From Succinispira mobilis DSM 6222 (lineage in GTDB: Bacteria; Bacillota; Negativicutes; Acidaminococcales; Succinispiraceae): DNA of 64,000 nt. Of this stretch, positions 1-64,000 are shown in pieces. The stretch lies in NCBI RefSeq assembly GCF_000384135.1, contig NZ_KB913028.1, forward strand, positions 1,639,351-1,703,350, in the 5' to 3' direction. The notes below the pieces were generated by a model, which saw nothing but the letters and a program-made list of their open reading frames with translations, searched no databases and was not told where the DNA came from. The first letter of the stretch is position 1. Each line of letters starts with the position of its first letter. A program made the translations under genes and the position numbers.

Positions 1-226
1 ATTGCATTACAACACCAATAAGCACATCTTTGGGACGAGTAAAAACAGCAGAAAAATCTTGTTTTGTCAAAGTCAAGCCCATACCTAACATTACTATCCC
101 TAGTAATACGGGAATATGTTTGGCTATAGGTTTAAAGGTCGCTGGAAAATAAAATGCCGCAACCGCAAAAACAATAACCAACAAGGCGAAACTTTTGTTT
201 ATAATTTCAGTTATATTTTTTAACAC
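1..226 (-). CDS. Bile acid:sodium symporter (BASS) family transporter, 5' part only
   Basis: This is the N-terminal part of an integral membrane carrier and runs off the left edge of the window. The 75 visible codons start at a GTG with GGAGG nine bases upstream. They give one hydrophobic helix, then the stretch FKPIAKHIPVLLGIVMLGMG followed by LTLTKQDF and RPKDVLIGVVMQ. This is the recognisable opening of BASS-family Na+-coupled carriers of organic anions. The substrate cannot be told: family members carry bile acids, pantoate, pyruvate or keto acids. The gene is divergent from the decarboxylase genes at 631-1935 and has its own promoter at 275-303. Confidence 0.75.
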   Translation of the reverse strand, partial: MLKNITEIINKSFALLVIVFAVAAFYFPATFKPIAKHIPVLLGIVMLGMGLTLTKQDFSAVFTRPKDVLIGVVMQ

Positions 227-274
227 GTGCTACTTCCTCCTTATTTTTATATTTTTTTTGTTAATACATTAATA

Positions 275-303
275 ATAATATAATAATTAGAAAAGATAAT
301 CAA
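275..303 (-). promoter_or_regulatory. Promoter of the BASS transporter gene
   Basis: On the minus strand TTGATT is followed after 17 bases by TATTAT, about 50 bases before the GTG start. Both hexamers and the spacing fit a housekeeping sigma-70/sigma-A promoter. Confidence 0.6.
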
Positions 304-337
304 GCGAAAAATATAACACAAGGTTTATTTAAATTTC

Positions 338-351
338 GGGACTAAAGTCCC
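338..351. promoter_or_regulatory. Perfect palindrome between two divergent promoters, possible operator
   Basis: GGGACT-AA-AGTCCC is a perfect inverted repeat. It ends two bases before the -35 box of the rightward promoter and lies about 35 bases upstream of the leftward one. This is a usual place for an operator or activator site, but no regulator can be named. Confidence 0.35.
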
Positions 352-353
352 TA

Positions 354-381
354 TTGCTAATTTATGTCAGACTGTTATAAT
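354..381 (+). promoter_or_regulatory. Extended -10 promoter for the decarboxylase delta/beta genes
   Basis: TTGCTA is followed after 16 bases by TATAAT, and TG-T directly before it makes an extended -10. Transcription would start near 388, leaving a leader of about 240 bases before the first gene. Within 390-630 I see no recognisable riboswitch. It holds AT-rich DNA and a second strong Shine-Dalgarno sequence at 561-567 that leads only into a three-codon frame. Confidence 0.6.
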
Positions 382-630
382 ACTTAGCGGAATTGTTTTT
401 TTTTAACGCTAAATTCACTGAAAATTCTTTCAATTAAAAAACTAAGTTAATTGTTTTTTTAAGTTAAATAATGCCTTACTTTACTTAAAAAAATTGTTTT
501 TTATTTGTTTTTTATAAACATGAAAGTTCAGAGGTGATTTTGCAAGGCAAGTTATCTTACAAGGAGGCTGATGCCAAAATAACAATTTTAAGTTATTCAT
601 TTTAATTTATAATCCAGAGGAGGATTAATT

Positions 631-762
631 ATGGACGGAGCAGCTACAACTAACCCTTGGTTAATTGCATTAATTAACATGACTATAGTTTTCGCTGTAC
701 TAGGAATGCTTGGTGTGGTTATCGGATTCATCAACAAAGTGGATCCTACAGCAAAAAGATAA
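631..762 (+). CDS. Small delta (OadG/MmdD-like) subunit of a Na+-translocating decarboxylase, 43 aa
   Basis: The gene encodes a 43-residue single-pass membrane protein. It starts at ATG 631 behind a perfect AGAGGAGG. A short polar N-terminus is followed by one hydrophobic helix (about residues 9-34) and the tail FINKVDPTAKR. It lies 48 bases ahead of the beta-subunit gene, in the position of the delta/gamma (OadG/GcdD/MmdD) chain that anchors the carboxyltransferase to the membrane pump. It is much shorter than typical OadG (about 80-110 residues) and lacks the long Ala/Pro linker and C-terminal extension. The assignment rests on context, size and topology more than on sequence identity. It could instead be an epsilon-type accessory chain. 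Confidence 0.6.
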   Translation: MDGAATTNPWLIALINMTIVFAVLGMLGVVIGFINKVDPTAKR

Positions 763-810
763 TCTCATTAAAGTATCAAATTCACTAACAGTATAAGGAG
801 ATGTAAAAGA

Positions 811-1935
811 ATGGAAGCTTTTTCAATCGCATTAGCGTCAGTTTGGTCTGACAGCGGTTTCACAGCATTTACTGGTGGTAATGCTATCATGGTTGTAGTA
901 GGGATACTATTACTTTACATGGCAATTGGTAAAGGTTTTGAACCACTATTGTTATCACCAATAGCTTTTGGTTGTATTTTAGGTAATATGCCTAAAACAG
1001 GTTTTACAACTGATCCCGGAGTTATGCAAGTTATTCTTTATGGTATTCAACATGAAATCTTCCCACCACTTATCTTTTTAGGTGTAGGCGCTATGACAGA
1101 CTTTGGTCCATTGATTGCTAATCCTAAAACACTTCTTTTAGGTGCTGCAGCTCAAGCTGGTGTATTCGTTTCTTTAATTGGAGCTATGCTTCTTGGTTTT
1201 AACGTAAAAGAAGCTGCTGCTATCGGTATTATCGGTGGAGCAGACGGCCCAACTGCTATTTATTTAACAATGAAGCTTGCCCCACATTTACTTGGCGCAA
1301 TTGCGGTTGCTGCTTACTCTTATATGTCACTAGTTCCACTTATTCAACCACCTATCATGAAACTTTTCACTAGTGAAGCTGATAGATGTATCGTTATGGA
1401 ACAACTTCGCCCAGTAACTAAATTTGAAAAATTAGTATTCCCTGTAGTCGTAACTATTATCGTAAGTTTGTTGTTACCACCTGTAACTTCTCTTATCGGG
1501 ATGTTAATGCTTGGTAATATATTTAGAGAATCCGGCTGTACACAACGTCTTTCTGAAACATCAGAAAATGCGTTGATTAATATAGTAACAATTTTCTTAG
1601 CAACTGGTACTGGTTTGACAATGGCTGCTGAAACTTTCTTGACTCTTGACACAATTTTAATTATTTGTCTTGGTCTTATTGCTTTCTGTGCTGGTACTGC
1701 AGCAGGTGTTATTTTCGGTCAAATTATGAAAATCGCTTCTGGTGGTAAAGTAAACCCACTTATCGGTTCAGCTGGCGTTTCTGCTGTACCAATGGCAGCG
1801 CGTGTATCTCAAATCGTTGGTCAACAAGCTAATCCTTCAAACTTCCTTTTAATGCATGCTATGGGACCAAACGTAGCTGGGGTTATTGGTACAGCTGTAG
1901 CAGCTGGTACAATGCTTGCAATGCTTAAAGGTTAA
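811..1935 (+). CDS. Sodium-ion-translocating decarboxylase, beta subunit (OadB/GcdB/MmdB family)
   Basis: This polytopic membrane subunit decarboxylates carboxybiotin and couples this to Na+ export. It has 374 residues, close to the family norm, with start ATG behind AAGGAGATG. The hallmark [13 protein letters not shown] carries the conserved aspartate (D145, matching D203 of Klebsiella OadB). C-terminal stretches [20 protein letters not shown] and [15 protein letters not shown] are also typical. Beta chains of oxaloacetate, glutaconyl-CoA and methylmalonyl-CoA decarboxylases cannot be told apart here, because the alpha subunit and the biotin carrier are not in the window. With the succinate-type metabolism seen elsewhere, methylmalonyl-CoA decarboxylase is a reasonable guess. 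A branched terminator follows at 2054-2132. Confidence 0.92.
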
Positions 1936-2053
1936 GATTTGTAGTTCAAATTAATTCCTCTAAAATTTACTCATATATTTGGAGGTATGCCGAAAATAGT
2001 TTTTTGTATTGCATCCACAAAAAATTATCTTAAGCAATTTTCCAGAAGCAACC

Positions 2054-2132
2054 AAAAAACTGTGTTGTCTAGTGTGCTTTAATATATACTGGAGCGTATA
2101 TTATTGATAGTACATGAGATGACACAGTTTTT
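2054..2132 (+). terminator. Branched terminator hairpin after the decarboxylase beta gene
   Basis: AAAAACTGTGT pairs with ACACAGTTTTT as an outer stem ending in a T run. The 50-base interior carries a second hairpin (ATATAC/GTATAT). The element is therefore nested rather than a simple hairpin. Confidence 0.7.
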
Positions 2133-2174
2133 ATTTTATTTAAAGCTAAAACCACCTAAATAATATAAACTTTA

Positions 2175-2203
2175 TTGTTAAAAAAAGCTAGTTGTTATAT
2201 AAT
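2175..2203 (+). promoter_or_regulatory. Promoter of the larA-like gene
   Basis: TTGTTA, 17 bases, then TATAAT. The start point would be near 2210. This excludes an upstream GTG at 2209 as the translation start and favours ATG 2245. Confidence 0.65.
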
Positions 2204-2244
2204 GATATGTGTTTTTAATTAATATTTGTAATGAGGTGTATTCA

Positions 2245-3534
2245 ATGGAAAAAACTTACTCTTTAAAAATCGGTAAAGAAAAAATGCAACTTGTACTACC
2301 TGAAAGCAAGGTTTTATATCACATCGAAGGCAATGAGTATCCCCCGATAACTGATTTAGCCAGCGCTATTGCTGCGGCTATTAATAATCCCATTGATAGT
2401 AAGCCTCTTGCCCAAATCGTAACCCCAGGAGATAAAGTTGCTATTTTAGCTAGTGATGTCACGCGTGCTTGGCTAAAAATGGACCAATTCCTACCTATAA
2501 TTCTCAACAATTTAAATAGCTTTGGTATTCCCGATCAAGATATTTTTTTAGTTAATGCTACGGGAACACACCGGGCACATACTGAAGCCGAGAACATTAT
2601 AACTTACGGACAAGAAATCGTAAATCGGATTAAAATTTACCAACATAACGCCTATGATAATGATAATTTACTGGAACTTGGCGTAACCAGCCGAGGCACA
2701 CCAGTGTTTTTAAATAAATTAGTTTGCCAAGCTGATAAAGTTATTCTAACGGGCGGCACTGTATATCACTTGATGGCTGGCTATGGTGGTGGTCGCAAAA
2801 GTGTTATGCCTGGTATTAGCGGGGATAAAACCGTTCAGGCTAATCATAGTATCGCTATGCATCCTGAAGTTGGTAAAGGAGTCAATCCCCTTTGTCAAGC
2901 CGGAGCTACAACTGGCAATCCTTTGCATGAAGATATGGTTGAAGTAGCTCAAATGCTAAACCCAGACTTTTTAATAAATTTTGCTTACAATGCCAATGGT
3001 GAATTTGCCGAAGTTGTCGCTGGCAATTGGCTAACGGCTTGGGAGAAATGTTGTCAATATGTTGATAAAATCTTTGGCATAGAAATCAATAAACAGGCAG
3101 ATTTAGTAATTGCGACTGCTGGTGGTTTTCCTAAAGATATTAATCTTTATCAAGGTTCCAAAACTGTTGATAATGCCTATTTTGCTTGTAAACAAGGCGG
3201 CACAATTATATTTTTATTAGAATGCCCAGATATTTATGAACCGCCGGCTTTTACACAATGGTTGCGGTTTGAAGACATCCAAGAATTTGAAAATGCTGTA
3301 CGCGCTGATTTTTCTATTCCAGCTTTTATCGCTTTCAAACTGACCGATACTGCGCAAAAATACAATTGTATTGCTGTTACTAAGCCAGAAAATTTTGAAG
3401 TATTTAAACGAGTAGGGATGAAAACTGCAACTAATTTAGACGAAGCCTACGCTTTAGCACAAGAAAGTTTACCAAAGAACTTTACGGTAACTCTAATGCC
3501 ACAAGGCGCAAATACTTTGCCAATTATTAAATAA
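2245..3534 (+). CDS. larA: Nickel-pincer-dependent racemase, LarA family
   Basis: The 429-residue protein starts at ATG 2245, nine bases after GAGGTG. It aligns with lactate racemase LarA, which uses a covalently bound nickel-pincer nucleotide. Key residues are visible one position from Lactobacillus plantarum numbering: D71 and R74 in SDVTRAW, H109 in ATGTHRAH, H175 and the cofactor-bearing K185 in YHLMAGYGGGRKS, and H201 in ANHSIAMHPE. The cofactor-making genes larB, larC and larE are not in the window, so they must lie elsewhere if the enzyme is active. LarA homologues also act on other 2-hydroxy acids, so lactate is only the likeliest substrate. The gene lies 25 bases ahead of an unknown gene and shares its terminator. 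Confidence 0.85.
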   Translation: MEKTYSLKIGKEKMQLVLPESKVLYHIEGNEYPPITDLASAIAAAINNPIDSKPLAQIVTPGDKVAILASDVTRAWLKMDQFLPIILNNLNSFGIPDQDIFLVNATGTHRAHTEAENIITYGQEIVNRIKIYQHNAYDNDNLLELGVTSRGTPVFLNKLVCQADKVILTGGTVYHLMAGYGGGRKSVMPGISGDKTVQANHSIAMHPEVGKGVNPLCQAGATTGNPLHEDMVEVAQMLNPDFLINFAYNANGEFAEVVAGNWLTAWEKCCQYVDKIFGIEINKQADLVIATAGGFPKDINLYQGSKTVDNAYFACKQGGTIIFLLECPDIYEPPAFTQWLRFEDIQEFENAVRADFSIPAFIAFKLTDTAQKYNCIAVTKPENFEVFKRVGMKTATNLDEAYALAQESLPKNFTVTLMPQGANTLPIIK

Positions 3535-3559
3535 ACTGTTTTTAGGAAAGGAAAGTTAA

Positions 3560-3991
3560 ATGAACTTTATTGCGGATTGGATAAATTTTTTGCGTAATGA
3601 TTTAACTGCTACAGGAATTAACCACGAACATATTCCCGCAGAACTTATTCCTCAATACTACCTTGCTGTCTTAGACAAACTTAAGTGGAGTCGCGACAAC
3701 AACATTGCCCTAGATATCTCTACTTTGAGTAGTCTAAACGATGTATCTATTATGGCTGCCGCTGGAGAACTTGCCCTTAAGTGCCAACAAGAAATTGCCG
3801 CTAATGAATCTTATATTAAAGAGAATGAACAATTAATTCATAATTCTTTATTAAAACAATGTCCTGAATTAACAGATGAAAAATACACAATTTTTCTAAA
3901 TTGGCAAACTTGGGATGAATGTGAATTAGTTTGGGAGTTTAGCGAATCTAAAATAGCCCTAAAAGAAAAATTAAAATTACGCTTAAACTAA
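3560..3991 (+). CDS. Hypothetical protein, 143 aa, cotranscribed with larA
   Basis: I do not recognise this protein. It is 143 residues, soluble, acidic and mostly helical in composition, with no signal peptide, membrane helix or cysteine motif. Ala- and Glu-rich helical stretches (about residues 65-90) precede a Trp-rich segment (NWQTWDECELVWEF). The start is ATG with AGGAAAGG eight bases upstream. The 25-base gap to the larA-like gene and the terminator at 3999-4028 suggest a two-gene unit. Nothing in the sequence supports a specific function. Confidence 0.7.
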   Translation: MNFIADWINFLRNDLTATGINHEHIPAELIPQYYLAVLDKLKWSRDNNIALDISTLSSLNDVSIMAAAGELALKCQQEIAANESYIKENEQLIHNSLLKQCPELTDEKYTIFLNWQTWDECELVWEFSESKIALKEKLKLRLN

Positions 3992-3998
3992 AGTAATA

Positions 3999-4028
3999 CC
4001 CCCTACATTTTATAAAAATGTAGGGGGC
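3999..4028. terminator. Strong hairpin between convergent genes
   Basis: CCCCCTACATTTT and its complement AAAATGTAGGGGG enclose a 4-5 base loop. The hairpin lies between the stops of two convergent genes (3991 and 4035) and probably terminates both, although its T tracts are weak. Confidence 0.75.
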
Positions 4029-4034
4029 TTATTC

Positions 4035-5159
4035 TCATAGTTCACTTATATATTCACGTTTCAAATTGCCTTTTAAGCCACAAACCAGTTCATAATTAAT
4101 TAAGCCAGCCTGCTTAGCCAAGTAGTCTACAGTTATTTGTTCAAGATTATTACCACCAATCAATTGAACTTCGTCGCCAACAGCTATTTCGGCTTTATTT
4201 AGACCTAAATCCACCATTAAAGTACTCATACAAATATTGCCGACAATCGGATACATTTTATTTTTTATCAACACTGCTGCTTTATTAGAGAGATTTCGCG
4301 GATAACCTTCTGCATAACCTACTGGAATTGTAGCAATCTGCGTAGAATTTTGTGCTGTAAAAGTCCCCGAGTAACCAATTTTTTCTAAACTCTCTATTTC
4401 TTTTATAAATAGCACTTTACTTTTAAAACTCAAAACTGGCTTTAAAGCTGATAAGTCTACGGGAATATTTTCATCAGGCTTTAAACCATACAAAGCTATT
4501 CCTGCTCTTACGGTATTTCCATATAGTGGCTCTAAAACAAAAATGCCTGCGCTATTAGCAATACTTATTATTTCAATTGAATCAATTACTTGGGAAATTT
4601 GCGCTACTGCCTGCTTGAATTTTTCAAGTTGTTGCTGCGTAAATTCATTAAACCCAGCATCTGCACTAGCTAAATGCGTAGTCACACCTTTAAGCTCGAT
4701 ATTATTGCATTGTAATATGTAGTTAGCATAATTAGCCGCTTCCGAATATTTAATACCAATTCTATTCATCCCTGTATCAACTTTCAAAACTACTTTTGCC
4801 TTTATTTTAGCTTCTTCAGCAAATTTTTCTAGCTGCTCTAGTTGTTGATAACTACAAACAGTGAGCATTATATCATTTTGCAAACATTGACAGTATTCAT
4901 CAAAGTCAATTAAAGAAATTATTAGAATGGGTATTTTGATCCCTGCTAACCTTAGTTCCAAAGCCTCCGGCAAATTTGTCACTGCTAAGTAATCAACTCC
5001 TTGGTTAACTAAACATTTACTTACCTCAACTGCGCCATGCCCGTAAGCATTAGATTTCACAATTGCCATAACCTTCATTTTTTCCCCAATTTTACTTCTA
5101 ATAACTTGTAAATTATTGTTTAAATTATCTAGATTTATCAAAATGCTTGTAGCACTCAT
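4035..5159 (-). CDS. alr: Alanine racemase
   Basis: This PLP enzyme interconverts L- and D-alanine for peptidoglycan. It has 374 residues, the normal length. The PLP lysine K35 is in AIVKSNAYGHG, the conserved KVDTGMNRIG segment follows, and the second catalytic base Y263 is in KIGYSGTFTAQ. The usual GNICMDQ reads GNICMSTLMVDLG, a small deviation. The start is ATG with AAGAAGG upstream. The gene is divergent from tsaE, with the intergenic 135 bases carrying the tsaE promoter. In many Firmicutes alr and the tsaE-tsaB-rimI-tsaD group are neighbours. Confidence 0.95.
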   Translation of the reverse strand: MSATSILINLDNLNNNLQVIRSKIGEKMKVMAIVKSNAYGHGAVEVSKCLVNQGVDYLAVTNLPEALELRLAGIKIPILIISLIDFDEYCQCLQNDIMLTVCSYQQLEQLEKFAEEAKIKAKVVLKVDTGMNRIGIKYSEAANYANYILQCNNIELKGVTTHLASADAGFNEFTQQQLEKFKQAVAQISQVIDSIEIISIANSAGIFVLEPLYGNTVRAGIALYGLKPDENIPVDLSALKPVLSFKSKVLFIKEIESLEKIGYSGTFTAQNSTQIATIPVGYAEGYPRNLSNKAAVLIKNKMYPIVGNICMSTLMVDLGLNKAEIAVGDEVQLIGGNNLEQITVDYLAKQAGLINYELVCGLKGNLKREYISEL

Positions 5160-5186
5160 TTTTCAACCTTCTTTTCTGATTCTTTT

Positions 5187-5215
5187 TTGTAAAAACAGCT
5201 TTTTTTTGCTATACT
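5187..5215 (+). promoter_or_regulatory. Promoter of the tsaE operon
   Basis: TTGTAA, 17 bases, TATACT, with TG-C before the -10 box (extended -10). It lies about 80 bases upstream of the tsaE start. Confidence 0.65.
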
Positions 5216-5294
5216 AGGCATTATGGAATACCAAGATATTATACAACTTTCTTCCAAAAAAATATATATTTTTCTTATATAATGAGGTGTTATT

Positions 5295-5771
5295 TTGATT
5301 GAAATTATAGCCCACGATCTTACAGCTACTATAAATATTGCTAAGCTGTTAGCACAAAAAATTGATTTTCCGTTTAATTTGTGTCTAGACGGTGATTTAG
5401 GTGCTGGTAAAACCACCTTCGCCCGAGCTTTTCTCGAAACTTTAGGTGTTGCTCCTGAAACAATCTCCAGTCCAACTTTTACAATTGTAAACGAATATTC
5501 AACGGCTACGGCTGTTATTAATCATATCGATTTATATCGTATCAACAATTATCAAGAATTAGATGCTCTAGGCTATTTGGAACTACTTAATTATGCACAA
5601 GTTAACTTAATTGAATGGAGTTCACTTTTTCCTAACTATAAACCTTCTGAAACCATTGAACTTGCTATTAAGTTAGTTTCCTCCAACGAAAGAGTATTAA
5701 TCTTTTCTGCCACTAATCAAAAACTAGCTAAGTTATTACAGGAGTTAAAAAATGATTATTTTGTCAATTGA
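5295..5771 (+). CDS. tsaE: tRNA t6A biosynthesis ATPase TsaE (YjeE)
   Basis: TsaE is the small P-loop ATPase that helps TsaB/TsaD in making threonylcarbamoyladenosine at A37 of ANN-decoding tRNAs. The 158-residue protein shows Walker A DGDLGAGKTT (K39), then SSPTFTIVNEY and HIDLYRI, all typical. The start is TTG 5295 with GAGGTG five bases upstream. The end overlaps tsaB by 20 bases, indicating translational coupling. Confidence 0.95.
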   Translation: MIEIIAHDLTATINIAKLLAQKIDFPFNLCLDGDLGAGKTTFARAFLETLGVAPETISSPTFTIVNEYSTATAVINHIDLYRINNYQELDALGYLELLNYAQVNLIEWSSLFPNYKPSETIELAIKLVSSNERVLIFSATNQKLAKLLQELKNDYFVN

Positions 5772-6450
5772 TACCTCAACTAAGATTTGTTCTTTAGCTA
5801 TATCTAAAGCCGATAAACTGCTGGCTCAATGGTATGTAGATAGCGGTCGAACACATTCAACTGGAATTATGTTGCAACTGCAACTTCTCTTAGAGCGTTC
5901 GGCAATCAACAAGCATAGTTTAAATGCCATAGCCGTAAATATCGGGCCTGGCTCTTTCACCGGCTTACGCATTGGTTTAAGCCTTGCTAAAGCTCTTGCT
6001 CTTGCCTTAAAAATACCTTTAATTGGGATCTCTTCGGCTGATGTTTTAAGTTACAATGCTCTTTATACAAACCAGTATGTAGCAACATTGATCGATGCCC
6101 AAAGAAATAATTTTTATTATACTTTATATAAAAATCATCACAATACTTTTATAAAAATAACTGATACATCTATCCACTCCGACAAAAACATCATTAGTAC
6201 TCTTAGCGAAATACCAGAGTCAGTTTTACTAGTAGGTGATTTTTCTCCTGATTTATTCGCGGAACAATCTAAAAATATCATAATTCCTCACGATGCAGCA
6301 CGTTTCCCCCATGCTAGCAATTTAGGTCTTTTAGCCAATATAAAGCTACTAGCTGGAAATGTTGATTCCGCAACAACCTTAAAAATAGACTATATTAAAC
6401 CATCTGAAGCCGAAATTGTTTGGGAGCAAAAAAATGCACAAAAGAACTGA
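5752..6450 (+). CDS. tsaB: tRNA t6A biosynthesis protein TsaB (YeaZ)
   Basis: TsaB is the non-catalytic ASKHA-fold partner of TsaD. The 232-residue protein opens with ILSIDTSTKICSLAI and carries VNIGPGSFTGLRIGLS, both hallmarks of YeaZ. It overlaps tsaE by 20 bases and rimI by 17 bases within the tsaE-tsaB-rimI-tsaD operon. The C-terminal part (about 110 onward) is poorly conserved, as in the family. Confidence 0.94.
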   Translation: MIILSIDTSTKICSLAISKADKLLAQWYVDSGRTHSTGIMLQLQLLLERSAINKHSLNAIAVNIGPGSFTGLRIGLSLAKALALALKIPLIGISSADVLSYNALYTNQYVATLIDAQRNNFYYTLYKNHHNTFIKITDTSIHSDKNIISTLSEIPESVLLVGDFSPDLFAEQSKNIIIPHDAARFPHASNLGLLANIKLLAGNVDSATTLKIDYIKPSEAEIVWEQKNAQKN

Positions 6451-6886
6451 TTTTGTAATTAGAAAAATGACTTGCCAAGATATCCCGGCTTTGTTAGAGG
6501 TCGAAACAGATGTTTTTACCACAACTTGGTCTGAACAAGCTTTTTTAGATGAATATAATAACCCCTTAACAACTTATCTACTAATCTGTGAACAACAGCA
6601 GGTTATTGGCTATGCTGGTTTTTGGTTAGTTGTAGATGAAGCTCAAATCACTAATGTAGCTGTCAAACAAAATTGGCAAGGCTTAGGTTTAGGTCGAGAA
6701 CTAATGCAGGCTCTAATTAAAGAAGCCCGCAAACAAAAAGCACAAAGCATTTCTCTTGAAGTTCGAGCTAGTAATCTAGTAGCTCAGAATTTGTATACCT
6801 CTTTAGGGTTTCAGGAGGTAGGAATACGTCCTGGCTACTATTTAGACAATCAGGAAAATGCTTTGCTGATGCAGCTGATCATATAA
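6434..6886 (+). CDS. rimI: Ribosomal-protein-S18-type N-acetyltransferase RimI
   Basis: This is a GNAT acetyltransferase that modifies the N-terminus of ribosomal protein S18 or related targets. ATG 6434 is preferred because GGGAG lies seven bases upstream; an in-frame TTG at 6416 is possible. The 150-residue protein has the acetyl-CoA loop NWQGLGLGRELM and the C-terminal LEVRASNLVAQNLYTSLGF followed by RPGYY, the RimI signature. It sits between tsaB and tsaD, the usual conserved location. Confidence 0.93.
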   Translation: MHKRTDFVIRKMTCQDIPALLEVETDVFTTTWSEQAFLDEYNNPLTTYLLICEQQQVIGYAGFWLVVDEAQITNVAVKQNWQGLGLGRELMQALIKEARKQKAQSISLEVRASNLVAQNLYTSLGFQEVGIRPGYYLDNQENALLMQLII

Positions 6887-6904
6887 TTTTGAGGAGTGAC
6901 TTTT

Positions 6905-7909
6905 TTGAAACGAATTTTAATTTTAGGTATTGAAACCAGCTGTGACGAAACCTCGATTTGTGTTTTAGAAAACGGCAAAAAAATCTTAGCTAATATTATC
7001 TCTACCCAAATTCCAGTACACCAAAAATTTGGTGGTGTAGTTCCGGAAATAGCTTCCCGCGAACATCTTGACCATATAGCGCCCGTACTCGAAGAGGCTC
7101 TTTTAGAAGCCAAAATTGAATTGTCAGAAATTGCAGCTATTGCTGTTACTTACGGACCTGGTCTAGTGGGTGCGCTTTTAGTTGGACTATCCTTTGCTAA
7201 AGGACTCGCCTTTGCTTTAGATAAACCTTTAATTGGTGTCAATCACCTCGAAGGGCATTTTTACGCCAACTATCTCTGCCACCCAGAATTAAAACCACCT
7301 TTTATTGCTTTAATAGTTTCTGGCGGACACACCTCTTTACTACATGTTGCTGATTTTAATAATTTTACAGTTTTAGGACAAACTCAAGATGATGCTGCCG
7401 GTGAAGCTTTCGATAAAGTTGCCCGAGTTTTACAACTAGGATATCCTGGTGGTCCGAAAGTCGATACGTTGGCCCAAACTGGAACTGCTTGTATTCCTTT
7501 TCCTGTTGCTAAACTCAAAGGTATTTATGATTTCAGCTTTAGTGGTCTAAAATCAGCTGTTATCAACTATTTACATTCGCAACAACAAAAGAATCTCCCG
7601 ATTAATCCCGCCGATGTCTGTGCTAGTTTTCAAACCGCTATTGTGAGTGCTTTGGTTGAAAAAAGCCTTTTAGCCTTAACTAATCACAATTTGAATAGGC
7701 TAGTCTTAGCTGGCGGTGTTTCTGCCAACAGTAAACTCCGCGCGGAATTAGAATTGGCACTAAAACAAATAGATGCTCAACTTTTTTATCCAAGCAATAT
7801 TTTATGCACCGATAATGCCGCAATGATAGCTTGTCGCGGCTATTACTTATATGAAAACGGTATATACAGTGACTTAAACTTAAATGCTAATCCAGCTTTA
7901 AGAATTTAA
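6905..7909 (+). CDS. tsaD: tRNA N6-adenosine threonylcarbamoyltransferase TsaD
   Basis: TsaD is the catalytic subunit that transfers the threonylcarbamoyl group to A37 of tRNA. TTG 6905 is chosen because GAGGAG lies eight bases upstream; the in-frame GTG at 6896 would overlap that site. The 334-residue protein starts ILGIETSCDETS, and the metal-binding histidines H114 and H118 are in NHLEGH. The nucleotide-binding GGVSAN and CTDNAAM motifs are present. It is the fourth gene of the t6A operon and is followed after 32 bases by the histidine kinase gene. Confidence 0.95.
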   Translation: MKRILILGIETSCDETSICVLENGKKILANIISTQIPVHQKFGGVVPEIASREHLDHIAPVLEEALLEAKIELSEIAAIAVTYGPGLVGALLVGLSFAKGLAFALDKPLIGVNHLEGHFYANYLCHPELKPPFIALIVSGGHTSLLHVADFNNFTVLGQTQDDAAGEAFDKVARVLQLGYPGGPKVDTLAQTGTACIPFPVAKLKGIYDFSFSGLKSAVINYLHSQQQKNLPINPADVCASFQTAIVSALVEKSLLALTNHNLNRLVLAGGVSANSKLRAELELALKQIDAQLFYPSNILCTDNAAMIACRGYYLYENGIYSDLNLNANPALRI

Positions 7910-7941
7910 ATCTAGACTTTATCATAAAAGGGTGAGCGAAA

Positions 7942-9336
7942 TTGCAAAAAATCTTAGCAAATTTTTCTTTAGCAGAACAAACCAAACTAAAATCCATTAT
8001 GAGTATTCTCAATTTCGCTAGTGATTTATCACATGCGCAAATTAGCATTTATCTGAATTTGCCCAGTGAAAAAGCATTGGTAGTCCTTGCTCAAGCCAAG
8101 CCAGAAACTGCTTTTGTCTATTATCGCAAAGAAAATATTGGCAAAAATATTGCTTATATTGACGAACCACTAATTTTTCATGCTTTCAACGTAGGTAGCG
8201 CTGTCCAAGGAAAACGTGAATGGGCTTCGGGAATGTTTACTAATATGTATTTACACCCACTTACACTGGACAATCACATTTTTGCCGTAGTCGCTTTAGA
8301 ATTTGTCGATTCTTTACAATGCTATCCTTCTCAAGGCCTGTTTATGAAAATTGCTATTGAATTACTAGAAAATCCCGAGCAACTTGACGTAAACTTAATA
8401 AAAGAACGGTTAAGCACCCGTGATGGGATGATAATCGTTAATAAGGAAGGTTTGATTATCGGTCTTAACAATATTATCCAAAATATCTACTTAACTCTAG
8501 GCGTTTCTAAAATTATCTCACGACGTATTACTGACCGAAACTTATTTTTAGATGGATTAATTTCTGCCTATAAAAATAATTTAGCTACAGCCTACGAATT
8601 GAAAAAAGATAATCAGATTTTTGCCCAACGCCTTATTCCCATAACGAAAAACAAGCTATTAAAATTTGCCATAATAATCATGGTTGATATTACTGAACTA
8701 AAAAAGCGTGATACACAACTTTTGGTAAAATCAGCTGTTATTCAAGAAATTCATCATCGGGTAAAAAACAATCTACAAACTATTGCAAGTTTATTAAGAA
8801 TCCAAGCCCGCCGTACTGACTCTCCCGAAACTAAACTAGCTTTAAAAGAAAGTATTAATCGAATTTTAAGTATTTCTGTTGTCCATGAGTTTTTGTCCCA
8901 GCAAGATCAAGATTTAATAGATGTCCAAATTGTTGGTCGCAATATTTTTGAACTAATTATTAAAAACATGCTTGATCCCGCCATTCAAATTACTACGAAA
9001 TTTTATGGCAATACCATTATTTTGCCATCAGAACAAGCCAATAGTATCGCTTTAGTAATTAACGAATTAACGCAAAATGCTGTAGAACATGCTTTTATCG
9101 GGCGCGAACAAGGGTTTATCAGCCTCAGTATTTACATTACACCCAAAAGCTATTGTATTGAAATTCAAGATGATGGTACTGGCTTACCGCAAAATTTTTG
9201 TCTCGAGCAAACGGGTAGTCTAGGCTTACAAATTGTTAAAACTCTAGTTGAAAGTGATTTAGGGGGTAAATTTTCTTTAATGAATAATCTAGGTACCCTA
9301 GCAAGAATTGTTATTCCCAAAAATAAGGAGGCTTAA
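7942..9336 (+). CDS. Cytosolic sensor histidine kinase, HisKA_2 type (PdtaS-like)
   Basis: This 464-residue kinase has no membrane helix. A GAF-like N-terminal sensor (about 1-145) and a PAS-like domain (about 155-255) precede a HisKA_2 dimerisation region with the phosphoacceptor in EIHHRVKNNLQT (H271). The HATPase domain has NELTQNAVEH as N box and DDGTGLP and GSLGLQIV as G boxes. The start is TTG 7942 with AAAGGGTGAG upstream. It is separated by one base from an ANTAR response-regulator gene, and this pairing is the known PdtaS-PdtaR arrangement. Actinobacterial PdtaS homologues are regulated by ligands such as NO or copper, but the ligand here is unknown. Confidence 0.88.
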   Translation: MQKILANFSLAEQTKLKSIMSILNFASDLSHAQISIYLNLPSEKALVVLAQAKPETAFVYYRKENIGKNIAYIDEPLIFHAFNVGSAVQGKREWASGMFTNMYLHPLTLDNHIFAVVALEFVDSLQCYPSQGLFMKIAIELLENPEQLDVNLIKERLSTRDGMIIVNKEGLIIGLNNIIQNIYLTLGVSKIISRRITDRNLFLDGLISAYKNNLATAYELKKDNQIFAQRLIPITKNKLLKFAIIIMVDITELKKRDTQLLVKSAVIQEIHHRVKNNLQTIASLLRIQARRTDSPETKLALKESINRILSISVVHEFLSQQDQDLIDVQIVGRNIFELIIKNMLDPAIQITTKFYGNTIILPSEQANSIALVINELTQNAVEHAFIGREQGFISLSIYITPKSYCIEIQDDGTGLPQNFCLEQTGSLGLQIVKTLVESDLGGKFSLMNNLGTLARIVIPKNKEA

Positions 9337-9337
9337 G

Positions 9338-9928
9338 ATGGATAAATTAAAAATATTAATTGCTGATGATGAAAGTATTATTAGAATGGATTTAAAAGAA
9401 ATGCTCGAAGATGCTGGGCACATTATTATCTCTGAAGCCTCTGATGGACAACAAGCCGTTGAACTTGCACGCAAATTACACCCCGACTTAGTAATAATGG
9501 ATATTAAAATGCCAATTCTTGACGGGATTGCAGCTTCTAAAATATTAACAACTGAAAAAATTGCTCCTGTTTTATTACTGACTGCTTATAGTCAAAAAGA
9601 AATTGTTGAATCTGCGAAAAACTCTGGAGTCCTCGCTTACCTCGTTAAACCGCTGAAAGAAGAACAACTATTTCCCGCTATTGAAATTGCCATATCTCGA
9701 TTTCTAGAAATTAAAAATTTGGAAGACGAAATCGATAAATTGAAAGATACCATTGAAGTTCGCAAAATTGTCGAAAAAGCCAAGGGTATCCTTATGCAAG
9801 TGCATAATTTAACCGAAGACGTAGCTTATAAAAAGTTACAACAATACTGTATGGTTAAGCGAAAAACTCTCAGAGAAGTATCGCTAGCAATTATAAAATC
9901 TTTTGAAAACCAGAAAAAAAATACTTGA
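9338..9928 (+). CDS. Response regulator with ANTAR RNA-binding output domain
   Basis: This is a receiver-ANTAR protein that, once phosphorylated, binds paired hexaloop RNA hairpins and prevents transcription termination. ATG 9338 follows AAGGAGG. The receiver has the acidic pair D10/D11, phosphorylation site D55 (LVIMDIKMP), T/S at LLTAYS and K104 in LVKPL. A coiled-coil linker (about 115-140) leads to the ANTAR domain (about 140-190) with EKAKGILMQ, a family hallmark. It is the partner of the kinase just upstream. I could not find convincing ANTAR-target double hairpins in the window by eye. Confidence 0.9.
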   Translation: MDKLKILIADDESIIRMDLKEMLEDAGHIIISEASDGQQAVELARKLHPDLVIMDIKMPILDGIAASKILTTEKIAPVLLLTAYSQKEIVESAKNSGVLAYLVKPLKEEQLFPAIEIAISRFLEIKNLEDEIDKLKDTIEVRKIVEKAKGILMQVHNLTEDVAYKKLQQYCMVKRKTLREVSLAIIKSFENQKKNT

Positions 9929-9953
9929 TTTTTTTAGCAAAATTATATATTAT
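9925..9953 (+). promoter_or_regulatory. groESL promoter
   Basis: TTGATT, 17 bases, TATTAT. The predicted start near 9960 places the CIRCE element at +5 to +30, where HrcA would block transcription. Confidence 0.7.
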
Positions 9954-9963
9954 ATAAACATAC

Positions 9964-9990
9964 TTAGCACTCAGTAATAATGAGTGCTAA
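9964..9990. promoter_or_regulatory. CIRCE operator (HrcA-binding site)
   Basis: TTAGCACTC-N9-GAGTGCTAA is a perfect match to the CIRCE consensus. HrcA repression of groESL is therefore expected. The hrcA gene itself is not in the window. Confidence 0.97.
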
Positions 9991-10029
9991 CAAAATAAAG
10001 TTTTACATATTAAGGGGGATTATTGAAAA

Positions 10030-10314
10030 ATGTTAAAACCACTAGCTGACAAAATAATAATTCAAGTAGTTGCTAAAGAAGAAGTTACTAAAAGCGGTAT
10101 CGTTTTACCTGGTACAGCCCAAGAGAAACCTCAAGAAGGAGTAGTAATTGCTGTAGGTGCTGGACGCATCCTTGACAATGGTAGTCGTGTGACACCAGAT
10201 GTTAAAGTAAATGATAAAGTAGTTTTTGCTAAATATTCTGGTACAGAGTTTAAATGCAATAATCAAGAATACTTAATTGTATCTGAAAAAGACATTCTTG
10301 CTGTAATTCAATAA
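10030..10314 (+). CDS. groES: Co-chaperonin GroES
   Basis: GroES is the 10-kDa heptameric lid of the chaperonin. The 94-residue protein begins [11 protein letters not shown] and has the mobile loop region [26 protein letters not shown]-type ribosome site AAGGGGG lies upstream. It is the first gene of a CIRCE-controlled two-gene operon and is followed by groEL after 51 bases. Confidence 0.97.
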
Positions 10315-10332
10315 CAACTTTAATTTTAATAA

Positions 10333-11994
<1,662 letters not shown>

Positions 11995-12054
11995 TTCAAC
12001 TTTCGACCGCTAAGCTCCTTATCTATAAATAACAAACTAAAATATGATTTACTA

Positions 12055-12096
12055 ATGAACATTGTAGAGTTATACTTTACAATGTTCATTTTTTAA
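12055..12096 (+). terminator. groESL terminator
   Basis: ATGAACATTGTA and its complement TACAATGTTCAT enclose an 11-base loop and are followed by six T residues. Confidence 0.85.
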
Positions 12097-12129
12097 TAAT
12101 TTACTTAAAATCTGTTAATATTTTTAACT

Positions 12130-12246
12130 AAATAAAGTAGCTCACACAAACTGATATGCTCCCTCCTAAGCAACAAGTTTCTATTATTTTACTTGTCTAC
12201 CTAGAAGGAAGCATATCAAAAAGCCATTGTATAAGCTACTTTATTT
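12130..12246. other. 117-base three-tier inverted repeat between groEL and a chemoreceptor gene
   Basis: Three collinear stems are nested: AAATAAAGTAGCT/AGCTACTTTATTT (13 bp), TGATATGCT/AGCATATCA (9 bp) and ACAAGT/ACTTGT (6 bp), with unpaired bulges between them. The outer right arm continues into a T-rich stretch on the plus strand and ends four bases before the stop of the minus-strand chemoreceptor gene. It may be an elaborate bidirectional terminator or a small structured RNA. groEL already has its own terminator 40 bases earlier. Confidence 0.5.
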
Positions 12247-12250
12247 TTTA

Positions 12251-13933
12251 TTAAATTTTAAATTTACTAGTTTCTGATTTCAGGTTAACGGCCAAACCAG
12301 CTAAAATATCCGTTGAAGAAGCGATTTCTTCCATCGTAGCTGATAGTTCCTGCGTCGCCGCTGAAACATTTTGCGATTGCACGGCTACATTTTTCCCCGA
12401 ATTATTAATATCCTCAATTGCAACTAAAATTTTACTATTGCCTTGAAACATATTTCCTACCAAAGTACTTATTTCTTGTGTTTGATTATTAACTGCTTGT
12501 ATTTGCTGATAAATTTCCGCAAAAGCCTTCCCAGCATTATTAACAACTGCGGAACCAGTTTCTACCTCTGCTTTGCCAGCACTTATTGCTTGAACTGCTT
12601 GAGTTGTATCCCGTTGAATAATAGTAATTAAGTCTACAATATCCTTAGAAGCTAAGGCTGACTGTTCCGCTAATTTTCTAACTTCCTCAGCTACAACAGC
12701 AAAACCCCGTCCATGTTCACCTGCTCTAGCAGCTTCAATGGCTGCATTTAAAGCAAGTAAATTTGTTTGGCTAGCAATACTAGATATCGTATCGACAATC
12801 TTGCCAATTTCTTGAGAACGTTCACCCAAATCATTAACTGCATTTGCCGAAAAAACTACAGTTTTGCTAATGCTGGCCATTTGTTTTACCACAGTATCAA
12901 TGGCCTGGCTCCCGTTTTTCGCATTTAAAGTAGCTTGATTGGCATTTTCTCTAGCTTTATTAGCTGTATCCATAGTGTTTTCAATATCTAGAGCTGTTTG
13001 CTCTACAACTTCCTTGACCACTGAAATAGCACTAGATTGACACTCCGCATCGCTTGATACCTCACAAATGGAATTCGCTACTTGAGAAGAGACTTCAGCC
13101 GCTTCCATGGCATTGGTGCTCAGTTGTTTAGAAGAGTTTTCTACTAAATCACTACTATGTTGAATGGTAGCAATTACTTTTTGGATATCGCCCACCATTG
13201 TTTGCATAGCCTGGGCCAATTGACCAACTTCATCTTTACTATTGCTGCTTACTTTTACTCTTAAATCACCCTTGGCTATTAATTCCGCACTCTTAACTAA
13301 AGCTTCAATGGTTGCTGTTATTTTTTTAGAAACAAATATTATTACGCCAATTGCTAATAGCACCGCTAAAACAATAAAAATACTTATATTTTTAGCAAAA
13401 CTAGCTATTTCCGTCTTAAAAGGTGTTGGCGTACCCATAAACAATATGCCTACAACCTGTCCTTGAGCATCTACTATCGGCTTATATATCGCCTCGTTTT
13501 CAACACCTACAACACTAGCTTTACCTTCAAAAACAGCTTTGTTATTTAAAACTCTTTCCACGACCTCATTACTAGCCTTTGTACCAATTGCTCTTTTACC
13601 TTGAGCATCTTTTACACTTGTCGCGACCCTAGTATCAAATAAAAATATTGTTACATCATTTTCTGTAGTAGTTTTTATTTCATCAACAATACTAGCATTA
13701 TCATTAATTAGGACATTCCCCTTAAACAACTTATCACCTTTTACCTGCCAAGCACCTGGTAGTTTTGTATCAATATGTTCTTGCGCAAAGCTAATATCAT
13801 GTTTAACTGTTTTTTTAGCTATCGCAGTTAATAAATCTTGCATATTACTTACAGCATAAAATCCTAATAACGCAGTAGTTACCAGCATTATTGTTGTACA
13901 AACCACAGCAAATTTCCAACTTAGTTTTTTCAA
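12251..13933 (-). CDS. Methyl-accepting chemotaxis protein with single-cache periplasmic sensor
   Basis: This is a transmembrane chemoreceptor of about 560 residues. TTG 13933 is preferred because a G7 tract lies eight bases upstream; an in-frame ATG at 13966 lacks a site and would lie very close to the promoter. One N-terminal helix (about 8-30), an external cache-like domain (about 35-175, containing [21 protein letters not shown]), a second helix (about 185-205) and a HAMP segment (about 205-260) precede the signalling helices. The hairpin tip has [20 protein letters not shown] then [18 protein letters not shown]. The ligand is not predictable. It is a monocistronic gene with a near-consensus promoter. 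Confidence 0.92.
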
Positions 13934-13981
13934 TATTTTGCCCCCCCATAAATAATCTAATACCAAAAAGATATCACTATC

Positions 13982-14009
13982 ATTATACTTTAAGATTTTA
14001 ACCTGTCAA
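13982..14009 (-). promoter_or_regulatory. Consensus promoter of the chemoreceptor gene
   Basis: On the minus strand TTGACA, 16 bases, TATAAT: both hexamers are perfect. This is the strongest promoter in the window by eye and is of housekeeping rather than flagellar-sigma type. Confidence 0.8.
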
Positions 14010-14045
14010 GAATAATTTCTTTGTTAAATTTTTTATAAAAACTCT

Positions 14046-14102
14046 AAATTAATTATAAAGATACAGGAAAACTGAGTTTTCCTGTATCTTTATAATTAAT
14101 TT
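14046..14102. terminator. Long perfect hairpin ending the haem operon
   Basis: AATTAATTATAAAGATACAG plus seven further bases pairs perfectly with its complement across a central AAAACT-G-AGTTTT, giving a stem of about 27 bp. It begins at the stop codon of the receptor gene and lies upstream of the chemoreceptor promoter, so it probably ends the haem operon transcript. Confidence 0.75.
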
Positions 14103-16069
14103 TATAATTTCATTTCTAAACCTAATCGCCAAACTCGTCCGTCAACATTTAACTCATCTACTTTATTATTGAAGATATTATCTATCCCCACATAAGAGCT
14201 AAAAGACTTATTCCAAGTTTTGTGAACTGCCAAATTCAAGCTTGAATAGTTAAAGTCTTGCGCTTTTGTCGCACCTGTAGGAATATAGTTGTAATCATTC
14301 AACCATTCTTGCCAAAGCGTAATACTTAGAGGCTTTGCCGTATTATCAGTATATTCTAGCTGCAAGCTGCTGATATTTTTAGCGCGATCCGTAAGTCTAG
14401 CACCCGTATTTTTATCGGTAGCATCCAAATAAGTATTCGTCAGTTTCACACTGAAATTTTTATTCAACTTACGCCCTATTTCTGTTTCGATTCCATTAAT
14501 TTGCGCTTTATTTATATTAATATAACGACTTTTGGTTTCTGTTGGAGTCGTAGCTAGTCTTTCTGTGGAAATTAAATTGGTAACATCATTATTAAAATAA
14601 CTAATTTTAGCCCAATTATTATCGCGTTCCGCTTCTAAGCTAAATTCAAATGAAGTAGTTTCTTCTGGTTGCAAATTAGGGTTGCCGAGTACCGTTACAG
14701 TTTTACTGCCCATCTTTCTGCGCATATCCATATATAACAAGCTAATCGTTGGCGCTCTAAATCCTTTCCCATAGCTTGTTTTAAAGCGGGAATTATCCGA
14801 AAATTTATAAGTCGCCCCCGCTTTAGGACTAAAATTAGAACCAAAGCTACTATGTTCATCTAATCTAAAAGAAGGCGTAAACAATAGCCGCTCGTTTACT
14901 ACCCATTCATCTTGCAGATAAATAGCTTTAGAATTGATTGTTTTTTCCGAGCCCTTTTTAGCTAGGCCTAAATAATTATCTGTATATACATTATCGGCGC
15001 CTTCACCTAACCTAGTACCTTTATAACTATATTGTCGATACTCGCTACCAAAAGTTAATAAGTGATTTTCGGCAACCTGCATACTATTGCGGCCCTCTAC
15101 AACCCAAGTGTCGTATTTAGCATGATCGAAATCTGCCCAAACATTTTTATTGGTTTTACGTGACTCTTTTTTAAGTCTATTAAAATAAGTTCGTAATTCA
15201 TAGTCCCCTTTTGTTGTCTTGCCCTTATAGGCTAAACTATAACCATAGCGCTCATTATCAAACCATTCTTTTTGATTTATCGAAGAAGTTCCAGCATCTT
15301 GGTAGTAAGTTTTTTGATTTTCTTCCATATATTCTAAATCTAAAACTAGTTTTTTATTTTTATCTAACTCATAGTCAGCGCTTATATTAAAGTAAGATTT
15401 ATCGCCAAACATATTCGTATTAGTTGAAAGTGCCTCATCTTTTTTACGGACATCTGTAAAACGTATATCCGCACTTACCGCTAATTTACCTTGTTTACCA
15501 AAATCAAAGCGCGTGGAAGTACTAGATTCTTCTGAGCCAAATACAAAGCTTTGCGTCGTCTGTTGTTTAGTTGATCGTTTAGTAATAACATTTATTACGC
15601 CGCCCAAAGCATCAGAACCATATAAAGAGCTCCCAGGACCACGAATAATTTCAATTCTTTCTATATTATCTAAATTAATTCTATTTAACTCGTAAACATT
15701 GGACGTGGAAGAGGCATCTTCACCAGCTATTCGCTTGCCATCAACTAAAATCAGAGTATGAGCACTATCCATGCCACGAATTGAGACTTGATTACCCGCC
15801 ATAGCTGCTTTAGATAGATTAATGCTTGTAGCACGTCTTAGAGCCGCTGTCACCTTTTCTGCGCCTAATTTTTTTATATCAGCGGCTGTTATTACCTCTA
15901 CTGCATTTGGAATTTCTTTTATTTCCTGCTCGGTTCTTGTAGCCGTTACAACTACCTCGCGCGTTTTTAGATCATAATCTGTAGCGGATTTTTCTTCGGC
16001 AAATACGGGCATTGCCCAGGCCGAAAAAGCTAATAGGGAGGCTAAAATCTTATATTTTCTGTTATTCAA
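14102..16069 (-). CDS. TonB-dependent outer-membrane receptor, probably for haem
   Basis: This 655-residue outer-membrane gated transporter starts at TTG with GAGGAG nine bases upstream. A Sec signal peptide ending MPVFAEE is followed by a TonB-box-like REVVVTATRT. The plug domain (about 45-150) contains AGNQVSIRGMDSAHTLILVD and IEIIRGPGSSLYGSDALGGV, then the beta-barrel runs to the C-terminal LEMKL. It is the last gene of an operon with tonB, an ABC importer, a flavodoxin and a ChuW/HutW-type enzyme, which makes haem the likely substrate. Homology alone does not separate haem, siderophore and vitamin B12 receptors. It proves a diderm envelope. Confidence 0.9.
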   Translation of the reverse strand: MNNRKYKILASLLAFSAWAMPVFAEEKSATDYDLKTREVVVTATRTEQEIKEIPNAVEVITAADIKKLGAEKVTAALRRATSINLSKAAMAGNQVSIRGMDSAHTLILVDGKRIAGEDASSTSNVYELNRINLDNIERIEIIRGPGSSLYGSDALGGVINVITKRSTKQQTTQSFVFGSEESSTSTRFDFGKQGKLAVSADIRFTDVRKKDEALSTNTNMFGDKSYFNISADYELDKNKKLVLDLEYMEENQKTYYQDAGTSSINQKEWFDNERYGYSLAYKGKTTKGDYELRTYFNRLKKESRKTNKNVWADFDHAKYDTWVVEGRNSMQVAENHLLTFGSEYRQYSYKGTRLGEGADNVYTDNYLGLAKKGSEKTINSKAIYLQDEWVVNERLLFTPSFRLDEHSSFGSNFSPKAGATYKFSDNSRFKTSYGKGFRAPTISLLYMDMRRKMGSKTVTVLGNPNLQPEETTSFEFSLEAERDNNWAKISYFNNDVTNLISTERLATTPTETKSRYININKAQINGIETEIGRKLNKNFSVKLTNTYLDATDKNTGARLTDRAKNISSLQLEYTDNTAKPLSITLWQEWLNDYNYIPTGATKAQDFNYSSLNLAVHKTWNKSFSSYVGIDNIFNNKVDELNVDGRVWRLGLEMKL

Positions 16070-16185
16070 TGATATCTACTCCTCGTATTATAAAGTTATA
16101 AATTCTGCTTTCTTTATGAAAAAATAAACCTTTAGTAAGCATTACTACTTATGCGCTATGTTATAAGCACCATTTTATTAGCAAT

Positions 16186-17589
16186 TTATCCTTGTGCAGC
16201 AATTTTTTGAAAACTAAACTGCGTTTCTCCGGTATATAAACTATGAATACTTTCAATAATAGTTTGCGCAATATTTATTTTCCAAAATTGCCCTGCTATT
16301 GTTAGGCAAAATAACACCCCGTTATTTTTAACTAAACCACGTTTCTCCCAAATATCAAGTAGCCATAAAAGTTCTTGTAGCCGCTTGTCTCCACAACTTT
16401 CTAAAACAGCAATATCCAAATAACCTTGTTCTAATTGATGTAATACGGCACTATATAAATCTTGTAACTCTGACTGTCTACTCAAACTCATAATTGGCTT
16501 GTTGCAATTTTCTACAGCCTGAAGATAGCTATTTAAATCACGGTGGAGCATACAACTGTAGCCTGCCAGTTTACCACCAGCACCAGCACCAAAAGGTAGC
16601 GTTTCTGCACCTTGTTTATTTAAAGTATTATATAAACTGCGTTCTCGATTTGTTTTTGCCCAATGACAATTACTTAACCGCCTAAAAGGACGTTTTTCAA
16701 GCCATTCATAAGCAAAAGCAAACATTTCTGCCTGCTGCACAGTTGTAGCCGCCGGTTGAATTTCACCAGCCGCAATTTTCTTTTTCAAATCACTATGTTC
16801 ATAGACATTTAGTTGATATAAATCCATGCCATCAATTTTAGTTGATTGCAATAACTCTAAGTCTTCTTGCCAAATTTTTAAAGTTTGCCCTGGCAAGCCA
16901 TACATCAAATCTATAATTACAGCGGCTTGATTATAACTAGCAAGCAACTCTAAGCTCCGTAGAATTGTCTGTTTATCATCTATTCTACCAATACTTTGTC
17001 GAATTTCTGTATCAAAAGTTTGAACTCCAATCGAAACTCTATTTACACCATTTTCTAGCCAAGCTTCTATTTTTTCTGCCTGTAAATCATTTACTCTGGC
17101 TTCTAAGGTTATTTCGCAATCGTTTGCTAAGGGCAAAGATTTTTTTAAAGTATGCAAGATTTTTTTTATATTATCCTTATCTAAAACACTCGGCGTACCC
17201 CCACCCAAAAATACGGCATTTATTTTACCTTGTTGCAAATAGCTTGCTGTTTCCGCAAGCTTAATTTCTTTACAAAGTTTTTCAACATACAAATCTTCTA
17301 AGTTTTTATTGCTATAGTTTTGAAAAAATCCGCAATATAAGCACTTGGTTTTACAAAAAGGGATATGGATGTAGGCTGTACGTTGCTTAAGCTGTAATTC
17401 CTTGTTTGCTACAATTTTTTGCCAAGTGTTTTGTACTTCTAGTGGCGATAAGGTTTTAGAATAACCTTTAGGATGTACTACTCTTTTTTGTGCAAAAGCC
17501 TGAGTTAACGCATCCCCAACATTATTTCCGAGTTGTAAAGCAACCTGTGCTTTCGGTAAATTGGCAAATATTTTTTCCAACTTACTCAT
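16186..17589 (-). CDS. Anaerobic haem-degrading radical SAM enzyme, ChuW/HutW family
   Basis: Members of this HemN-like family open the porphyrin ring of haem without oxygen to give anaerobilin and release iron. The 467-residue protein has the radical SAM triad C79-x3-C83-x2-C86 in IPFCKTKCLYCGFF, FLGGGTPSVLD, and VNRVSIGVQTFD. The N-terminal extension (residues 1-70) ahead of the cysteines, with VVHPKGYS, matches ChuW/HutW rather than the coproporphyrinogen dehydrogenase HemN. Context decides the call: it overlaps a flavodoxin gene by eight bases and sits inside a haem uptake operon. HemW-type haem chaperones are the main alternative. Confidence 0.85.
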   Translation of the reverse strand: MSKLEKIFANLPKAQVALQLGNNVGDALTQAFAQKRVVHPKGYSKTLSPLEVQNTWQKIVANKELQLKQRTAYIHIPFCKTKCLYCGFFQNYSNKNLEDLYVEKLCKEIKLAETASYLQQGKINAVFLGGGTPSVLDKDNIKKILHTLKKSLPLANDCEITLEARVNDLQAEKIEAWLENGVNRVSIGVQTFDTEIRQSIGRIDDKQTILRSLELLASYNQAAVIIDLMYGLPGQTLKIWQEDLELLQSTKIDGMDLYQLNVYEHSDLKKKIAAGEIQPAATTVQQAEMFAFAYEWLEKRPFRRLSNCHWAKTNRERSLYNTLNKQGAETLPFGAGAGGKLAGYSCMLHRDLNSYLQAVENCNKPIMSLSRQSELQDLYSAVLHQLEQGYLDIAVLESCGDKRLQELLWLLDIWEKRGLVKNNGVLFCLTIAGQFWKINIAQTIIESIHSLYTGETQFSFQKIAAQG

Positions 17590-18109
17590 TAATTGTCCCT
17601 TTTACTAAAGCATAGGTCTGCTTAGCAAATTCCGCAGCTTTTTTAAAATCTTGTTCATCGGGATGCTTGCTGGCTTCTTGATGTTTAGCAATGCGTTCTG
17701 GCGTCATGGCATGGGGATGTCCAGCCGGATACTTTTTAAAACTTTCTGCAAGACTTTTAGCTATTTTTCCTTGGCAAATAAAGCTATTTACTACCACACT
17801 GCCCTCTGGTAAAAGTGCGGCTGCATTATCTAGACTATTTTGAGCATGCTCTGAATCTGGATAAGCTCCTAAAGTAGCAAATAAAGCTACTTTTTTATTA
17901 GGTAACTGAGCTAATAAATTAGCGGCTTTTTTATCTGCCGTACCACGATCAACCCAAAAACCTACAAAAACCAAATCATAATCCGTTAAATTTGTTGATA
18001 AATCTTCAACTGCAACTAACTTTGTCCCTTCGGGCAATGATTTAAAAATTGCCTGGGCTACCTGCTTGGTATTGCCCGTTAAGGATGAATATACTACTAA
18101 TGTTTTCAT
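17582..18109 (-). CDS. Flavodoxin family protein of the haem operon
   Basis: The 175-residue FMN protein has the phosphate-binding loop SSLTGNTKQVAQA at its N-terminus and conserved VFVGFWVDRGTAD and FATLGAYPDSEHA loops. ATG 18109 is preferred because AGAGGTG lies six bases upstream; a GTG at 18118 is in frame. It is translationally coupled to the radical SAM gene. The likely role is to supply electrons to the radical SAM enzyme or to reduce its product. Flavodoxin partners of anaerobilin synthases are known from other anaerobes (for example HmuF in Fusobacterium); equivalence here is inferred from context. Confidence 0.85.
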   Translation of the reverse strand: MKTLVVYSSLTGNTKQVAQAIFKSLPEGTKLVAVEDLSTNLTDYDLVFVGFWVDRGTADKKAANLLAQLPNKKVALFATLGAYPDSEHAQNSLDNAAALLPEGSVVVNSFICQGKIAKSLAESFKKYPAGHPHAMTPERIAKHQEASKHPDEQDFKKAAEFAKQTYALVKGTINE

Positions 18110-18120
18110 CTGCTTCACCT

Positions 18121-18915
18121 CTAAATATTTTTATATGGAAAACAGGCTAAATACTCTGTTTCAGCTTGTTTTAGTTTCATAACTAACATCTTCACATTAT
18201 ATAATTCTTCTAAAACCTCAGTTTTAAAAACTTCTTCAACACTGCCATCGGCAATTATCCGACCTTTTTTCAAACCAATTAAACGATGACTAAATCTTGC
18301 CGCGTGATTTAAATCATGCAATACCATAATTACCGTAATTTTCATTTGGCTATGTAAGTGCTGTACTAATTGCATAAGTTCAAATTGATGCTGTACATCT
18401 AAGTAAGTAGTCGGCTCATCTAATAATAGCACTTTTGGTTTTTGCGCGATGGTCATCGCTAACCAAGCCCGCTGCCGCTCTCCTCCTGAAAGCATATCTA
18501 AGCGTCGATGTGCCAAATCTTCTAGATTAGTTAGCTGTATTGCCTCAGCAATTGCTGCCGCATCTGTAGTGCTTATTTCTGTAAACAAGCCTTGATATGG
18601 CAACCGGCCACACGCCACCAAATCTCTAACCGTCATATCACCTGGAGCTTGGGCAGCTTGTGGTAAAATTGCTAACTGCTTAGCTACTTCTTTAGTCGAT
18701 AAATCCTGTAACAATTTACCATCAAAAATCACATTGCCCTTAGACGGTTGCAAAATCCTGCCCAAGGCCTTTAAAATGGTAGACTTGCCCGAACCATTAG
18801 CACCAATAATACTTACTATTTCGGGTTTATCAAAATCTATGGACAAGTCCTCTACAATAATTTCATCTGCGTATTGCAGTTTAACTTGCTGTAAAGCTAC
18901 GCTCAATGTTTTCAT
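18121..18915 (-). CDS. Haem/iron-chelate ABC transporter ATP-binding protein
   Basis: This FecE/HmuV-type ATPase energises import across the inner membrane. The 264-residue protein has Walker A GANGSGKST, signature LSGGERQRAWLAM, Walker B VLLLDEPTTYLD and switch His in MVLHDLNHA. The YLD variant is typical of iron-chelate importers. It overlaps the permease gene by four bases (ATGA) and precedes the flavodoxin. Confidence 0.93.
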   Translation of the reverse strand: MKTLSVALQQVKLQYADEIIVEDLSIDFDKPEIVSIIGANGSGKSTILKALGRILQPSKGNVIFDGKLLQDLSTKEVAKQLAILPQAAQAPGDMTVRDLVACGRLPYQGLFTEISTTDAAAIAEAIQLTNLEDLAHRRLDMLSGGERQRAWLAMTIAQKPKVLLLDEPTTYLDVQHQFELMQLVQHLHSQMKITVIMVLHDLNHAARFSHRLIGLKKGRIIADGSVEEVFKTEVLEELYNVKMLVMKLKQAETEYLACFPYKNI

Positions 18916-19922
18916 CTATGCATCTTCCTTTTTAACAAATATAGAAAAAACGGTGCTCCTAGAAAGGCCATAAAAATTCCTACAGGAATTTCTATGGGAC
19001 TAAATACTGTTCTAGCAACTGTATCAGCCACAACTACCAGTACCGCTCCAAAAAACATTGACGTTGGTAACAGATATTCAAAGTCAGAGCCCACAATTAA
19101 ACGCATAATATGGGGAATAATCAAACCCACAAACCCTAATAAGCCAGCTACACTCACAGCTGAAGCGGCTAGTAAAGCTGCTAAGATAATTAAAATTATT
19201 CTAGCTCGTTCAACTTTAACACCCAGCCCTTTAGCAACTTCATCACCTAATTGCAAAGCATTTAAATATCTATAGGATGCTAAAACACCAACAATCCCCA
19301 CTGCACTATAGGGCAAAATCATTTTTACATGTTCCCAACTCCGTCCTTGAAAACCACCAGCCATCCAATTAACCGTACCTTGAACGCGATCTGAGAAAAA
19401 CACCATCAAGGCACTCATTCCCCCGCCAAAAAAAGCGGCAATTGCCACCCCGGCTAAAATTAACCGCAACGGATTTATGCCTCGTTCCCATGACAACGCA
19501 AATACTACACAGGTTGCAACTAACGCCCCCACAAAAGCAGCAATAGGAATTAAGCCTGTATATTCTGGCAATAAAATCATAATTAGCATTGCCGCTAAGC
19601 CAGCCCCTGAAGAAACTCCAATTATACCTGGATCAGCTAAGGGATTACGTAATACTCCCTGTAAAATGCACCCTGCTAGGGCTAAATTAGAACCTACTAA
19701 AGCCGCAGTTATAACGCGCGGAATTCTTAAGTGATAAATAATCCGATAAGATTCGCTATCTAGCGGTGCTAAAATGCTTTGATAAATTTCAGACACTGAA
19801 AATTTTACCGAACCTTGAACAACGCCAAAAATTAGCGCCGCAATTAAACAAACAATTCCTAAAATGATGGCGGCAATTCTCTGTTTACTACGCTTATCCT
19901 GTTGAACAGCTTGTGGAAACAT
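18912..19922 (-). CDS. Haem/iron-chelate ABC transporter permease, FecCD family
   Basis: The 336-residue membrane protein of the FecCD/BtuC/HmuU family has about ten hydrophobic segments. Conserved stretches are LRIPRVITAALVGSNLALAG, NPLADPGIIGVSSGAG and GLLGFVGLIIPHIMRL. The start follows the binding-protein stop directly (TAAATG), with AAGGAG upstream. It functions as a homodimer with the ATPase. Confidence 0.93.
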   Translation of the reverse strand: MFPQAVQQDKRSKQRIAAIILGIVCLIAALIFGVVQGSVKFSVSEIYQSILAPLDSESYRIIYHLRIPRVITAALVGSNLALAGCILQGVLRNPLADPGIIGVSSGAGLAAMLIMILLPEYTGLIPIAAFVGALVATCVVFALSWERGINPLRLILAGVAIAAFFGGGMSALMVFFSDRVQGTVNWMAGGFQGRSWEHVKMILPYSAVGIVGVLASYRYLNALQLGDEVAKGLGVKVERARIILIILAALLAASAVSVAGLLGFVGLIIPHIMRLIVGSDFEYLLPTSMFFGAVLVVVADTVARTVFSPIEIPVGIFMAFLGAPFFLYLLKRKMHR

Positions 19923-20891
19923 TTATTTTTTCTCCTTTGTGTATAAGTAATTAGCAATAATTTGTAACGACTCCCCAACTTGTGTGCCTGGATTTACCGA
20001 GAACAAAGGAGCTGGTAATTGATAGACTCGAGTATTTTTTACAGCACTAATATTTTGCCAAATAGGATTTGTTGATAATTCTTGCCGGAACTTTGCTAGT
20101 ACTTTTTCTTCACTCCCATGTGTTATCAAAAAAATAACCTCTGGATCTTTAGCTGTAATGTATTCCATACTTAGCGGCACAAAAGCTGTATTTAGCTTGT
20201 TTTCTGCATCAGCAATATTACCACCACCTAAACGATTAACCAGATCGCCGCTAAAACTTTTATTAGTTGCCATACTGAAACTAGCGGGCGAACCCCATAT
20301 TATTAAACTTTTAGGCACTTTTTCTCCCTGTATTTGAGCTAAAATTTGTTGATACTGTGTTTCTATCGCTTGCTTTTTCTGGGCAGCTAAACTTTTTTTA
20401 TTAGTCAATTCCCCATAAAAATCTAAAGTTTGCAAAACATCTTCATACTTATCTAATGAGTTTATAATTATGGGAATATCAGCCTTAGCTAAAATATCAA
20501 TTAGATTATGATGAAAGGGAATATCTATCCCCAAAACTAAATCTGGTTTTAAAGCTAAGATTTTTTCAACATCTGGACTATGAATAATTCCCACGGCTGG
20601 AACCTCTTGCGTTGCCTTAACTAATTCCAAAGGCAAGGCACTACTTAAAGGTTTTCCTACCACCGTTCCACCAGCAGCATAATATAATTCCAAATTCGAA
20701 GCATTTAAAGCCACTACTCTTTGGGGATGTTGTGGTATTTGCAATTGTCTACCGATACTATCCGTAACTAGGCGTTTATCTACCGCCTTTTTGGCAAAAA
20801 TTTTGCCTTCACTATGGGTCGCTAAAAAAATTGTAAGACTAATCGCCACTAAGGCAAAGATAATTATTATATAGCGTAAATATTTGGGCAA
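19923..20891 (-). CDS. Periplasmic haem/iron-chelate binding protein
   Basis: The 322-residue class III substrate-binding protein has an N-terminal hydrophobic anchor or signal (about 8-25). Conserved features are TDSIGRQLQIPQHPQRVVAL, VEKILALKPDLVLG and PEVIFLITHGSEE. No lipobox cysteine is seen, so it may stay anchored by an uncleaved helix. The start is TTG with AAGGAGGA eight bases upstream. In this operon it would hand haem from the outer-membrane receptor to the permease. Confidence 0.9.
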   Translation of the reverse strand: MPKYLRYIIIIFALVAISLTIFLATHSEGKIFAKKAVDKRLVTDSIGRQLQIPQHPQRVVALNASNLELYYAAGGTVVGKPLSSALPLELVKATQEVPAVGIIHSPDVEKILALKPDLVLGIDIPFHHNLIDILAKADIPIIINSLDKYEDVLQTLDFYGELTNKKSLAAQKKQAIETQYQQILAQIQGEKVPKSLIIWGSPASFSMATNKSFSGDLVNRLGGGNIADAENKLNTAFVPLSMEYITAKDPEVIFLITHGSEEKVLAKFRQELSTNPIWQNISAVKNTRVYQLPAPLFSVNPGTQVGESLQIIANYLYTKEKK

Positions 20892-20992
20892 AACTAAATC
20901 CTCCTTAATATAAGCATAGATATTTTCTCTGCTACTTGTTATTGCAGAAATTTAACCGTTCTTAAAATGTCTTTTAGTGTCCTCAGCCAAAC

Positions 20993-21682
20993 TTAATTTA
21001 ACAACCGATATACAATCGGTACACTAGCTTGCACATAACCGCCAGTTCCATGTTGATAAGGACACGAGGCTTGTATAGATTTTAAAGCAGCTTTATCTAA
21101 AAGTTCACTGCCGGAAGAATCTTCAATAATTGCCGATAATAAATTCCCTTGGGGGTCTAATTTCATTAAGACAGTGACCGTCCCCTCAACTCCTCGCTTA
21201 CTCGCCAAATAAGGATATTTTTTATGCCGTTCTAGTACATCTAAAAATCCATCTAGGTTAATACTAGTAAATTCTTGTTTGCTAGCAGTTACTGTGCCTG
21301 GACTCTTATCTTCTTGATTTAGGACTGAGTTATTCACAATTGCTAAATTAGTAGCCAAACTCCCACTTTCTTTATGCCCAACTAAATTAGTTTGTTGCTC
21401 AAGTTGTGACTGTGTAAAGTTGCTACTTGTAACCTTTTGTGCTACCATGTCATTTGTACTATTTTTATTATTGTTTGTATTTCGAACAGTTTCTAGATTG
21501 GCATTTGTATTTAAATTATTTGCTGAAAATGTTTTTGAATTTTGCAAGTTAATTCTAACCTGATATTCTGGCACTTTATCTTTGGCTAATCCATCTCCTA
21601 CTAGGAGCAACAACACTAGAGTTAGAATATGTATTAGCATCGACAAGCTCAAAGCTTTATTCCAAGACAAGTTCAAGTTCAC
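20993..21682 (-). CDS. tonB: TonB-like energy transducer
   Basis: The 229-residue protein has one N-terminal membrane helix (about 10-30), a long low-complexity linker rich in Asn, Thr and Ser (about 45-150) and a C-terminal TonB domain with YPYLASKRGVEGTVTVLMKL and ALKSI. The linker lacks the Pro-Glu/Pro-Lys repeats of classical TonB. GTG 21682 is the first start, but its AAAGGA site is only three bases away. TTG at 21676 has better spacing. It is the first gene of the haem operon, so the transducer is dedicated to this uptake system. Confidence 0.88.
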   Translation of the reverse strand: MNLNLSWNKALSLSMLIHILTLVLLLLVGDGLAKDKVPEYQVRINLQNSKTFSANNLNTNANLETVRNTNNNKNSTNDMVAQKVTSSNFTQSQLEQQTNLVGHKESGSLATNLAIVNNSVLNQEDKSPGTVTASKQEFTSINLDGFLDVLERHKKYPYLASKRGVEGTVTVLMKLDPQGNLLSAIIEDSSGSELLDKAALKSIQASCPYQHGTGGYVQASVPIVYRLLN

Positions 21683-21870
21683 CAGTCCTTTCTGTTTAGT
21701 TTTTTAAACCGCTCCTTAGTTAGTTAATACTAACTTCGTGTAAAAAAATAAACTACTTATTTAATTTTCCCTAATAAATATTAGTAGTAGCATTATCTCC
21801 AAACTTGAATTTTTTTATTTTGTATTATAATTGCAACTTTAAATCAAGCTTGTAAAACTCAGTTCGTAAA

Positions 21871-21912
21871 TAATTAATAACTGGTTAGCTTTGCCTAACC
21901 AGTTATTAATTA
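21871..21912. terminator. Perfect hairpin between the queuosine and haem operons
   Basis: TAATTAATAACTGGTTAG and its full complement enclose a six-base loop (CTTTGC). It follows the stop of the minus-strand yhhQ-like gene at 21966 and precedes the tonB operon. Its 3' tail is A/T-mixed rather than a pure T run. Between it and tonB I could not fix a clear promoter or Fur box; a small hairpin GTTAGT/ACTAAC lies at 21719-21734 near the tonB start. Confidence 0.7.
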
Positions 21913-21965
21913 TACGTTAGCTTTTAATTAGTGTCAACACACAAGTTATTCAAAACTAACTTTTT

Positions 21966-22661
21966 TTATTTATCTGGGGGCTGAATTTTTCTAGCCCAAT
22001 AAACCACTGGGGTGTCTGTAATACTGGTAACAATGAAAATTATATAGCTTGTATAGATAATATCTACTAATACTGCTGTTTCATAAACTCCATAAAAAGC
22101 TGCTATAGTAAATAAAACCGTATTTAAAAGTTGTGAAATTAAAGTAGAAGCATTATTTCTAAACCACAAAAATTTATTTTTACACCCATACCTATCAGTT
22201 GTTTTTTGCCAAACTTTATGATAAAGCCATACATCAAATCTTTGCACCACAGCGTATACCAACAATCCCGCAAACATCACTCGGGGAGTATTAGAAAATA
22301 CCGCCTGCATATGCGGAAATATTTGGTCATTTTCACTAGGCAAATAGTTTAGCCAGATTTGACTGACTACAATAAACATTGCCGAGACTATTATCCCAAT
22401 ATTCACCGCTTCATTAGCTTTTTTCTTACCTTGTACTTCACTTAAAATATCAGTAACTATAAAAGTTGAGGCAAACAAAATATTTCCTAGGGTTTGTTCC
22501 ATTCCATAAGCTTTTATCAAAATCAATACCTCGATATTCGCTGCAATAGTTGCAAATACCGTCCAACATAATAAGCCTTTACTGCCAAACAGCTTATAAA
22601 ACACCAGTACCGCGCTGTATACAACCAGTAAGTTAATAATCAATAATACTTCATTACTCAC
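21966..22661 (-). CDS. yhhQ: Queuosine precursor transporter, YhhQ (VUT) family
   Basis: The 231-residue integral membrane protein has six or seven hydrophobic helices. Family landmarks are FIVTDILSEVQGKKKANEAV and the C-terminal SQLLNTVLFTIAAFYG. YhhQ proteins import queuosine precursors such as preQ0, preQ1 or queuine. The gene overlaps the upstream radical SAM gene by eight bases, so the two are cotranscribed and translationally coupled. A preQ1-like leader upstream supports the substrate class. Confidence 0.88.
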   Translation of the reverse strand: MSNEVLLIINLLVVYSAVLVFYKLFGSKGLLCWTVFATIAANIEVLILIKAYGMEQTLGNILFASTFIVTDILSEVQGKKKANEAVNIGIIVSAMFIVVSQIWLNYLPSENDQIFPHMQAVFSNTPRVMFAGLLVYAVVQRFDVWLYHKVWQKTTDRYGCKNKFLWFRNNASTLISQLLNTVLFTIAAFYGVYETAVLVDIIYTSYIIFIVTSITDTPVVYWARKIQPPDK

Positions 22662-23388
22662 TAGCTAATACCTCCCCTACCCCAAAATCAGTATTATCTA
22701 GCAAAATGTCTATTTTGGGGTTATTTTTATAGCGCGGATAAATTTCCGCAATAAATTTAGCTCTTAATTCATAATCAGGTCTAAGAGCTGTTGTATTCAT
22801 TCGAAAAACATTAACACAAACCCGCTCAAAATGCAATAAGGCACATTCTATATCATTTAAAATGCTCTGTATACTTTGACCCTTAATTCCGACTAAGAGG
22901 CAACATTCTTCAAAATAATTACTTATTTGTTGGGGCGAACTATCGCCTAGTCCTTTTAATAAAACATTTTCTCGAAAATTAATATCAAAAGTTTCTATCC
23001 CAATTTTCATTTTTAAATTTATACCACTACTTTTAAACTCAGCCTTTAATTTTGCTATCTGCTGATGATAAGCATAATGCGCTTCACAATGCAATTGTTT
23101 AATTTTTTTATTTTGGCAAATTGTTTTTATTAAATCCATTGTCGCTTGGTCTAATTCAAAAATACTACCTGAATTTACAATTTCTAGCACGCCAAATTCA
23201 CCTGTAACTAAGTCCAAGGCTTCTTTGTTAAGTTCGAAGTTAGCCAGCAAATCCCCACTACTGTCTAAATGATAATCACAAAAAGCACATTTTTTCCAAA
23301 AACATCCTCGCCCCCGTAGTAATACTATTTCCCGCGGGTTTTTGTCTTTAATTACTGAATAGCGTTGTAAGTTTTTATTTTTTTCCAT
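22654..23388 (-). CDS. Radical SAM protein of queuosine salvage (QueL-like by context)
   Basis: The 244-residue protein has an iron-sulfur motif RGCFWKKCAFCDYH with spacing C29-x4-C34-x2-C37, one residue longer than the canonical C-x3-C-x2-C. Downstream KIGIETFD and KGQSIQSILNDIE fit the radical SAM barrel. It is coupled to a YhhQ transporter and preceded by a preQ1-like riboswitch. A radical SAM queuine lyase (QueL) that recovers preQ1 from queuine is known in Clostridioides difficile salvage, and this gene may do the same. Function is therefore inferred from context rather than direct sequence identity. Confidence 0.65.
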   Translation of the reverse strand: MEKNKNLQRYSVIKDKNPREIVLLRGRGCFWKKCAFCDYHLDSSGDLLANFELNKEALDLVTGEFGVLEIVNSGSIFELDQATMDLIKTICQNKKIKQLHCEAHYAYHQQIAKLKAEFKSSGINLKMKIGIETFDINFRENVLLKGLGDSSPQQISNYFEECCLLVGIKGQSIQSILNDIECALLHFERVCVNVFRMNTTALRPDYELRAKFIAEIYPRYKNNPKIDILLDNTDFGVGEVLASE

Positions 23389-23397
23389 ATTTAAGTT

Positions 23398-23440
23398 ACT
23401 CCTCTTTCTTTTTTACGGAGGGTGCAAAGGCAAAACTCCG
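23398..23440 (-). promoter_or_regulatory. Candidate preQ1-I-like riboswitch before the queuosine salvage genes
   Basis: On the minus strand a stem CGGAG/CUCCG encloses a 15-base loop UUUUGCCUUUGCACC and is followed by an A-rich tail UAAAAAAGAAAGAGGAG. CUUU in the loop can pair with AAAG in the tail, forming an H-type pseudoknot that abuts the AGAGGAG ribosome site. Stem size, the CACC loop end, A-rich tail and pseudoknot position match the preQ1-I architecture and imply translational control. Only manual comparison was possible. Confidence 0.5.
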
Positions 23441-23475
23441 AACTTTATGGCTATTCTATTTTTAGCACAGCGAAA

Positions 23476-23484
23476 ATTATATCA
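23476..23484 (-). promoter_or_regulatory. Extended -10 promoter of the queuosine salvage genes
   Basis: TG-A-TATAAT on the minus strand, without a clear -35 box. The start point near 23470 would give a leader of about 80 bases containing the preQ1-like element. Confidence 0.5.
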
Positions 23485-23507
23485 TTTTTTTTACTTTCTT
23501 GCTATAT

Positions 23508-25004
23508 TTATTTTCCAACAAATTTATATATGCTATAAGTACCTTTCCCGTCTTCTTTAGCCTTGTATAAAGCTTGATCAGCTAAACTTAATAGTTCTTT
23601 TAAGTCTCTAGAGTGTTCAGGATAAATAGCTATGCCAATACTAGCGGAATAAACTATTCCTTTTCTCCGCCCCCTTAAATTAGCATTTATATCTTTCAGT
23701 AAAACTAATAGTTCTGCCTTTGGTAAGTCGTGCAGATACAATAAAAATTCATCACCACCAAATCTACCTATCAAAACATCTTGTTTATGAAAAAAATTAC
23801 GTATTTTTTTATAAAATAAATTTATTATCAAATCCCCATAGTTATGGCCCAAGGAGTCATTGATTAATTTTAAATTATCCATGTCAATAAAGAATAAATA
23901 TGATTGGGTTTTTGTGTTAACTATTTTTTCTTGTACTTTACTTAAAAATATATCCCTTCTTAAAGCTCCTGTCTGTTTATCAATCATTCCCCCTACTGAA
24001 TATTTCAAAAGTTTATCAATATTTTCTTGACTGTCATTATTACAAATTATCTTTTTGCTTTTTATAAGCATCGAGTCTACACAACAAGTATTTTTATATA
24101 TTTTTTTATTTAGTAGCTTCATGATTTTTTTTGTTATCCAAACAAATATACTAATTTTCAAAGCAAACAACATTAATAATGCCAATAAATAGTTATTTAA
24201 ATTAACCCTACTAAGCAGCAACCAATTTGTATTTTCTATCCAACTATAGACATTCCAGTAAAACACACCTTTAGCCTTTGAATATGATAAGAACGGAATT
24301 ATTTCGCCATTATTATAACGTTTTTCAAATTCATCTTGTGAATATCCAATTATTTTTTCGCCATGCTTTTTAGCATTACTATTCAAATACTCATCTTTAT
24401 AGCTATGTGCAACTATTTTGCGATTTTCCTGAATTATTAACGAATAGCTTTCATCTTCTTGATAATACGCCCTTAATATGTTCTGAATATTTTCAAATGG
24501 CAAAACAAAGTACAGCAGTTCTTCCTGCCCCTGCTTTTCTCCTAATTTATTCCACATTGCATAAACATAACGATTACTATCTGCGTTCCAACTAACTTCA
24601 GTAATACCCCAATTTCTACTATTACCTAAGGTAATTTTTCCTACATGCAAAAAATCATTGTAAAAAATTTCTTTATTGTTATTTTGCCCATCTAATATCC
24701 CTATATCAATTATATGAAATTTATCTTTATAAATTCCTGTCCAAGCACGCACTCTTTCTGTGGTTTTATCGATCTGATTTTTTTCATGATCAATAGTTAG
24801 TGCTTCCAGCAATTTCTGATATTCTTTTAGTTCTCTGACTACTGCAAAGTTAATAAATTTATTATCTGCCCATAGTTTAGCATTCATTCGTTTGTATACA
24901 TATACACTTGAAAAAATAATATCTAACAAAGTCAAAATTATCAGCAAATATTTTATATGTTTTTTAACTTTTTCCGTTATATCTTTACCGATAATAACTA
25001 TCAC
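23508..25004 (-). CDS. Membrane-bound diguanylate cyclase (GGDEF)
   Basis: This enzyme makes cyclic di-GMP from two GTP. The protein has up to 498 residues: an N-terminal helix (about 17-37), a periplasmic cache-like sensor (about 40-270), a second helix (about 275-295) and a GGDEF domain (about 340-495). The active site RFGGDEF is intact, with FFIDMDNLKLINDSLGHNYGD upstream. The inhibitory I-site RxxD is replaced by HKQD, so product inhibition is probably lost. The annotated GTG overlaps its GAGG site, so the true start may be a little downstream. The gene is headed by a c-di-GMP riboswitch and terminator and lies downstream of the exopolysaccharide genes. Confidence 0.9.
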   Translation of the reverse strand: MIVIIGKDITEKVKKHIKYLLIILTLLDIIFSSVYVYKRMNAKLWADNKFINFAVVRELKEYQKLLEALTIDHEKNQIDKTTERVRAWTGIYKDKFHIIDIGILDGQNNNKEIFYNDFLHVGKITLGNSRNWGITEVSWNADSNRYVYAMWNKLGEKQGQEELLYFVLPFENIQNILRAYYQEDESYSLIIQENRKIVAHSYKDEYLNSNAKKHGEKIIGYSQDEFEKRYNNGEIIPFLSYSKAKGVFYWNVYSWIENTNWLLLSRVNLNNYLLALLMLFALKISIFVWITKKIMKLLNKKIYKNTCCVDSMLIKSKKIICNNDSQENIDKLLKYSVGGMIDKQTGALRRDIFLSKVQEKIVNTKTQSYLFFIDMDNLKLINDSLGHNYGDLIINLFYKKIRNFFHKQDVLIGRFGGDEFLLYLHDLPKAELLVLLKDINANLRGRRKGIVYSASIGIAIYPEHSRDLKELLSLADQALYKAKEDGKGTYSIYKFVGK

Positions 25005-25027
25005 CTCTTAATTCGCCAATTAAATTA

Positions 25028-25071
25028 AATAAAATGACAGCCGTTGTTAATCTACAACTGGCTGTCATTTT
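25028..25071 (-). terminator. Terminator overlapping the 3' part of the c-di-GMP aptamer
   Basis: On the minus strand AAAATGACAGCCaGTTGT pairs with ACAACGGCTGTCATTTT, then a T-rich tail. The 5' arm uses bases that also close the aptamer, so aptamer folding and terminator folding are mutually exclusive. It also ends transcripts coming from the upstream GH18 gene. Confidence 0.85.
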
Positions 25072-25122
25072 AAAGACCCTATAGTTTTGCGTCATAATGT
25101 TTCCACTATTTTGCCAAAATTT
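25055..25122 (-). promoter_or_regulatory. c-di-GMP-I (GEMM-I) riboswitch before the diguanylate cyclase gene
   Basis: Reading on the minus strand: GGCAAA, a 6-bp stem AUAGUG/CAUUAU capped by a GAAA tetraloop, GACGCAAA, then GGGUC paired with GAC-GCC. These are the conserved blocks of GEMM-I in the right order. The base corresponding to G20 of the Vibrio Vc2 aptamer is G. The third stem is shorter than usual and the tetraloop receptor (CUAA) reads CUUU, so the docking contact is degenerate. The overlapping terminator implies control of termination, with ligand binding favouring read-through. Confidence 0.72.
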
Positions 25123-25127
25123 ATTTC

Positions 25128-25157
25128 TCTATAAAATATTCTGCAATAATAATTCAA
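25128..25157 (-). promoter_or_regulatory. Candidate promoter of the diguanylate cyclase transcript
   Basis: TTGAAT, 18 bases, TATAGA on the minus strand, directly upstream of the aptamer. It would give the cyclase its own transcript beginning with the riboswitch. Confidence 0.4.
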
Positions 25158-26183
25158 CTAAAATATCTTCTTTATGTCAACATTGCCACCTAATCGCCAG
25201 ATACTAAAATTAGTATAACCTAGTTTTTTAGCAACACTCATCCAATATTTTAGTGTTTCAGAATCAGCATACCATACCGTTTGCCCTACACCATTTTCAT
25301 CTAAATATTCAAAGTTTAGTGCTTGGCTAGCAGAATTTCGTAATACCTCGGCACTGTGTTTTTTAGCAAGTTTAACCGCTTGTATTTCTGTAATAAATCT
25401 TTTTTTACCATCATTCGACCAGATACAACCACCAGTAGCAAAAGCAATTGTTTTTTCACCTGGTAATTTTTGCATTTTTTTCAAAGTATTATTTATAAAA
25501 TTCTTGTCGGCTTTTGGTCCTGGTTCGCTATGTATGCCATATAAATTATATAACATTACCACGTATTCAGGGCCACTACTAAATCCCAAATGAGTAAATT
25601 TAGTACTAGGTTCTAATACAACTCGTAGCTTTAAATTATTTTTTAGCGCTTGCACGAACAATCTATTTACAAAACGAGTAAAATTATCCCCTAGATCTGC
25701 ATCTTTCCAAATTTGCTCATAATCAAGTTCAATTCCCTGATAACCAAGCTTTTTAGTCATATTAACGATTTCATCAATATGAGCATCCATTTTTCGTTCA
25801 TCAGCAAAAATATTTTTTAAAATCTCTGTATCTTTTAAGCTAATAGAACCATCTGCTTTTTCTCTATCATTAACAATAGTTAAATAGTTTTCCAGTTTTT
25901 TATTACTCTTAACTATCGCTTTAGATTGTTCTTGTAAGTTTTCCGGAACAAACAATTTACCCTGCACATCAAAATAGGCCGCAAAATGACTCAATTTATT
26001 TATTTTATTGTTTACTTTTTTCAGCTCACTTCTACCTGATTCCAAATCCCAATACGCAATCCAAGTAGAAACCTTAGTATCTGCTGTTATAACCATATTT
26101 TCGCCATAATTGCAGCCAGTTAGCATAAAAACTAATGCAACCAAAATACTGAGTCTAGCTATTTTGTTTTTTCTTATATACAA
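25158..26183 (-). CDS. GH18-like lipoprotein of the exopolysaccharide locus
   Basis: The 341-residue protein starts at TTG with GAGGTGG upstream. A lipoprotein signal ends in LTGC (cysteine near residue 24). The body resembles the GH18 barrel of chitinase and spore-cortex glycosidase families: WIAYWDLESG at strand 1 and YQGIELDYEQIW, where the E of DYE matches the catalytic glutamate of the DxxDxDxE motif. The first aspartates of the motif are reduced to ExD. It lies 13 bases after a NodB-fold protein gene. It may cleave or trim the secreted polymer, by analogy with the glycosidase domain of PgaB. Confidence 0.7.
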   Translation of the reverse strand: MYIRKNKIARLSILVALVFMLTGCNYGENMVITADTKVSTWIAYWDLESGRSELKKVNNKINKLSHFAAYFDVQGKLFVPENLQEQSKAIVKSNKKLENYLTIVNDREKADGSISLKDTEILKNIFADERKMDAHIDEIVNMTKKLGYQGIELDYEQIWKDADLGDNFTRFVNRLFVQALKNNLKLRVVLEPSTKFTHLGFSSGPEYVVMLYNLYGIHSEPGPKADKNFINNTLKKMQKLPGEKTIAFATGGCIWSNDGKKRFITEIQAVKLAKKHSAEVLRNSASQALNFEYLDENGVGQTVWYADSETLKYWMSVAKKLGYTNFSIWRLGGNVDIKKIF

Positions 26184-26196
26184 ACTTCCACCTCAT

Positions 26197-28065
26197 CTAC
26201 ATATTTACTACAAACCAACTGATTATCTTGTTCCAAAACTTAGTTGCTGTATATTTTATTTTTTCAAAACCGCTTAAATTACTATCAAATAAAACCGTTT
26301 CTTTTGCTTTTCCTGCGTTTTCAGTTATTTTTAATTTTTCAAACACTCCATCATAAACATCATCCGCCAAATTTCTTTGACTCCAAGCATTAGCACCCCA
26401 AGAACTCTCTAAATATAGATAACCCACATTTAGATTCTTAATTTCTATATTTTTCGCAACTTCTTTATCATCCACATTCAAGCTTAATTTATCATCTTTA
26501 ATATCAATAAACAGTTTACGTTTACCAGCAGCACTAGCACTTAAAGGTGCTTGATATTCTACTGCTCCTTCAGCCACTTTAGCTGGTTTATCCAACATTT
26601 TATCTTTTAATTTTTCCGTGTAAATTGTAGCTTGCTTAGCAGAATCTGCGTATTTTATAAAAGTTTCTAAAGTCCTTTTTTCTGCAGCAGCTCTATCTTC
26701 CGCAACTGAAATTGGCTGTTTACCATCATGTTTATCTAAATTTAGTTTATATATCTCACGCTCTACATTTTTAAGTTTCTCCCTTACATACAGCATATTA
26801 TTTACAATGCTAATAGCTAAATAATTTTCTAGTTTTTCATCAGCTCGTAAATAAATAGTTTGTGCACCTAATTTATTCCCAGTTAACTCAAGATTTATTT
26901 TATTATTGAAAAAATATTTACTATTCTTAAGCTTAATTAAACCATTTGTTAAAGGTTGTGAGGTCACAATGAGTTTTTCTGGTTTGGCTTCAAGAGCTCC
27001 TTTTAAAACTTCCCACTCCGCATGTCTCTCTAAATCGCCTGTTACAAAAGCTAACTTCTGTTCGTTGTCATAATTAAGCCGCATTAACAGATGATTGGTA
27101 TACCAATAAGCTTGCGGTTGTATTCTGGTTAAATCATAGACGCTACTATTGCGCTTGTTTAAAGAAAAACCTTCTCTATTGAAGTTCATTTTAAATAGCT
27201 TTTTAATCCAATACTCGTTTATTAAACTCACTTGATCATTGTTGCCAAAACTTCCCGTGTTAGAGTGCATTAAAATGTACATATCGGGAACAAAACCTAG
27301 CGAATCAGTATAAATAGCCTGCATAGCTTGATAGTCATAAGCTATACGTTCTCGCATTTTTTCATAGCTTTCTTTAGGTACCCCATCAGCATCTCTAATA
27401 TAATCCATTAAATAATGATTATATTTTCTAGCCAAATAAGGTGCTAGCATAGAATGTTTTAATGAACTCAATTCACCTAAATAATTATTGTATCTATCAA
27501 ACACATTAATAAACGCTAAGCGATGCCCATTGCTACCGATTTCCCAATAAGTACTTTTTTGCAAAGCTAATAATTCCTTAGGTTTTAAAAATTTCGGATC
27601 TGGTTTTGCAAACTTCTCAGAATATGTCAAAATTGTTGCTTTGAAATTCAAATCCGCTAAAATTTTTTCTGCAAAAATCGCTGTATCTCGACGCCCATCT
27701 TCAAAAATTAGGAATACTGATTTTTCTGGCAAGAGTTTCCCAGAATTATAGTACTCTTCAATATCTTTTTGGGTTATTGTCACATAGCCATCATTTTTAA
27801 GTGCCTGCAGTTGTTCTTGCAACCGCTCTACTGAAATTAAAGTCTGATCACCACTACGATCTACTCCGAAATAAGCCAGCGCTATAAATCCCCGATCTTC
27901 GCCAACCTTGCCACTCCCATGTTTAGCATCTTGATATTCTTGCCATGTCGTAAGATTTAAGGCAGCAACTACAGCTACAATAGCCAAGAAAATTATTTGA
28001 AATATTACGCGTATTTTTTTATTGCGATTTTTTTGTTTTGAAAACTGCTCATTTGCTAAGCTCAT
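26197..28065 (-). CDS. Membrane-anchored NodB-fold protein (PgaB-like), probably with altered active site
   Basis: The 622-residue protein has one N-terminal anchor helix (about 20-42). A polysaccharide-deacetylase-like domain follows (about 60-370): SVFLIFEDGRRDT in place of TFDDG, and GSNGHRLAF in place of the GSHxxxH metal site. One metal aspartate is kept, but the catalytic aspartate is Glu and the first histidine is Asn. A linker rich in Lys/Glu (about 430-510) leads to a C-terminal beta-sandwich-like region (about 515-600) of the LamG/concanavalin kind. Its position between synthase and GH18 genes suggests polymer binding or modification rather than classical deacetylation. Confidence 0.65.
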   Translation of the reverse strand: MSLANEQFSKQKNRNKKIRVIFQIIFLAIVAVVAALNLTTWQEYQDAKHGSGKVGEDRGFIALAYFGVDRSGDQTLISVERLQEQLQALKNDGYVTITQKDIEEYYNSGKLLPEKSVFLIFEDGRRDTAIFAEKILADLNFKATILTYSEKFAKPDPKFLKPKELLALQKSTYWEIGSNGHRLAFINVFDRYNNYLGELSSLKHSMLAPYLARKYNHYLMDYIRDADGVPKESYEKMRERIAYDYQAMQAIYTDSLGFVPDMYILMHSNTGSFGNNDQVSLINEYWIKKLFKMNFNREGFSLNKRNSSVYDLTRIQPQAYWYTNHLLMRLNYDNEQKLAFVTGDLERHAEWEVLKGALEAKPEKLIVTSQPLTNGLIKLKNSKYFFNNKINLELTGNKLGAQTIYLRADEKLENYLAISIVNNMLYVREKLKNVEREIYKLNLDKHDGKQPISVAEDRAAAEKRTLETFIKYADSAKQATIYTEKLKDKMLDKPAKVAEGAVEYQAPLSASAAGKRKLFIDIKDDKLSLNVDDKEVAKNIEIKNLNVGYLYLESSWGANAWSQRNLADDVYDGVFEKLKITENAGKAKETVLFDSNLSGFEKIKYTATKFWNKIISWFVVNM

Positions 28066-28079
28066 ATCTCATACCCTCT

Positions 28080-29912
28080 TTACTTTCCGCGTTTTTTTTT
28101 CATGCTGGCTTCAATATCCGCAGGTGTTAAGCGTGTACCCCAAGTGTTTTTCCAAAAAGTAAACCAAGCAATTGGCATTTGCCACAGCAAAACAGCTTCG
28201 TAATAAGCAACAAACCATAATCCATAAACCCAAGTTGTGCTTTTTTTCAACAGTAATTGAGCCATACTCATTAATAAAGCCATCAAAAAAATTCCTGTAA
28301 CAAAAGTAACTGGAAAAACTCTATGCATGAGCGGTATGTAAATTAAATTATACAGAACAATAAAAGGTGCAAATATTGGTACCAACACCCCCATATAGAA
28401 GGACAAAGCCATAAACGGCTCTTTTTTCCACATAAAAGAAGCAGCAATCAAAGATTCTCGCAACCAAGAACGTTTCCAGCGCATTTGTTGCTTTAAAAAA
28501 ACAGAATAGGTGTTGGGAACAATAGTACTACAAATTGCTGTGTCTTGGTAAGTTGTGCGATGTTCACGCAAAATAAAATTCGTCATACTTCGATCATCGC
28601 CAAAAGTTGCTCGTTCGCCAAAAAATTTCTGTTCTAGCCAAGGATCAAGGTATTTAAGAACCAAATCTTTTCTATAACAAGCTAGTGGACCTGAAAGACA
28701 AGTAACAGCATCAAAATAACTCTCTGCCGCTTTCATTATTCTAAAAGAAATATAATAGCGAACTGCCTGCATTTTAGTTAAAGCATTCGTATAGGTATTG
28801 GCTACATCTGTTCTACCAGATACTCCACCCATATCTGCATCTTTAAATGGTTGAACTATATTTCTTATCGCATAAGGATCTAGAAAACTATCAGAATCCA
28901 CAAAAACTAATAAATCATGCTTAGCCAATAAAGCGCCCCGTCCCATGGCTTCTCTTTTACCAGCATTTTGTTCTTGTCTGATATAACTAACGCGATTTTC
29001 AATATCATAAAGTTTCTCTCGTTCCTTCAGCTCTTCGATTACTGCGCTTATCTTTTCATAAGAGCCATCTATTGAGCAGTCATCTACCACGATAACTTCA
29101 AGTTTTTCCAAGGGATAGTCTTGATTTATACAGCTAACAATGGTTCTTTCAATCCAATCCACTTCGTTAAAACAAGGAATTATGATGCTTACTCCTGGTG
29201 TAAATTCTTTGTCAATTGGTACTGGTCGATAAAACACAGCAAACAAATATCTTGTAAGTAAAAATGTTGCTGCAATTATGCTATATGTGTACAAAGTTTT
29301 ATTAAATTTGAAATAAAGCACACTTTCGGCACGCATTAACATAATACACAAGGTAGCAATGAACAATGCCAAGGCCGCTACCCCTAATAAATATCTATTT
29401 TTCTTTTTATTAGCGTACTGAGCCAAGGACTGCGTAAACTCCAAACCTACTAAAGTTTTCCCATCTTCACTTTTAGCACTTCTTATAACTTTTGCTAAAA
29501 TATCAACTTGCATTTCATAACCTTCTGGCATACTTCCTGGGGTTATTTCAAATTTCAAATTAATATCAGTAGCTATATCTAGTGCGGCAGCTAATTCCTC
29601 ACTAGTTTCCAATAATATTCCTGTAGTAGATATATCTATAGCTCTGGTTATGTCTAGATGCTTATTACCAACAAGATAATACTCCACCTTAACTGGATAA
29701 TTAACTAAATAGCGTCGCCCCAAATTTTCTTTACCAATCATTTCTTCAAATGTTTCTTCAGCGCTTTTCCCAGGAACCTTTATTAATCGCCGATCGAAAT
29801 TTTTACGGTATCCAGCTTTATCTGGCACTCTTGACAAAACCCGTCGATCTTTTTTAGATACCACCAAAATATCTTCGTTGTTTTTTAATTGTTCTTGTAG
29901 TAATTTATCCAT
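28080..29912 (-). CDS. PilZ-linked family 2 glycosyltransferase, exopolysaccharide synthase
   Basis: The 610-residue processive synthase resembles PgaC, HasA and cellulose synthase cores. An N-terminal cytoplasmic PilZ-like domain (about 62-165) contains D93-ISTTG98, the second PilZ motif; the first motif (RxxxR) is only partly kept (GRRYLVNYPV). Two helices (about 172-225) precede the GT2 domain with VVDDCS (D277/D278), DSDS (D339/D341), the catalytic FGDD (D439/D440) and QQMRW (475-479). At least four more helices form the export channel. The substrate is a nucleotide sugar, probably UDP-GlcNAc given the deacetylase and GH18 neighbours. Confidence 0.85.
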   Translation of the reverse strand: MDKLLQEQLKNNEDILVVSKKDRRVLSRVPDKAGYRKNFDRRLIKVPGKSAEETFEEMIGKENLGRRYLVNYPVKVEYYLVGNKHLDITRAIDISTTGILLETSEELAAALDIATDINLKFEITPGSMPEGYEMQVDILAKVIRSAKSEDGKTLVGLEFTQSLAQYANKKKNRYLLGVAALALFIATLCIMLMRAESVLYFKFNKTLYTYSIIAATFLLTRYLFAVFYRPVPIDKEFTPGVSIIIPCFNEVDWIERTIVSCINQDYPLEKLEVIVVDDCSIDGSYEKISAVIEELKEREKLYDIENRVSYIRQEQNAGKREAMGRGALLAKHDLLVFVDSDSFLDPYAIRNIVQPFKDADMGGVSGRTDVANTYTNALTKMQAVRYYISFRIMKAAESYFDAVTCLSGPLACYRKDLVLKYLDPWLEQKFFGERATFGDDRSMTNFILREHRTTYQDTAICSTIVPNTYSVFLKQQMRWKRSWLRESLIAASFMWKKEPFMALSFYMGVLVPIFAPFIVLYNLIYIPLMHRVFPVTFVTGIFLMALLMSMAQLLLKKSTTWVYGLWFVAYYEAVLLWQMPIAWFTFWKNTWGTRLTPADIEASMKKKRGK

Positions 29913-29939
29913 AAAATAAACCTGCCATTCACAAGACTT

Positions 29940-29961
29940 GCTTATAAATTACTTTATAAGC
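29940..29961. repeat. Intergenic hairpin inside the exopolysaccharide operon
   Basis: GCTTATAAA-TTAC-TTTATAAGC is a perfect 9-bp inverted repeat between the deacetylase and synthase genes, without a T run. It could be an RNA-processing or stability element that sets the ratio of the two proteins. Confidence 0.4.
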
Positions 29962-29986
29962 AGCTTTTAATTTTTTAGTTTACTCA

Positions 29987-32623
29987 TCATCTGTTCACCG
30001 GAATTGATTTTTTAATATCGACCGGTACATAATTATCATTCAAGTAATCTGATAATTTACCTACTTTAAACTTAGTCCGATCGTTTGCTGCCTTTCCTTC
30101 ATTAGCAGTTAACAATATATCAAGTGCTGCTGCTGTATAAGCGCATACATCTGACATATGGAAAATAAGAACAGCTCCTTTTTGGATGTTACCTTCCGGA
30201 GTATAGATTACTTCCTTAAATCTATTTACCAATTGACCTGCATTTTCGGCCTTATAGTCATACATATTCCCAGAACCACAAATAACATTAGTATAGCTAG
30301 TTTCAAATAAAGCCTCAAAACCAATGCGGCTGATTGCTAAAGTTGGTGGTCTAAAAAATCTTGTTAATACAGGTTTACCATCTATAACTATGTCTCCAGT
30401 CAAAGACCTTAATTTTATGTAGGCATCTGTGTAGTCTTTTAAATATTCTTCTTTAGTTGAGGTTCGCACTTGTTTTTTTGTAAGTGGATCCCGTACAACC
30501 ATTGCTTTGTGTTTGTCTGAATGACTGGCAATATCGTGACCTTCTATTGCAATACTACGTAATAAGTTTGGATTAAATAAGACATTATTTGTTAAAACAA
30601 AAAATGTCGCTTTAACTTTGTGCTTTCTTAGTACATACAATAATTTATTTATCGAGGCGTCTGTACCCCAATCATCAAATGTTAAAAAAATTACATTTTC
30701 CTGAGTATTTACATAGCCAGTGGTATCAAAACGTCTCGCATCCATCTTCGAAAAACCTAACATTCGATCATCTGGGGTTATATCGCGATTTCCAATATAA
30801 CGTTTACTCACTTCTGCTAGAAAATCTTCTTTTTCAATTACTAAGTTATTGGAATCAGAACGCAAATTTTCTGGCACTTTAGTAATTTCTACTGGAAAGC
30901 TATATTGCGCCTGCTTGTTCGCCAAAATTGAGCCTACCGTTTTTAATTTATAGCTTGAATTATTAAATTTATTTATCTTAGGATTATCAAAAGAATAATT
31001 ATAAGCTATATTATCTACTTTTAATATTTTTATTTTTTCTACTAAATCTGGAATAATATTTTTTTCATTATAAAAATTTATCCGAAAATATAAAATATCT
31101 CCCTTGGCAAGAGCCAGCATCGAAGGTTTGAACACTTCTGCAATAATATCATCTGCCCGCTTATAATTTTGATGTTTAATTTGCATTAAATTTAAAGATT
31201 GTCCAATTATTCTACAATTCAATCTAGCTATTGCTATTTTTGTGTTCTCCGAAATCTTCCCCCATGGTTGCTTAATTAAGTTTGTTTCCAAAGCAAACTT
31301 ATCTTTTAACATTTTTTTAGTTCTAATTATAATTTCTTGCACTTGCTCTACACTTGCGTCATCTTTCGGTCTAATAGCTAAACCAATTTCATGCCCTGCT
31401 CTAATTATTCTTTTAACATTTTCCGGTTGCCTTAACATTTCTACTTCTGTAACAAAAAAAGTAGCTTTAATATCTAATGTTTGTAATTTATTCAAAACAA
31501 TTTCTAAACTACTAGCATCACTAATTTCTCCAAAAGTAAAAGCCAATGCTGGTTCAACCGTTAAAATATTCTTTAGTTCTTCTTGTTTTAGTTCCCCAGC
31601 ATATGCCTTTTTAGTATTTATTAAGCTAGTAATTGTATTTTGTAAAAAAACAATCACTCTATCTAGTTGTTCTTTGAACAAAAAGTTTCTTTCAATATTA
31701 GTTGCCTTTACCTGTCTATTTGCGACTTTTTGTGGTATTTCGCTCAAATATGCGGTTTTATAATTAGCTTTTTTCAAAGCTATTAATAATTTTTCAACTG
31801 CATCACTCGTTGCTTTATCTAAAACTACGTCTTCCTTTATAATTTGCTTTAATCCCGGCTGTTTGTCTATAGCCGGCATAGCCTCTGTTTTAACTGGCTC
31901 TTTTTTTACTATTTCCTCTGTCAATTTTAGTTTTAATGATATGACACTTCCTGGCTTTATCGTTTTAACAAAATTATCAGCCCCAGACGGAGAATTAAGC
32001 TGTTTGACATTTAAATACACATCGCTTTTTACAGCACTATTTAAGCCACATGCTTTAGCGACCTTTAATATTTCGTCTGTATAAATTGTGTCATTGCATT
32101 TCAAAAAAGTAGCTGTTTTATCAGTATTTACACTAATTATTTTTTGTGTCTTTGCAAAATCCTTTACTAACTCTTCTTGAGTTAGTTTCTCCATTGCTCT
32201 TCTGCCAAAAAGTGTATAGTTTTCAATTTTTTGACCACTATTTTTTATGTTTACCAAAATACTAGGATTTTCAGCACTTTGCATTCCATCTACAAAAAAT
32301 GTAGCCTTTGCTTCGTGTTTTTTTAATATGTCTAAAATTCTCTGGATAGTTGTGCTATCCGTCAAACCATCAAAGGTAATTATCACTTGACGTTCTTTAT
32401 TATCTTGTGTTGTAAAAATCTCGGCCTTACTAACATTAGTTTTAAGCTTTTCCAAAATTTGCTTTTGTTCTATTTCTATCGAATAAGCACTTTGAAGATC
32501 ATTTATATTATTTGAATCGCCCGCAGTTTTTGTCGTAAAAAAGTCCTTCGTAAAAAAACCAATCAAAGCAATTACACAGACTATGAAAATTGCAATAACC
32601 CATTTTTTATTTTTTTCTTGCAT
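29987..32623 (-). CDS. Polysaccharide deacetylase with three NodB-type domains
   Basis: This is a protein of about 878 residues, starting at ATG 32623 behind AGGTGA; a GTG at 32632 is in frame. It has an N-terminal membrane anchor (about 10-28) and three NodB-like segments. The first (VIITFDGLTDSTTIQRILDI, about 65-300) and second (LAFTFGEISDASS, about 350-550) have lost the metal triad. The third (about 642-857) is intact: LTFDDWGTD, H-S-D-K-H metal histidines, RFFRPP and LIFHMSD. It would remove acetyl groups from a secreted N-acetylhexosamine polymer in the periplasm. The degenerate copies may bind polymer. It lies between the barrel and synthase genes. Confidence 0.8.
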   Translation of the reverse strand: MQEKNKKWVIAIFIVCVIALIGFFTKDFFTTKTAGDSNNINDLQSAYSIEIEQKQILEKLKTNVSKAEIFTTQDNKERQVIITFDGLTDSTTIQRILDILKKHEAKATFFVDGMQSAENPSILVNIKNSGQKIENYTLFGRRAMEKLTQEELVKDFAKTQKIISVNTDKTATFLKCNDTIYTDEILKVAKACGLNSAVKSDVYLNVKQLNSPSGADNFVKTIKPGSVISLKLKLTEEIVKKEPVKTEAMPAIDKQPGLKQIIKEDVVLDKATSDAVEKLLIALKKANYKTAYLSEIPQKVANRQVKATNIERNFLFKEQLDRVIVFLQNTITSLINTKKAYAGELKQEELKNILTVEPALAFTFGEISDASSLEIVLNKLQTLDIKATFFVTEVEMLRQPENVKRIIRAGHEIGLAIRPKDDASVEQVQEIIIRTKKMLKDKFALETNLIKQPWGKISENTKIAIARLNCRIIGQSLNLMQIKHQNYKRADDIIAEVFKPSMLALAKGDILYFRINFYNEKNIIPDLVEKIKILKVDNIAYNYSFDNPKINKFNNSSYKLKTVGSILANKQAQYSFPVEITKVPENLRSDSNNLVIEKEDFLAEVSKRYIGNRDITPDDRMLGFSKMDARRFDTTGYVNTQENVIFLTFDDWGTDASINKLLYVLRKHKVKATFFVLTNNVLFNPNLLRSIAIEGHDIASHSDKHKAMVVRDPLTKKQVRTSTKEEYLKDYTDAYIKLRSLTGDIVIDGKPVLTRFFRPPTLAISRIGFEALFETSYTNVICGSGNMYDYKAENAGQLVNRFKEVIYTPEGNIQKGAVLIFHMSDVCAYTAAALDILLTANEGKAANDRTKFKVGKLSDYLNDNYVPVDIKKSIPVNR

Positions 32624-32643
32624 GTTTTTCACCTACTTATTTA

Positions 32644-34044
32644 TTAAAAGTAATATGTTACACTACCCCACAAAGTTTTTCCTCGCAACCCAGTAACTTT
32701 ATCTTCTAAATTAAAATACTCCAATCCTAGAACAACATTTTCTACTAAAGTATAATGTGTCCCCACTGCGTACCCTTTGAACCCTTGCATTCTTGTACCA
32801 ATACCATTCATACCATGCGCAATATATGTGCCTTGTGCCTGATTATAATATTTAGCAAAAATATCGTAAGTTTTGGGACGAAAAGTTTTTAAATCACCAT
32901 ACTTAATCCCCAAAACATAACCATCATCATCACCACGAACATCTTGCCAATTACTTTTTAAATACATTGCTCCCACACTAAAATTACTAAAATAATAATT
33001 ATACCCTAAACTGGTAATCGTATTTTTTCTATCTGTTTCCTCTGCTCGATAAGAATATATCCCTAGTTCTAAATCATAATCTAAATCTGAATATTTTGCC
33101 GTACTTACAAAAGTATCTTTACTAGAATTAGTTTCACCATAAGCCAAAGCATATTTAACCTGCTGGCCAAACTCAAACTTCAATCCATCAAAACGACTAT
33201 CATATACATTGCCCTCGGCCATTAAATAACCAAAAGCTCCAGCTGTTACTCCTGTTTTACCTAATTTACCCTTAACATAGAACCGATTAAACTCTTCAAC
33301 ATCATCGTAATCGTGAATATCAGTTTTTAATTCAAACATACCATAAGCCCGCCAATCTTTGGCAAGATAGGCATCAATACCAATACGTGTTCTTAACCCA
33401 GCTTGGTCATCATTTAGTCTGCCTATTCCTCTGTTGCCACTAGAATGAAACCTTATTTCACCACCAACATTAAACTTATTCTGACCACTATTATTGACTT
33501 TGCCAATATTGTTCAACTCTTGCAGTAACTTATTATACGTTTCTAAGTCAATATCTTTATTCTCTGTTTTGACACTACTTTTAATAATTGCTTTGTTTTG
33601 CGTTCCCAAAATCAAATTTTGAATTTGTTCCGTTTCATATATAAAGCTTTTTTTTGCAGCTTCTGGCAATAAATCTTTATCATTATTTATCTTATTTCTA
33701 AATTCTGTCATTTTATAATTGACATCTTCTTTTTCTGCTCCTGGCAATAAGGGTAAACTTTTAGAAATCAAACTTACAATTGCTTTATCCAGTTCTCCTT
33801 TAAATTTTTCAATATTATCTGTTGGTAAGTTTTGGACTTGCTCTTTTAATTTTGTACTCTCCATTTTAAAAGTTTCTTTTTCATCAAGCGCAATTGGTGC
33901 AGTACTGTCTTCGCTTTTTTGTCGAATTTCTTGTTGATATTTCAATAAAGAATTATCATAAGCATAGGTTGTCGGTGGCTGAAAAATAACCATAATCTCC
34001 AATAATACTGTAATAAATGCGGCAACTGAAACTCCTTGTTTCAT
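32644..34044 (-). CDS. Outer-membrane beta-barrel protein, probable exopolysaccharide exporter
   Basis: The 466-residue protein has a signal peptide (cleavage near TTYAYD) and a helical periplasmic region of about 170 residues rich in Lys, Glu and Gln. The C-terminal barrel (about 195-466) starts FNVGGEIRFHSSG and shows alternating aromatic beta-strands ending in the C-terminal Phe of GSVTYYF, as expected for outer-membrane insertion. No family name is certain. As first gene of a locus with deacetylase, synthase and glycosidase, it occupies the place of PgaA or AlgE. Expression is governed by a c-di-GMP riboswitch in its leader. The start is ATG with GAGGAGG upstream. Confidence 0.75.
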   Translation of the reverse strand: MKQGVSVAAFITVLLEIMVIFQPPTTYAYDNSLLKYQQEIRQKSEDSTAPIALDEKETFKMESTKLKEQVQNLPTDNIEKFKGELDKAIVSLISKSLPLLPGAEKEDVNYKMTEFRNKINNDKDLLPEAAKKSFIYETEQIQNLILGTQNKAIIKSSVKTENKDIDLETYNKLLQELNNIGKVNNSGQNKFNVGGEIRFHSSGNRGIGRLNDDQAGLRTRIGIDAYLAKDWRAYGMFELKTDIHDYDDVEEFNRFYVKGKLGKTGVTAGAFGYLMAEGNVYDSRFDGLKFEFGQQVKYALAYGETNSSKDTFVSTAKYSDLDYDLELGIYSYRAEETDRKNTITSLGYNYYFSNFSVGAMYLKSNWQDVRGDDDGYVLGIKYGDLKTFRPKTYDIFAKYYNQAQGTYIAHGMNGIGTRMQGFKGYAVGTHYTLVENVVLGLEYFNLEDKVTGLRGKTLWGSVTYYF

Positions 34045-34085
34045 TGCAAATACCTCCTCTTGGGATAAAGTTTATAAAAGTGTAT

Positions 34086-34141
34086 AAAAAAACCTGGTCA
34101 TATAAAAAATAATTGTATATATTATTTCTTATGCAACCAGG
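34086..34141 (-). terminator. Riboswitch terminator before the barrel gene
   Basis: On the minus strand CCTGGTTGCATAAGAAATAA and what follows pairs with a downstream arm ending GACCAGG, giving a stem of about 20 bp with G-U pairs, then seven T residues. The 5' arm overlaps the aptamer's 3' end. Confidence 0.85.
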
Positions 34142-34207
34142 CAGTCATAGATAAAATCTTTAGACCCACGGCTTTGCGTCCTTATTTTTCAATAAGTTTG
34201 CGTTTTA
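34133..34207 (-). promoter_or_regulatory. c-di-GMP-I (GEMM-I) riboswitch controlling the exopolysaccharide operon
   Basis: Minus-strand blocks in order: CGCAAAC, stem UUAUU/AAUAA with GAAA tetraloop, GGACGCAAAGCC, GGGUCUAA (tetraloop receptor), a small hairpin AGAU/AUCU, and GACUGCC-UGGUUGC. This is a near-consensus GEMM-I aptamer. Counting back from the GCAAAC block, the base equal to G20 of Vc2 is C instead of G. The terminator arm uses the aptamer 3' strand, so ligand binding should allow read-through (ON switch). The leader of about 230 bases (34045-34277) is entirely taken up by aptamer, terminator and ribosome site. Confidence 0.85.
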
Positions 34208-34261
34208 GATTGAACTGAGTAGTTTAACTAGTTTTCTAAAAACCCGCTATATTTTTATTCT

Positions 34262-34286
34262 CATTAAGTATATTTATATACTAATG
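34262..34286. repeat. Imperfect palindrome near the exopolysaccharide operon start site
   Basis: CATTAGTATA-TAAA-TATACT(T)AATG on the minus strand is a near-perfect 10-bp inverted repeat overlapping the predicted start of transcription. It is a possible operator. Confidence 0.35.
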
Positions 34287-34312
34287 ATACAAAAATTATC
34301 TACAATTAGCAA
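34284..34312 (-). promoter_or_regulatory. Candidate promoter of the exopolysaccharide operon
   Basis: TTGCTA, 17 bases, TATCAT on the minus strand, about 75 bases before the aptamer. Other AT-rich hexamers nearby make this a moderate call. Confidence 0.45.
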
Positions 34313-34347
34313 GTACAAAAATTTTATTATTTTGATAAATCAAAAAT

Positions 34348-34383
34348 GACTGCTCTACCCAAAAATAAAAGGTAGGAGCAGTC
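34348..34383 (-). terminator. Terminator of the hdr-flx-frd operon
   Basis: GACTGCTC(C)TACC and its complement GGTAGAGCAGTC enclose an 11-base loop seven bases after the last stop codon. The minus-strand tail is CATTTTTGATTT; the plus-strand tail is also T-rich. Confidence 0.8.
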
Positions 34384-34389
34384 CTTTTT

Positions 34390-35994
34390 TTAGCGGCTTT
34401 TTCTACCGTGTGTATACTTAGGCAATAATACTGGGGAAGGTTTTCCACTTAAAATATTAGCATTTTTCAACTCATTGGCAAAACTATCAATATGTTTTAA
34501 AGTCAGATTTCCTAACTGTACTGTTTTGCTTTTTTGCGCCGCATTTTTGCCAGCCAGTCTGCCAAAAACAATAATATCTAATAGCGAGTTGCCCATTAAA
34601 CGATTTTTACCATGGATACCGCCGACAGCTTCACCAGCCACAAACAAATTTTCTATTTTTGTTTGCCCCTGGGCATCTATCAGCAAGCCCCCATTTTGAT
34701 AGTGCAAGGTCGGATATACCAATATGGGTTGCTTGCGCAAATCAATTCCAAATTTAGCATACATTCTGAGCATTCCCGGTAATCTTTTTTCTATTGTTCC
34801 TGCTACTTGCAAAATCTCTATCATTGGCGTATCCAACCATACCGCATTTCCCTCTAAAGCAGCTACACCTTTGCCTCTCGTGCTACATTCCCGAATAATT
34901 GCCGCGGCAGCTACATCACGTGTTTCTAGAGGATGCATAAATGCCTCACCTTGAGAATTTACAAGCATCGCCCCTAAAGAGCGAACTTTTTCGGTAACTA
35001 GAGCCCCAAATATTTGCGCTGGATAGGCAACGCCTGTAGGATGATATTGAATTGCATCTGCATAGATCAATTCCGCACCTACTCGATAACCTAATACCAA
35101 GCCGTCTGCCGTAGCACCATAGTGATTGGAAGTAGGAAAACCTTGATAATGCAGTCTACCAGCACCCCCAGTGGCTATAATTACTGTTTTAGCACGCACT
35201 ACTAAGTACTCTCTTGTTTCTAAGTTCATTAGCACTGCACCTGCAGCTTTTCCTGCTTCATCTAAAATTAGTTCTACCGCCGGAGCAAAATCCACCGTGC
35301 TAATATTGCTATTTAACACTTCATCTTTCAATACCCGCATTATTTCCGCACCGGTATAATCAGCCGCCGCATGCATTCGTTTGCGCGAAGTACCACCACC
35401 ATGTGTTGTTACCATTACGCCTTGGTCATTTTTATCAAACATTACGCCTAGATCATTTAGCCACTTTATCGCTAAAGGTCCATCATTTACTAAACGTTTT
35501 AACAACTCCGGTTTATTGGAATAATGACCGCCACCTAAAGCGTCTAAGTAATGAATCATTGGCGAGTCATTGGGCTTGTCTGCGGCTTGAATCCCCCCCT
35601 CAGCCATAATTGTATTGGCATCACCTAAGCGTAACTTCGTAACTAATAAAACATTGGCCCCAGCTCTTTGGGCTTCAATTGCCGCGGCGGTACCGGCACC
35701 ACCACCACCTATTACTAGAACTTCCACATCATAATCTAAATCTAACAGATTTAATTGTTCACTGCTAATTCTACTTGGCGCTTGCAATAACTCTGCCAAC
35801 TCAACAGGAACTTTATCGCCTTTATTTACACCTACTTCTAAGGTTTTAAAGCCACTTTCACGATAATCAGGATGATACTCTTGCAATAGTTCTTCTTTCT
35901 CTTTTGCACTCATACGCTCTAGTTGACAATTCAATCTTGCAACTCTAGTTGCCTCAACATTTTTCATAGAAGCTAACATTGATTCTGTAAACAT
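34390..35994 (-). CDS. Fumarate reductase/succinate dehydrogenase-like flavoprotein, soluble type
   Basis: The 534-residue FAD protein has an N-terminal extension of about 88 residues before the dinucleotide motif VIGGGGAGTAAAIEA. Substrate-site features of FrdA/SdhA are kept: QYHPTG, LVTEKVRSLGAMLVN, ETRDVAAAAI with the catalytic arginine, LHYQNGGLLID and GIHGKNRLMGNSL. The histidine that binds FAD covalently in membrane FrdA (RSHTVA) is N127 here (DANTIMAEGG), so FAD is non-covalent, as in soluble fumarate reductases. It is the last gene of a nine-gene Hdr-Flx operon, which suggests it reduces fumarate, or a similar enoate, with electrons delivered by that complex. Confidence 0.85.
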   Translation of the reverse strand: MFTESMLASMKNVEATRVARLNCQLERMSAKEKEELLQEYHPDYRESGFKTLEVGVNKGDKVPVELAELLQAPSRISSEQLNLLDLDYDVEVLVIGGGGAGTAAAIEAQRAGANVLLVTKLRLGDANTIMAEGGIQAADKPNDSPMIHYLDALGGGHYSNKPELLKRLVNDGPLAIKWLNDLGVMFDKNDQGVMVTTHGGGTSRKRMHAAADYTGAEIMRVLKDEVLNSNISTVDFAPAVELILDEAGKAAGAVLMNLETREYLVVRAKTVIIATGGAGRLHYQGFPTSNHYGATADGLVLGYRVGAELIYADAIQYHPTGVAYPAQIFGALVTEKVRSLGAMLVNSQGEAFMHPLETRDVAAAAIIRECSTRGKGVAALEGNAVWLDTPMIEILQVAGTIEKRLPGMLRMYAKFGIDLRKQPILVYPTLHYQNGGLLIDAQGQTKIENLFVAGEAVGGIHGKNRLMGNSLLDIIVFGRLAGKNAAQKSKTVQLGNLTLKHIDSFANELKNANILSGKPSPVLLPKYTHGRKSR

Positions 35995-36004
35995 ATTCTA
36001 CCTC

Positions 36005-36682
36005 CTAACTTTCGATTTCCCGATTATTATAAAGTTCTTTTATTTCTGCTAAAGGTTTTTGCATCAACTGCTCTAATAACCGTTCATGCTCACCTTGTTC
36101 AACTTCTTGCACACGATTTTCTAAATGTTCACTTACTGGCAAAATATATTTTCCGGTTAACCGTCTTGCTAATAACCCCACTTGCGAGTGACTAATTTGT
36201 GCCGGACATTTAGACGCACAGATATTACAACCTACACAGTCAAAAGAGGCATGCGCACATTTTTCAAAGTCACCTCGTTGTGCATAGGCAATATACTGCA
36301 TAACATCTAGTCCTTGTGGGCACCCCTTCGTACAAGCATTGCAACCGATACAAGCATAAATTTCAGGATAAAGTTGGGCCATAATATTTTCTGTAGGTCT
36401 CAACTCTTCTAGCGAAAAAGTTTTTTTATTGATTGGAAAAGATTGCAAATATCCTACAACCATCCCAGCTTCAACCTTTGTTTGACAGGACAAACAAACT
36501 TTCAGCTCGTGCTTGCCTTTTATCCGATAAATCGCCGCACACGCCCCACAAAATCCCGAACGACAGCCACAACCTCTAATTAACTCATAACCGACATATT
36601 CAAAGGCATCCATTATTGTTAAACTAGCTGGCACAGAATATTTTTTGCCCAATAAAAATATTTCCACCATTTCATTTTGCAT
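36005..36682 (-). CDS. Iron-sulfur subunit partner of the soluble fumarate-reductase-like flavoprotein
   Basis: The 225-residue protein starts at ATG 36682 with AAGGTGG seven bases upstream. An N-terminal plant-type [2Fe-2S] domain has C38, C40, C45, C48 and C63, C66. Two [4Fe-4S] motifs follow: CIGCNACTKGCP and CVGCNICASKCP. FrdB/SdhB normally carries 2Fe, 4Fe and 3Fe clusters; here both C-terminal sites look like full 4Fe sites. There is no quinone-binding membrane partner gene nearby, consistent with a cytosolic enzyme. It would wire the flavoprotein downstream of it to the Flx/Hdr proteins. Confidence 0.85.
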   Translation of the reverse strand: MQNEMVEIFLLGKKYSVPASLTIMDAFEYVGYELIRGCGCRSGFCGACAAIYRIKGKHELKVCLSCQTKVEAGMVVGYLQSFPINKKTFSLEELRPTENIMAQLYPEIYACIGCNACTKGCPQGLDVMQYIAYAQRGDFEKCAHASFDCVGCNICASKCPAQISHSQVGLLARRLTGKYILPVSEHLENRVQEVEQGEHERLLEQLMQKPLAEIKELYNNREIES

Positions 36683-36702
36683 AAGCTTTACCACCTTTTA
36701 TT

Positions 36703-37548
36703 TTAATATTCATCTGGTAGTTCTTCTAATTCATCACACCTAAATACTGGCCCATCTTTACATACGTACTTACTGCCGATATTGCAGCGACCACATTTAC
36801 CAATACCACATTTCATTTTCAACTCTAAAGTTGTATAAATTTGTGATTTGTCCATACCTAGTGCTTGCAGTTTTGCTAAAGTTAGCTTAATCATAATCGG
36901 TGGTCCACATACTATTACAGTCTTCGTGGCACTAATTTGCAATTGCTCAATATAATCAGGAATAAAACCTACATGACCTGTCCATGCTACTTCGGCTTTA
37001 TCAACTGTTAAATTTACACTGGTATCTTTCTGTTTAGCCCAAACATCTACTATTTCTTGATAATGCACAAAATCTTGGCTACTTCGCGCTCCATAAATTA
37101 TATCAACCGCTTTGTAAGCTTCGCGTTTAGCAAACACATAATTAATCACGGAGCGCAGCGGCGCTACCCCAATACCGCCGGCAATAAAAACCAGCTCTTT
37201 GTTTTTTAGTTCTGTATCTACCGGGAAACTATTACCATAAGGTCCACGAATAGCTATTTGCTGTCCGATTTCCATAGCATGCAAACAATCAGTGACTGTA
37301 CCGCACTTTTTAATACTAAATTCCATATATTGCTGATTAGTTGGCGCTGATGTAATAGAAAAAATTGCTTCTCCTTGACCTGGCACTGATAACATCGCAC
37401 ACTGTCCAGGTTTAAAATCAAAACATCTGCCTCCCCCTAAAGCTTCTACCCGAAAAGTAGTAATATCACTGGTATCTTTACGCATATCCGTTATTACAGC
37501 TACTTGAGGGATGAGCGAATCTTTTTTTTGTTCTCCACAATTACACAT
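36703..37548 (-). CDS. FlxA-like NAD(P)H-dependent flavin/[2Fe-2S] oxidoreductase
   Basis: The 281-residue protein starts at ATG 37548 with GGAGG nine bases upstream. It belongs to the ferredoxin-NADP reductase-like family that includes AsrB, PyrK and FlxA. FAD-binding (AIFSITSAP) and NAD-binding (GGIGVAPLRSV) motifs are followed by a C-terminal [2Fe-2S] site CGIGKCGRCNIGSKYVC. In FlxABCD-HdrABC complexes FlxA is the entry point for NADH. The start overlaps the previous gene by eight bases. Confidence 0.88.
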   Translation of the reverse strand: MCNCGEQKKDSLIPQVAVITDMRKDTSDITTFRVEALGGGRCFDFKPGQCAMLSVPGQGEAIFSITSAPTNQQYMEFSIKKCGTVTDCLHAMEIGQQIAIRGPYGNSFPVDTELKNKELVFIAGGIGVAPLRSVINYVFAKREAYKAVDIIYGARSSQDFVHYQEIVDVWAKQKDTSVNLTVDKAEVAWTGHVGFIPDYIEQLQISATKTVIVCGPPIMIKLTLAKLQALGMDKSQIYTTLELKMKCGIGKCGRCNIGSKYVCKDGPVFRCDELEELPDEY

Positions 37549-38578
37549 TTTTTCCAACCTCCAAAGCTTTGACAACTTTAATAATATTCATACATGCTGG
37601 ACATTTTTGCAAACACCGCCCACAGCCCACACAAGCAAAAGCTTTTTGATTATCTGGAAAATATACTAATTTATGCATAAAGCGTTGTCTAAAACGTTCT
37701 TTTTTAGAAGCGCGAGGATTACCATGAGCCATATTCGTAAAATCTGAATACATACAAGAATCCCAACATCTAAAGCGTTCTATCCCTGACTTAGTTACTG
37801 CATCTTTAATATCATAACAATGACAGGTTGGACAAATATAAGTACACGTGCCACAACCGATACAAGTCGCACTTAATTGAGCCCAAATTTCCGACTCAAA
37901 AATTTGTTCAAAATCCAATCCAGCTAGTTGCTGGCTAAAATTTATTTTATTTAGAGGTAGTTCACAAAATTTATCGCGCACCGCTTGTTTGGCAATTGTT
38001 AAACTGGTTAACTCAGCTTCCGTAACTTGCTCTAAAAATTCTGCTAATTTATTGGTAAGGAGTTCCCCTTTACTGGTCTGTGCTCGCCAGTATAAAGTTT
38101 CATCAATTAGCCAAGTCGCAACATCTGCCTGTGGTTCTAGCGGGTCGATAGCAAAACTCTGACAAAAGCAAGTTTCCTCAGGCGCAGTACAAGCTACAGC
38201 TATCAACAAGCAGTTTTCTCGCCGCGCTCGATAAAATTCATCAATTGGTTCACTTAAAAACACTTTATCTAATAAATTAAAACTCTGTAAATCACAAGCA
38301 CGCACGCCAAAACCTATTACCTGCTCTGTTTGCAATTTTTGCGGCTCAATTGCCAAAGTTTTGCCAGTGGTTTTGAAGGCCAGCAAATTTTCCACCTGGG
38401 GAAAAAATATATCTTTTAAAGATTTAGCCGTTATTGTCGTCTTTAAATCTAGGTTTGCTTGCGCTTGCCAGAGCGCAAAATCAGTCTGATTATTTTTTTT
38501 CACAGGCAAGTAGAGACTATTAGTTTGAGCCAGAAATTCTAACATTGCTGGCAATTCACTCATTTGAATTTTAAGCAT
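37541..38578 (-). CDS. FlxB/AsrA-like 4Fe-4S dicluster protein
   Basis: The 345-residue protein starts at ATG 38578, one base after the preceding stop, with AAGGAG upstream. It resembles anaerobic sulfite reductase subunit A and FlxB: VIGFGVRACDLQSFNLLD, CTAPEETCFC and two C-terminal clusters, CIGCGTCTYICPTCHCYD and CVGCGRCLQKCPACMN. FlxB is thought to pass electrons between the NADH-oxidising FlxA and the rest of the complex. Gene order and overlap with flxA support the assignment. Confidence 0.85.
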   Translation of the reverse strand: MLKIQMSELPAMLEFLAQTNSLYLPVKKNNQTDFALWQAQANLDLKTTITAKSLKDIFFPQVENLLAFKTTGKTLAIEPQKLQTEQVIGFGVRACDLQSFNLLDKVFLSEPIDEFYRARRENCLLIAVACTAPEETCFCQSFAIDPLEPQADVATWLIDETLYWRAQTSKGELLTNKLAEFLEQVTEAELTSLTIAKQAVRDKFCELPLNKINFSQQLAGLDFEQIFESEIWAQLSATCIGCGTCTYICPTCHCYDIKDAVTKSGIERFRCWDSCMYSDFTNMAHGNPRASKKERFRQRFMHKLVYFPDNQKAFACVGCGRCLQKCPACMNIIKVVKALEVGKNV

Positions 38579-38579
38579 G

Positions 38580-39560
38580 TTATCTGTTCTCCTTCCTTGG
38601 TAAAATTGCCTCACTATCTTCTAAGCTAAAGTCTAACAAGGGAGATTTGCTATTTAAATCTTCACCCGCTTGATATTCACCAAAAAATTCATTTAAGTCC
38701 TTAATAATTTTGCGATTAATTAAATGTAACGGAATACCTTGTGGACAAACCCTGCTACACTCACCACAATCAGTACATCGACCAGCTACATGAAAGGCTC
38801 GCACTAAATGATACAATTGTTCTTCACTAGCATCACAATTGGCTTTGCTAGCCATTTCCGAGTTAGGATTATCAAAAACGCATTTTTCACAACTACAGGC
38901 TGGACAAATATCCCTGCACGCATTGCAACGAATACATTTGCTAAATTCAGCTTGCCAAAATTCAAATCTTTCCTGAGTAGTTAGCCGCTCTAATTCCTGT
39001 AGTTTTGCATACTTATCAATCTCTGGCAAATAACTTTCTATATCTGCTCCTATCGCTTCATCTGTGCTACGATGCGTTTTACCCTTGCAAACTAAGCATT
39101 TATCCAATAAAATTTCTGCTTTATAAACTGTATGTTCACCACTAGTAGTTGTAATCACAATTTCTTCTTGATTATTTTTAACAGCTTTTAATCCCCGAAT
39201 ATTGGCTTGTTTAAGTTTATTAATATCTAGCATTCCACAACAAGGAATAGCAATTGTGAGTACCTTTTCTTTAATTATTCTATTTTCTTTGAGTAGCTGA
39301 TTGAAAGAATAACTATCGCACACTTTTAGAAATACAGCTATTTTTTCATCTTTTTTACTATTAGCAATTAAATATTTACTTAAATTGCTGCCACAAAAAT
39401 TATTATATACAAAATTAGTCAGTTGCTCAGATTTTTTAAAATAAGCTGGTGAGCAATCATGATAAAAATCGCCCCTGGCCCAACCTAATACAGCTTGTAC
39501 TTGCTTGCTTGCTAATAATTTTTCTGCTCGCTCCAACATTAGTTTTTCTATTTGTTGCAT
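38580..39560 (-). CDS. FlxC-like iron-sulfur protein
   Basis: The 326-residue protein has an N-terminal domain like coenzyme F420 hydrogenase/dehydrogenase beta subunits (KVCDSYSFNQLL, IAIPCCGM, DKCLVCKGKTH). The second half carries iron-sulfur motifs CIRCNACRDICPACSCEKC and CTDCGECSRVCPQG. FlxC occupies this position in Flx-Hdr complexes. It overlaps the MvhD-like gene by 13 bases. The acidic C-terminal tail is unremarkable. Confidence 0.8.
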   Translation of the reverse strand: MQQIEKLMLERAEKLLASKQVQAVLGWARGDFYHDCSPAYFKKSEQLTNFVYNNFCGSNLSKYLIANSKKDEKIAVFLKVCDSYSFNQLLKENRIIKEKVLTIAIPCCGMLDINKLKQANIRGLKAVKNNQEEIVITTTSGEHTVYKAEILLDKCLVCKGKTHRSTDEAIGADIESYLPEIDKYAKLQELERLTTQERFEFWQAEFSKCIRCNACRDICPACSCEKCVFDNPNSEMASKANCDASEEQLYHLVRAFHVAGRCTDCGECSRVCPQGIPLHLINRKIIKDLNEFFGEYQAGEDLNSKSPLLDFSLEDSEAILPRKENR

Positions 39561-40000
39561 CGCAAATCCCTCAACTTTACATTTTTTCCTAAAGTTCTAA
39601 TTGTATTTGCAAAATCATTCATTACATTAGCAAATTTATTACCTTCTGCGGCCGAAACCCAATCCAAGCGTAATCTTTCTTGCTCTACACCAAAAAACTC
39701 TAATAAACTCATTAAAACTTTCAAGCGTCTTCGCGTATAATAATTTCCTGTACTATAATGGCAATCGCCCGGATGACAGCCAGCAATAATGACCCCATCG
39801 GCACCTTTTTGAAAAGCGCGCAACACAAAGTTAGGACTAACGCGGCACGAACAGGGTACCTTAATTATTTTTATATTAGCTGGATATGCTAAGCGACTTG
39901 TGCCGGCTAAATCTGCCCCAGCATAGCTACACCAATTACAGCAAAAAGCAACAATTAGCGGCTCAAATTTAATATTTTCTTGATTTGCATCTATTGACAT
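39548..40000 (-). CDS. FlxD/MvhD-like iron-sulfur electron-transfer subunit
   Basis: The 150-residue protein belongs to the MvhD/FlpD family that links an electron donor module to HdrA. It has FCCNWCSYAGADLAG, VPCSCRVSPNF and GCHPGDCHY, supplying the [2Fe-2S] ligands, and the conserved RLRLDWVSAAEG. It overlaps hdrA by ten bases, and both starts have strong GGAGG-type sites. Its presence next to HdrA marks the complex as a bifurcating type rather than a membrane HdrDE type. Confidence 0.9.
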   Translation of the reverse strand: MSIDANQENIKFEPLIVAFCCNWCSYAGADLAGTSRLAYPANIKIIKVPCSCRVSPNFVLRAFQKGADGVIIAGCHPGDCHYSTGNYYTRRRLKVLMSLLEFFGVEQERLRLDWVSAAEGNKFANVMNDFANTIRTLGKNVKLRDLRCNK

Positions 40001-41976
40001 ATTGCATCCACCTCCGCCATGATCTGCCGATTGCTAAAACCTCTTAAATCCATTGCCCCAGAAGGGCAAGCAACTGTACAGGCACCACAGCCTTGGCATA
40101 AAGTTTCATTTACCTTTGCTAATAAGCGGCGCTCTTTGATACCATGAAGACTAACAACCTTGTAACTAGAAGATATCGCCCCATAAGGACATACTTTTTC
40201 ACAAGCTAAGCAACCACTACAAAAATCTTCATTACAATTAGCCACACAAGGGTTAGCTAACAATTGGTCTTTAGCTAGCAAACCAATTACTTTAGCTGCC
40301 GCCGCCCCAGCTTGTGCTACCGTCTCGGGGATATCCTTCGGACCTTGGCAGGCTCCTGATAAAAATATTCCAGCTGTGGGACTTTCTACTGGTTTTAGTT
40401 TCGGATGAGCTTCTGTAAAAAAATTATTCGTATCAATGCTAGCTGTAAATAAAGTAGCTAAGCTTTTAGCAGTTTTATCAGCTTCAATTGCGGTTGCTAA
40501 AACCACTAAGTCTGCCGCTAATTCTAGTTTTTCGGAATTATTAACACTAACTGCCTGAACTTGTAATTGCTCACCGCTATTTACAATTTTCCCGACCATC
40601 CCTTTTATATACTTAACTCCATATTCTTCCACGGCTCGCCGATAAAATTCATCAAAATTTTTCCCTGGTGTCCGCACATCAATATAAAAAACAGTTACCT
40701 TAATATCTGGATATTTTTCTTTAACCAACATTGCATGTTTAGCTGTATACATGCAGCAAATTTTGGAACAATAGCTTTTACCGCGTTCTGTTGTATCTCG
40801 CGAACCAACGCAAGATACAAATACTATCGACTTGGGTTTTTTACCATTAGATAACCTGATTAATTGTCCTTTCGTTGGTCCGGCCGCATTAGTTAAACGT
40901 TCAAACTCTAAAGAGGTTATCACATCTGGATTACTGGCATAACCTAATTCTTCAAAGTTTTCTAAACTTATCGGCGAAAATCCTGTGGCCAAAACAATCG
41001 CGCCATATTTCGTCGTAATAATTTCATCTTGTTGCTGATATTCGATTGCTCCTGCTGGACAAACTTTTTCGCAAATTCCACACTTGCCATTAAGAAACTT
41101 TAAACATTGTTCGCGGTCAATTACCGGGACATTGGGTATCGCTTGTGCAAAAGGTATGTAAATTGCGCCACGCTTAGCTAACCCTTCATTAAATTCACTA
41201 TCTGCCTTACGTGCTGGGCATTTTTCAGTACAAATTCCACAACCACTACAGCGATCTATAGATACACTCCGGGCCTTTTTGCGAATATCAACTGTAAAAT
41301 CGCCAACAAATCCACTGACCTTGGCAACTTCACTATAAGTATAAATATTAATATTTTCATGACTTGCCGCTTCCACCATTTTAGGCGTTAAAATACAGGC
41401 AGAACAATCTAACGTTGGAAAAGTTTTATCCAACTGCGCCATCTTTCCACCAATTGTTGGTGATTTCTCGACTATATCTACTTGATATCCAGCTTCAGCT
41501 ATATCTAGTGCAGTCTGCAAACCAGCAATTCCACCCCCAATTACCAGTGCTCGTTTAGTAACTAAACTGGAATTAGCAGTCAAAGGACTATTTAACTTCG
41601 CTTTAGCAATAGCCGCTTGAGCCAAAGCTATTGCTTTTTCTGTAGCTAATTTTTTATCTTTATGTATCCAAGAACAATGTTCTCGAATATTAGCAATTTC
41701 TACTAAATAAGGATTTAGGCCCGCTAATTTAGCAGCTTTTCTAAAGGTTGCTTCATGCATACGTGGCGAACAAGAACAAACTACCACCCGGTCCAGTGCT
41801 TGTTCTTGAATTGCTTTACGCATAATCTCTTGACCACCTTCAGAACACATATACTGATAATCTAAAGCATAAACTACTCCCGGAGTCTGTTTTACAGCTG
41901 TGGCTACAGCGCTCACATCTACTGTTGCCGCGATATTACTACCACACCAACATACGAATACACCTATTCTTAGCAA
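39991..41976 (-). CDS. hdrA: Heterodisulfide reductase subunit A (electron-bifurcating flavoprotein)
   Basis: The 661-residue flavoprotein starts at TTG behind GGGAGGG. Features in order: RIGVFVCWCGSNIA, CSCSPRMHE, the FAD motif VIGGGIAGLQTALDIAEAG, DCSACILTPKM, two cluster motifs CSGCGICTEKCP and CGICEKVCP, CVGSRD, and two C-terminal [4Fe-4S] motifs CSGCLACEKVCP and CQGCGACTVACP. HdrA carries the FAD that splits an electron pair between ferredoxin and a higher-potential acceptor in HdrABC complexes. It is the hub between HdrBC and the MvhD-like subunit. Confidence 0.93.
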   Translation of the reverse strand: MLRIGVFVCWCGSNIAATVDVSAVATAVKQTPGVVYALDYQYMCSEGGQEIMRKAIQEQALDRVVVCSCSPRMHEATFRKAAKLAGLNPYLVEIANIREHCSWIHKDKKLATEKAIALAQAAIAKAKLNSPLTANSSLVTKRALVIGGGIAGLQTALDIAEAGYQVDIVEKSPTIGGKMAQLDKTFPTLDCSACILTPKMVEAASHENINIYTYSEVAKVSGFVGDFTVDIRKKARSVSIDRCSGCGICTEKCPARKADSEFNEGLAKRGAIYIPFAQAIPNVPVIDREQCLKFLNGKCGICEKVCPAGAIEYQQQDEIITTKYGAIVLATGFSPISLENFEELGYASNPDVITSLEFERLTNAAGPTKGQLIRLSNGKKPKSIVFVSCVGSRDTTERGKSYCSKICCMYTAKHAMLVKEKYPDIKVTVFYIDVRTPGKNFDEFYRRAVEEYGVKYIKGMVGKIVNSGEQLQVQAVSVNNSEKLELAADLVVLATAIEADKTAKSLATLFTASIDTNNFFTEAHPKLKPVESPTAGIFLSGACQGPKDIPETVAQAGAAAAKVIGLLAKDQLLANPCVANCNEDFCSGCLACEKVCPYGAISSSYKVVSLHGIKERRLLAKVNETLCQGCGACTVACPSGAMDLRGFSNRQIMAEVDAICQ

Positions 41977-42003
41977 TTTTATCCCTCCCCAAACTTAAAC
42001 CAA

Positions 42004-42396
42004 CTATTTGTTGTATTTCCGCAATAAACTTACCAAGGCTTGTTGTGGTAACTTATCGTCTATTTTTTCTAGCAAGTCATTAAGATCTATCCGATTGCCA
42101 TTTTGTGGCCTAATAACACTTAAACGTACTGCTTCAATTAATCTAGCTGGATCAATTCCTTTAGGGCAACGGGCACTACAAGCAAAACAAGATACACACT
42201 GCCACAAAGTCTCTGCTTTAGCTAATTGAGCAATTTTCGCATTTACTACGTAGTTAACAAACTGGTGCGGCAATATATCCATTTTTGCACTAGCTGGACA
42301 AGTTGCCGAACATTTGCCACATTGAATACAATTTTGCGCTTTAACACCACTTATTAACAATATTTTCTCCATCTGTTCTTTTTCTGTTAAATGCAT
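42004..42396 (-). CDS. hdrC: Heterodisulfide reductase subunit C
   Basis: The 130-residue iron-sulfur protein has two [4Fe-4S] motifs, CIQCGKCSATCPAS and CVSCFACSARCPKG, the HdrC pattern. It starts at ATG with GGAGG upstream, nine bases after hdrB. It carries electrons from HdrA to HdrB. Confidence 0.92.
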   Translation of the reverse strand: MHLTEKEQMEKILLISGVKAQNCIQCGKCSATCPASAKMDILPHQFVNYVVNAKIAQLAKAETLWQCVSCFACSARCPKGIDPARLIEAVRLSVIRPQNGNRIDLNDLLEKIDDKLPQQALVSLLRKYNK

Positions 42397-42405
42397 TTTT
42401 ACCTC

Positions 42406-43194
42406 CTACTCCTTAAGGCCTAAGGCTTCTGCTAATAATTCTGTAAAATATGCTACCGGTAATTTATCTGCTAAGGAACAATTATTTTCTAAATTATAAG
42501 TGCAAAGTGGACAGGCACTTATAATTTCTAAGGCCCCTTGACGCTTTGCCGCAGCAACTACTTTATCTACCATGCTTGTCGCCACAGCGCGATCTTCCAA
42601 AGTTATATAGCCGCCACAACACTCGTTACGATAATCATAAATTATCGGTTCAGCGCCAATTGCTTTGATAAACTCTTCTAAAATTTTAGGATTTTCAGGA
42701 TTATCAAATTGCATAATGCTATGAGGCCGCAATAACATACACCCATAATATGCCGCTATTTTTCTATTTCTTAGTGGATTTTTCACTGTTTTTTGTAAAT
42801 TTTCAAAACCCACTACATCTCTTAGTAATTCTAAATAATGTATTACTTGGGTTTCTCCTTGATATGGTTGTGGTAATTGTAAGTAATTATTAACTTTCAA
42901 ACTTAAATCATTTTTCTGTTGCATATCAGCATTTACTCGTTTTAATACATGGTGACAGGCTGAACACAGCGTTACCAATTTGCCATCACTTTCTTTTGCT
43001 AAAGCTAAACTGCGCACTGCTGGTAGTCTAGTTGCAATTTCATCAGTTGCTAATGGATATACTGCGCCACAACATTGCCATTGTGCTTGCTCCACTAGAT
43101 TAAATCCTAGTTTTTTAGCGGCTGCTCGTGCCCAATAATCTAACTGTTTGGCTTTTGTGCTTAGCGTACAACCTGGATAATAGTTGTAATTCAT
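42406..43194 (-). CDS. hdrB: Heterodisulfide reductase subunit B (CCG-domain protein)
   Basis: The 262-residue protein has two CCG domains that bind non-cubane iron-sulfur clusters: YYPGCTL, WQCCGAVYP and LCSACHH in the first, YYGCMLLRP, NECCGGYITL and ACPLCTYN in the second. It starts with ATG behind GGGCGAAAG. In HdrABC complexes it is the high-potential disulfide-reducing end. As the first gene of the nine-gene operon its leader holds the regulatory sequences. With FrdAB present, the final acceptor may be fumarate rather than a disulfide. Confidence 0.92.
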   Translation of the reverse strand: MNYNYYPGCTLSTKAKQLDYWARAAAKKLGFNLVEQAQWQCCGAVYPLATDEIATRLPAVRSLALAKESDGKLVTLCSACHHVLKRVNADMQQKNDLSLKVNNYLQLPQPYQGETQVIHYLELLRDVVGFENLQKTVKNPLRNRKIAAYYGCMLLRPHSIMQFDNPENPKILEEFIKAIGAEPIIYDYRNECCGGYITLEDRAVATSMVDKVVAAAKRQGALEIISACPLCTYNLENNCSLADKLPVAYFTELLAEALGLKE

Positions 43195-43206
43195 CGTCTT
43201 TCGCCC

Positions 43207-43244
43207 AAAAATCTTGGACTTCCCCCTTGTTAATTAAGATTTTT
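43207..43244 (-). repeat. Leader hairpin before hdrB
   Basis: AAAAATCTT and AAGATTTTT form a 9-bp stem around a 20-base loop containing GGGGG, followed by GGGCG. It resembles a weak terminator in the operon leader and could act as an attenuator. Confidence 0.35.
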
Positions 43245-43257
43245 ACATATTGTATAC

Positions 43258-43263
43258 ATTATA
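43258..43263 (-). promoter_or_regulatory. Candidate -10 box of the hdr-flx-frd operon
   Basis: TATAAT on the minus strand, 64 bases before hdrB, without a convincing -35 box. It is flanked by the palindromic TGTATACA, a possible regulator site. Confidence 0.35.
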
Positions 43264-43332
43264 CCTTTTTCTTATTATCTCATTTTTCTACTATAATTAC
43301 AACAATTTAGAAATGGCAAAAAATTTTTTTTG

Positions 43333-43373
43333 AAAAAAAAATCTTTGAACAAATTTATGTCCAAAGATTTTTT
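43333..43373 (-). terminator. Terminator of the H-NOX chemoreceptor gene
   Basis: AAAATCTTTG(GA) pairs with (TT)CAAAGATTTT around a 14-base loop and is followed by a long T run, six bases after the stop codon on the minus strand. Confidence 0.8.
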
Positions 43374-43378
43374 ATCTA

Positions 43379-45193
43379 TCAAGTTCTATATTTATTAATA
43401 TCCTCCCGGAAATGACCAATTACAACTTTAAATTCACCTATTTTTTCCATCATATCCTGTAGTTTTTCATTATATGTTTGTACCGCTGCGCTTACTTCTT
43501 CACTTGCTGCAGAGTTTTCTTCAGAAATTGCCGCCAGTGATTCAATTTTACCGTACACTTGACCTAACCCAGTCATTTCATTTTCTAATTTTTCAATTGT
43601 ATCAACAATATTATCAGCAACATTCTGCACATTATCTACATACTTGACATTCTTTTCTACTACTTCGTTAAGTTGTTTACTTTCAATTTCTAAGACATCA
43701 TATTCTTCATCAATTTTTTCTACAACATTTTCAATTATATCCATAAGGACCTTTAAATCAGTCGTAATACTTACGGAGTGTTGTTGGGATTGTTCGGCTA
43801 ATTTACGTACTTCTTCAGCAACTACAGCAAACCCGCGCCCCTGTTCACCAGCTCTAGCCGCTTCAATAGCCGCATTTAAAGCTAATAAATTAGTTTGACC
43901 AGCAATCGCTGAAACCATCCCAGTAATTTCTGTAATTTTATTGGCTTGAGCCTGTAAATTATCTGCTGAATTCTTCACTTCTGCAAAGCTGTTTAAACTA
44001 TGTTCCAGTTTCGTACCTGAATTCTGCACCTCACCAAATCCACGACTTATTTCTTGCATTGCCTCTTCTAATTGAATTTTATTACGATTTTGTTCTAGAA
44101 CTACATTTTTCAAAGTATCTAAGTTCCCACTTAAAATTGCTACCGCTTCTGTAGTTTCCTCTGCTTGGTTGCCAGCAGCAGTTGCGACGTCATATACAAC
44201 CCCAGAAATGCTTTTTGAGGTATCGGTCATTCTTTCTGCTAAAAAATTAAAATTATCCGCATAGCGATTCATTTCGTCAGACGTTCCTTTAAAGCCTACA
44301 AATTCACGCTTAAGTCGCTTTTTATATTCCGACAAACCCTTCATGATATCTTCATATTCATCATTTGTATATAACTTGGTTTCTAAAAAATATTTTTTAT
44401 CTCTAATATTTTCTATTTCTGCTTTAATAACAGCCAATGGCTTTAATAACATAGCGGCACTAGCACTTGCTAAAACTCCTACAACTAGCGAAAACCAATA
44501 AGGAACACTCGCACCTAAAGCATTAGCAAGCAAACTTAAACCTAAAGTTGCCAGTAATACAGCCACACCAATTTTTCCTGCCAAACTGTTAATTACCCCG
44601 AAAGATAACAACTTATTTAACCTAAACGTCTTATTACTAGTTATTGGTTTTTCAAACTTCATTTTAATTTTCATATGCTCATTAGAACTTTCTAAAACTT
44701 GCATTTCTAATTTTTCTTTAAAATGTTCTGCTCCGCCTGCCAATAATCCTTTTAAATAACCAAACATCCCCCGTTTAGAACGATAACTAAAAATAGCCTC
44801 ATATTCTGAAATCGGTTCAATTAAAATTTCCGGCGGTTTTGATCCAGGAATGCGTTGCACTACTACCACATGAACATCATACATAGACCGTAAAAAAGAA
44901 TATAAATTTTCTTGTTGAAAGAAAGCGGGATAAACTTTAAAAAAAGTTTTTACATTATCTTTGCCAATTATCAACCAAACTTCATCTTCCGTTTTATTTG
45001 CTGCTTTTGCCAATAAACTGATAAACTTTTTTACTTCACTATCGCTGATATCCTCTGTTGGCATAATAATTCTGTCTTTTGCCCAACCAGTCTCCTGCAT
45101 AATTTTTCCAATTAACTCTGTACCCCAAGTTTTATTTGCAGTTTCTATCCATGTAGCCACAACTGTCCCTTTTATAATGCTCACCCCAATCAA
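43379..45193 (-). CDS. Chemoreceptor with N-terminal H-NOX haem gas-sensor domain
   Basis: The protein has up to 604 residues. Residues 1-190 are an H-NOX (HNOB) domain: [34 protein letters not shown] with the haem ligand H108, PGSKPPEIL, and the haem-propionate motif Y137-R-S139-K-R141. Y146 matches Y140 of Thermoanaerobacter Tar4H, which stabilises bound O2. Two membrane helices (about 209-260) and a signalling domain with [20 protein letters not shown] follow. Offsetting by six residues reproduces Tar4H numbering exactly, so the real start may be GTG 45184 or later; TTG 45193 is the outer limit. It probably senses O2 (or NO) and steers swimming. Confidence 0.92.
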
Positions 45194-45195
45194 AA

Positions 45196-45269
45196 TGTGT
45201 AAAACCTAAAAATTGCCTAGATATATTATTGTAATTAGACAATTGGTCTTATTTTTTTGCTTTTACACA
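45196..45269. repeat. Separated inverted repeat in the H-NOX receptor leader
   Basis: TGTGTAAAA at one end and TTTTACACA at the other form a perfect 9-bp inverted repeat 56 bases apart, between promoter and start codon. It may be a protein-binding pair or an RNA stem. Confidence 0.3.
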
Positions 45270-45298
45270 ATTATAATACAGGCTTAGCTGGTATACAA
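45270..45298 (-). promoter_or_regulatory. Promoter of the H-NOX chemoreceptor gene
   Basis: TTGTAT, 17 bases, TATAAT on the minus strand, about 75 bases before the start. It is of housekeeping type. Confidence 0.65.
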
Positions 45299-45315
45299 TA
45301 GTAAAAAAACTATAT

Positions 45316-46083
45316 CTAATATACTGGAATATTTTTTCTAAACATCTCCGCTATAATAGTTTCCATAGTATAAGTTCCAGGAACCTGTTGCAATAAATAT
45401 TTAACCGCAAAAATAGCCCCTTGTCCAAAAGCAGCACGATTAATACTTTCGTGTGAAAGTCTAATTATTTGATTAGGCATACCGAAAATTATTTCATGCC
45501 TGCCAATTATTCCCCCTACTCTAATAGAGTTAATATGTTCTTTAGCATCTAATTCTAAAGCTTTCGCTATTTTTCTAGCTGTTCCTGATACTTCCGGTTT
45601 TTCTTTGAAATGTTCTTCTACAATCTCAATGTCAGCATGAGGCAATATTTTTTGCAAAATTTGTGCGGCTACCATTAAAACGTTGATCCCTAGCGTTATA
45701 TTCGGAGAGTGTAGTACTGGTGCCACCCTAGCATATTCTTGCAGGAGTTCTAATTCTGATTGTTCATAGTGCGAGATTGCAGATACTATAGCTGTACCAT
45801 TTTCCGCTGCCTTTTTATAGATATGTAAACCTTGTGAATCCGAAAAATCTACAATTACATCTACTTGGTGTTCTGCAAAAAACCCCTCTGTTACATCTGC
45901 AAAAGAATATATTTTACCTGCATCAAATTCATGTCCTAAAAGTCTACTAGCATACTTTGAGCGTTCTTCTTGACCTTTTCTCATTACCCAGCAAACATCA
46001 AAGCTATCTTCTTTTAAAAATTCATTTACAACTAGTTTACCTGTTTTACCAAATCCAACTATCCCTACTCTTGTTTTTTTCAT
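45316..46083 (-). CDS. 4-hydroxy-tetrahydrodipicolinate reductase-like protein (DapB family)
   Basis: DapB reduces a tetrahydrodipicolinate precursor in lysine and diaminopimelate synthesis. The 255-residue protein has the NAD(P) motif GIVGFGKTGKLV, SPNITLGINVL, RVGGIIGRHEIIFG and the C-terminal RAAFGQGAIFAVKYL. The catalytic segment usually written EAHHRxKxDAPSGTA reads EEHFKEKPEVSGTA: one His and Lys stay, the second His is Phe and DAP is replaced by PEV. It could be an ordinary but divergent DapB or a related dehydrogenase. The gene stands alone, with an unusually structured 260-base upstream region. Confidence 0.75.
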   Translation of the reverse strand: MKKTRVGIVGFGKTGKLVVNEFLKEDSFDVCWVMRKGQEERSKYASRLLGHEFDAGKIYSFADVTEGFFAEHQVDVIVDFSDSQGLHIYKKAAENGTAIVSAISHYEQSELELLQEYARVAPVLHSPNITLGINVLMVAAQILQKILPHADIEIVEEHFKEKPEVSGTARKIAKALELDAKEHINSIRVGGIIGRHEIIFGMPNQIIRLSHESINRAAFGQGAIFAVKYLLQQVPGTYTMETIIAEMFRKNIPVY

Positions 46084-46108
46084 TGTCTATATCGCTACTT
46101 AAATTGAA

Positions 46109-46137
46109 ACTTAATAATTACTCTTTAATTATTAAGT
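46109..46137. repeat. Hairpin upstream of dapB-like gene
   Basis: ACTTAATAATTA and TAATTATTAAGT form a perfect 12-bp AT-only inverted repeat with a five-base loop, 26 bases before the minus-strand start codon. Confidence 0.45.
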
Positions 46138-46166
46138 CGTAAAACAAGTAACAACTTCACCTCTCT

Positions 46167-46201
46167 TTAATGTAGTTTATTTTTCAATTATACTACATTA
46201 A
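46167..46201. promoter_or_regulatory. Inverted repeat flanking a -10 box upstream of dapB-like gene
   Basis: TTAATGTAGT and ACTACATTAA are perfect 10-bp complements separated by 15 bases. On the minus strand a TATAAT lies at the edge of the first arm, so a protein bound here would cover the promoter. A GAGAGGTG follows but leads only to a nine-codon frame. Confidence 0.4.
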
Positions 46202-46305
46202 TCAAGTACTTGTATAGTTTTTGTTGCTTTGAAAATCCAATTAAATTTATCTTTATTGAATAATTAATTACTTTAAGATTGCAACTTTCTAAATGATTTT
46301 ATCTG

Positions 46306-46314
46306 TGATATTAT
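46306..46314 (+). promoter_or_regulatory. Extended -10 promoter of the histidine kinase gene
   Basis: TG-A-TATTAT on the plus strand, 43 bases before the start codon. A weak TTTCTA lies 17 bases upstream. Confidence 0.45.
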
Positions 46315-46356
46315 TAGAGAAAATACAGTCTGATAGACATCTAGGAGGTGGTGAAA

Positions 46357-48840
46357 ATGTTAAAATCGCTCCGTTCTCAGCTAATAATTATAGTTTCGGT
46401 TATGGTCATTTTAACTTTGTCAACTTCTATGTCTGTTTCATTTTATCTAAATTCCAATGATTTCGAACAGCATATTCGTGAAACAAACTCTATTATGGCC
46501 GAAAGTCTTGCAGCTAATATTAGGCAATATATGGAAAAAGCTTATAATATAAGCTTTGAGTTATCTGAAAACCCAGACATTATAAATTTTATACCAGAAA
46601 AGCAATCTATAATGCTCGAAGATTCTATAAAACACTATCCTTTTTTTCAATTGTTTGCCACGCACTCTCTCAATGGCGATCAAGTAGCTCGTTCTAGTGG
46701 AGTTCCCGCTAATCGCTCTGATCGTTGGTGGTTCAAAAAATTTCTTGTTGAAAAAAAAGATTATATTGGGCACTCTTATTATTCGGTTTTTTCCAATACA
46801 GCTATTATCACAATGATTCATGGTATTTATGATAAAGAAGCTTTAGTTGGCGTACTTATGTCAGATATCGAAACCAAAACCCTCCAGCCCATGGTCGAAA
46901 AATACAATTCCGGACCTGGAAGTTATGCCTACATTTTAGACGGTTCTGGCTTTGTAGTCGTCCATCCTGATAAAAAACAAGTTTATGAAATATATAACTA
47001 TAAAACACAAAAAAAATTCAGTCTGCGCAAGGATGCCAATGGAATTCCCTTAAGAGATGATCGAGGCTACGAATTAACAGAAGAAATTGATTTTAAGATC
47101 CCTGAAAAATTAAAAATTATAATTGATAATGTTATGCAAGGTAAAACTGGATTAGGTGAATATACCGATTTTAATGGTGATGAATACATCTGTGCCTATC
47201 GTAGCATCCCTTTACCTGGAAACTCTGATCCTTGGAACTTAATTATGGTCCAAAAAAAGAATACCGCCTTTGCCTTTCTTAAAACTGTAGCTTGGAAGAA
47301 TTCTTTAGTCGGATTTTTGGTTTTAGTAATTTCAATTTTTTCAACTTACAAATTTGCAACACGTATAACTAAACCCCTAACAAATATTGTAACCACTACC
47401 GAAATAGTAGCTAGTGGCAACTTTAATGTTGCTGTAAATCCTAGTGGTGAAAAAAATGAAATTGGACTTTTAGAAGCTAGTATCAACCAAATGATTGTAA
47501 ATTTGAAAACTATGATGCAAGAACTAGAAACGAAAAACTTTCTTTTAAGAAAAGAAATACAAGAAAAACTAGCTGTTCAAAACACTTTAGCTTTTTCCGA
47601 AGAAAAATACTCCAAAGCTTTCCATCACGCCGCTGATATTGTCGCAATTATCAATGCCAGAACCCAGAAATATCTCGAACTAAACGACTCTTTTTATCGA
47701 ACTTTTGGCTATACTCCTCAGGAAGTAATCGGTAAATCTGCTATCGATATCGGACTATGGGTTTCTATGCAGGAGCGAGACAATATTTTAGCAATGCTTG
47801 ACAACCAAGAAATCGTCCGCAACGTTGAAGTATGTTGGCAAACTAAAACTGGCGATACTCGTTGGGGCCTTTGTTCTGTCGAAAAATTTACAATTGCTGG
47901 CGAAGAATATTTTCTTCAAGTTTGGCATGATATTACAACAACCAAAGAAATTAACGCCCAATTAGTAGCTGCTAAAGAAGATTTAGAAATCAAAGTAGAC
48001 CTGCGAACACAAGAATTAACCGCAGTAAATCAAGAATTACGCTCTATGAACGAAACGCTTTCACATACTTTAGAACAATTACAACTAACGCAAGAACAGT
48101 TAGTTCAATCTGCTAAGATGGCTTCCTTAGGTAGTTTAGTTGCTGGTATTGCACATGAGGTTAATACGCCGATTGGAGTTAGTGTTACGGCAGCTTCTTA
48201 TTTGTCTGATTTAAATAAAAAACTTAATAGCAGTTATGAAAAAAGCTCCCTATCAAGAGAAGAATTAGAAATTTATTTAAACGATTCAGAACAATCTTTG
48301 GCGATTCTTCTTTCCAATTTAAATAGAGCCGCTAATCTTATAAGCAGTTTTAAAAAAGTTTCCGTTGACCAGTCTAACGAAAATAAGCGAAATTTCATTG
48401 TAAATGAGTACTTAAACGAAATTCTTTTAACTTTAAAACCTAAATTCAAAAATACCAGTTTACTTGTCAACATTGATGGCGATCCTAACTTGGAAATATG
48501 TAGTTGTCCCGGGTCTTTAGGACAGATTTTAACCAATTTGCTAGATAATTCTTTAATTCATGCTTTCGATGCTAAATCAATTTCACCTAGAATTGATATT
48601 AGTTTTAAACTTGAAAATCGGAACTTTATTTTAATATATTCCGATAATGGTAAGGGTATGTCTGAAAGCGTTCGCCAAAAAATTTTCGATCCTTTTTTCA
48701 CCACTAAAAGAAGTGAAGGGGGGACTGGATTAGGAATGCACATTGTTTATAATATTGTTAAGCAGACTTTTTTAGGTAATATAGAGTGTTCCAGCACTGT
48801 CGGTAGTGGAACTAGTTTTAAAATAACTTTTCCAGTTTAA
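46357..48840 (+). CDS. Transmembrane sensor histidine kinase (cache-HAMP-PAS-HisKA)
   Basis: The 827-residue kinase starts at ATG 46357 behind GGAGGTGG. A helix at about 10-30, a double-cache periplasmic sensor (about 35-300, with SDRWWFKKFL and GSGFVVVHPDKKQVYE), a second helix (about 310-330), HAMP (about 330-385) and PAS (about 415-530) are followed by a long coiled coil. The HisKA box is ASLGSLVAGIAHEVNTPIG. The ATPase domain has QILTNLLDNSLIHAF, DNGKGM and GGTGLGMHIV. It is followed after 26 bases by a REC-HD-GYP regulator, its likely partner. The signal is unknown. Confidence 0.9.
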   Translation: MLKSLRSQLIIIVSVMVILTLSTSMSVSFYLNSNDFEQHIRETNSIMAESLAANIRQYMEKAYNISFELSENPDIINFIPEKQSIMLEDSIKHYPFFQLFATHSLNGDQVARSSGVPANRSDRWWFKKFLVEKKDYIGHSYYSVFSNTAIITMIHGIYDKEALVGVLMSDIETKTLQPMVEKYNSGPGSYAYILDGSGFVVVHPDKKQVYEIYNYKTQKKFSLRKDANGIPLRDDRGYELTEEIDFKIPEKLKIIIDNVMQGKTGLGEYTDFNGDEYICAYRSIPLPGNSDPWNLIMVQKKNTAFAFLKTVAWKNSLVGFLVLVISIFSTYKFATRITKPLTNIVTTTEIVASGNFNVAVNPSGEKNEIGLLEASINQMIVNLKTMMQELETKNFLLRKEIQEKLAVQNTLAFSEEKYSKAFHHAADIVAIINARTQKYLELNDSFYRTFGYTPQEVIGKSAIDIGLWVSMQERDNILAMLDNQEIVRNVEVCWQTKTGDTRWGLCSVEKFTIAGEEYFLQVWHDITTTKEINAQLVAAKEDLEIKVDLRTQELTAVNQELRSMNETLSHTLEQLQLTQEQLVQSAKMASLGSLVAGIAHEVNTPIGVSVTAASYLSDLNKKLNSSYEKSSLSREELEIYLNDSEQSLAILLSNLNRAANLISSFKKVSVDQSNENKRNFIVNEYLNEILLTLKPKFKNTSLLVNIDGDPNLEICSCPGSLGQILTNLLDNSLIHAFDAKSISPRIDISFKLENRNFILIYSDNGKGMSESVRQKIFDPFFTTKRSEGGTGLGMHIVYNIVKQTFLGNIECSSTVGSGTSFKITFPV

Positions 48841-48866
48841 ATATCCCCAACTTAGGAGGCAAGAAT

Positions 48867-50429
48867 ATGGATTCAAATTCTACGACTAGCATGGATGACT
48901 GGCTTTTAAAAGAAAAATCTCCTATCCAAAACAAACTCCCAGAATTGGGGAATCATTGGAAAGTTTTAATTGTAGATGATGAAGAAGCTGTCCACAGCAT
49001 TACTAAATTAGCATTAAGCAATTTGATCTTCGCCAATAAAAGCATCGAGTTTTTTAGCGCTTTCTCAGCTGCTCAAGCTAAAACAATTTTAACTGCTCAT
49101 CCTGATATTGCCGTAATACTTTTAGATGTTGTCATGGAAGAAGATAATGCTGGCCTAAAGTTAGCCGAATATATTCGTTATAATTTAGAGAATCGTATAG
49201 TGCGAATTATCTTACGAACTGGCCAGCCTGGACAAGCCCCTGAAGAAAAAGTCATCTTAGAATACGATATAAATGACTATAAAGAAAAAACGGAACTGAC
49301 CGCCAGAAAACTGTATAGCTCCATGATTACTGCTTTGCGCTCCTATCAAGATTTAGAGCGGATTAATTATAGTAAGCTAGGTTTGGAAAAAATCTTAGAT
49401 GCGACAGCAACAATTTTCGCCATCCAATCTATTAAAAAATTCGCCACAGGTGTTCTTGAACAATTAGCAGCCCTCTTAAATATTAATGGTACTGCACTTT
49501 GTGTTCATCCCCAAGGTCTAATTGCCACTCGTGAAAGAACTACCGATTTTTTAGTTCTTGCCGGCACTGGTCAATTTAATAAAGTAATCGGTCTACCAAT
49601 TTCCTCTGTTTTACCAGCCAAAATTAATAGTGAAATTGAAGCGATATTTGCAAGCAACAATTGTAATTTTCACAAAGGAACTAGCTATGTTTTATTTAGG
49701 AGTAAGCAAGGTTCAGATGGAATTCTTTATCTGGAAAGCAGTAAAAACCTTGATGAATTTGATCAAAATTTAATCGATATTTTTTGTGTAAATATCTGCA
49801 TAGCTTTTGACAACTTGGAATTAAGTAGGGAAATTGAAGAGACACAACGAGATTGTATTTACACTCTAGGTGAAGCTGCTGAAGCTCGTTCTCAAGAAAC
49901 TGGCAATCACGTAAAACGCGTTGCTGAATGTTGCTGGCTGTTGGCATTAAAGTATGGTCTGAGTTCCGAAGAGGCTGCTCTCTTGCGCATGGCTTCGCCA
50001 ATGCATGATATTGGTAAATTAGCTATTCCCGACAGCATCCTAAACAAACCGGGGAAACTGACTGCTGAAGAATTTTCTATAATGCAAAACCACTGTGAAA
50101 TCGGTTATTATATTATGAAAAAATCCCCACGCGCTATTTTGCAAACTGCTGCGATGATTGCCTATCAACATCACGAAAAATTCGATGGCACTGGTTACCC
50201 TCAAAAGCTTAATGGTTCTGAAACACATATTTTTAGCCGCATTACTGCTTTAATAGATGTTTTTGATGCTCTACATAGCGATAGAGTATATAAGAAGGCC
50301 TGGCCACTATCAGAAATTATTGAACTACTTCAACAAGAAAAAGGAAAACATTTCGACCCTCAATTAGTTGATTTGTTTCTAGCAAATTTAGATGAATTTC
50401 TAGACATATATCGTAAATTACCAGATTAA
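48867..50429 (+). CDS. Response regulator with HD-GYP c-di-GMP phosphodiesterase domain
   Basis: The 520-residue regulator starts at ATG behind TTAGGAGG. It has a receiver (about 30-155, VLIVDDEE and the phosphorylation site in VILLDVVMEED), a middle DUF3369-like domain (about 170-330) and an HD-GYP domain (about 335-515). Catalytic motifs are complete: GNHVKRVAE, SPMHDIGKLAIPDSILNKPG, HCEIGYYIMK, AYQHHEKFDGTGYP and ALIDVFDAL. HD-GYP enzymes hydrolyse c-di-GMP. With the cyclase and two c-di-GMP riboswitches at 23-34 kb, the window holds both arms of the signal. Confidence 0.92.
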   Translation: MDSNSTTSMDDWLLKEKSPIQNKLPELGNHWKVLIVDDEEAVHSITKLALSNLIFANKSIEFFSAFSAAQAKTILTAHPDIAVILLDVVMEEDNAGLKLAEYIRYNLENRIVRIILRTGQPGQAPEEKVILEYDINDYKEKTELTARKLYSSMITALRSYQDLERINYSKLGLEKILDATATIFAIQSIKKFATGVLEQLAALLNINGTALCVHPQGLIATRERTTDFLVLAGTGQFNKVIGLPISSVLPAKINSEIEAIFASNNCNFHKGTSYVLFRSKQGSDGILYLESSKNLDEFDQNLIDIFCVNICIAFDNLELSREIEETQRDCIYTLGEAAEARSQETGNHVKRVAECCWLLALKYGLSSEEAALLRMASPMHDIGKLAIPDSILNKPGKLTAEEFSIMQNHCEIGYYIMKKSPRAILQTAAMIAYQHHEKFDGTGYPQKLNGSETHIFSRITALIDVFDALHSDRVYKKAWPLSEIIELLQQEKGKHFDPQLVDLFLANLDEFLDIYRKLPD

Positions 50430-50527
50430 AAACACAGGTATTCCAAAAATAAATTGCTAAAATTATAGAGCATATTAATTCATGCTTCATGTTCTGCATT
50501 TATTTTAGTTGGATACCTGTGTTTTTT
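50428..50527. terminator. 100-base nested hairpin between convergent genes
   Basis: AAAAACACAGGTAT-CC pairs with GGATACCTGTGTTTTT (outer), AAAAATAAAT with ATTTATTTT (middle) and AGCAT with ATGCT (inner). It begins at the stop of the HD-GYP gene and ends 18 bases before the stop of the NlpC/P60 gene, with T runs on both strands. It is probably a bidirectional terminator, though far larger than needed. Confidence 0.7.
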
Positions 50528-50545
50528 CTTTTTTAATTATTCCTA

Positions 50546-51835
50546 TCAACGATAGTCTACAGCTGTAGTCAAGGTCTCTAGTAAAGATTTACCAGTGCGC
50601 ATTAAAATATCTAAATCGGTAACAACAACTTTCATAATTGGAAGCCTTACTATTTCACCTTGAGCATTATATCTGCCTTGACTACCAAGTGCATGAATAA
50701 CATATTGTTTTTCACCTTTCTCTCCCAAATACAACATTGTATGTCCATCCTTAAACAGTACTGTTGCTGGGGGTAAGCCTTTTATCAAAGCAACTTTATC
50801 GGCGTTAGACTTATTATTCAAACAAACAATACTAGCACTAGCAGTTTCTTGTTGGTCAGCATTACGTGGTAATTGTAAGCCAACCGTACGATATATATTT
50901 TCAATAAAGCTAGAACAATCTACACTATCATGTAAACCACCCCAACCATAAGGTTCTCCCTGAAATTTAAAAGCTTGCCTTATGATATTGGCTCTATTAT
51001 AAGCAATATAACCTTCATTTACACCCTGAAGGCGTATTTTTTTACGCTGTTCTTGCAAAAAACCCTGATTATCTCGTTTTGGTAAAATAATTTCATACTC
51101 AGAACCTTTGGGTTTTTTAGTCAAAATTATTTTACTCCCCATCTGCCAAAGTAATTCTTCTTTTAAATTCATCATCTTCAAAAGTGGCTCTGTAACAATT
51201 AAAAATTTATCTGGGTTCGCATACTTTAACCAATCATTTTTATCTTTAGCTATTGCCAAATCTCTACTGTTTACCCATCCACGATAATTTTTAGTTTGCA
51301 CGAAATAAAAATTTAAATCTTTACTTTGCCATAGTACTATTACAGCTTCACTTGGATCTATTGCTGTTTCTTGAAATAAGTCAAATTCCAAATCGTTTTT
51401 ACTTTCATATACAGCTTCATCGCTCGGGAAAGTTCTTATATTACTGCGTCTAATAGTTACTGCATATTTAATCATTACTGTCGCTGGCAAATTTTCGATG
51501 TTTCTTTGCAATTCTAAATTTGCTTTCCAACCTGCATTTATCAATTCTCCTCGCCGATAAAGTTCTTCTCTAGGCATTTCCGCCGCACTCAAATAGCGAA
51601 CTACCTCTTCTCTGTTTAAGTATTTAGGATATTCTATTAAATTTGGCATATCGCCAACTTGTAGCTGTTGAATTAAATAATTATAGCTTTTTATCTCCTC
51701 CTTCTCTAAAACAATTTCATTCAAACTTTCCTGTTCTAACCAAACTTTTAAATCTATTTTTTCCGCGACAACAAGACTATTGTTAGAAATAATTATCCCC
51801 ATGAAAACTAGACTAATAACCACTATTTTTAACAT
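50546..51835 (-). CDS. Exported NlpC/P60 cell-wall endopeptidase with SH3-like domain
   Basis: The 429-residue protein has a signal peptide (cleavage near LVVAEK). A helical region (about 30-115), SH3-like domains (about 120-270, with IRRSNIRTFPSD and YRGWVNSRDLA) and the C-terminal NlpC/P60 domain (about 285-410) follow. The catalytic Cys is in GGLHDSVDCSSFI and His in KDGHTMLYLG, the domain order of SH3-NlpC/P60 gamma-D-Glu-diamino-acid endopeptidases. It would cut or remodel peptidoglycan stems. The start is ATG with AGGAGGAAG upstream. It appears to be monocistronic. Confidence 0.88.
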   Translation of the reverse strand: MLKIVVISLVFMGIIISNNSLVVAEKIDLKVWLEQESLNEIVLEKEEIKSYNYLIQQLQVGDMPNLIEYPKYLNREEVVRYLSAAEMPREELYRRGELINAGWKANLELQRNIENLPATVMIKYAVTIRRSNIRTFPSDEAVYESKNDLEFDLFQETAIDPSEAVIVLWQSKDLNFYFVQTKNYRGWVNSRDLAIAKDKNDWLKYANPDKFLIVTEPLLKMMNLKEELLWQMGSKIILTKKPKGSEYEIILPKRDNQGFLQEQRKKIRLQGVNEGYIAYNRANIIRQAFKFQGEPYGWGGLHDSVDCSSFIENIYRTVGLQLPRNADQQETASASIVCLNNKSNADKVALIKGLPPATVLFKDGHTMLYLGEKGEKQYVIHALGSQGRYNAQGEIVRLPIMKVVVTDLDILMRTGKSLLETLTTAVDYR

Positions 51836-51955
51836 ATTATCTTCCTCCTATCAACGAAATATTATATATTTCTATTTGCAAATTATCAAGCTAACAATAC
51901 TATTAAATTTATAATTATTAATACCATAATATTTTCCACTTAAACTAAAAATAAG

Positions 51956-52066
51956 CTATTTCCCAGAAAATATTCTTGTATTCTTGTATACTTTTCTATC
52001 TCTCTTGCCAAATTTAATATTTTGTTGTAAATTATATATTGTCATCTCAGTACTTCGTTTTTTCAT
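51956..52066 (-). CDS. Possible small basic protein, 36 aa
   Basis: A 36-codon frame starts at ATG 52066 with AGAGGAG ten bases upstream and ends at TAG 51956. The product begins MKKRSTEMTIYNLQQNIKFG and contains eleven Lys/Arg residues; it has no membrane helix. It lies 120 bases before the NlpC/P60 gene on the same strand. I do not recognise it. The good ribosome site is the main argument; it could be chance in AT-rich DNA. The rest of the 51836-52088 gap shows nothing else clear. Confidence 0.3.
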   Translation of the reverse strand: MKKRSTEMTIYNLQQNIKFGKRDRKVYKNTRIFSGK

Positions 52067-52088
52067 ACCAGATATACTCCTCTAAAAA

Positions 52089-52116
52089 TTGCAATACTTA
52101 AATTCAAAACTATAAA
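52089..52116 (+). promoter_or_regulatory. Promoter of the C4-dicarboxylate carrier gene
   Basis: TTGCAA, 16 bases, TATAAA on the plus strand. The -10 box directly abuts a long palindrome. Confidence 0.55.
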
Positions 52117-52158
52117 GATTATTATATCTAATTTTTTTAAAAATTAGATATAATAATC
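52117..52158. repeat. Perfect 42-base palindrome at the start of the dicarboxylate carrier transcript
   Basis: GATTATTATATCTAATTTTT and its exact 20-base complement are separated by two T residues. It begins at the first base after the -10 box, so it is either an operator covering the start site or a very long 5' RNA hairpin. Confidence 0.6.
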
Positions 52159-52227
52159 AATTATGCAAAATATTTCAGTGTTGCTAATTGATTTTAAATT
52201 TAAAAGTTAAAGAGGAGTGTATTTTTT

Positions 52228-53583
52228 ATGACCATGTTTTTAGGCTTTCTAGTTCTAATTGCTTGCTTAATCGTAGGCGTGCGTTTCGGTGGCTTAGGAC
52301 TAGCAGTTGTATCTGGTATTGGCTTAACTATCTTCACATTTGTGTTAGGCTTAGTTCCAGGTAAACCACCTATCGATGTAATGTTAACAATTATGGCGGT
52401 TGTTACATGTTCTGGTTTTTTACAAGCCTCTAAAGGCTTGGATGTAATGCTTAAATTCGCAGAGAAATTTTTGCGGAGTAACCCCAAGTATGTAACAATA
52501 CTTGCCCCAATGACAACTTGGTTCTTAACTGTTCTTTGTGGAACAGGACATATTGTTTATACGTTATTTCCAATAATTTATGATATTGCGATTAAACAAA
52601 ATATTCGCCCTGAACGTCCTATGGCTGCTGCTTCTATTGCCTCACAAATGGGGGTTTGTGCCTCTCCTGCTTCTGTTGCAGTTGTATCTGTAGTTGCTAT
52701 GTTAGCTAAATCGCCAATTCATTTCGGGGTTATCGAAATTCTTTCTGTTTCTATTCCAGCTAGTTTTTGTGGCGTTTTAGTTGCCAGTCTCTGGAGTATT
52801 CGTCGTGGCAAAGACTTAGATAATGATCCTGTTTTCCAAGCTAAAATTGCTGATCCTGAGCAAAAAGCTTATATATATGGAACTTCCGAAAATAGCACTA
52901 TTGCAACTTTAGCCGATCAAAAACTGCCTTCTTCCGCTTATTTGGCTACGGGAATTTTTTTAGCCGGCATTGCGGCTATTGCTTTATTCGGTAGTTTCCC
53001 TGAACTCCTACCGCATTTTCCTAATGCAAAAGGCGCTTTAAAACCACTGTCTATGACCCTTACCATCCAAATAGCAATGCTTTTTATTGCAGCACTAATC
53101 ATGATTGCTTGCAAAGTTAAAGTTGCTGATGTAACCAACGGTTCAGTGTTTAAAGCTGGAACTATTGCTGTTGTTTCTGTCTATGGTGTTGCTTGGATGG
53201 CAGACACTTATTTTGGGGCGTATTTACCCTTACTCAAAAAATCTTTAGGCCAAATTGTTATAGCTTATCCTTGGCTGTATGCTGTAGTTTTATTACTTGT
53301 TTCCAAATTAGTAAATTCACAAGCTGCAGCTTTAGCAATTATTGTGCCCATGGCTCTTAGTGTTGGCGTAAGTCCTTTAGTTATTGTTTCCTTTATAACG
53401 GCTTGTTATGGTTATTTTATTCTTCCTACCTATCCATCAGACTTAGCCTGCATAGGCTTTGACCGCTCTGGTACCACTGGAATTGGTAAGTTTGTAATTA
53501 ATCATAGCTTTATCATCCCTGGATTAATCGGAATTTTCACTGGTTGCAGTGTAGGTTATATTTTAGTAAAAATTTTATATTAA
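52228..53583 (+). CDS. Anaerobic C4-dicarboxylate transporter, Dcu family
   Basis: The 451-residue membrane carrier has about ten to twelve hydrophobic helices and matches DcuA/DcuB. Landmarks are TCSGFLQASKGLDVMLKFAE, LCGTGHIVYTLFPIIYDIA, RPERPMAAASIASQMGV and the C-terminal ATYPSDLA-like LPTYPSDLACIGFDRSGTT. Dcu carriers exchange external fumarate, malate or aspartate for succinate during anaerobic growth. This fits the FrdAB-like enzyme at 34-36 kb, although the genes are not linked. The start is ATG with AGAGGAG upstream. A perfect terminator follows. Confidence 0.92.
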   Translation: MTMFLGFLVLIACLIVGVRFGGLGLAVVSGIGLTIFTFVLGLVPGKPPIDVMLTIMAVVTCSGFLQASKGLDVMLKFAEKFLRSNPKYVTILAPMTTWFLTVLCGTGHIVYTLFPIIYDIAIKQNIRPERPMAAASIASQMGVCASPASVAVVSVVAMLAKSPIHFGVIEILSVSIPASFCGVLVASLWSIRRGKDLDNDPVFQAKIADPEQKAYIYGTSENSTIATLADQKLPSSAYLATGIFLAGIAAIALFGSFPELLPHFPNAKGALKPLSMTLTIQIAMLFIAALIMIACKVKVADVTNGSVFKAGTIAVVSVYGVAWMADTYFGAYLPLLKKSLGQIVIAYPWLYAVVLLLVSKLVNSQAAALAIIVPMALSVGVSPLVIVSFITACYGYFILPTYPSDLACIGFDRSGTTGIGKFVINHSFIIPGLIGIFTGCSVGYILVKILY

Positions 53584-53600
53584 TGAAATTCCAAAATTTT

Positions 53601-53634
53601 AAGAGGTAAGATAGAATTCTATCTTACCTCTTTT
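53601..53634. terminator. Terminator between the convergent dcu and acetolactate decarboxylase genes
   Basis: AAGAGGTAAGATAGAATTCT is the first half of a perfect palindrome ending in TTACCTCTTTTTA. It can serve both converging genes. Confidence 0.85.
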
Positions 53635-53638
53635 TATA

Positions 53639-54418
53639 CTACTTCTCTACCACAAGTAATTCTTTAGAATAATCTTTTAGGAGTTCTAACTTTTCCAGCT
53701 TATTTTCCCGAGGTAATTGCATCGTAAATTTGTCTATTTTACAAACTTCAACTTGTGCTTTACCCAAACTAGCCGCTAATAAATGCCCCCCTTTAGTTTT
53801 GTCTTGCGACAGAAAATGCAAATGATAACCTGGAACATTCACTCCTGCAACATATGCTGGACAATAAAATCCTAAAATTGTGCCCTTTATATTTTTATAT
53901 TCAAAAACAGGTTGGTTTTTAGTTATTTCAACCAAGGGTTTATATGGTTTTTCTTGACTAGGCACACTTCTTGTTTTTATTTCTTTAAAATCCCCAGATA
54001 CTTTAATAGCATAAAAATAATTTTTATCACTTACTACTTCATTTAATTTAGTTTGCAACTGTTCATAATTTTCCACATTAAAAATAACCCGACTAATCTC
54101 AGGGGTAAAATAAGTTACTGCGGCAAAGGGAGTTTTTACTTTATTAGCTACAAGTTCTACTTTTCCACTTGCTTTTACTTTATAAACCTGTCCATCTAAA
54201 AAAATCATTTCTCCATCTAATTTATCGAAAGTTCCTATGCCAAAATCTCCATATTTACTTAATGTCTGCATATCTATTTCCCCGTCATAATGACCACTCA
54301 ACAAGGCATTTATAGTCGAGACTTGGTACAAACTTTTTAGCTCTTTGGCCTCCGCCCAACTAAAATTTAAAAATACTAAACACATAACTATTATTAATTT
54401 AAAACATTTTTTTTGCAA
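53639..54418 (-). CDS. Exported alpha-acetolactate decarboxylase
   Basis: The enzyme converts acetolactate to acetoin. TTG 54418 is preferred: AAGGAAGTG lies upstream and the product then begins with a clear Sec signal (MQKKCFKLIIVMCLVFLNFS, cleavage near AEA-K). The mature part has STINALLSGHYDGE, GEMIFLDGQVY, YKPLVEITKNQPVF and the zinc-site GYHLHFLSQDKTKGGHLL. A longer reading from 54469 would overlap ung. Export is known for the Brevibacillus enzyme but is unusual for a metabolic decarboxylase. No acetolactate synthase is linked. Confidence 0.88.
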   Translation of the reverse strand: MQKKCFKLIIVMCLVFLNFSWAEAKELKSLYQVSTINALLSGHYDGEIDMQTLSKYGDFGIGTFDKLDGEMIFLDGQVYKVKASGKVELVANKVKTPFAAVTYFTPEISRVIFNVENYEQLQTKLNEVVSDKNYFYAIKVSGDFKEIKTRSVPSQEKPYKPLVEITKNQPVFEYKNIKGTILGFYCPAYVAGVNVPGYHLHFLSQDKTKGGHLLAASLGKAQVEVCKIDKFTMQLPRENKLEKLELLKDYSKELLVVEK

Positions 54419-54443
54419 TACATTCACTTCCTTGTTATCATTT

Positions 54444-55118
54444 TTAGATATTTTCAATTTGCCAATCAATAGGCTCTAAACCATGCTTAGTTAAGAACTC
54501 GTTAGCCTTGCTAAAATGTTTACACCCAAAAAAACCTCGAAATGCTGATAGTGGACTTGGATGAGGCGCTTGCAAAATCAAATGTTTAGGATTATTTAAC
54601 AATGAAATTTTTTGTTGGGCTGGTCTCCCCCATAAGAAAACAACTACAGGACGTTCTATTTTATTTACAGCCTTAATTACCGCATCAGTAAATAATTCCC
54701 ACCCCAATCCTTGATGCGAGTTTGCTTGGTGCGCTCGTACTGTTAACACTGTATTTAACAATAAAACTCCTTGTTTTGCCCATTTTTCAAGATAACCATT
54801 ATTGGGAACATAACAGCCTAAATCTGTTTGTAATTCTTTGTAAATATTCATCAAAGAAGGCGGAATTGTTTCTTTAGGTGCTACGGAAAAACTAAGCCCA
54901 TGGGCTTGACCTGGATTATGATAAGGATCTTGCCCCACTAACAGAACTTTTACTTTCTCTAAAGGCGTAAAGTGAAAGGCGTTGAATATATCTTCAGCTA
55001 TTGGATAAATAACTTTACTATTGTATTCTTTTATTAAAACCTGTCTTAAATTCAAATAATATTGCTTTTCAAATTCTTCGCCAATTACAGTTAACCAATC
55101 ATTATTTATTTTCGCCAT
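54444..55118 (-). CDS. ung: Uracil-DNA glycosylase, family 1
   Basis: Ung removes uracil from DNA to start base-excision repair. The 224-residue protein has the catalytic water-activating motif VGQDPYHNPGQAHGLSFSV and the DNA-intercalation loop HPSPLSAFRGFFG. The start is ATG with AGGAAGGAG upstream. It has its own promoter and lies 25 bases ahead of the acetolactate decarboxylase start, so the two may be cotranscribed. Confidence 0.96.
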   Translation of the reverse strand: MAKINNDWLTVIGEEFEKQYYLNLRQVLIKEYNSKVIYPIAEDIFNAFHFTPLEKVKVLLVGQDPYHNPGQAHGLSFSVAPKETIPPSLMNIYKELQTDLGCYVPNNGYLEKWAKQGVLLLNTVLTVRAHQANSHQGLGWELFTDAVIKAVNKIERPVVVFLWGRPAQQKISLLNNPKHLILQAPHPSPLSAFRGFFGCKHFSKANEFLTKHGLEPIDWQIENI

Positions 55119-55150
55119 TCATACTGCTCCTTCCTAACCTACTATGCTAA

Positions 55151-55179
55151 ATTTTACTATTGAAAATCATATTTTACAA
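55151..55179 (-). promoter_or_regulatory. Promoter of ung
   Basis: TTGTAA, 17 bases, TAAAAT on the minus strand, 32 bases before the start codon. Confidence 0.6.
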
Positions 55180-55212
55180 TAGCTTACTTTATCAAAGGTG
55201 TTCAAAAGTAAA

Positions 55213-55242
55213 TTGGCAGTCACCCTAATTTTATGTTACAAT
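55213..55242 (+). promoter_or_regulatory. Promoter of the NhaC-like gene
   Basis: TTGGCA, 18 bases, TACAAT with TG-T before it (extended -10), about 50 bases before the ATG. Confidence 0.6.
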
Positions 55243-55292
55243 AATTTTGTTTTGTTTTTTATAGGTAAACATTTTAATGAAAGGACTAATAT

Positions 55293-56597
55293 ATGAACCA
55301 AGGAAATTTCAGTGGCTTGATGCCTATTATCGTCTTTCTTTTGTTATTTATCGGTAGCGGGATTATTGCAAATAGTTTCTATGCACTACCGACAATTGTT
55401 GCTTTTTTAATTGCCTTAGTTATTGCATTTTTACAAAATCGCCGGCTTAACTTCAACCAAAAACTTGCAGTTGTTGCCAAAAGCATGGGCAATGAAAACA
55501 TTATGATTATGTGTCTAATATTTATTTTAGCAGGAGCATTTTCTGGGGCTGTGCAAGCTGCTGGTGGTGTAGAAAGCACTGTAAACTTAGGATTATCAAT
55601 TTTACCAGCCAAAATAGCCGTAGCGGGCTTGTTTGTTATTGCCTGTTTTATTTCTTTGGCAATGGGCACTTCTGTAGGAACCATAGTAGCTTTAACCCCT
55701 ATTGCCGTAGGCATCAGCGAAAAAACCGGCTTTCTCGGTGCAATGTGCATTGGCGCAGTAGTTTGCGGTGCAATGTTTGGAGATAATTTATCAATGATTT
55801 CTGATACCACAATCGCTGCCACTCGTACACAAGGCTGTGCCATGAAAGATAAATTCAAAGAAAATTTCTTTATTGTCCTGCCAGCTGCAATTATAACTAT
55901 CGCTTTATTTCTTTTTTTAGCTTGGAATGCTAATTATCGCATTAGTGAAAACTTAAACTATGATTTACTGAAAATCTTGCCTTACTTAGTAGTTCTAGTT
56001 GGTGCACTATCCGGATTAAATGTTTTTTTAATTTTAATCGCAGGCACAATTTTATCTATTATAATAGGTGTGTTTACTAATTCGATTGCTGCAAGTAATA
56101 TTTTTTCCGTTATCGCGAGCGGCAAAGACGGTACTGGTGGAATTATGAGTATGTATGATATAACCGTTATTTCAATTGTTGTCGCTGGAATCATTGGTTT
56201 AGTTAAAGAAAATGGTGGGATTGATTATTTACTTACGACCATAAAAAACCGTGTTCGCAGCAAAAAAGGTGCTGAACTAGGTATCGCTGCGCTTAGCTCC
56301 TTGGTAGATATTTCAACTGCCAATAACACTATTGCCATTGTTATGGCTGGTCCAATTGCAAAAGATATCGCTGATGAATATAAACTTTCTCCGAGCCGTA
56401 CAGCGGCACTTTTAGATATTTTCACTTCTGTCTGGCAAGGGATTATTCCTTATGGAGCCCAACTATTGTATGCTAGTGCTGGCGCTACTGCTGTGGGCTT
56501 AACCCTTGCCCCCATTGAAATTCTGCCTTATTTATTCTATCCAATTTTAATGGGAATATTTGCTTTAATAAATATTATCAGCAAAAAAAACACCTAA
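55293..56597 (+). CDS. Na+/H+ antiporter-like membrane protein, NhaC family
   Basis: The 434-residue integral membrane protein has about eleven hydrophobic helices. The conserved AMGTSVGTIVALTPIAVGIS and CGAMFGDNLSMISDTTIAATRTQG place it in the NhaC/ion-transporter superfamily. The C-terminal half has SLVDISTANNTIAIVMAGPIAKDIA. Members exchange Na+ for H+ or carry amino or hydroxy acids, so substrate is not certain. A Na+ antiporter would fit an organism with Na+-pumping decarboxylase. The start is ATG with AAAGGA upstream. It is a single gene, followed by the B12-controlled operon. Confidence 0.85.
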   Translation: MNQGNFSGLMPIIVFLLLFIGSGIIANSFYALPTIVAFLIALVIAFLQNRRLNFNQKLAVVAKSMGNENIMIMCLIFILAGAFSGAVQAAGGVESTVNLGLSILPAKIAVAGLFVIACFISLAMGTSVGTIVALTPIAVGISEKTGFLGAMCIGAVVCGAMFGDNLSMISDTTIAATRTQGCAMKDKFKENFFIVLPAAIITIALFLFLAWNANYRISENLNYDLLKILPYLVVLVGALSGLNVFLILIAGTILSIIIGVFTNSIAASNIFSVIASGKDGTGGIMSMYDITVISIVVAGIIGLVKENGGIDYLLTTIKNRVRSKKGAELGIAALSSLVDISTANNTIAIVMAGPIAKDIADEYKLSPSRTAALLDIFTSVWQGIIPYGAQLLYASAGATAVGLTLAPIEILPYLFYPILMGIFALINIISKKNT

Positions 56598-56728
56598 CAA
56601 TTCATCATCACTGTCTCCATTTGACACTATATTTAAGCTAAATAAGTTACATCAGTAAAATAATTTTTATTATTTTGTTGCTTTTTTTACAAAAATATTT
56701 GTGTTTTTTACAAAAAGTAATTTCCAGC

Positions 56729-56757
56729 TTTACTATATATCTGGTATATGCTAAAAT
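56729..56757 (+). promoter_or_regulatory. Promoter of the cobalamin-controlled ABC importer operon
   Basis: TTTACT, 17 bases, TAAAAT with TG-C before it (extended -10), about 40 bases before the aptamer. Confidence 0.55.
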
Positions 56758-56798
56758 GTCCTTATCTTATTTAGTTTCTTAAAACATAATATTATAGT

Positions 56799-56945
56799 TA
56801 AAGGTGCCTAATTAGGCTTAAATCAAGGGAAGTTCGGTGTAAATCCGACACGGTCACGCCACTGTAAACACAATTTTGTGTAAGTCAGATCGCTGCCTTT
56901 AATTTTAGTGCTTTGCCTGCGAGTGACGGGAAAGCAGCTTGATTT
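56799..56945 (+). promoter_or_regulatory. Cobalamin (B12) riboswitch
   Basis: Conserved blocks appear in order: AAAGGTGCC, GGGAA, GGTGTAAATCC, ACGGTCACGCCACTGTAA (the B12 box neighbourhood), AAGTCAGAT and CGCTGCCTTT closing the first stem. This is an unmistakable cobalamin aptamer. It lies 24 bases before an intrinsic terminator, so high B12 would stop transcription into the ABC importer genes. Confidence 0.95.
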
Positions 56946-56968
56946 ATGATTGCTTTTACCTTGTAATT

Positions 56969-57010
56969 TAAAATCTCCTGCTGCTTACTATAGCAACAGG
57001 AGATTTTTAT
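56969..57010 (+). terminator. Riboswitch-controlled terminator
   Basis: AAATCTCCTG-C-TGC pairs with GCA-A-CAGGAGATTT around an eight-base loop and is followed by T-rich sequence, 27 bases before the first importer gene. Confidence 0.9.
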
Positions 57011-57036
57011 TTTTATATTTTCTAAGGAGGTTTATT

Positions 57037-57978
57037 TTGAAAAAAAAATTACTTTATAAAATTGGCCAAATATTATTGGTTTTGCTGGGAATTAGCTTTT
57101 TAACTTTTGCCTTAACTATGTTTTCACCTGGCGATCCTGTCAAACAAATGATCACCGGTGGCGAAGACTTATTCATCACTGAAGCAGAAGTGGAAGCTCT
57201 AAGACATGAACTCGGTTTAGACAAACCCTTTATTTTTCAGTATCTTGCCTGGTTAGAAAAAGCGGTGAGCGGCGATTTTGGTTATTCTTTTATGGCCAAA
57301 TTACCAGTTACCACAATACTTTGGGAACGCTTACCAGCTACCTGCTTCTTGTCCTTAGCGTCTCTAGGCTTCATGCTAGTAGTCTCTGTCCCTCTAGGAG
57401 TTCTCGCGGCAGTAAAACGTAATGGCTTTTTTGATGCTGCAGTTCGTTTTCTAACTTTCTTCGGCATTTCTATTCCTGGATTTTGGTTAGGACTAATGTT
57501 ACTTTGGTTATTTGGACTACATTTAGGGTGGCTACCTATTGTCGGCAGTCGCGTTGCCTTAGATACAATTATCTTACCGACCTTAACCTTAGGAATTGCG
57601 ATGTCCTCTAAATATACCCGCCAAGTCAGAACGGCAATTTTAGAAGAACTTAATCAAGACTATGTTATCGGTGCCCGTGCCCGTGGTTTAAGCGAAAAAC
57701 ATATTTTATTTAAAGAAGTTCTGCCTAATGCCATGCTACCTTTAGTTACCCTTTTAGGTCTGTCTCTTGGCTCTTTATTAGGCGGAGCAGCCGTTATTGA
57801 AATAGTTTTTTCTTGGCCTGGCTTAGGTCGTTTAGCTGTGGAAGCAATAACCTACCGTGATTTTAATTTAGTTCAAGGTATCGTTCTCTGGATTGCTTTA
57901 ATTTATATGTGTATTAATCTTCTAGTTGATTTTTCCTATAGTTATCTCGATCCTCGCTTAAAAAAAGGAGGTAACTAA
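57037..57978 (+). CDS. Opp/Nik-type ABC transporter permease 1
   Basis: The 313-residue DppB/NikB-type permease starts at TTG 57037 with AAGGAGG seven bases upstream. An upstream ATG would lie inside the riboswitch terminator. It has six membrane helices, MFSPGDPVKQMI and LGLDKPFIFQYLAWL near the N-terminus, and the ATPase-contact loop GARARGLSEKHILFKEVLPNA. With the cobalamin riboswitch, a role in bringing in cobalt, nickel or a corrinoid-related ligand is more likely than general peptides. Confidence 0.88.
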   Translation: MKKKLLYKIGQILLVLLGISFLTFALTMFSPGDPVKQMITGGEDLFITEAEVEALRHELGLDKPFIFQYLAWLEKAVSGDFGYSFMAKLPVTTILWERLPATCFLSLASLGFMLVVSVPLGVLAAVKRNGFFDAAVRFLTFFGISIPGFWLGLMLLWLFGLHLGWLPIVGSRVALDTIILPTLTLGIAMSSKYTRQVRTAILEELNQDYVIGARARGLSEKHILFKEVLPNAMLPLVTLLGLSLGSLLGGAAVIEIVFSWPGLGRLAVEAITYRDFNLVQGIVLWIALIYMCINLLVDFSYSYLDPRLKKGGN

Positions 57979-57979
57979 A

Positions 57980-58810
57980 ATGGATAAATTATTAATTGGT
58001 TTTAAAACTAATCGTCCTTTTGCAATTTATACAATTCTTACCGTTTTATTATTTACAACAGCCCTAGCAGCCCCCCTAATTGTTCCCTATAATCCAATTG
58101 ATGCAACCTTGCAAAATGCATTTCAACCCCCTTCGGCAGAACATTTATTCGGAACGGACAAACTAGGACGTGATTGTTTTTCGCGTATTCTCTACGGAGC
58201 TAAATACTCCTTAACTGCTGTTTTAGCCTTAGTTACCAGTGTATTTATTATCGGCACTAGCTTAGGAGTTATTTCTGGCTATTTTGGTGGAAAAATTGAT
58301 ATTGTAATTATGCGAATTTCTGATATTATGATTTCTTTTCCAGGGATGATTTTAGCGATTGCTGTAGCTGGAATTATGGGCGGTAGTTTAACTAATGCAA
58401 TTATCGCCTTAACTATCGTTAGCTGGACTAAATATGCTCGTTTAGCCCGTAGCTTAGTTTTAAAAATAAAAAAGCGCGACTTTATTGAGGCCGCTATTAT
58501 TAATGGTGGCAAACCAACGCATATTCTTTGGACGCATATTGCCCCCAATATTCTTCCATTAATGATTATTACCGCTGCAACTGATATTGGCAGTATGATG
58601 CTGGAGTTAGCAGGTCTATCATTTTTGGGTTTTGGTGCCCAACCACCTACTCCCGAATGGGGCTTAATGCTTAATGAAGGCCGCCAACAACTGCAAACTG
58701 CGCCTTGGTTAATGCTCTATCCCGGTTTAGCAATTTTAGTTACTGTAGTAATTTTAAATCTTTGGGGCGATAGCCTCCGTGATGTCTTAGACCCCCGCCA
58801 AGAAGATTAA
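57980..58810 (+). CDS. Opp/Nik-type ABC transporter permease 2
   Basis: The 276-residue DppC/NikC-type permease has FGTDKLGRDCFSRILYGA, ISDIMISFPGMILAIAVAG and the contact loop EAAIINGGKPTHILWTHIAPN, then FLGFGAQPPTPEWGLMLNEG. It begins one base after the first permease stop, with AGGAGGT upstream, and forms a heterodimeric channel with it. Confidence 0.9.
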   Translation: MDKLLIGFKTNRPFAIYTILTVLLFTTALAAPLIVPYNPIDATLQNAFQPPSAEHLFGTDKLGRDCFSRILYGAKYSLTAVLALVTSVFIIGTSLGVISGYFGGKIDIVIMRISDIMISFPGMILAIAVAGIMGGSLTNAIIALTIVSWTKYARLARSLVLKIKKRDFIEAAIINGGKPTHILWTHIAPNILPLMIITAATDIGSMMLELAGLSFLGFGAQPPTPEWGLMLNEGRQQLQTAPWLMLYPGLAILVTVVILNLWGDSLRDVLDPRQED

Positions 58811-58841
58811 AATATTTATAAAAACAAAGGAAGTGTTTTTT

Positions 58842-60416
58842 GTGTGTAAAAATTTAAAAAAAGCTTTAGCAATCACCTGTATTGGTCTTATGTCTTTATC
58901 TGTTCTCGGTTGTGGTGGCGGCGATAAAAATAAAGCTGCCAACAAAGATACCTTGAAATTTGCTGTAACCAATTTTGCCGATAGTCTAGAACCTACAGAT
59001 AACTATTTTGCCTGGGTAGTAGTTCGTTACGGTCTAGGTGAATGTTTAGTTAAATTTGATAAACAAATGAATAATACTCCTTGGCTGGCTGAAAGTTGGC
59101 AAATCAGCCCGGATAAATTAACTTGGACTTTTAAAATTAATGATAAATCTAAATTTTCTAATGGCAACAAATTAACTGCTGCAGCTGTAAAAAGTTCTCT
59201 TGAGCGGGTATTTGCTAAATCTAATCGCGCTAAAACTTTTTTCGAATATGCTGAAATAACTGCTGATGGGCAAACTTTAGTTATAAAAACTACCAAACCT
59301 TGCCCGGGATTACCTGGGATGCTTGCCGATCCATTATTTGTAATTATCGACACCAGCGTCAAAGATCGGGATTATGCTAAACAAGGTCCAATTTGTACTG
59401 GTCCTTATGTCGTTAAATCTTTTACTAAAGCTAAGTCCATAATGGAAGCTAATCCTAACTATTGGGATGGAACCGTGCCTTTTAAAACCATTGAAATTCC
59501 TTCTATTGATGATGCCAATACCAGAGCTATGGCCCTGCAATCTGGTGAAGTTGATATGGCTGTAAATATTGCCCCTGGGGATTTGTCTTTATTTAATAAA
59601 AAGGACAAATATAATATAACGGAAATTGCCTCTTTGCGTACAGCTTTAGCGCGCTTAAATGTTGCTACTGGACACCCTTTAAGTGACCAACGTGTGCGTG
59701 AGGCCTTAATTTCAAGTCTAGATAGAGAAACTTACAGTAAAGTGCTTTTGAAAAATACTTTCATTCCTGGGAAAGCGCCAATTCCACCTTCTCTTGATTA
59801 TGGTTTTAATAAACTAGTTGATAAAAATGCATATAATGTAGAGCGCGCTAAAAAATTACTTGCAGAAGCGGGTTGGAAAGATAGTGATGGCGACGGCATT
59901 CTTGATAAAGATGGAAAACCTTTGACTCTAAACTTTGTATATTACAGTGGTCGAGCAGAATTGCCAATTTTTGCTGAAGCAACTCAAGCTGATGCTAAAA
60001 AGGTAGGCTTTGACATTAAATTAAAAAATGTTGACTACAATGTTCTTGACGGTATGGGGCAACGCGGTGAATTTGACCTAATAATTTCTAATATAATTAC
60101 TGCTAACACTGGTGATCCTGAAATATATATGAATTGGTATTGGAAGACAAATATTAACGGTAGCAACCCACAAAATGGCGCAGGCTACAGCAATCCTAAA
60201 TATGATGCCTTAAGCGATAGCTTATCGATCGAATTCGATGCAGCCAAAAGAAAAGATTTAATTATAAGTATGGAGCAAATTCTTATGGATGATGCCGCTG
60301 CAATTTTCTTTGGCTATCCTAAGACTAATATGATTAACAGTACTAATATCGTTGGCGCTGAAATTTTACCTGCTGATTACTATTGGATCACTAAAGACAT
60401 AAAACCAGCAAAATAA
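58842..60416 (+). CDS. Substrate-binding lipoprotein of the Opp/Nik-type importer
   Basis: The 524-residue class II binding protein starts at GTG 58842 with AAGGAAG eight bases upstream. A lipoprotein signal ends LSVLGC. The family pattern includes PWLAESWQISPDKLTWTFKI, YAKQGPICTGPYVVKSF, GEVDMAVNIAPGD and LSDQRVREALISSLDRETY. A calcium-loop-like DSDGDGILDKDGKPL is common in this family. No His-rich nickel site is evident. The ligand is best judged from the B12 riboswitch upstream: a cobalt or nickel chelate is a reasonable guess. Confidence 0.88.
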   Translation: MCKNLKKALAITCIGLMSLSVLGCGGGDKNKAANKDTLKFAVTNFADSLEPTDNYFAWVVVRYGLGECLVKFDKQMNNTPWLAESWQISPDKLTWTFKINDKSKFSNGNKLTAAAVKSSLERVFAKSNRAKTFFEYAEITADGQTLVIKTTKPCPGLPGMLADPLFVIIDTSVKDRDYAKQGPICTGPYVVKSFTKAKSIMEANPNYWDGTVPFKTIEIPSIDDANTRAMALQSGEVDMAVNIAPGDLSLFNKKDKYNITEIASLRTALARLNVATGHPLSDQRVREALISSLDRETYSKVLLKNTFIPGKAPIPPSLDYGFNKLVDKNAYNVERAKKLLAEAGWKDSDGDGILDKDGKPLTLNFVYYSGRAELPIFAEATQADAKKVGFDIKLKNVDYNVLDGMGQRGEFDLIISNIITANTGDPEIYMNWYWKTNINGSNPQNGAGYSNPKYDALSDSLSIEFDAAKRKDLIISMEQILMDDAAAIFFGYPKTNMINSTNIVGAEILPADYYWITKDIKPAK

Positions 60417-60453
60417 TTTATATTACCATTTACGAAAGGATAATTATAAAACT

Positions 60454-61242
60454 ATGTTATTAAAAATTTCGGATTTAGATATTAGCTATAACGGTAATGC
60501 AACTGTTAAAAATGTTAATCTTGAACTGCAAGAGCAGGAAGTTATTGCCATAGTTGGCGAGAGCGGTAGTGGGAAAACAACCTTGATTAGAGCGATCATG
60601 TCTTGCCTGCCTACAGCAGCAACAGTTACAAACGGTTCCATCTTGTTTAACGGCGTTGATATTCTAAAAAACACGCCTAAACAAAATCGTGCCCTCTGTG
60701 GCCATGATATTTCCATGATTTTTCAAGATACAGGTAATATGATTAATCCTATTCGTAAAATAGGTACTCAATACATAGACTATATTTTAAATCATGCTCC
60801 TAATCTAGATAAAAATCAAGCTTATACAATAGCTACAGAAATGCTTCTTAAAGTGCATTTACCTAATCCTGAGAATATAATGTCTTCTTACCCGTTTGAG
60901 TTATCTGGAGGAATGCGCCAACGTGTGGGCATTGCTATGTCACTTACCTTTAATCCCAAAATACTATTAGCCGACGAGCCAACTAGCGCTCTGGATGTTA
61001 CTACCCAAGCCCAAATAGTTCGGCAAATGATGGATATAAAGAAAGAATTCAGTACCGCCATAATAATTGTTACGCATAATATCGGGGTCGCTTCTTTTAT
61101 GGCCGATAAAATTATCGTAATGAAAAATGGAGTTATTGTTGAAAGTGGTTCCTGCGAGCAAGTAATAAAAAACCCTCAACATGAATACACGCAAAAACTT
61201 TTAGATTCAGTAATTGAAATTGGAGGAAAACGTTTTGTCTAA
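60454..61242 (+). CDS. Opp/Nik-type ABC transporter ATPase 1
   Basis: The 262-residue DppD/NikD-type ATPase has Walker A GESGSGKTT, signature LSGGMRQRVGIAM, Walker B ILLADEPTSALD and switch His in IVTHNIG. It is shorter than usual DppD (about 320) because it lacks the C-terminal oligopeptide-transporter extension. It overlaps the second ATPase gene by eight bases. Confidence 0.92.
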   Translation: MLLKISDLDISYNGNATVKNVNLELQEQEVIAIVGESGSGKTTLIRAIMSCLPTAATVTNGSILFNGVDILKNTPKQNRALCGHDISMIFQDTGNMINPIRKIGTQYIDYILNHAPNLDKNQAYTIATEMLLKVHLPNPENIMSSYPFELSGGMRQRVGIAMSLTFNPKILLADEPTSALDVTTQAQIVRQMMDIKKEFSTAIIIVTHNIGVASFMADKIIVMKNGVIVESGSCEQVIKNPQHEYTQKLLDSVIEIGGKRFV

Positions 61243-62179
61243 TACAATTTTAGAGATAAAAGGTTTAACCAAAAAGTTCTTAAATGAGCAAGGTCAAACA
61301 CTTACTGCTTGTAATAACATTTCCCTAACAGCGACCAAAGGGCAAACTTTAGGCATTGTTGGCGAAAGTGGTTGCGGTAAAACTACTTTAATGCGCACTC
61401 TTACCCAAATATTTCCAGCCAATGGCGGCGAAATCATCTTAGATGGTGTTAATATCTTAAACTTAAGCGGTGAAGCCGCAAGGCAATCTCGTCGCAAACT
61501 ACAGATGGTATTTCAAGATCCTTCATCTTCTTTCAACCCTAAAATGAAAGTAAAAGATATTATTTGTGAGCCTTTGTTGAATTTTAATTTAATTAAAAAA
61601 GCTGATGTTGACAACAAAGCTAGCGAGTTATTGACTTTAGTTGAGCTTCCACCTGACTTTAAAGACCGCTATCCTCATAGCATGAGTGGCGGACAACGCC
61701 AACGTCTCGGTATAGCTCGTGCTTTATCGCTAGAGCCAGAAATTATAATTTTTGATGAAGCGACTTCAGCTCTAGATGTTTCTGTACAAAATACAATTTG
61801 TGAGTTACTAGCAAAATTGCAACGTGAAAAACAGCTAACCTATTTGTTTATTTGCCATGATCTAGCTTTAGTAAATAGCTTTTCTCATAAAATAGCGGTA
61901 ATGTATTTAGGCAATATTGTAGAAATGCTCGATAACACAAAATATGAACTATCGGCAGATGCTCTACATCCTTATACTAAAGCCTTGATAAAATCTGTTT
62001 TTACTTCTAACACCAAAATAATTGAACCCCTGGAAGGTGATATCCCTAGTCCTATAGATTTACCTAAAGGCTGTCCTTTCCAAAGTCGTTGTGCCATTGC
62101 CCAAGAAATTTGCAGTAGCGAACCACCTGTTTTAAAGCAAATTAAAGTTGGGCATCAAGCTGCTTGCCATTTAATTTAA
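61235..62179 (+). CDS. Opp/Nik-type ABC transporter ATPase 2
   Basis: The 314-residue DppF/NikE-type ATPase starts at TTG 61235 with GGAGG nine bases upstream. It has GESGCGKTT, MSGGQRQRLGIARAL, IIFDEATSALD and FICHDLA. The C-terminal extension GDIPSPIDLPKGCPFQSRC and CSSEPP is the oligopeptide/dipeptide-type domain, with Cys residues that can bind a 4Fe-4S cluster in some members. It is the last gene of the five-gene importer operon. Confidence 0.92.
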   Translation: MSNTILEIKGLTKKFLNEQGQTLTACNNISLTATKGQTLGIVGESGCGKTTLMRTLTQIFPANGGEIILDGVNILNLSGEAARQSRRKLQMVFQDPSSSFNPKMKVKDIICEPLLNFNLIKKADVDNKASELLTLVELPPDFKDRYPHSMSGGQRQRLGIARALSLEPEIIIFDEATSALDVSVQNTICELLAKLQREKQLTYLFICHDLALVNSFSHKIAVMYLGNIVEMLDNTKYELSADALHPYTKALIKSVFTSNTKIIEPLEGDIPSPIDLPKGCPFQSRCAIAQEICSSEPPVLKQIKVGHQAACHLI

Positions 62180-62252
62180 CCTACTTCTTCAACTTTAAAA
62201 TATTGTCTTTTAAAAAAACTATTTGCTTATTTTCAATTGCTCATAATGCTAA

Positions 62253-62297
62253 AATACAACAGGGTTATCATGTAATGATACCCTGTTGTATTTTTTT
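62253..62297 (+). terminator. Terminator of the ABC importer operon
   Basis: AATACAACAGGGTTATCAT and its near-perfect complement enclose a three-base loop and are followed by seven T residues. Its minus-strand reading could also serve the convergent chemoreceptor gene. Confidence 0.9.
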
Positions 62298-62347
62298 GCT
62301 ACAAAGTGTCTAGCCTTGATTTTTTTCAACTTAAAAAATTAAACTTA

Positions 62348-63391
62348 TTACTTTTCATTAGCTAAATGATTCAGTTGCTCTGTTAAACTATGAATTTCTT
62401 CAATGCTAGCGGTTACTTCTTGAATTGCCGCCGCTTGTTGTTCTACCGTCGAAGATGTTTCGTTACCCATAACTACAGTTTTAGTTACAGAATCCCGAAT
62501 CACAGTGGTAAACTCTTTTATTTTACCTACTGTTTGCTTAGAATCTTCGGCTAATTTACGAATTTCTTGTGCAACAACACTAAACCCTAAACCAGCTTCT
62601 CCGGCCCTAGCTGCTTCTATCGCTGCATTTAATCCTAATAATCGAGTTTGATCCGCAATCTCTTTAATCAAATCCATTACTTGATTAATTTGTGCTGTAA
62701 CTACATCTACATTTTTTATTTCCGAATTCAATTTGTTTTGATTTTCGCTAACCGTTCCTGCAGAAGCTGCCATTTCTTCCATGGTTGAGGATATTTGCGC
62801 AATTCCATCATTTAAGACATCAGATATTGACTGTAATTTGCGTTGCTGGTAAGCACTTTTAGACATATTATTAGCGACTATAAATAATACATTAGCCGCA
62901 GCTTCAATCCCCTCTTTAGACAACTTACGAATATCTTGCACCGATTTTACATATTCCTCTTCATTTACACCTATTTCTTTAGCAATTCTACGATATTTCG
63001 CTTCGTCGGGTAATTCTGTTAGCACTTGCCCCCCTAAAATAGTACCAATTTGTCTTCCTTCTAATAAAATCGGAGCAGCAAAATCAATCAAACCCGCGTG
63101 ACATTCATATACTACAGGTCGACCTAAACGAGCAGCTTCTTCTCCACCTTTTTTATGTGAAGCCGCACAACGCTTATCTCCGCAATCCGTAGAATGAGTA
63201 TGATCGCAAAATCTTGTATAGCTACTTGGCTTAGTTACAGGATTGCCATCTGTATCAACAGTTACACTAGCAAGTCCAACCCCCTTAGCAAAATCATCTT
63301 GAAATCTTTGCAAAAACTCCAAATCAATTACATCTGTCAATTTAATGTTTTGCAAATCTTGAATATTTTTTGTTTTTGAATTTTGCATCAT
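62348..63391 (-). CDS. Soluble chemoreceptor-like protein with PocR sensory domain
   Basis: The 347-residue protein has no membrane helix. ATG 63391 is preferred because AAGAGGAG lies ten bases upstream; a longer frame to 63430 is possible. An N-terminal PocR domain (about 20-180) has [51 protein letters not shown] and [15 protein letters not shown] short signalling domain (about 190-345) has [20 protein letters not shown] and [14 protein letters not shown]. It would sense a cytoplasmic small molecule. PocR domains are found in propanediol and glycerol regulators, but the ligand here is unknown. Confidence 0.88.
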
Positions 63392-63420
63392 ACTCTTTGC
63401 ACTCCTCTTATTTTTTATAG

Positions 63421-63446
63421 CTAAAAACACTTTTTTTGTGTTTTAG
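63421..63446. repeat. Leader hairpin of the PocR chemoreceptor gene
   Basis: On the minus strand CTAAAACAC pairs with GTGTTTTTAG around a loop of seven A residues, about 30 bases before the start codon. It may be an attenuator-like or stabilising structure. Confidence 0.35.
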
Positions 63447-63518
63447 TTACTTTGAAAATAAATCTTTCTGTTTCGGATTTTGAAATGTAGGCGTTTTAAA
63501 AAACATAAGTCTTTTCAG

Positions 63519-63547
63519 TAAGTACCAACTAACTAATTTGTTGTCAA
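63519..63547 (-). promoter_or_regulatory. Candidate promoter of the PocR chemoreceptor gene
   Basis: A perfect TTGACA box on the minus strand is followed after 17 bases by TACTTA, a poor -10 box. The leader would be about 120 bases. Confidence 0.4.
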
Positions 63548-63893
63548 TATTTTAATTAATTGTAGCATATTCCGAAAAATGAAACAATACTTCTAGTAAC
63601 AAGCCTTATATCAATCATAATAATTTATTTAACTATTTAAACCGATTTAGCCTATTTATAAAAATCATCTTCCCCTTATATTCCTTACTCTTTTACAAAA
63701 AACTCCATTTTCATTCTAAAAGCATTTTTTTCTTATGTTTCTCTATTTCTTGCCCCTGTGTTAATATAGTATCCTTTACAACAAACTTGACCTTTCCCAT
63801 ATTTGTACTTTATTTTCAACTATCGCTATTGTATAGCTTTAAGATTTTCGGAACCATGTGCACAATCCATGGTTTTCTATACACAAAAAAGAA
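63548..63893. other. Non-coding AT-rich gap
   Basis: I see no gene in these 346 bases on either strand. The only structures are the 7-bp inverted repeat AACCATG/CATGGTT near 63851-63873 and the tail of the tRNA terminator. Confidence 0.5.
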
Positions 63894-63894
63894 A

Positions 63895-63922
63895 AAAGTC
63901 TGTATATCACTATACAGACTTT
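63895..63922 (-). terminator. Terminator after the tRNA gene
   Basis: AAAGTCTGTATA and TATACAGACTTT enclose four bases and are followed on the minus strand by TTTCTTTTTT. It lies seven bases after the tRNA 3' end. Confidence 0.9.
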
Positions 63923-63929
63923 ACTTACT

Positions 63930-64000
63930 TGGAGCTACTGACGGGAATTGAACCTGCGACCTGCTGATTACGAATCAGCTGCTCTACCAACTGAGCTACA
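63930..64000 (-). tRNA. tRNA-Thr (anticodon CGU), 5' five bases beyond the window
   Basis: Reading on the minus strand, the D arm GCTCAGTTGGTAGAGC, the anticodon arm GCTGA-TTCGTAA-TCAGC with anticodon CGT, the T loop TTCAATT and an encoded CCA end are all clear. U at the discriminator position fits threonine. The acceptor strand CAGTAGC predicts that the missing 5' bases are GCTAC. The T stem GCAGG/CCCGT has an A-C mismatch and a G-U pair. A terminator follows directly, so this is the last tRNA of its transcript. Confidence 0.93.

Follow-up and report, generated by a model that had tools for sequence, protein, structure and literature searches.

Three described polysaccharide systems come closest to the locus analysed here. 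PgaABCD, which produces poly-beta-1,6-GlcNAc (PNAG) in E. coli, brings together the same functions, with a synthase, a deacetylase, a glycosidase and an outer-membrane barrel, is likewise under c-di-GMP control, and the N-terminal fold of PgaB recurs in one protein of the locus. However, the locus lacks a relationship to PgaA, PgaD and the PgaB hydrolase domain, its synthase is of the hyaluronan synthase (HAS)/NodC type, its single CE4 site is in a different protein, most related operons carry a dehydrogenase gene, and homologues exist in monoderms. HAS shares the GT2 motifs GDDR, QQxRW and WGT(R/S) with the synthase of the locus, and in HasABC it has a UDP-sugar dehydrogenase partner, as the cassette does. 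That partner is of the UDP-Glc dehydrogenase type, whereas the one of the cassette is of the UDP-GlcNAc (TviB) type, and the cassette adds PilZ, a deacetylase, a GH18 protein and an export barrel. The NodC/NodB pathway of chito-oligosaccharide synthesis also combines a GT2 with a NodB deacetylase, but differs from the cassette with its membrane-tethered multi-NodB scaffold, GH18, barrel and c-di-GMP control. No description of this gene architecture was found in the literature searched, in agreement with the original prediction that it belongs to no named system.

The window, a stretch of 64,000 nucleotides from Succinispira mobilis DSM 6222, carries the locus on its minus strand (Table 1). The six same-strand genes that had been proposed are real: all six ORFs were located, and their families were assigned by Pfam and NCBIfam (three Polysacc_deac_1 stretches, Glycos_transf_2 with PilZ, Glyco_hydro_18 and GGDEF). 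The gaps between the genes from the barrel through GH18 are 11, 74, 14 and 13 bp, which fits a single transcript. PgaD is absent as predicted: among the ORFs of 80 aa or more in the locus, none encodes it. The locus is almost certainly a secreted polysaccharide system; what it builds, trims and exports is probably a sticky sugar polymer, made at high c-di-GMP.

Table 1. Features of the locus, in positions of the window
Feature	Position	Strand	Description
Outer-membrane beta-barrel	32644..34044	-	466 aa; 16 predicted strands; helical N-terminal region
Triple NodB/CE4 protein	29987..32632	-	881 aa; membrane-anchored; Pfam PF01522, three stretches
PilZ-GT2 processive synthase	28080..29912	-	610 aa; Glycos_transf_2 + PilZ; hyaluronan-synthase/NodC-like
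PgaB-like protein, TM-anchored	26197..28065	-	622 aa; NodB domain without His ligands + CBM66-like beta-sandwich
GH18 lipoprotein	25158..26183	-	341 aa; lipobox LTGC; Pfam PF00704, E 5e-9
dCache-GGDEF diguanylate cyclase	23508..25004	-	498 aa; GGDEF intact
Riboswitch 1, c-di-GMP-I (GEMM-I) aptamer	34129..34212	-	Rfam RF01051, 73.1 bits, E 2e-12; upstream of barrel
Riboswitch 1 expression platform	34086..34142	-	terminator hairpin + U7; folding
Riboswitch 2, c-di-GMP-I aptamer	25050..25125	-	RF01051, 57.4 bits, E 1.3e-8; before cyclase gene
Riboswitch 2 expression platform	25020..25072	-	terminator-like hairpin, dG -23.5, weak U-tract; folding
Possible sigma-70-type promoter, TTGCTA-17-TATCAT	34284..34312	-	consensus scan; upstream of riboswitch 1; placement only

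The order barrel-NodB-GT2-PgaB-like-GH18 is kept at Negativicutes loci in about 50 other genomes, and the arrangement is therefore not due to chance. The expected conservation across Negativicutes was thus found, but the suggestion of a Negativicutes-specific pathway was not borne out, as a barrel-less NodB-GT2-PgaB-like-GH18 core occurs in monoderms (Clostridium, Lachnospiraceae, Tissierella, Acetobacterium and Paenibacillus). Relatives of the marker protein were present in at least 274 genome stretches of a one-genome-per-species collection, and among the carriers are Negativicutes and Clostridia from the rumen, the gut and the environment. Probably, the pathway is an unnamed one that single-membrane bacteria (Clostridia and Paenibacillus) share with two-membrane relatives, and the latter added an outer-membrane pore. 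Since relatives with one membrane and with two have the same synthesis core, nature offers an experiment here on how envelopes gain a polysaccharide exporter. The cassette may also supply a matrix polymer to bacteria that are not known to have one.

The barrel (AlphaFold2 model, pLDDT 80) found its best fold match in OmpM1 of Veillonella parvula (8BYM, E 2.4e-18), a porin from the same class, Negativicutes. OmpM1 differs in having an S-layer-type attachment domain, whereas the barrel discussed here has a helical or TPR N-terminal region and sits in an EPS operon. No relation to PgaA was detectable by hhalign (probability 1.7%); the barrel as its counterpart by homology is not supported. The Sporomusa orthologue carries N-terminal TPRs and thus has the TPR-plus-barrel layout of PgaA. 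What is presumed to be the polymer exporter was apparently recruited from porins specific to the lineage, and in Sporomusa it has a TPR domain, like PgaA.

The CE4 motifs DD, H(S/T)xxH and RxP were found in domain 3 of the triple-NodB protein (approximately residues 640-845; FLTFDDWG, HSDKH and RFFRPP) and not in domains 1 and 2 or the PgaB-like protein. In the latter, originally described as a second NodB protein, PgaB ancestry is recognisable (PRK14582, E 2e-11; fold match 3VUS), but the metal-binding His motif is missing throughout its family, FEDG stands for FDDG, and the C-terminus is CBM66-like (fold match 4AZZ) where PgaB has its hydrolase. FEDGR and (T/S)NGYR are motifs of the whole family, whose conserved non-canonical pocket suggests a putative activity or binding role of this fold. 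The GH18 protein has the sequence IELDYE, the last D and the E of its catalytic D-x-D-x-E being at least 98% conserved among 52 sequences, its Pfam match exceeds the cut-off, and its PDB matches are spore GH18 proteins of the YaaH/YdhD type. The original idea of a PgaB split over three genes misdescribes the parts: there is one GH18, and beside a single active CE4 domain stand three NodB domains that are degenerate. The relationship to PgaB holds for the fold and sequence of the PgaB-like protein and not for the hydrolase domain and His ligands. This is the only protein of the locus that shows a specific relation to its Pga counterpart; of the proposed c-di-GMP-governed distant Pga system, the first half is supported and homology to PgaABC otherwise is not.

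The synthase has the GT2 invariants and carries GDDR, QQMRW and WGTR, corresponding in an alignment with 8SMM to GDDR, QxxRW and WGT of HAS; PgaC has TED. Its identity was 32.5% to hyaluronan synthase (Xenopus HAS1, over the catalytic/TM block), 28-29% to NodC and 25.6% to PgaC. The PgaC model gave 118.8 bits (cut-off 422.3), less than the 168.9 bits of the NodC model, which was the best NCBIfam score among named synthase families. In sequence the synthase is nearer to HAS and NodC than to PgaC. In a GT2 tree, long branches gave no resolution between HAS and NodC ancestry, and the comparison of these two is therefore one of motifs and identities only.

A TviB-type UDP-GlcNAc dehydrogenase gene is part of the operon at 43 of 44 barrel-bearing loci and 11 of 27 barrel-less loci, being absent from the remaining 16. 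The best NCBIfam match of the enzyme was PRK15182 (TviB, 442 bits, below the equivalog cut-off of 592); TuaD gave 148 bits, so the partner is not a HasB-type UDP-glucose dehydrogenase, and the nucleotide-sugar dehydrogenase subfamily cut-off was exceeded (394 versus 190). Such a dehydrogenase was encoded in 54 of 57 cassette genomes versus 14 of 196 others (Fisher p 5e-38, the genomes being unequally related). The operon of this genome holds no dehydrogenase gene; the genome has one such gene, an orphan elsewhere, nearest to enzymes of lipopolysaccharide/capsule clusters (68-70%). Relocation of the gene out of this operon was considered but not borne out: the orphan grouped, without resolution, with lipopolysaccharide/capsule-cluster and clostridial enzymes, and tree and context show no more than that the genome can provide a dehydrogenase in trans. 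The presence of the gene in the usual operon argues for a polymer with uronic acid rather than PNAG, and its absence from this and many clostridial operons indicates that uronic acid may be optional, or that the enzyme serves another glycan.

We favour, with somewhat more belief than doubt, an unnamed synthase-dependent system, gated by c-di-GMP, whose product is a GlcNAc polymer, de-N-acetylated in part and probably with N-acetylglucosaminuronic acid. A GlcNAc backbone is likely, partial de-N-acetylation is slightly better assured, and the presence of uronic acid is only marginally favoured. The HAS/NodC-like GT2 would polymerise and extrude a GlcNAc-containing chain from UDP-GlcNAc and putative UDP-GlcNAcA, the latter made by the TviB-type dehydrogenase, in trans in this genome. 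The membrane-anchored NodB proteins would retain the chain in the periplasm, with domain 3 of the triple-NodB protein de-N-acetylating it; binding or guidance of the chain may fall to the degenerate NodB domains and the PgaB-like/CBM66-like protein. Chains may be cut or cleared by the GH18 lipoprotein, and the OmpM-type barrel would export the polymer across the outer membrane, which would explain the monoderm versions without it.

The chemistry of NodB-type deacetylation and GH18 is that of chitin, and this, together with the top score of NodC and the barrel-less and local operons lacking the dehydrogenase, could point to a chitin/chitosan-like beta-1,4-GlcNAc homopolymer, the neighbouring dehydrogenase serving another glycan. 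We consider this rather doubtful given the dehydrogenase at nearly every barrel-bearing locus, its co-occurrence with the cassette, and a sequence identity about 4 points higher to HAS than to NodC, a pair that the tree left unresolved. A divergent PNAG system with the functions of PgaC, PgaB and PgaA, to which the PgaB-like protein, the overall gene set and c-di-GMP control could be ascribed, is unlikely in view of the PgaC score, the HAS-like motifs, the barrel unrelated to PgaA, GH18 instead of the PgaB hydrolase domain, and the dehydrogenase of most operons. The PdaA/PdaB-type NodB matches and the YaaH/YdhD-type GH18 matches would suit a locus that modifies peptidoglycan, either of the cell wall or of spore/cortex type, but the NodB model matches are generic and below cut-off, and a processive HAS-like GT2 and an outer-membrane barrel in one operon, with c-di-GMP riboswitches, make it highly improbable. 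We tentatively mention, as possible rather than probable, a bacterial exopolysaccharide of a new class: a hyaluronan-like chain with N-acetylglucosaminuronic acid for glucuronic acid, zwitterionic through partial de-N-acetylation, with catalytically altered NodB domains to handle it, a monoderm origin, a recruited OmpM-type porin and, in this genome, a serial double-riboswitch latch. On this reading, an altered NodB domain might even condense an amine with a carboxylate, as SwsB, a lactam cyclase of NodB fold (PMC12444981), suggests by analogy.

The riboswitch predicted ahead of the barrel was recovered with Rfam, which also placed a second aptamer, not noticed originally, between the GH18 and cyclase genes. 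Both exceed the RF01051 gathering score of 35. A simple riboswitch regex overlooked real sites, and Rfam calls were therefore used where available. By folding, the 5' arm of the riboswitch 1 terminator shares 14 nt with the 3' strand of the aptamer and the riboswitch 2 hairpin shares 23 nt with its aptamer; terminator-aptamer overlap recurred in the other leaders examined. Since matches in promoter and terminator consensus scans were no commoner than in shuffles, the terminators are argued from folding and aptamer overlap. Such a platform is that of known GEMM-I riboswitches, from which the locus differs in having two copies, one of them before a diguanylate cyclase gene. Both are predicted to be ON switches: at riboswitch 1, c-di-GMP would stop termination upstream of the operon, and riboswitch 2 would gate transcription into the cyclase gene. 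ON control of transcription of the locus by c-di-GMP is very likely. Control of the cassette by riboswitches is not universal, as none scored above threshold at the scanned loci of Selenomonadaceae, other Acidaminococcaceae and most clostridia; at two loci c-di-GMP-II takes the place of class I.

The cyclase, as predicted, lies within the locus and has an intact active site (RFGGDEF, Pfam 98 bits) and a dCache domain. The canonical RxxD inhibition site was not found in it, and its start codon is uncertain, a GTG overlapping the RBS-like AAGAGGTG. In the PilZ domain DxSxxG and RR/R67 are conserved and RxxxR is not clean at the usual spacing; c-di-GMP binding there and control of the synthase, probably allosteric, are plausible. 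Because only 32 nt separate the GH18 gene from the riboswitch 2 aptamer, the cyclase is probably transcribed by read-through, which would put the two switches in series as a positive-feedback latch. A promoter inside the GH18 gene that serves the cyclase is possible, and the U-tract at riboswitch 2 is weak. The literature searched on c-di-GMP riboswitches with NodB operons and on feedback by riboswitched cyclases held no description of either. Positive feedback is probable in this genome, the only one among those seen with a riboswitched cyclase at the cassette, and the double riboswitch around the cyclase gene makes a simple, testable circuit of this kind. The 2.09 Mb genome encodes 27 GGDEF domains versus two PilZ domains and two c-di-GMP-I riboswitches, both of the latter at this locus.

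All six minus-strand ORFs of the proposed exopolysaccharide operon were found and were assigned to families by Pfam and NCBIfam. The first five genes are separated by only 11-74 bp and therefore are likely to be on a single transcript. The c-di-GMP-I riboswitch proposed upstream of the barrel gene was also borne out (riboswitch 1; RF01051, 73.1 bits), and a second one, absent from the original prediction, was detected between the GH18 and cyclase genes (riboswitch 2; 57.4 bits). A genome-wide search gave no c-di-GMP-I riboswitches besides these two, and no class II c-di-GMP riboswitch was found within the 64-kb window. The genome has 27 GGDEF matches and two PilZ domains.

In both folded leaders a U-rich tail comes after a hairpin whose 5' arm is the 3' strand of the aptamer (overlap of 14 nt in riboswitch 1 and 23 nt in riboswitch 2). 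Class I leaders from 17 loci, one of them of an Acetobacterium, were examined; in all 18, as in two class II leaders, the best terminator-like hairpin began within the aptamer. Given this shared arm, bound ligand should block termination, and both riboswitches should be ON switches. The cyclase is a dCache-GGDEF protein with an intact GGDEF and no canonical RxxD in its sequence. Since aptamer 2 lies only 32 nt from the GH18 gene, the cyclase is probably reached by transcriptional read-through past both switches, which would result in serial gating and positive feedback. Alternatively, the cyclase could be transcribed from a promoter inside the GH18 gene. The U-tract of riboswitch 2 is weak. 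At the Lucifera locus (L091) a cyclase gene likewise lies directly 3' of the GH18 gene, 133 bp apart, and no riboswitch was found at it. Riboswitch control of the operon is not universal, as none above threshold was found in the scanned loci of Selenomonadaceae, Acidaminococcaceae or most Clostridia. The use of class II riboswitches at two loci, at L053 in place of class I, suggests that c-di-GMP control was acquired independently more than once.

The suggestion that the pathway may be specific to Negativicutes could not be maintained. Of 381 Negativicutes genomes, about 74 had strong relatives of the PgaB-like protein, and the order barrel-NodB-GT2-PgaB-like-GH18 was preserved in about 50 loci as far as contigs allow. 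With each species represented by one genome, a scan returned at least 274 relatives, the best 80 of which include Pelosinus, Sporomusa, Selenomonas, Mitsuokella, Pectinatus, Megasphaera, Clostridium, Anaerocolumna, Tissierella, Thermotalea, Acetobacterium and Lachnospiraceae. The clostridial loci carry the four-gene core and no barrel, so the system is wider than Negativicutes and the barrel is a diderm addition; we infer a direction from monoderms to diderms. A Paenibacillus plasmid also lacks the barrel and carries NodB, a dehydrogenase, a PilZ-GT2 55% identical to that of the window, PgaB-like and GH18 genes. As the cassette is located on a plasmid, which measures 897 kb, it may be mobile; no CDS is listed for its dehydrogenase ORF, the C-terminus of which looks frameshifted. 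Cassettes were also seen in MAGs titled Acholeplasmataceae or Chloroflexi (L101, L104, L146 and L153), and since L104 has the outer-membrane barrel, mistaken titles or mixed bins are probable.

The description of the system as a distant counterpart of Pga holds for broad function only, as the PgaA, PgaC and PgaD features and that of an active PgaB with a hydrolase domain were all lacking; the absence of PgaD had been predicted. The AlphaFold2 model of the barrel (mean pLDDT 80) has 16 strands and is helical in its N-terminal region, and its closest solved fold was not PgaA but the Veillonella porin OmpM1 (8BYM, E 2.4e-18, TM 0.76 by target); profile comparison with PgaA gave a probability of 1.7%. 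The orthologue at a Sporomusa locus (1133 aa) has N-terminal TPR repeats, the layout of PgaA-type exporters although with a barrel of a different kind, which supports a putative role in polymer export. In a Veillonellaceae MAG (L150) a second barrel and NodB pair suggests that the export module is partly duplicated.

The PgaB-like protein consists of an N-terminal TM helix, a NodB domain and a C-terminal sandwich. Among solved structures its NodB domain did fit E. coli PgaB best (3VUS, TM 0.76 by target), and the sandwich matched CBM66. Throughout the family (T/S)NGYR (NGHR in the window) replaces the metal-binding His motif and FEDGR replaces FDDG, so the protein is not a standard CE4 deacetylase. 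With a distinct set of invariant polar residues (E122, D123, R125, D127, N216, H217, D221, R224, H267, N269), its pocket is nevertheless under strong constraint. The triple NodB has three PF01522 stretches, and in a motif survey FDDW, H(S/T)xxH and FRPP were kept only in the last domain, both here and in almost every relative. In Selenomonadaceae the protein is divided between two genes, one 5' of GT2 with a single degenerate NodB and one 3' of GH18 with two domains. The GH18 protein has a lipobox and conserved catalytic D and E. In its catalytic block the GT2 was 32.5% identical to Xenopus HAS1, 28-29% to NodC, 25.6% to PgaC and 20% to BcsA; it has GDDR, QQMRW and the C-terminal WGTR in common with HAS, and a tree did not separate HAS and NodC placements. 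Its N-terminal PilZ keeps DxSxxG but RxxxR is not clean, so that c-di-GMP binding would be plausible.

The window operon has no dehydrogenase gene. Of the loci with enough upstream sequence, 43 of the 44 that bear a barrel and 11 of the 27 that do not have a nucleotide-sugar dehydrogenase inside the operon; in diderms it mostly lies between the barrel and NodB genes. Its best NCBIfam match was TviB (UDP-GlcNAc 6-dehydrogenase; 442 bits, under the equivalog cut-off), against 148 bits for the UDP-glucose dehydrogenase model. In a set of 253 Negativicutes genomes with a completeness of at least 90%, 54 of the 57 that carry the cassette have a close relative (E<1e-100), as do 14 of the remaining 196 (Fisher p 5e-38, a value which overstates independence as the genomes are related). 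The window genome has exactly one TviB-type dehydrogenase, an orphan beside a TonB-dependent receptor and separate Cache and EAL ORFs, in that order, which look like a split c-di-GMP phosphodiesterase. Where clostridial genomes lack the gene in the operon, a relative of 59-62% is encoded elsewhere in four of them (Lachnospiraceae/Tissierella), and the rest of those tested have only one of 37-39%. These findings favour, without proving, a polymer containing uronic acid.

A review of c-di-GMP-controlled exopolysaccharides covers cellulose, alginate, Pel and PNAG (PMC8461298), and when a systematic operon classification (PMC7112194) was searched by term, neither Negativicutes nor Veillonella nor Selenomonas came up. 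As the original prediction had it, no published description of such a system was found in the literature searched, which did not reach most subscription journals. We rate the system as one of synthase-dependent exopolysaccharide secretion.

Coordinates of the operon and of features in the window and in related loci
Feature	Location	Coordinates	Strand	Score
Operon	window	23508-34312	-	
VUT/YhhQ-type transporter and overlapping short radical-SAM protein	window	21966-23388		
AdoCbl (cobalamin) riboswitch	window	56810-56940	+	65.8 bits
Orphan dehydrogenase region	L168 (window genome, G000:C1, about 1142520-1146003)	7021-10504		
Cassette	L086, Paenibacillus cellulositrophicus plasmid NZ_CP045296.1	9123-16789		
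Second barrel and two-domain NodB pair, 3' of cassette	L150, Veillonellaceae MAG	13829-18079		
c-di-GMP-II riboswitch 5' of barrel	L053	16199-16285		
c-di-GMP-II riboswitch 5' of NodB gene	L154, Clostridium carboxidivorans	4349-4432		

From their sequences, the transporter and radical-SAM protein of the window are possibly a queuosine-precursor salvage pair.
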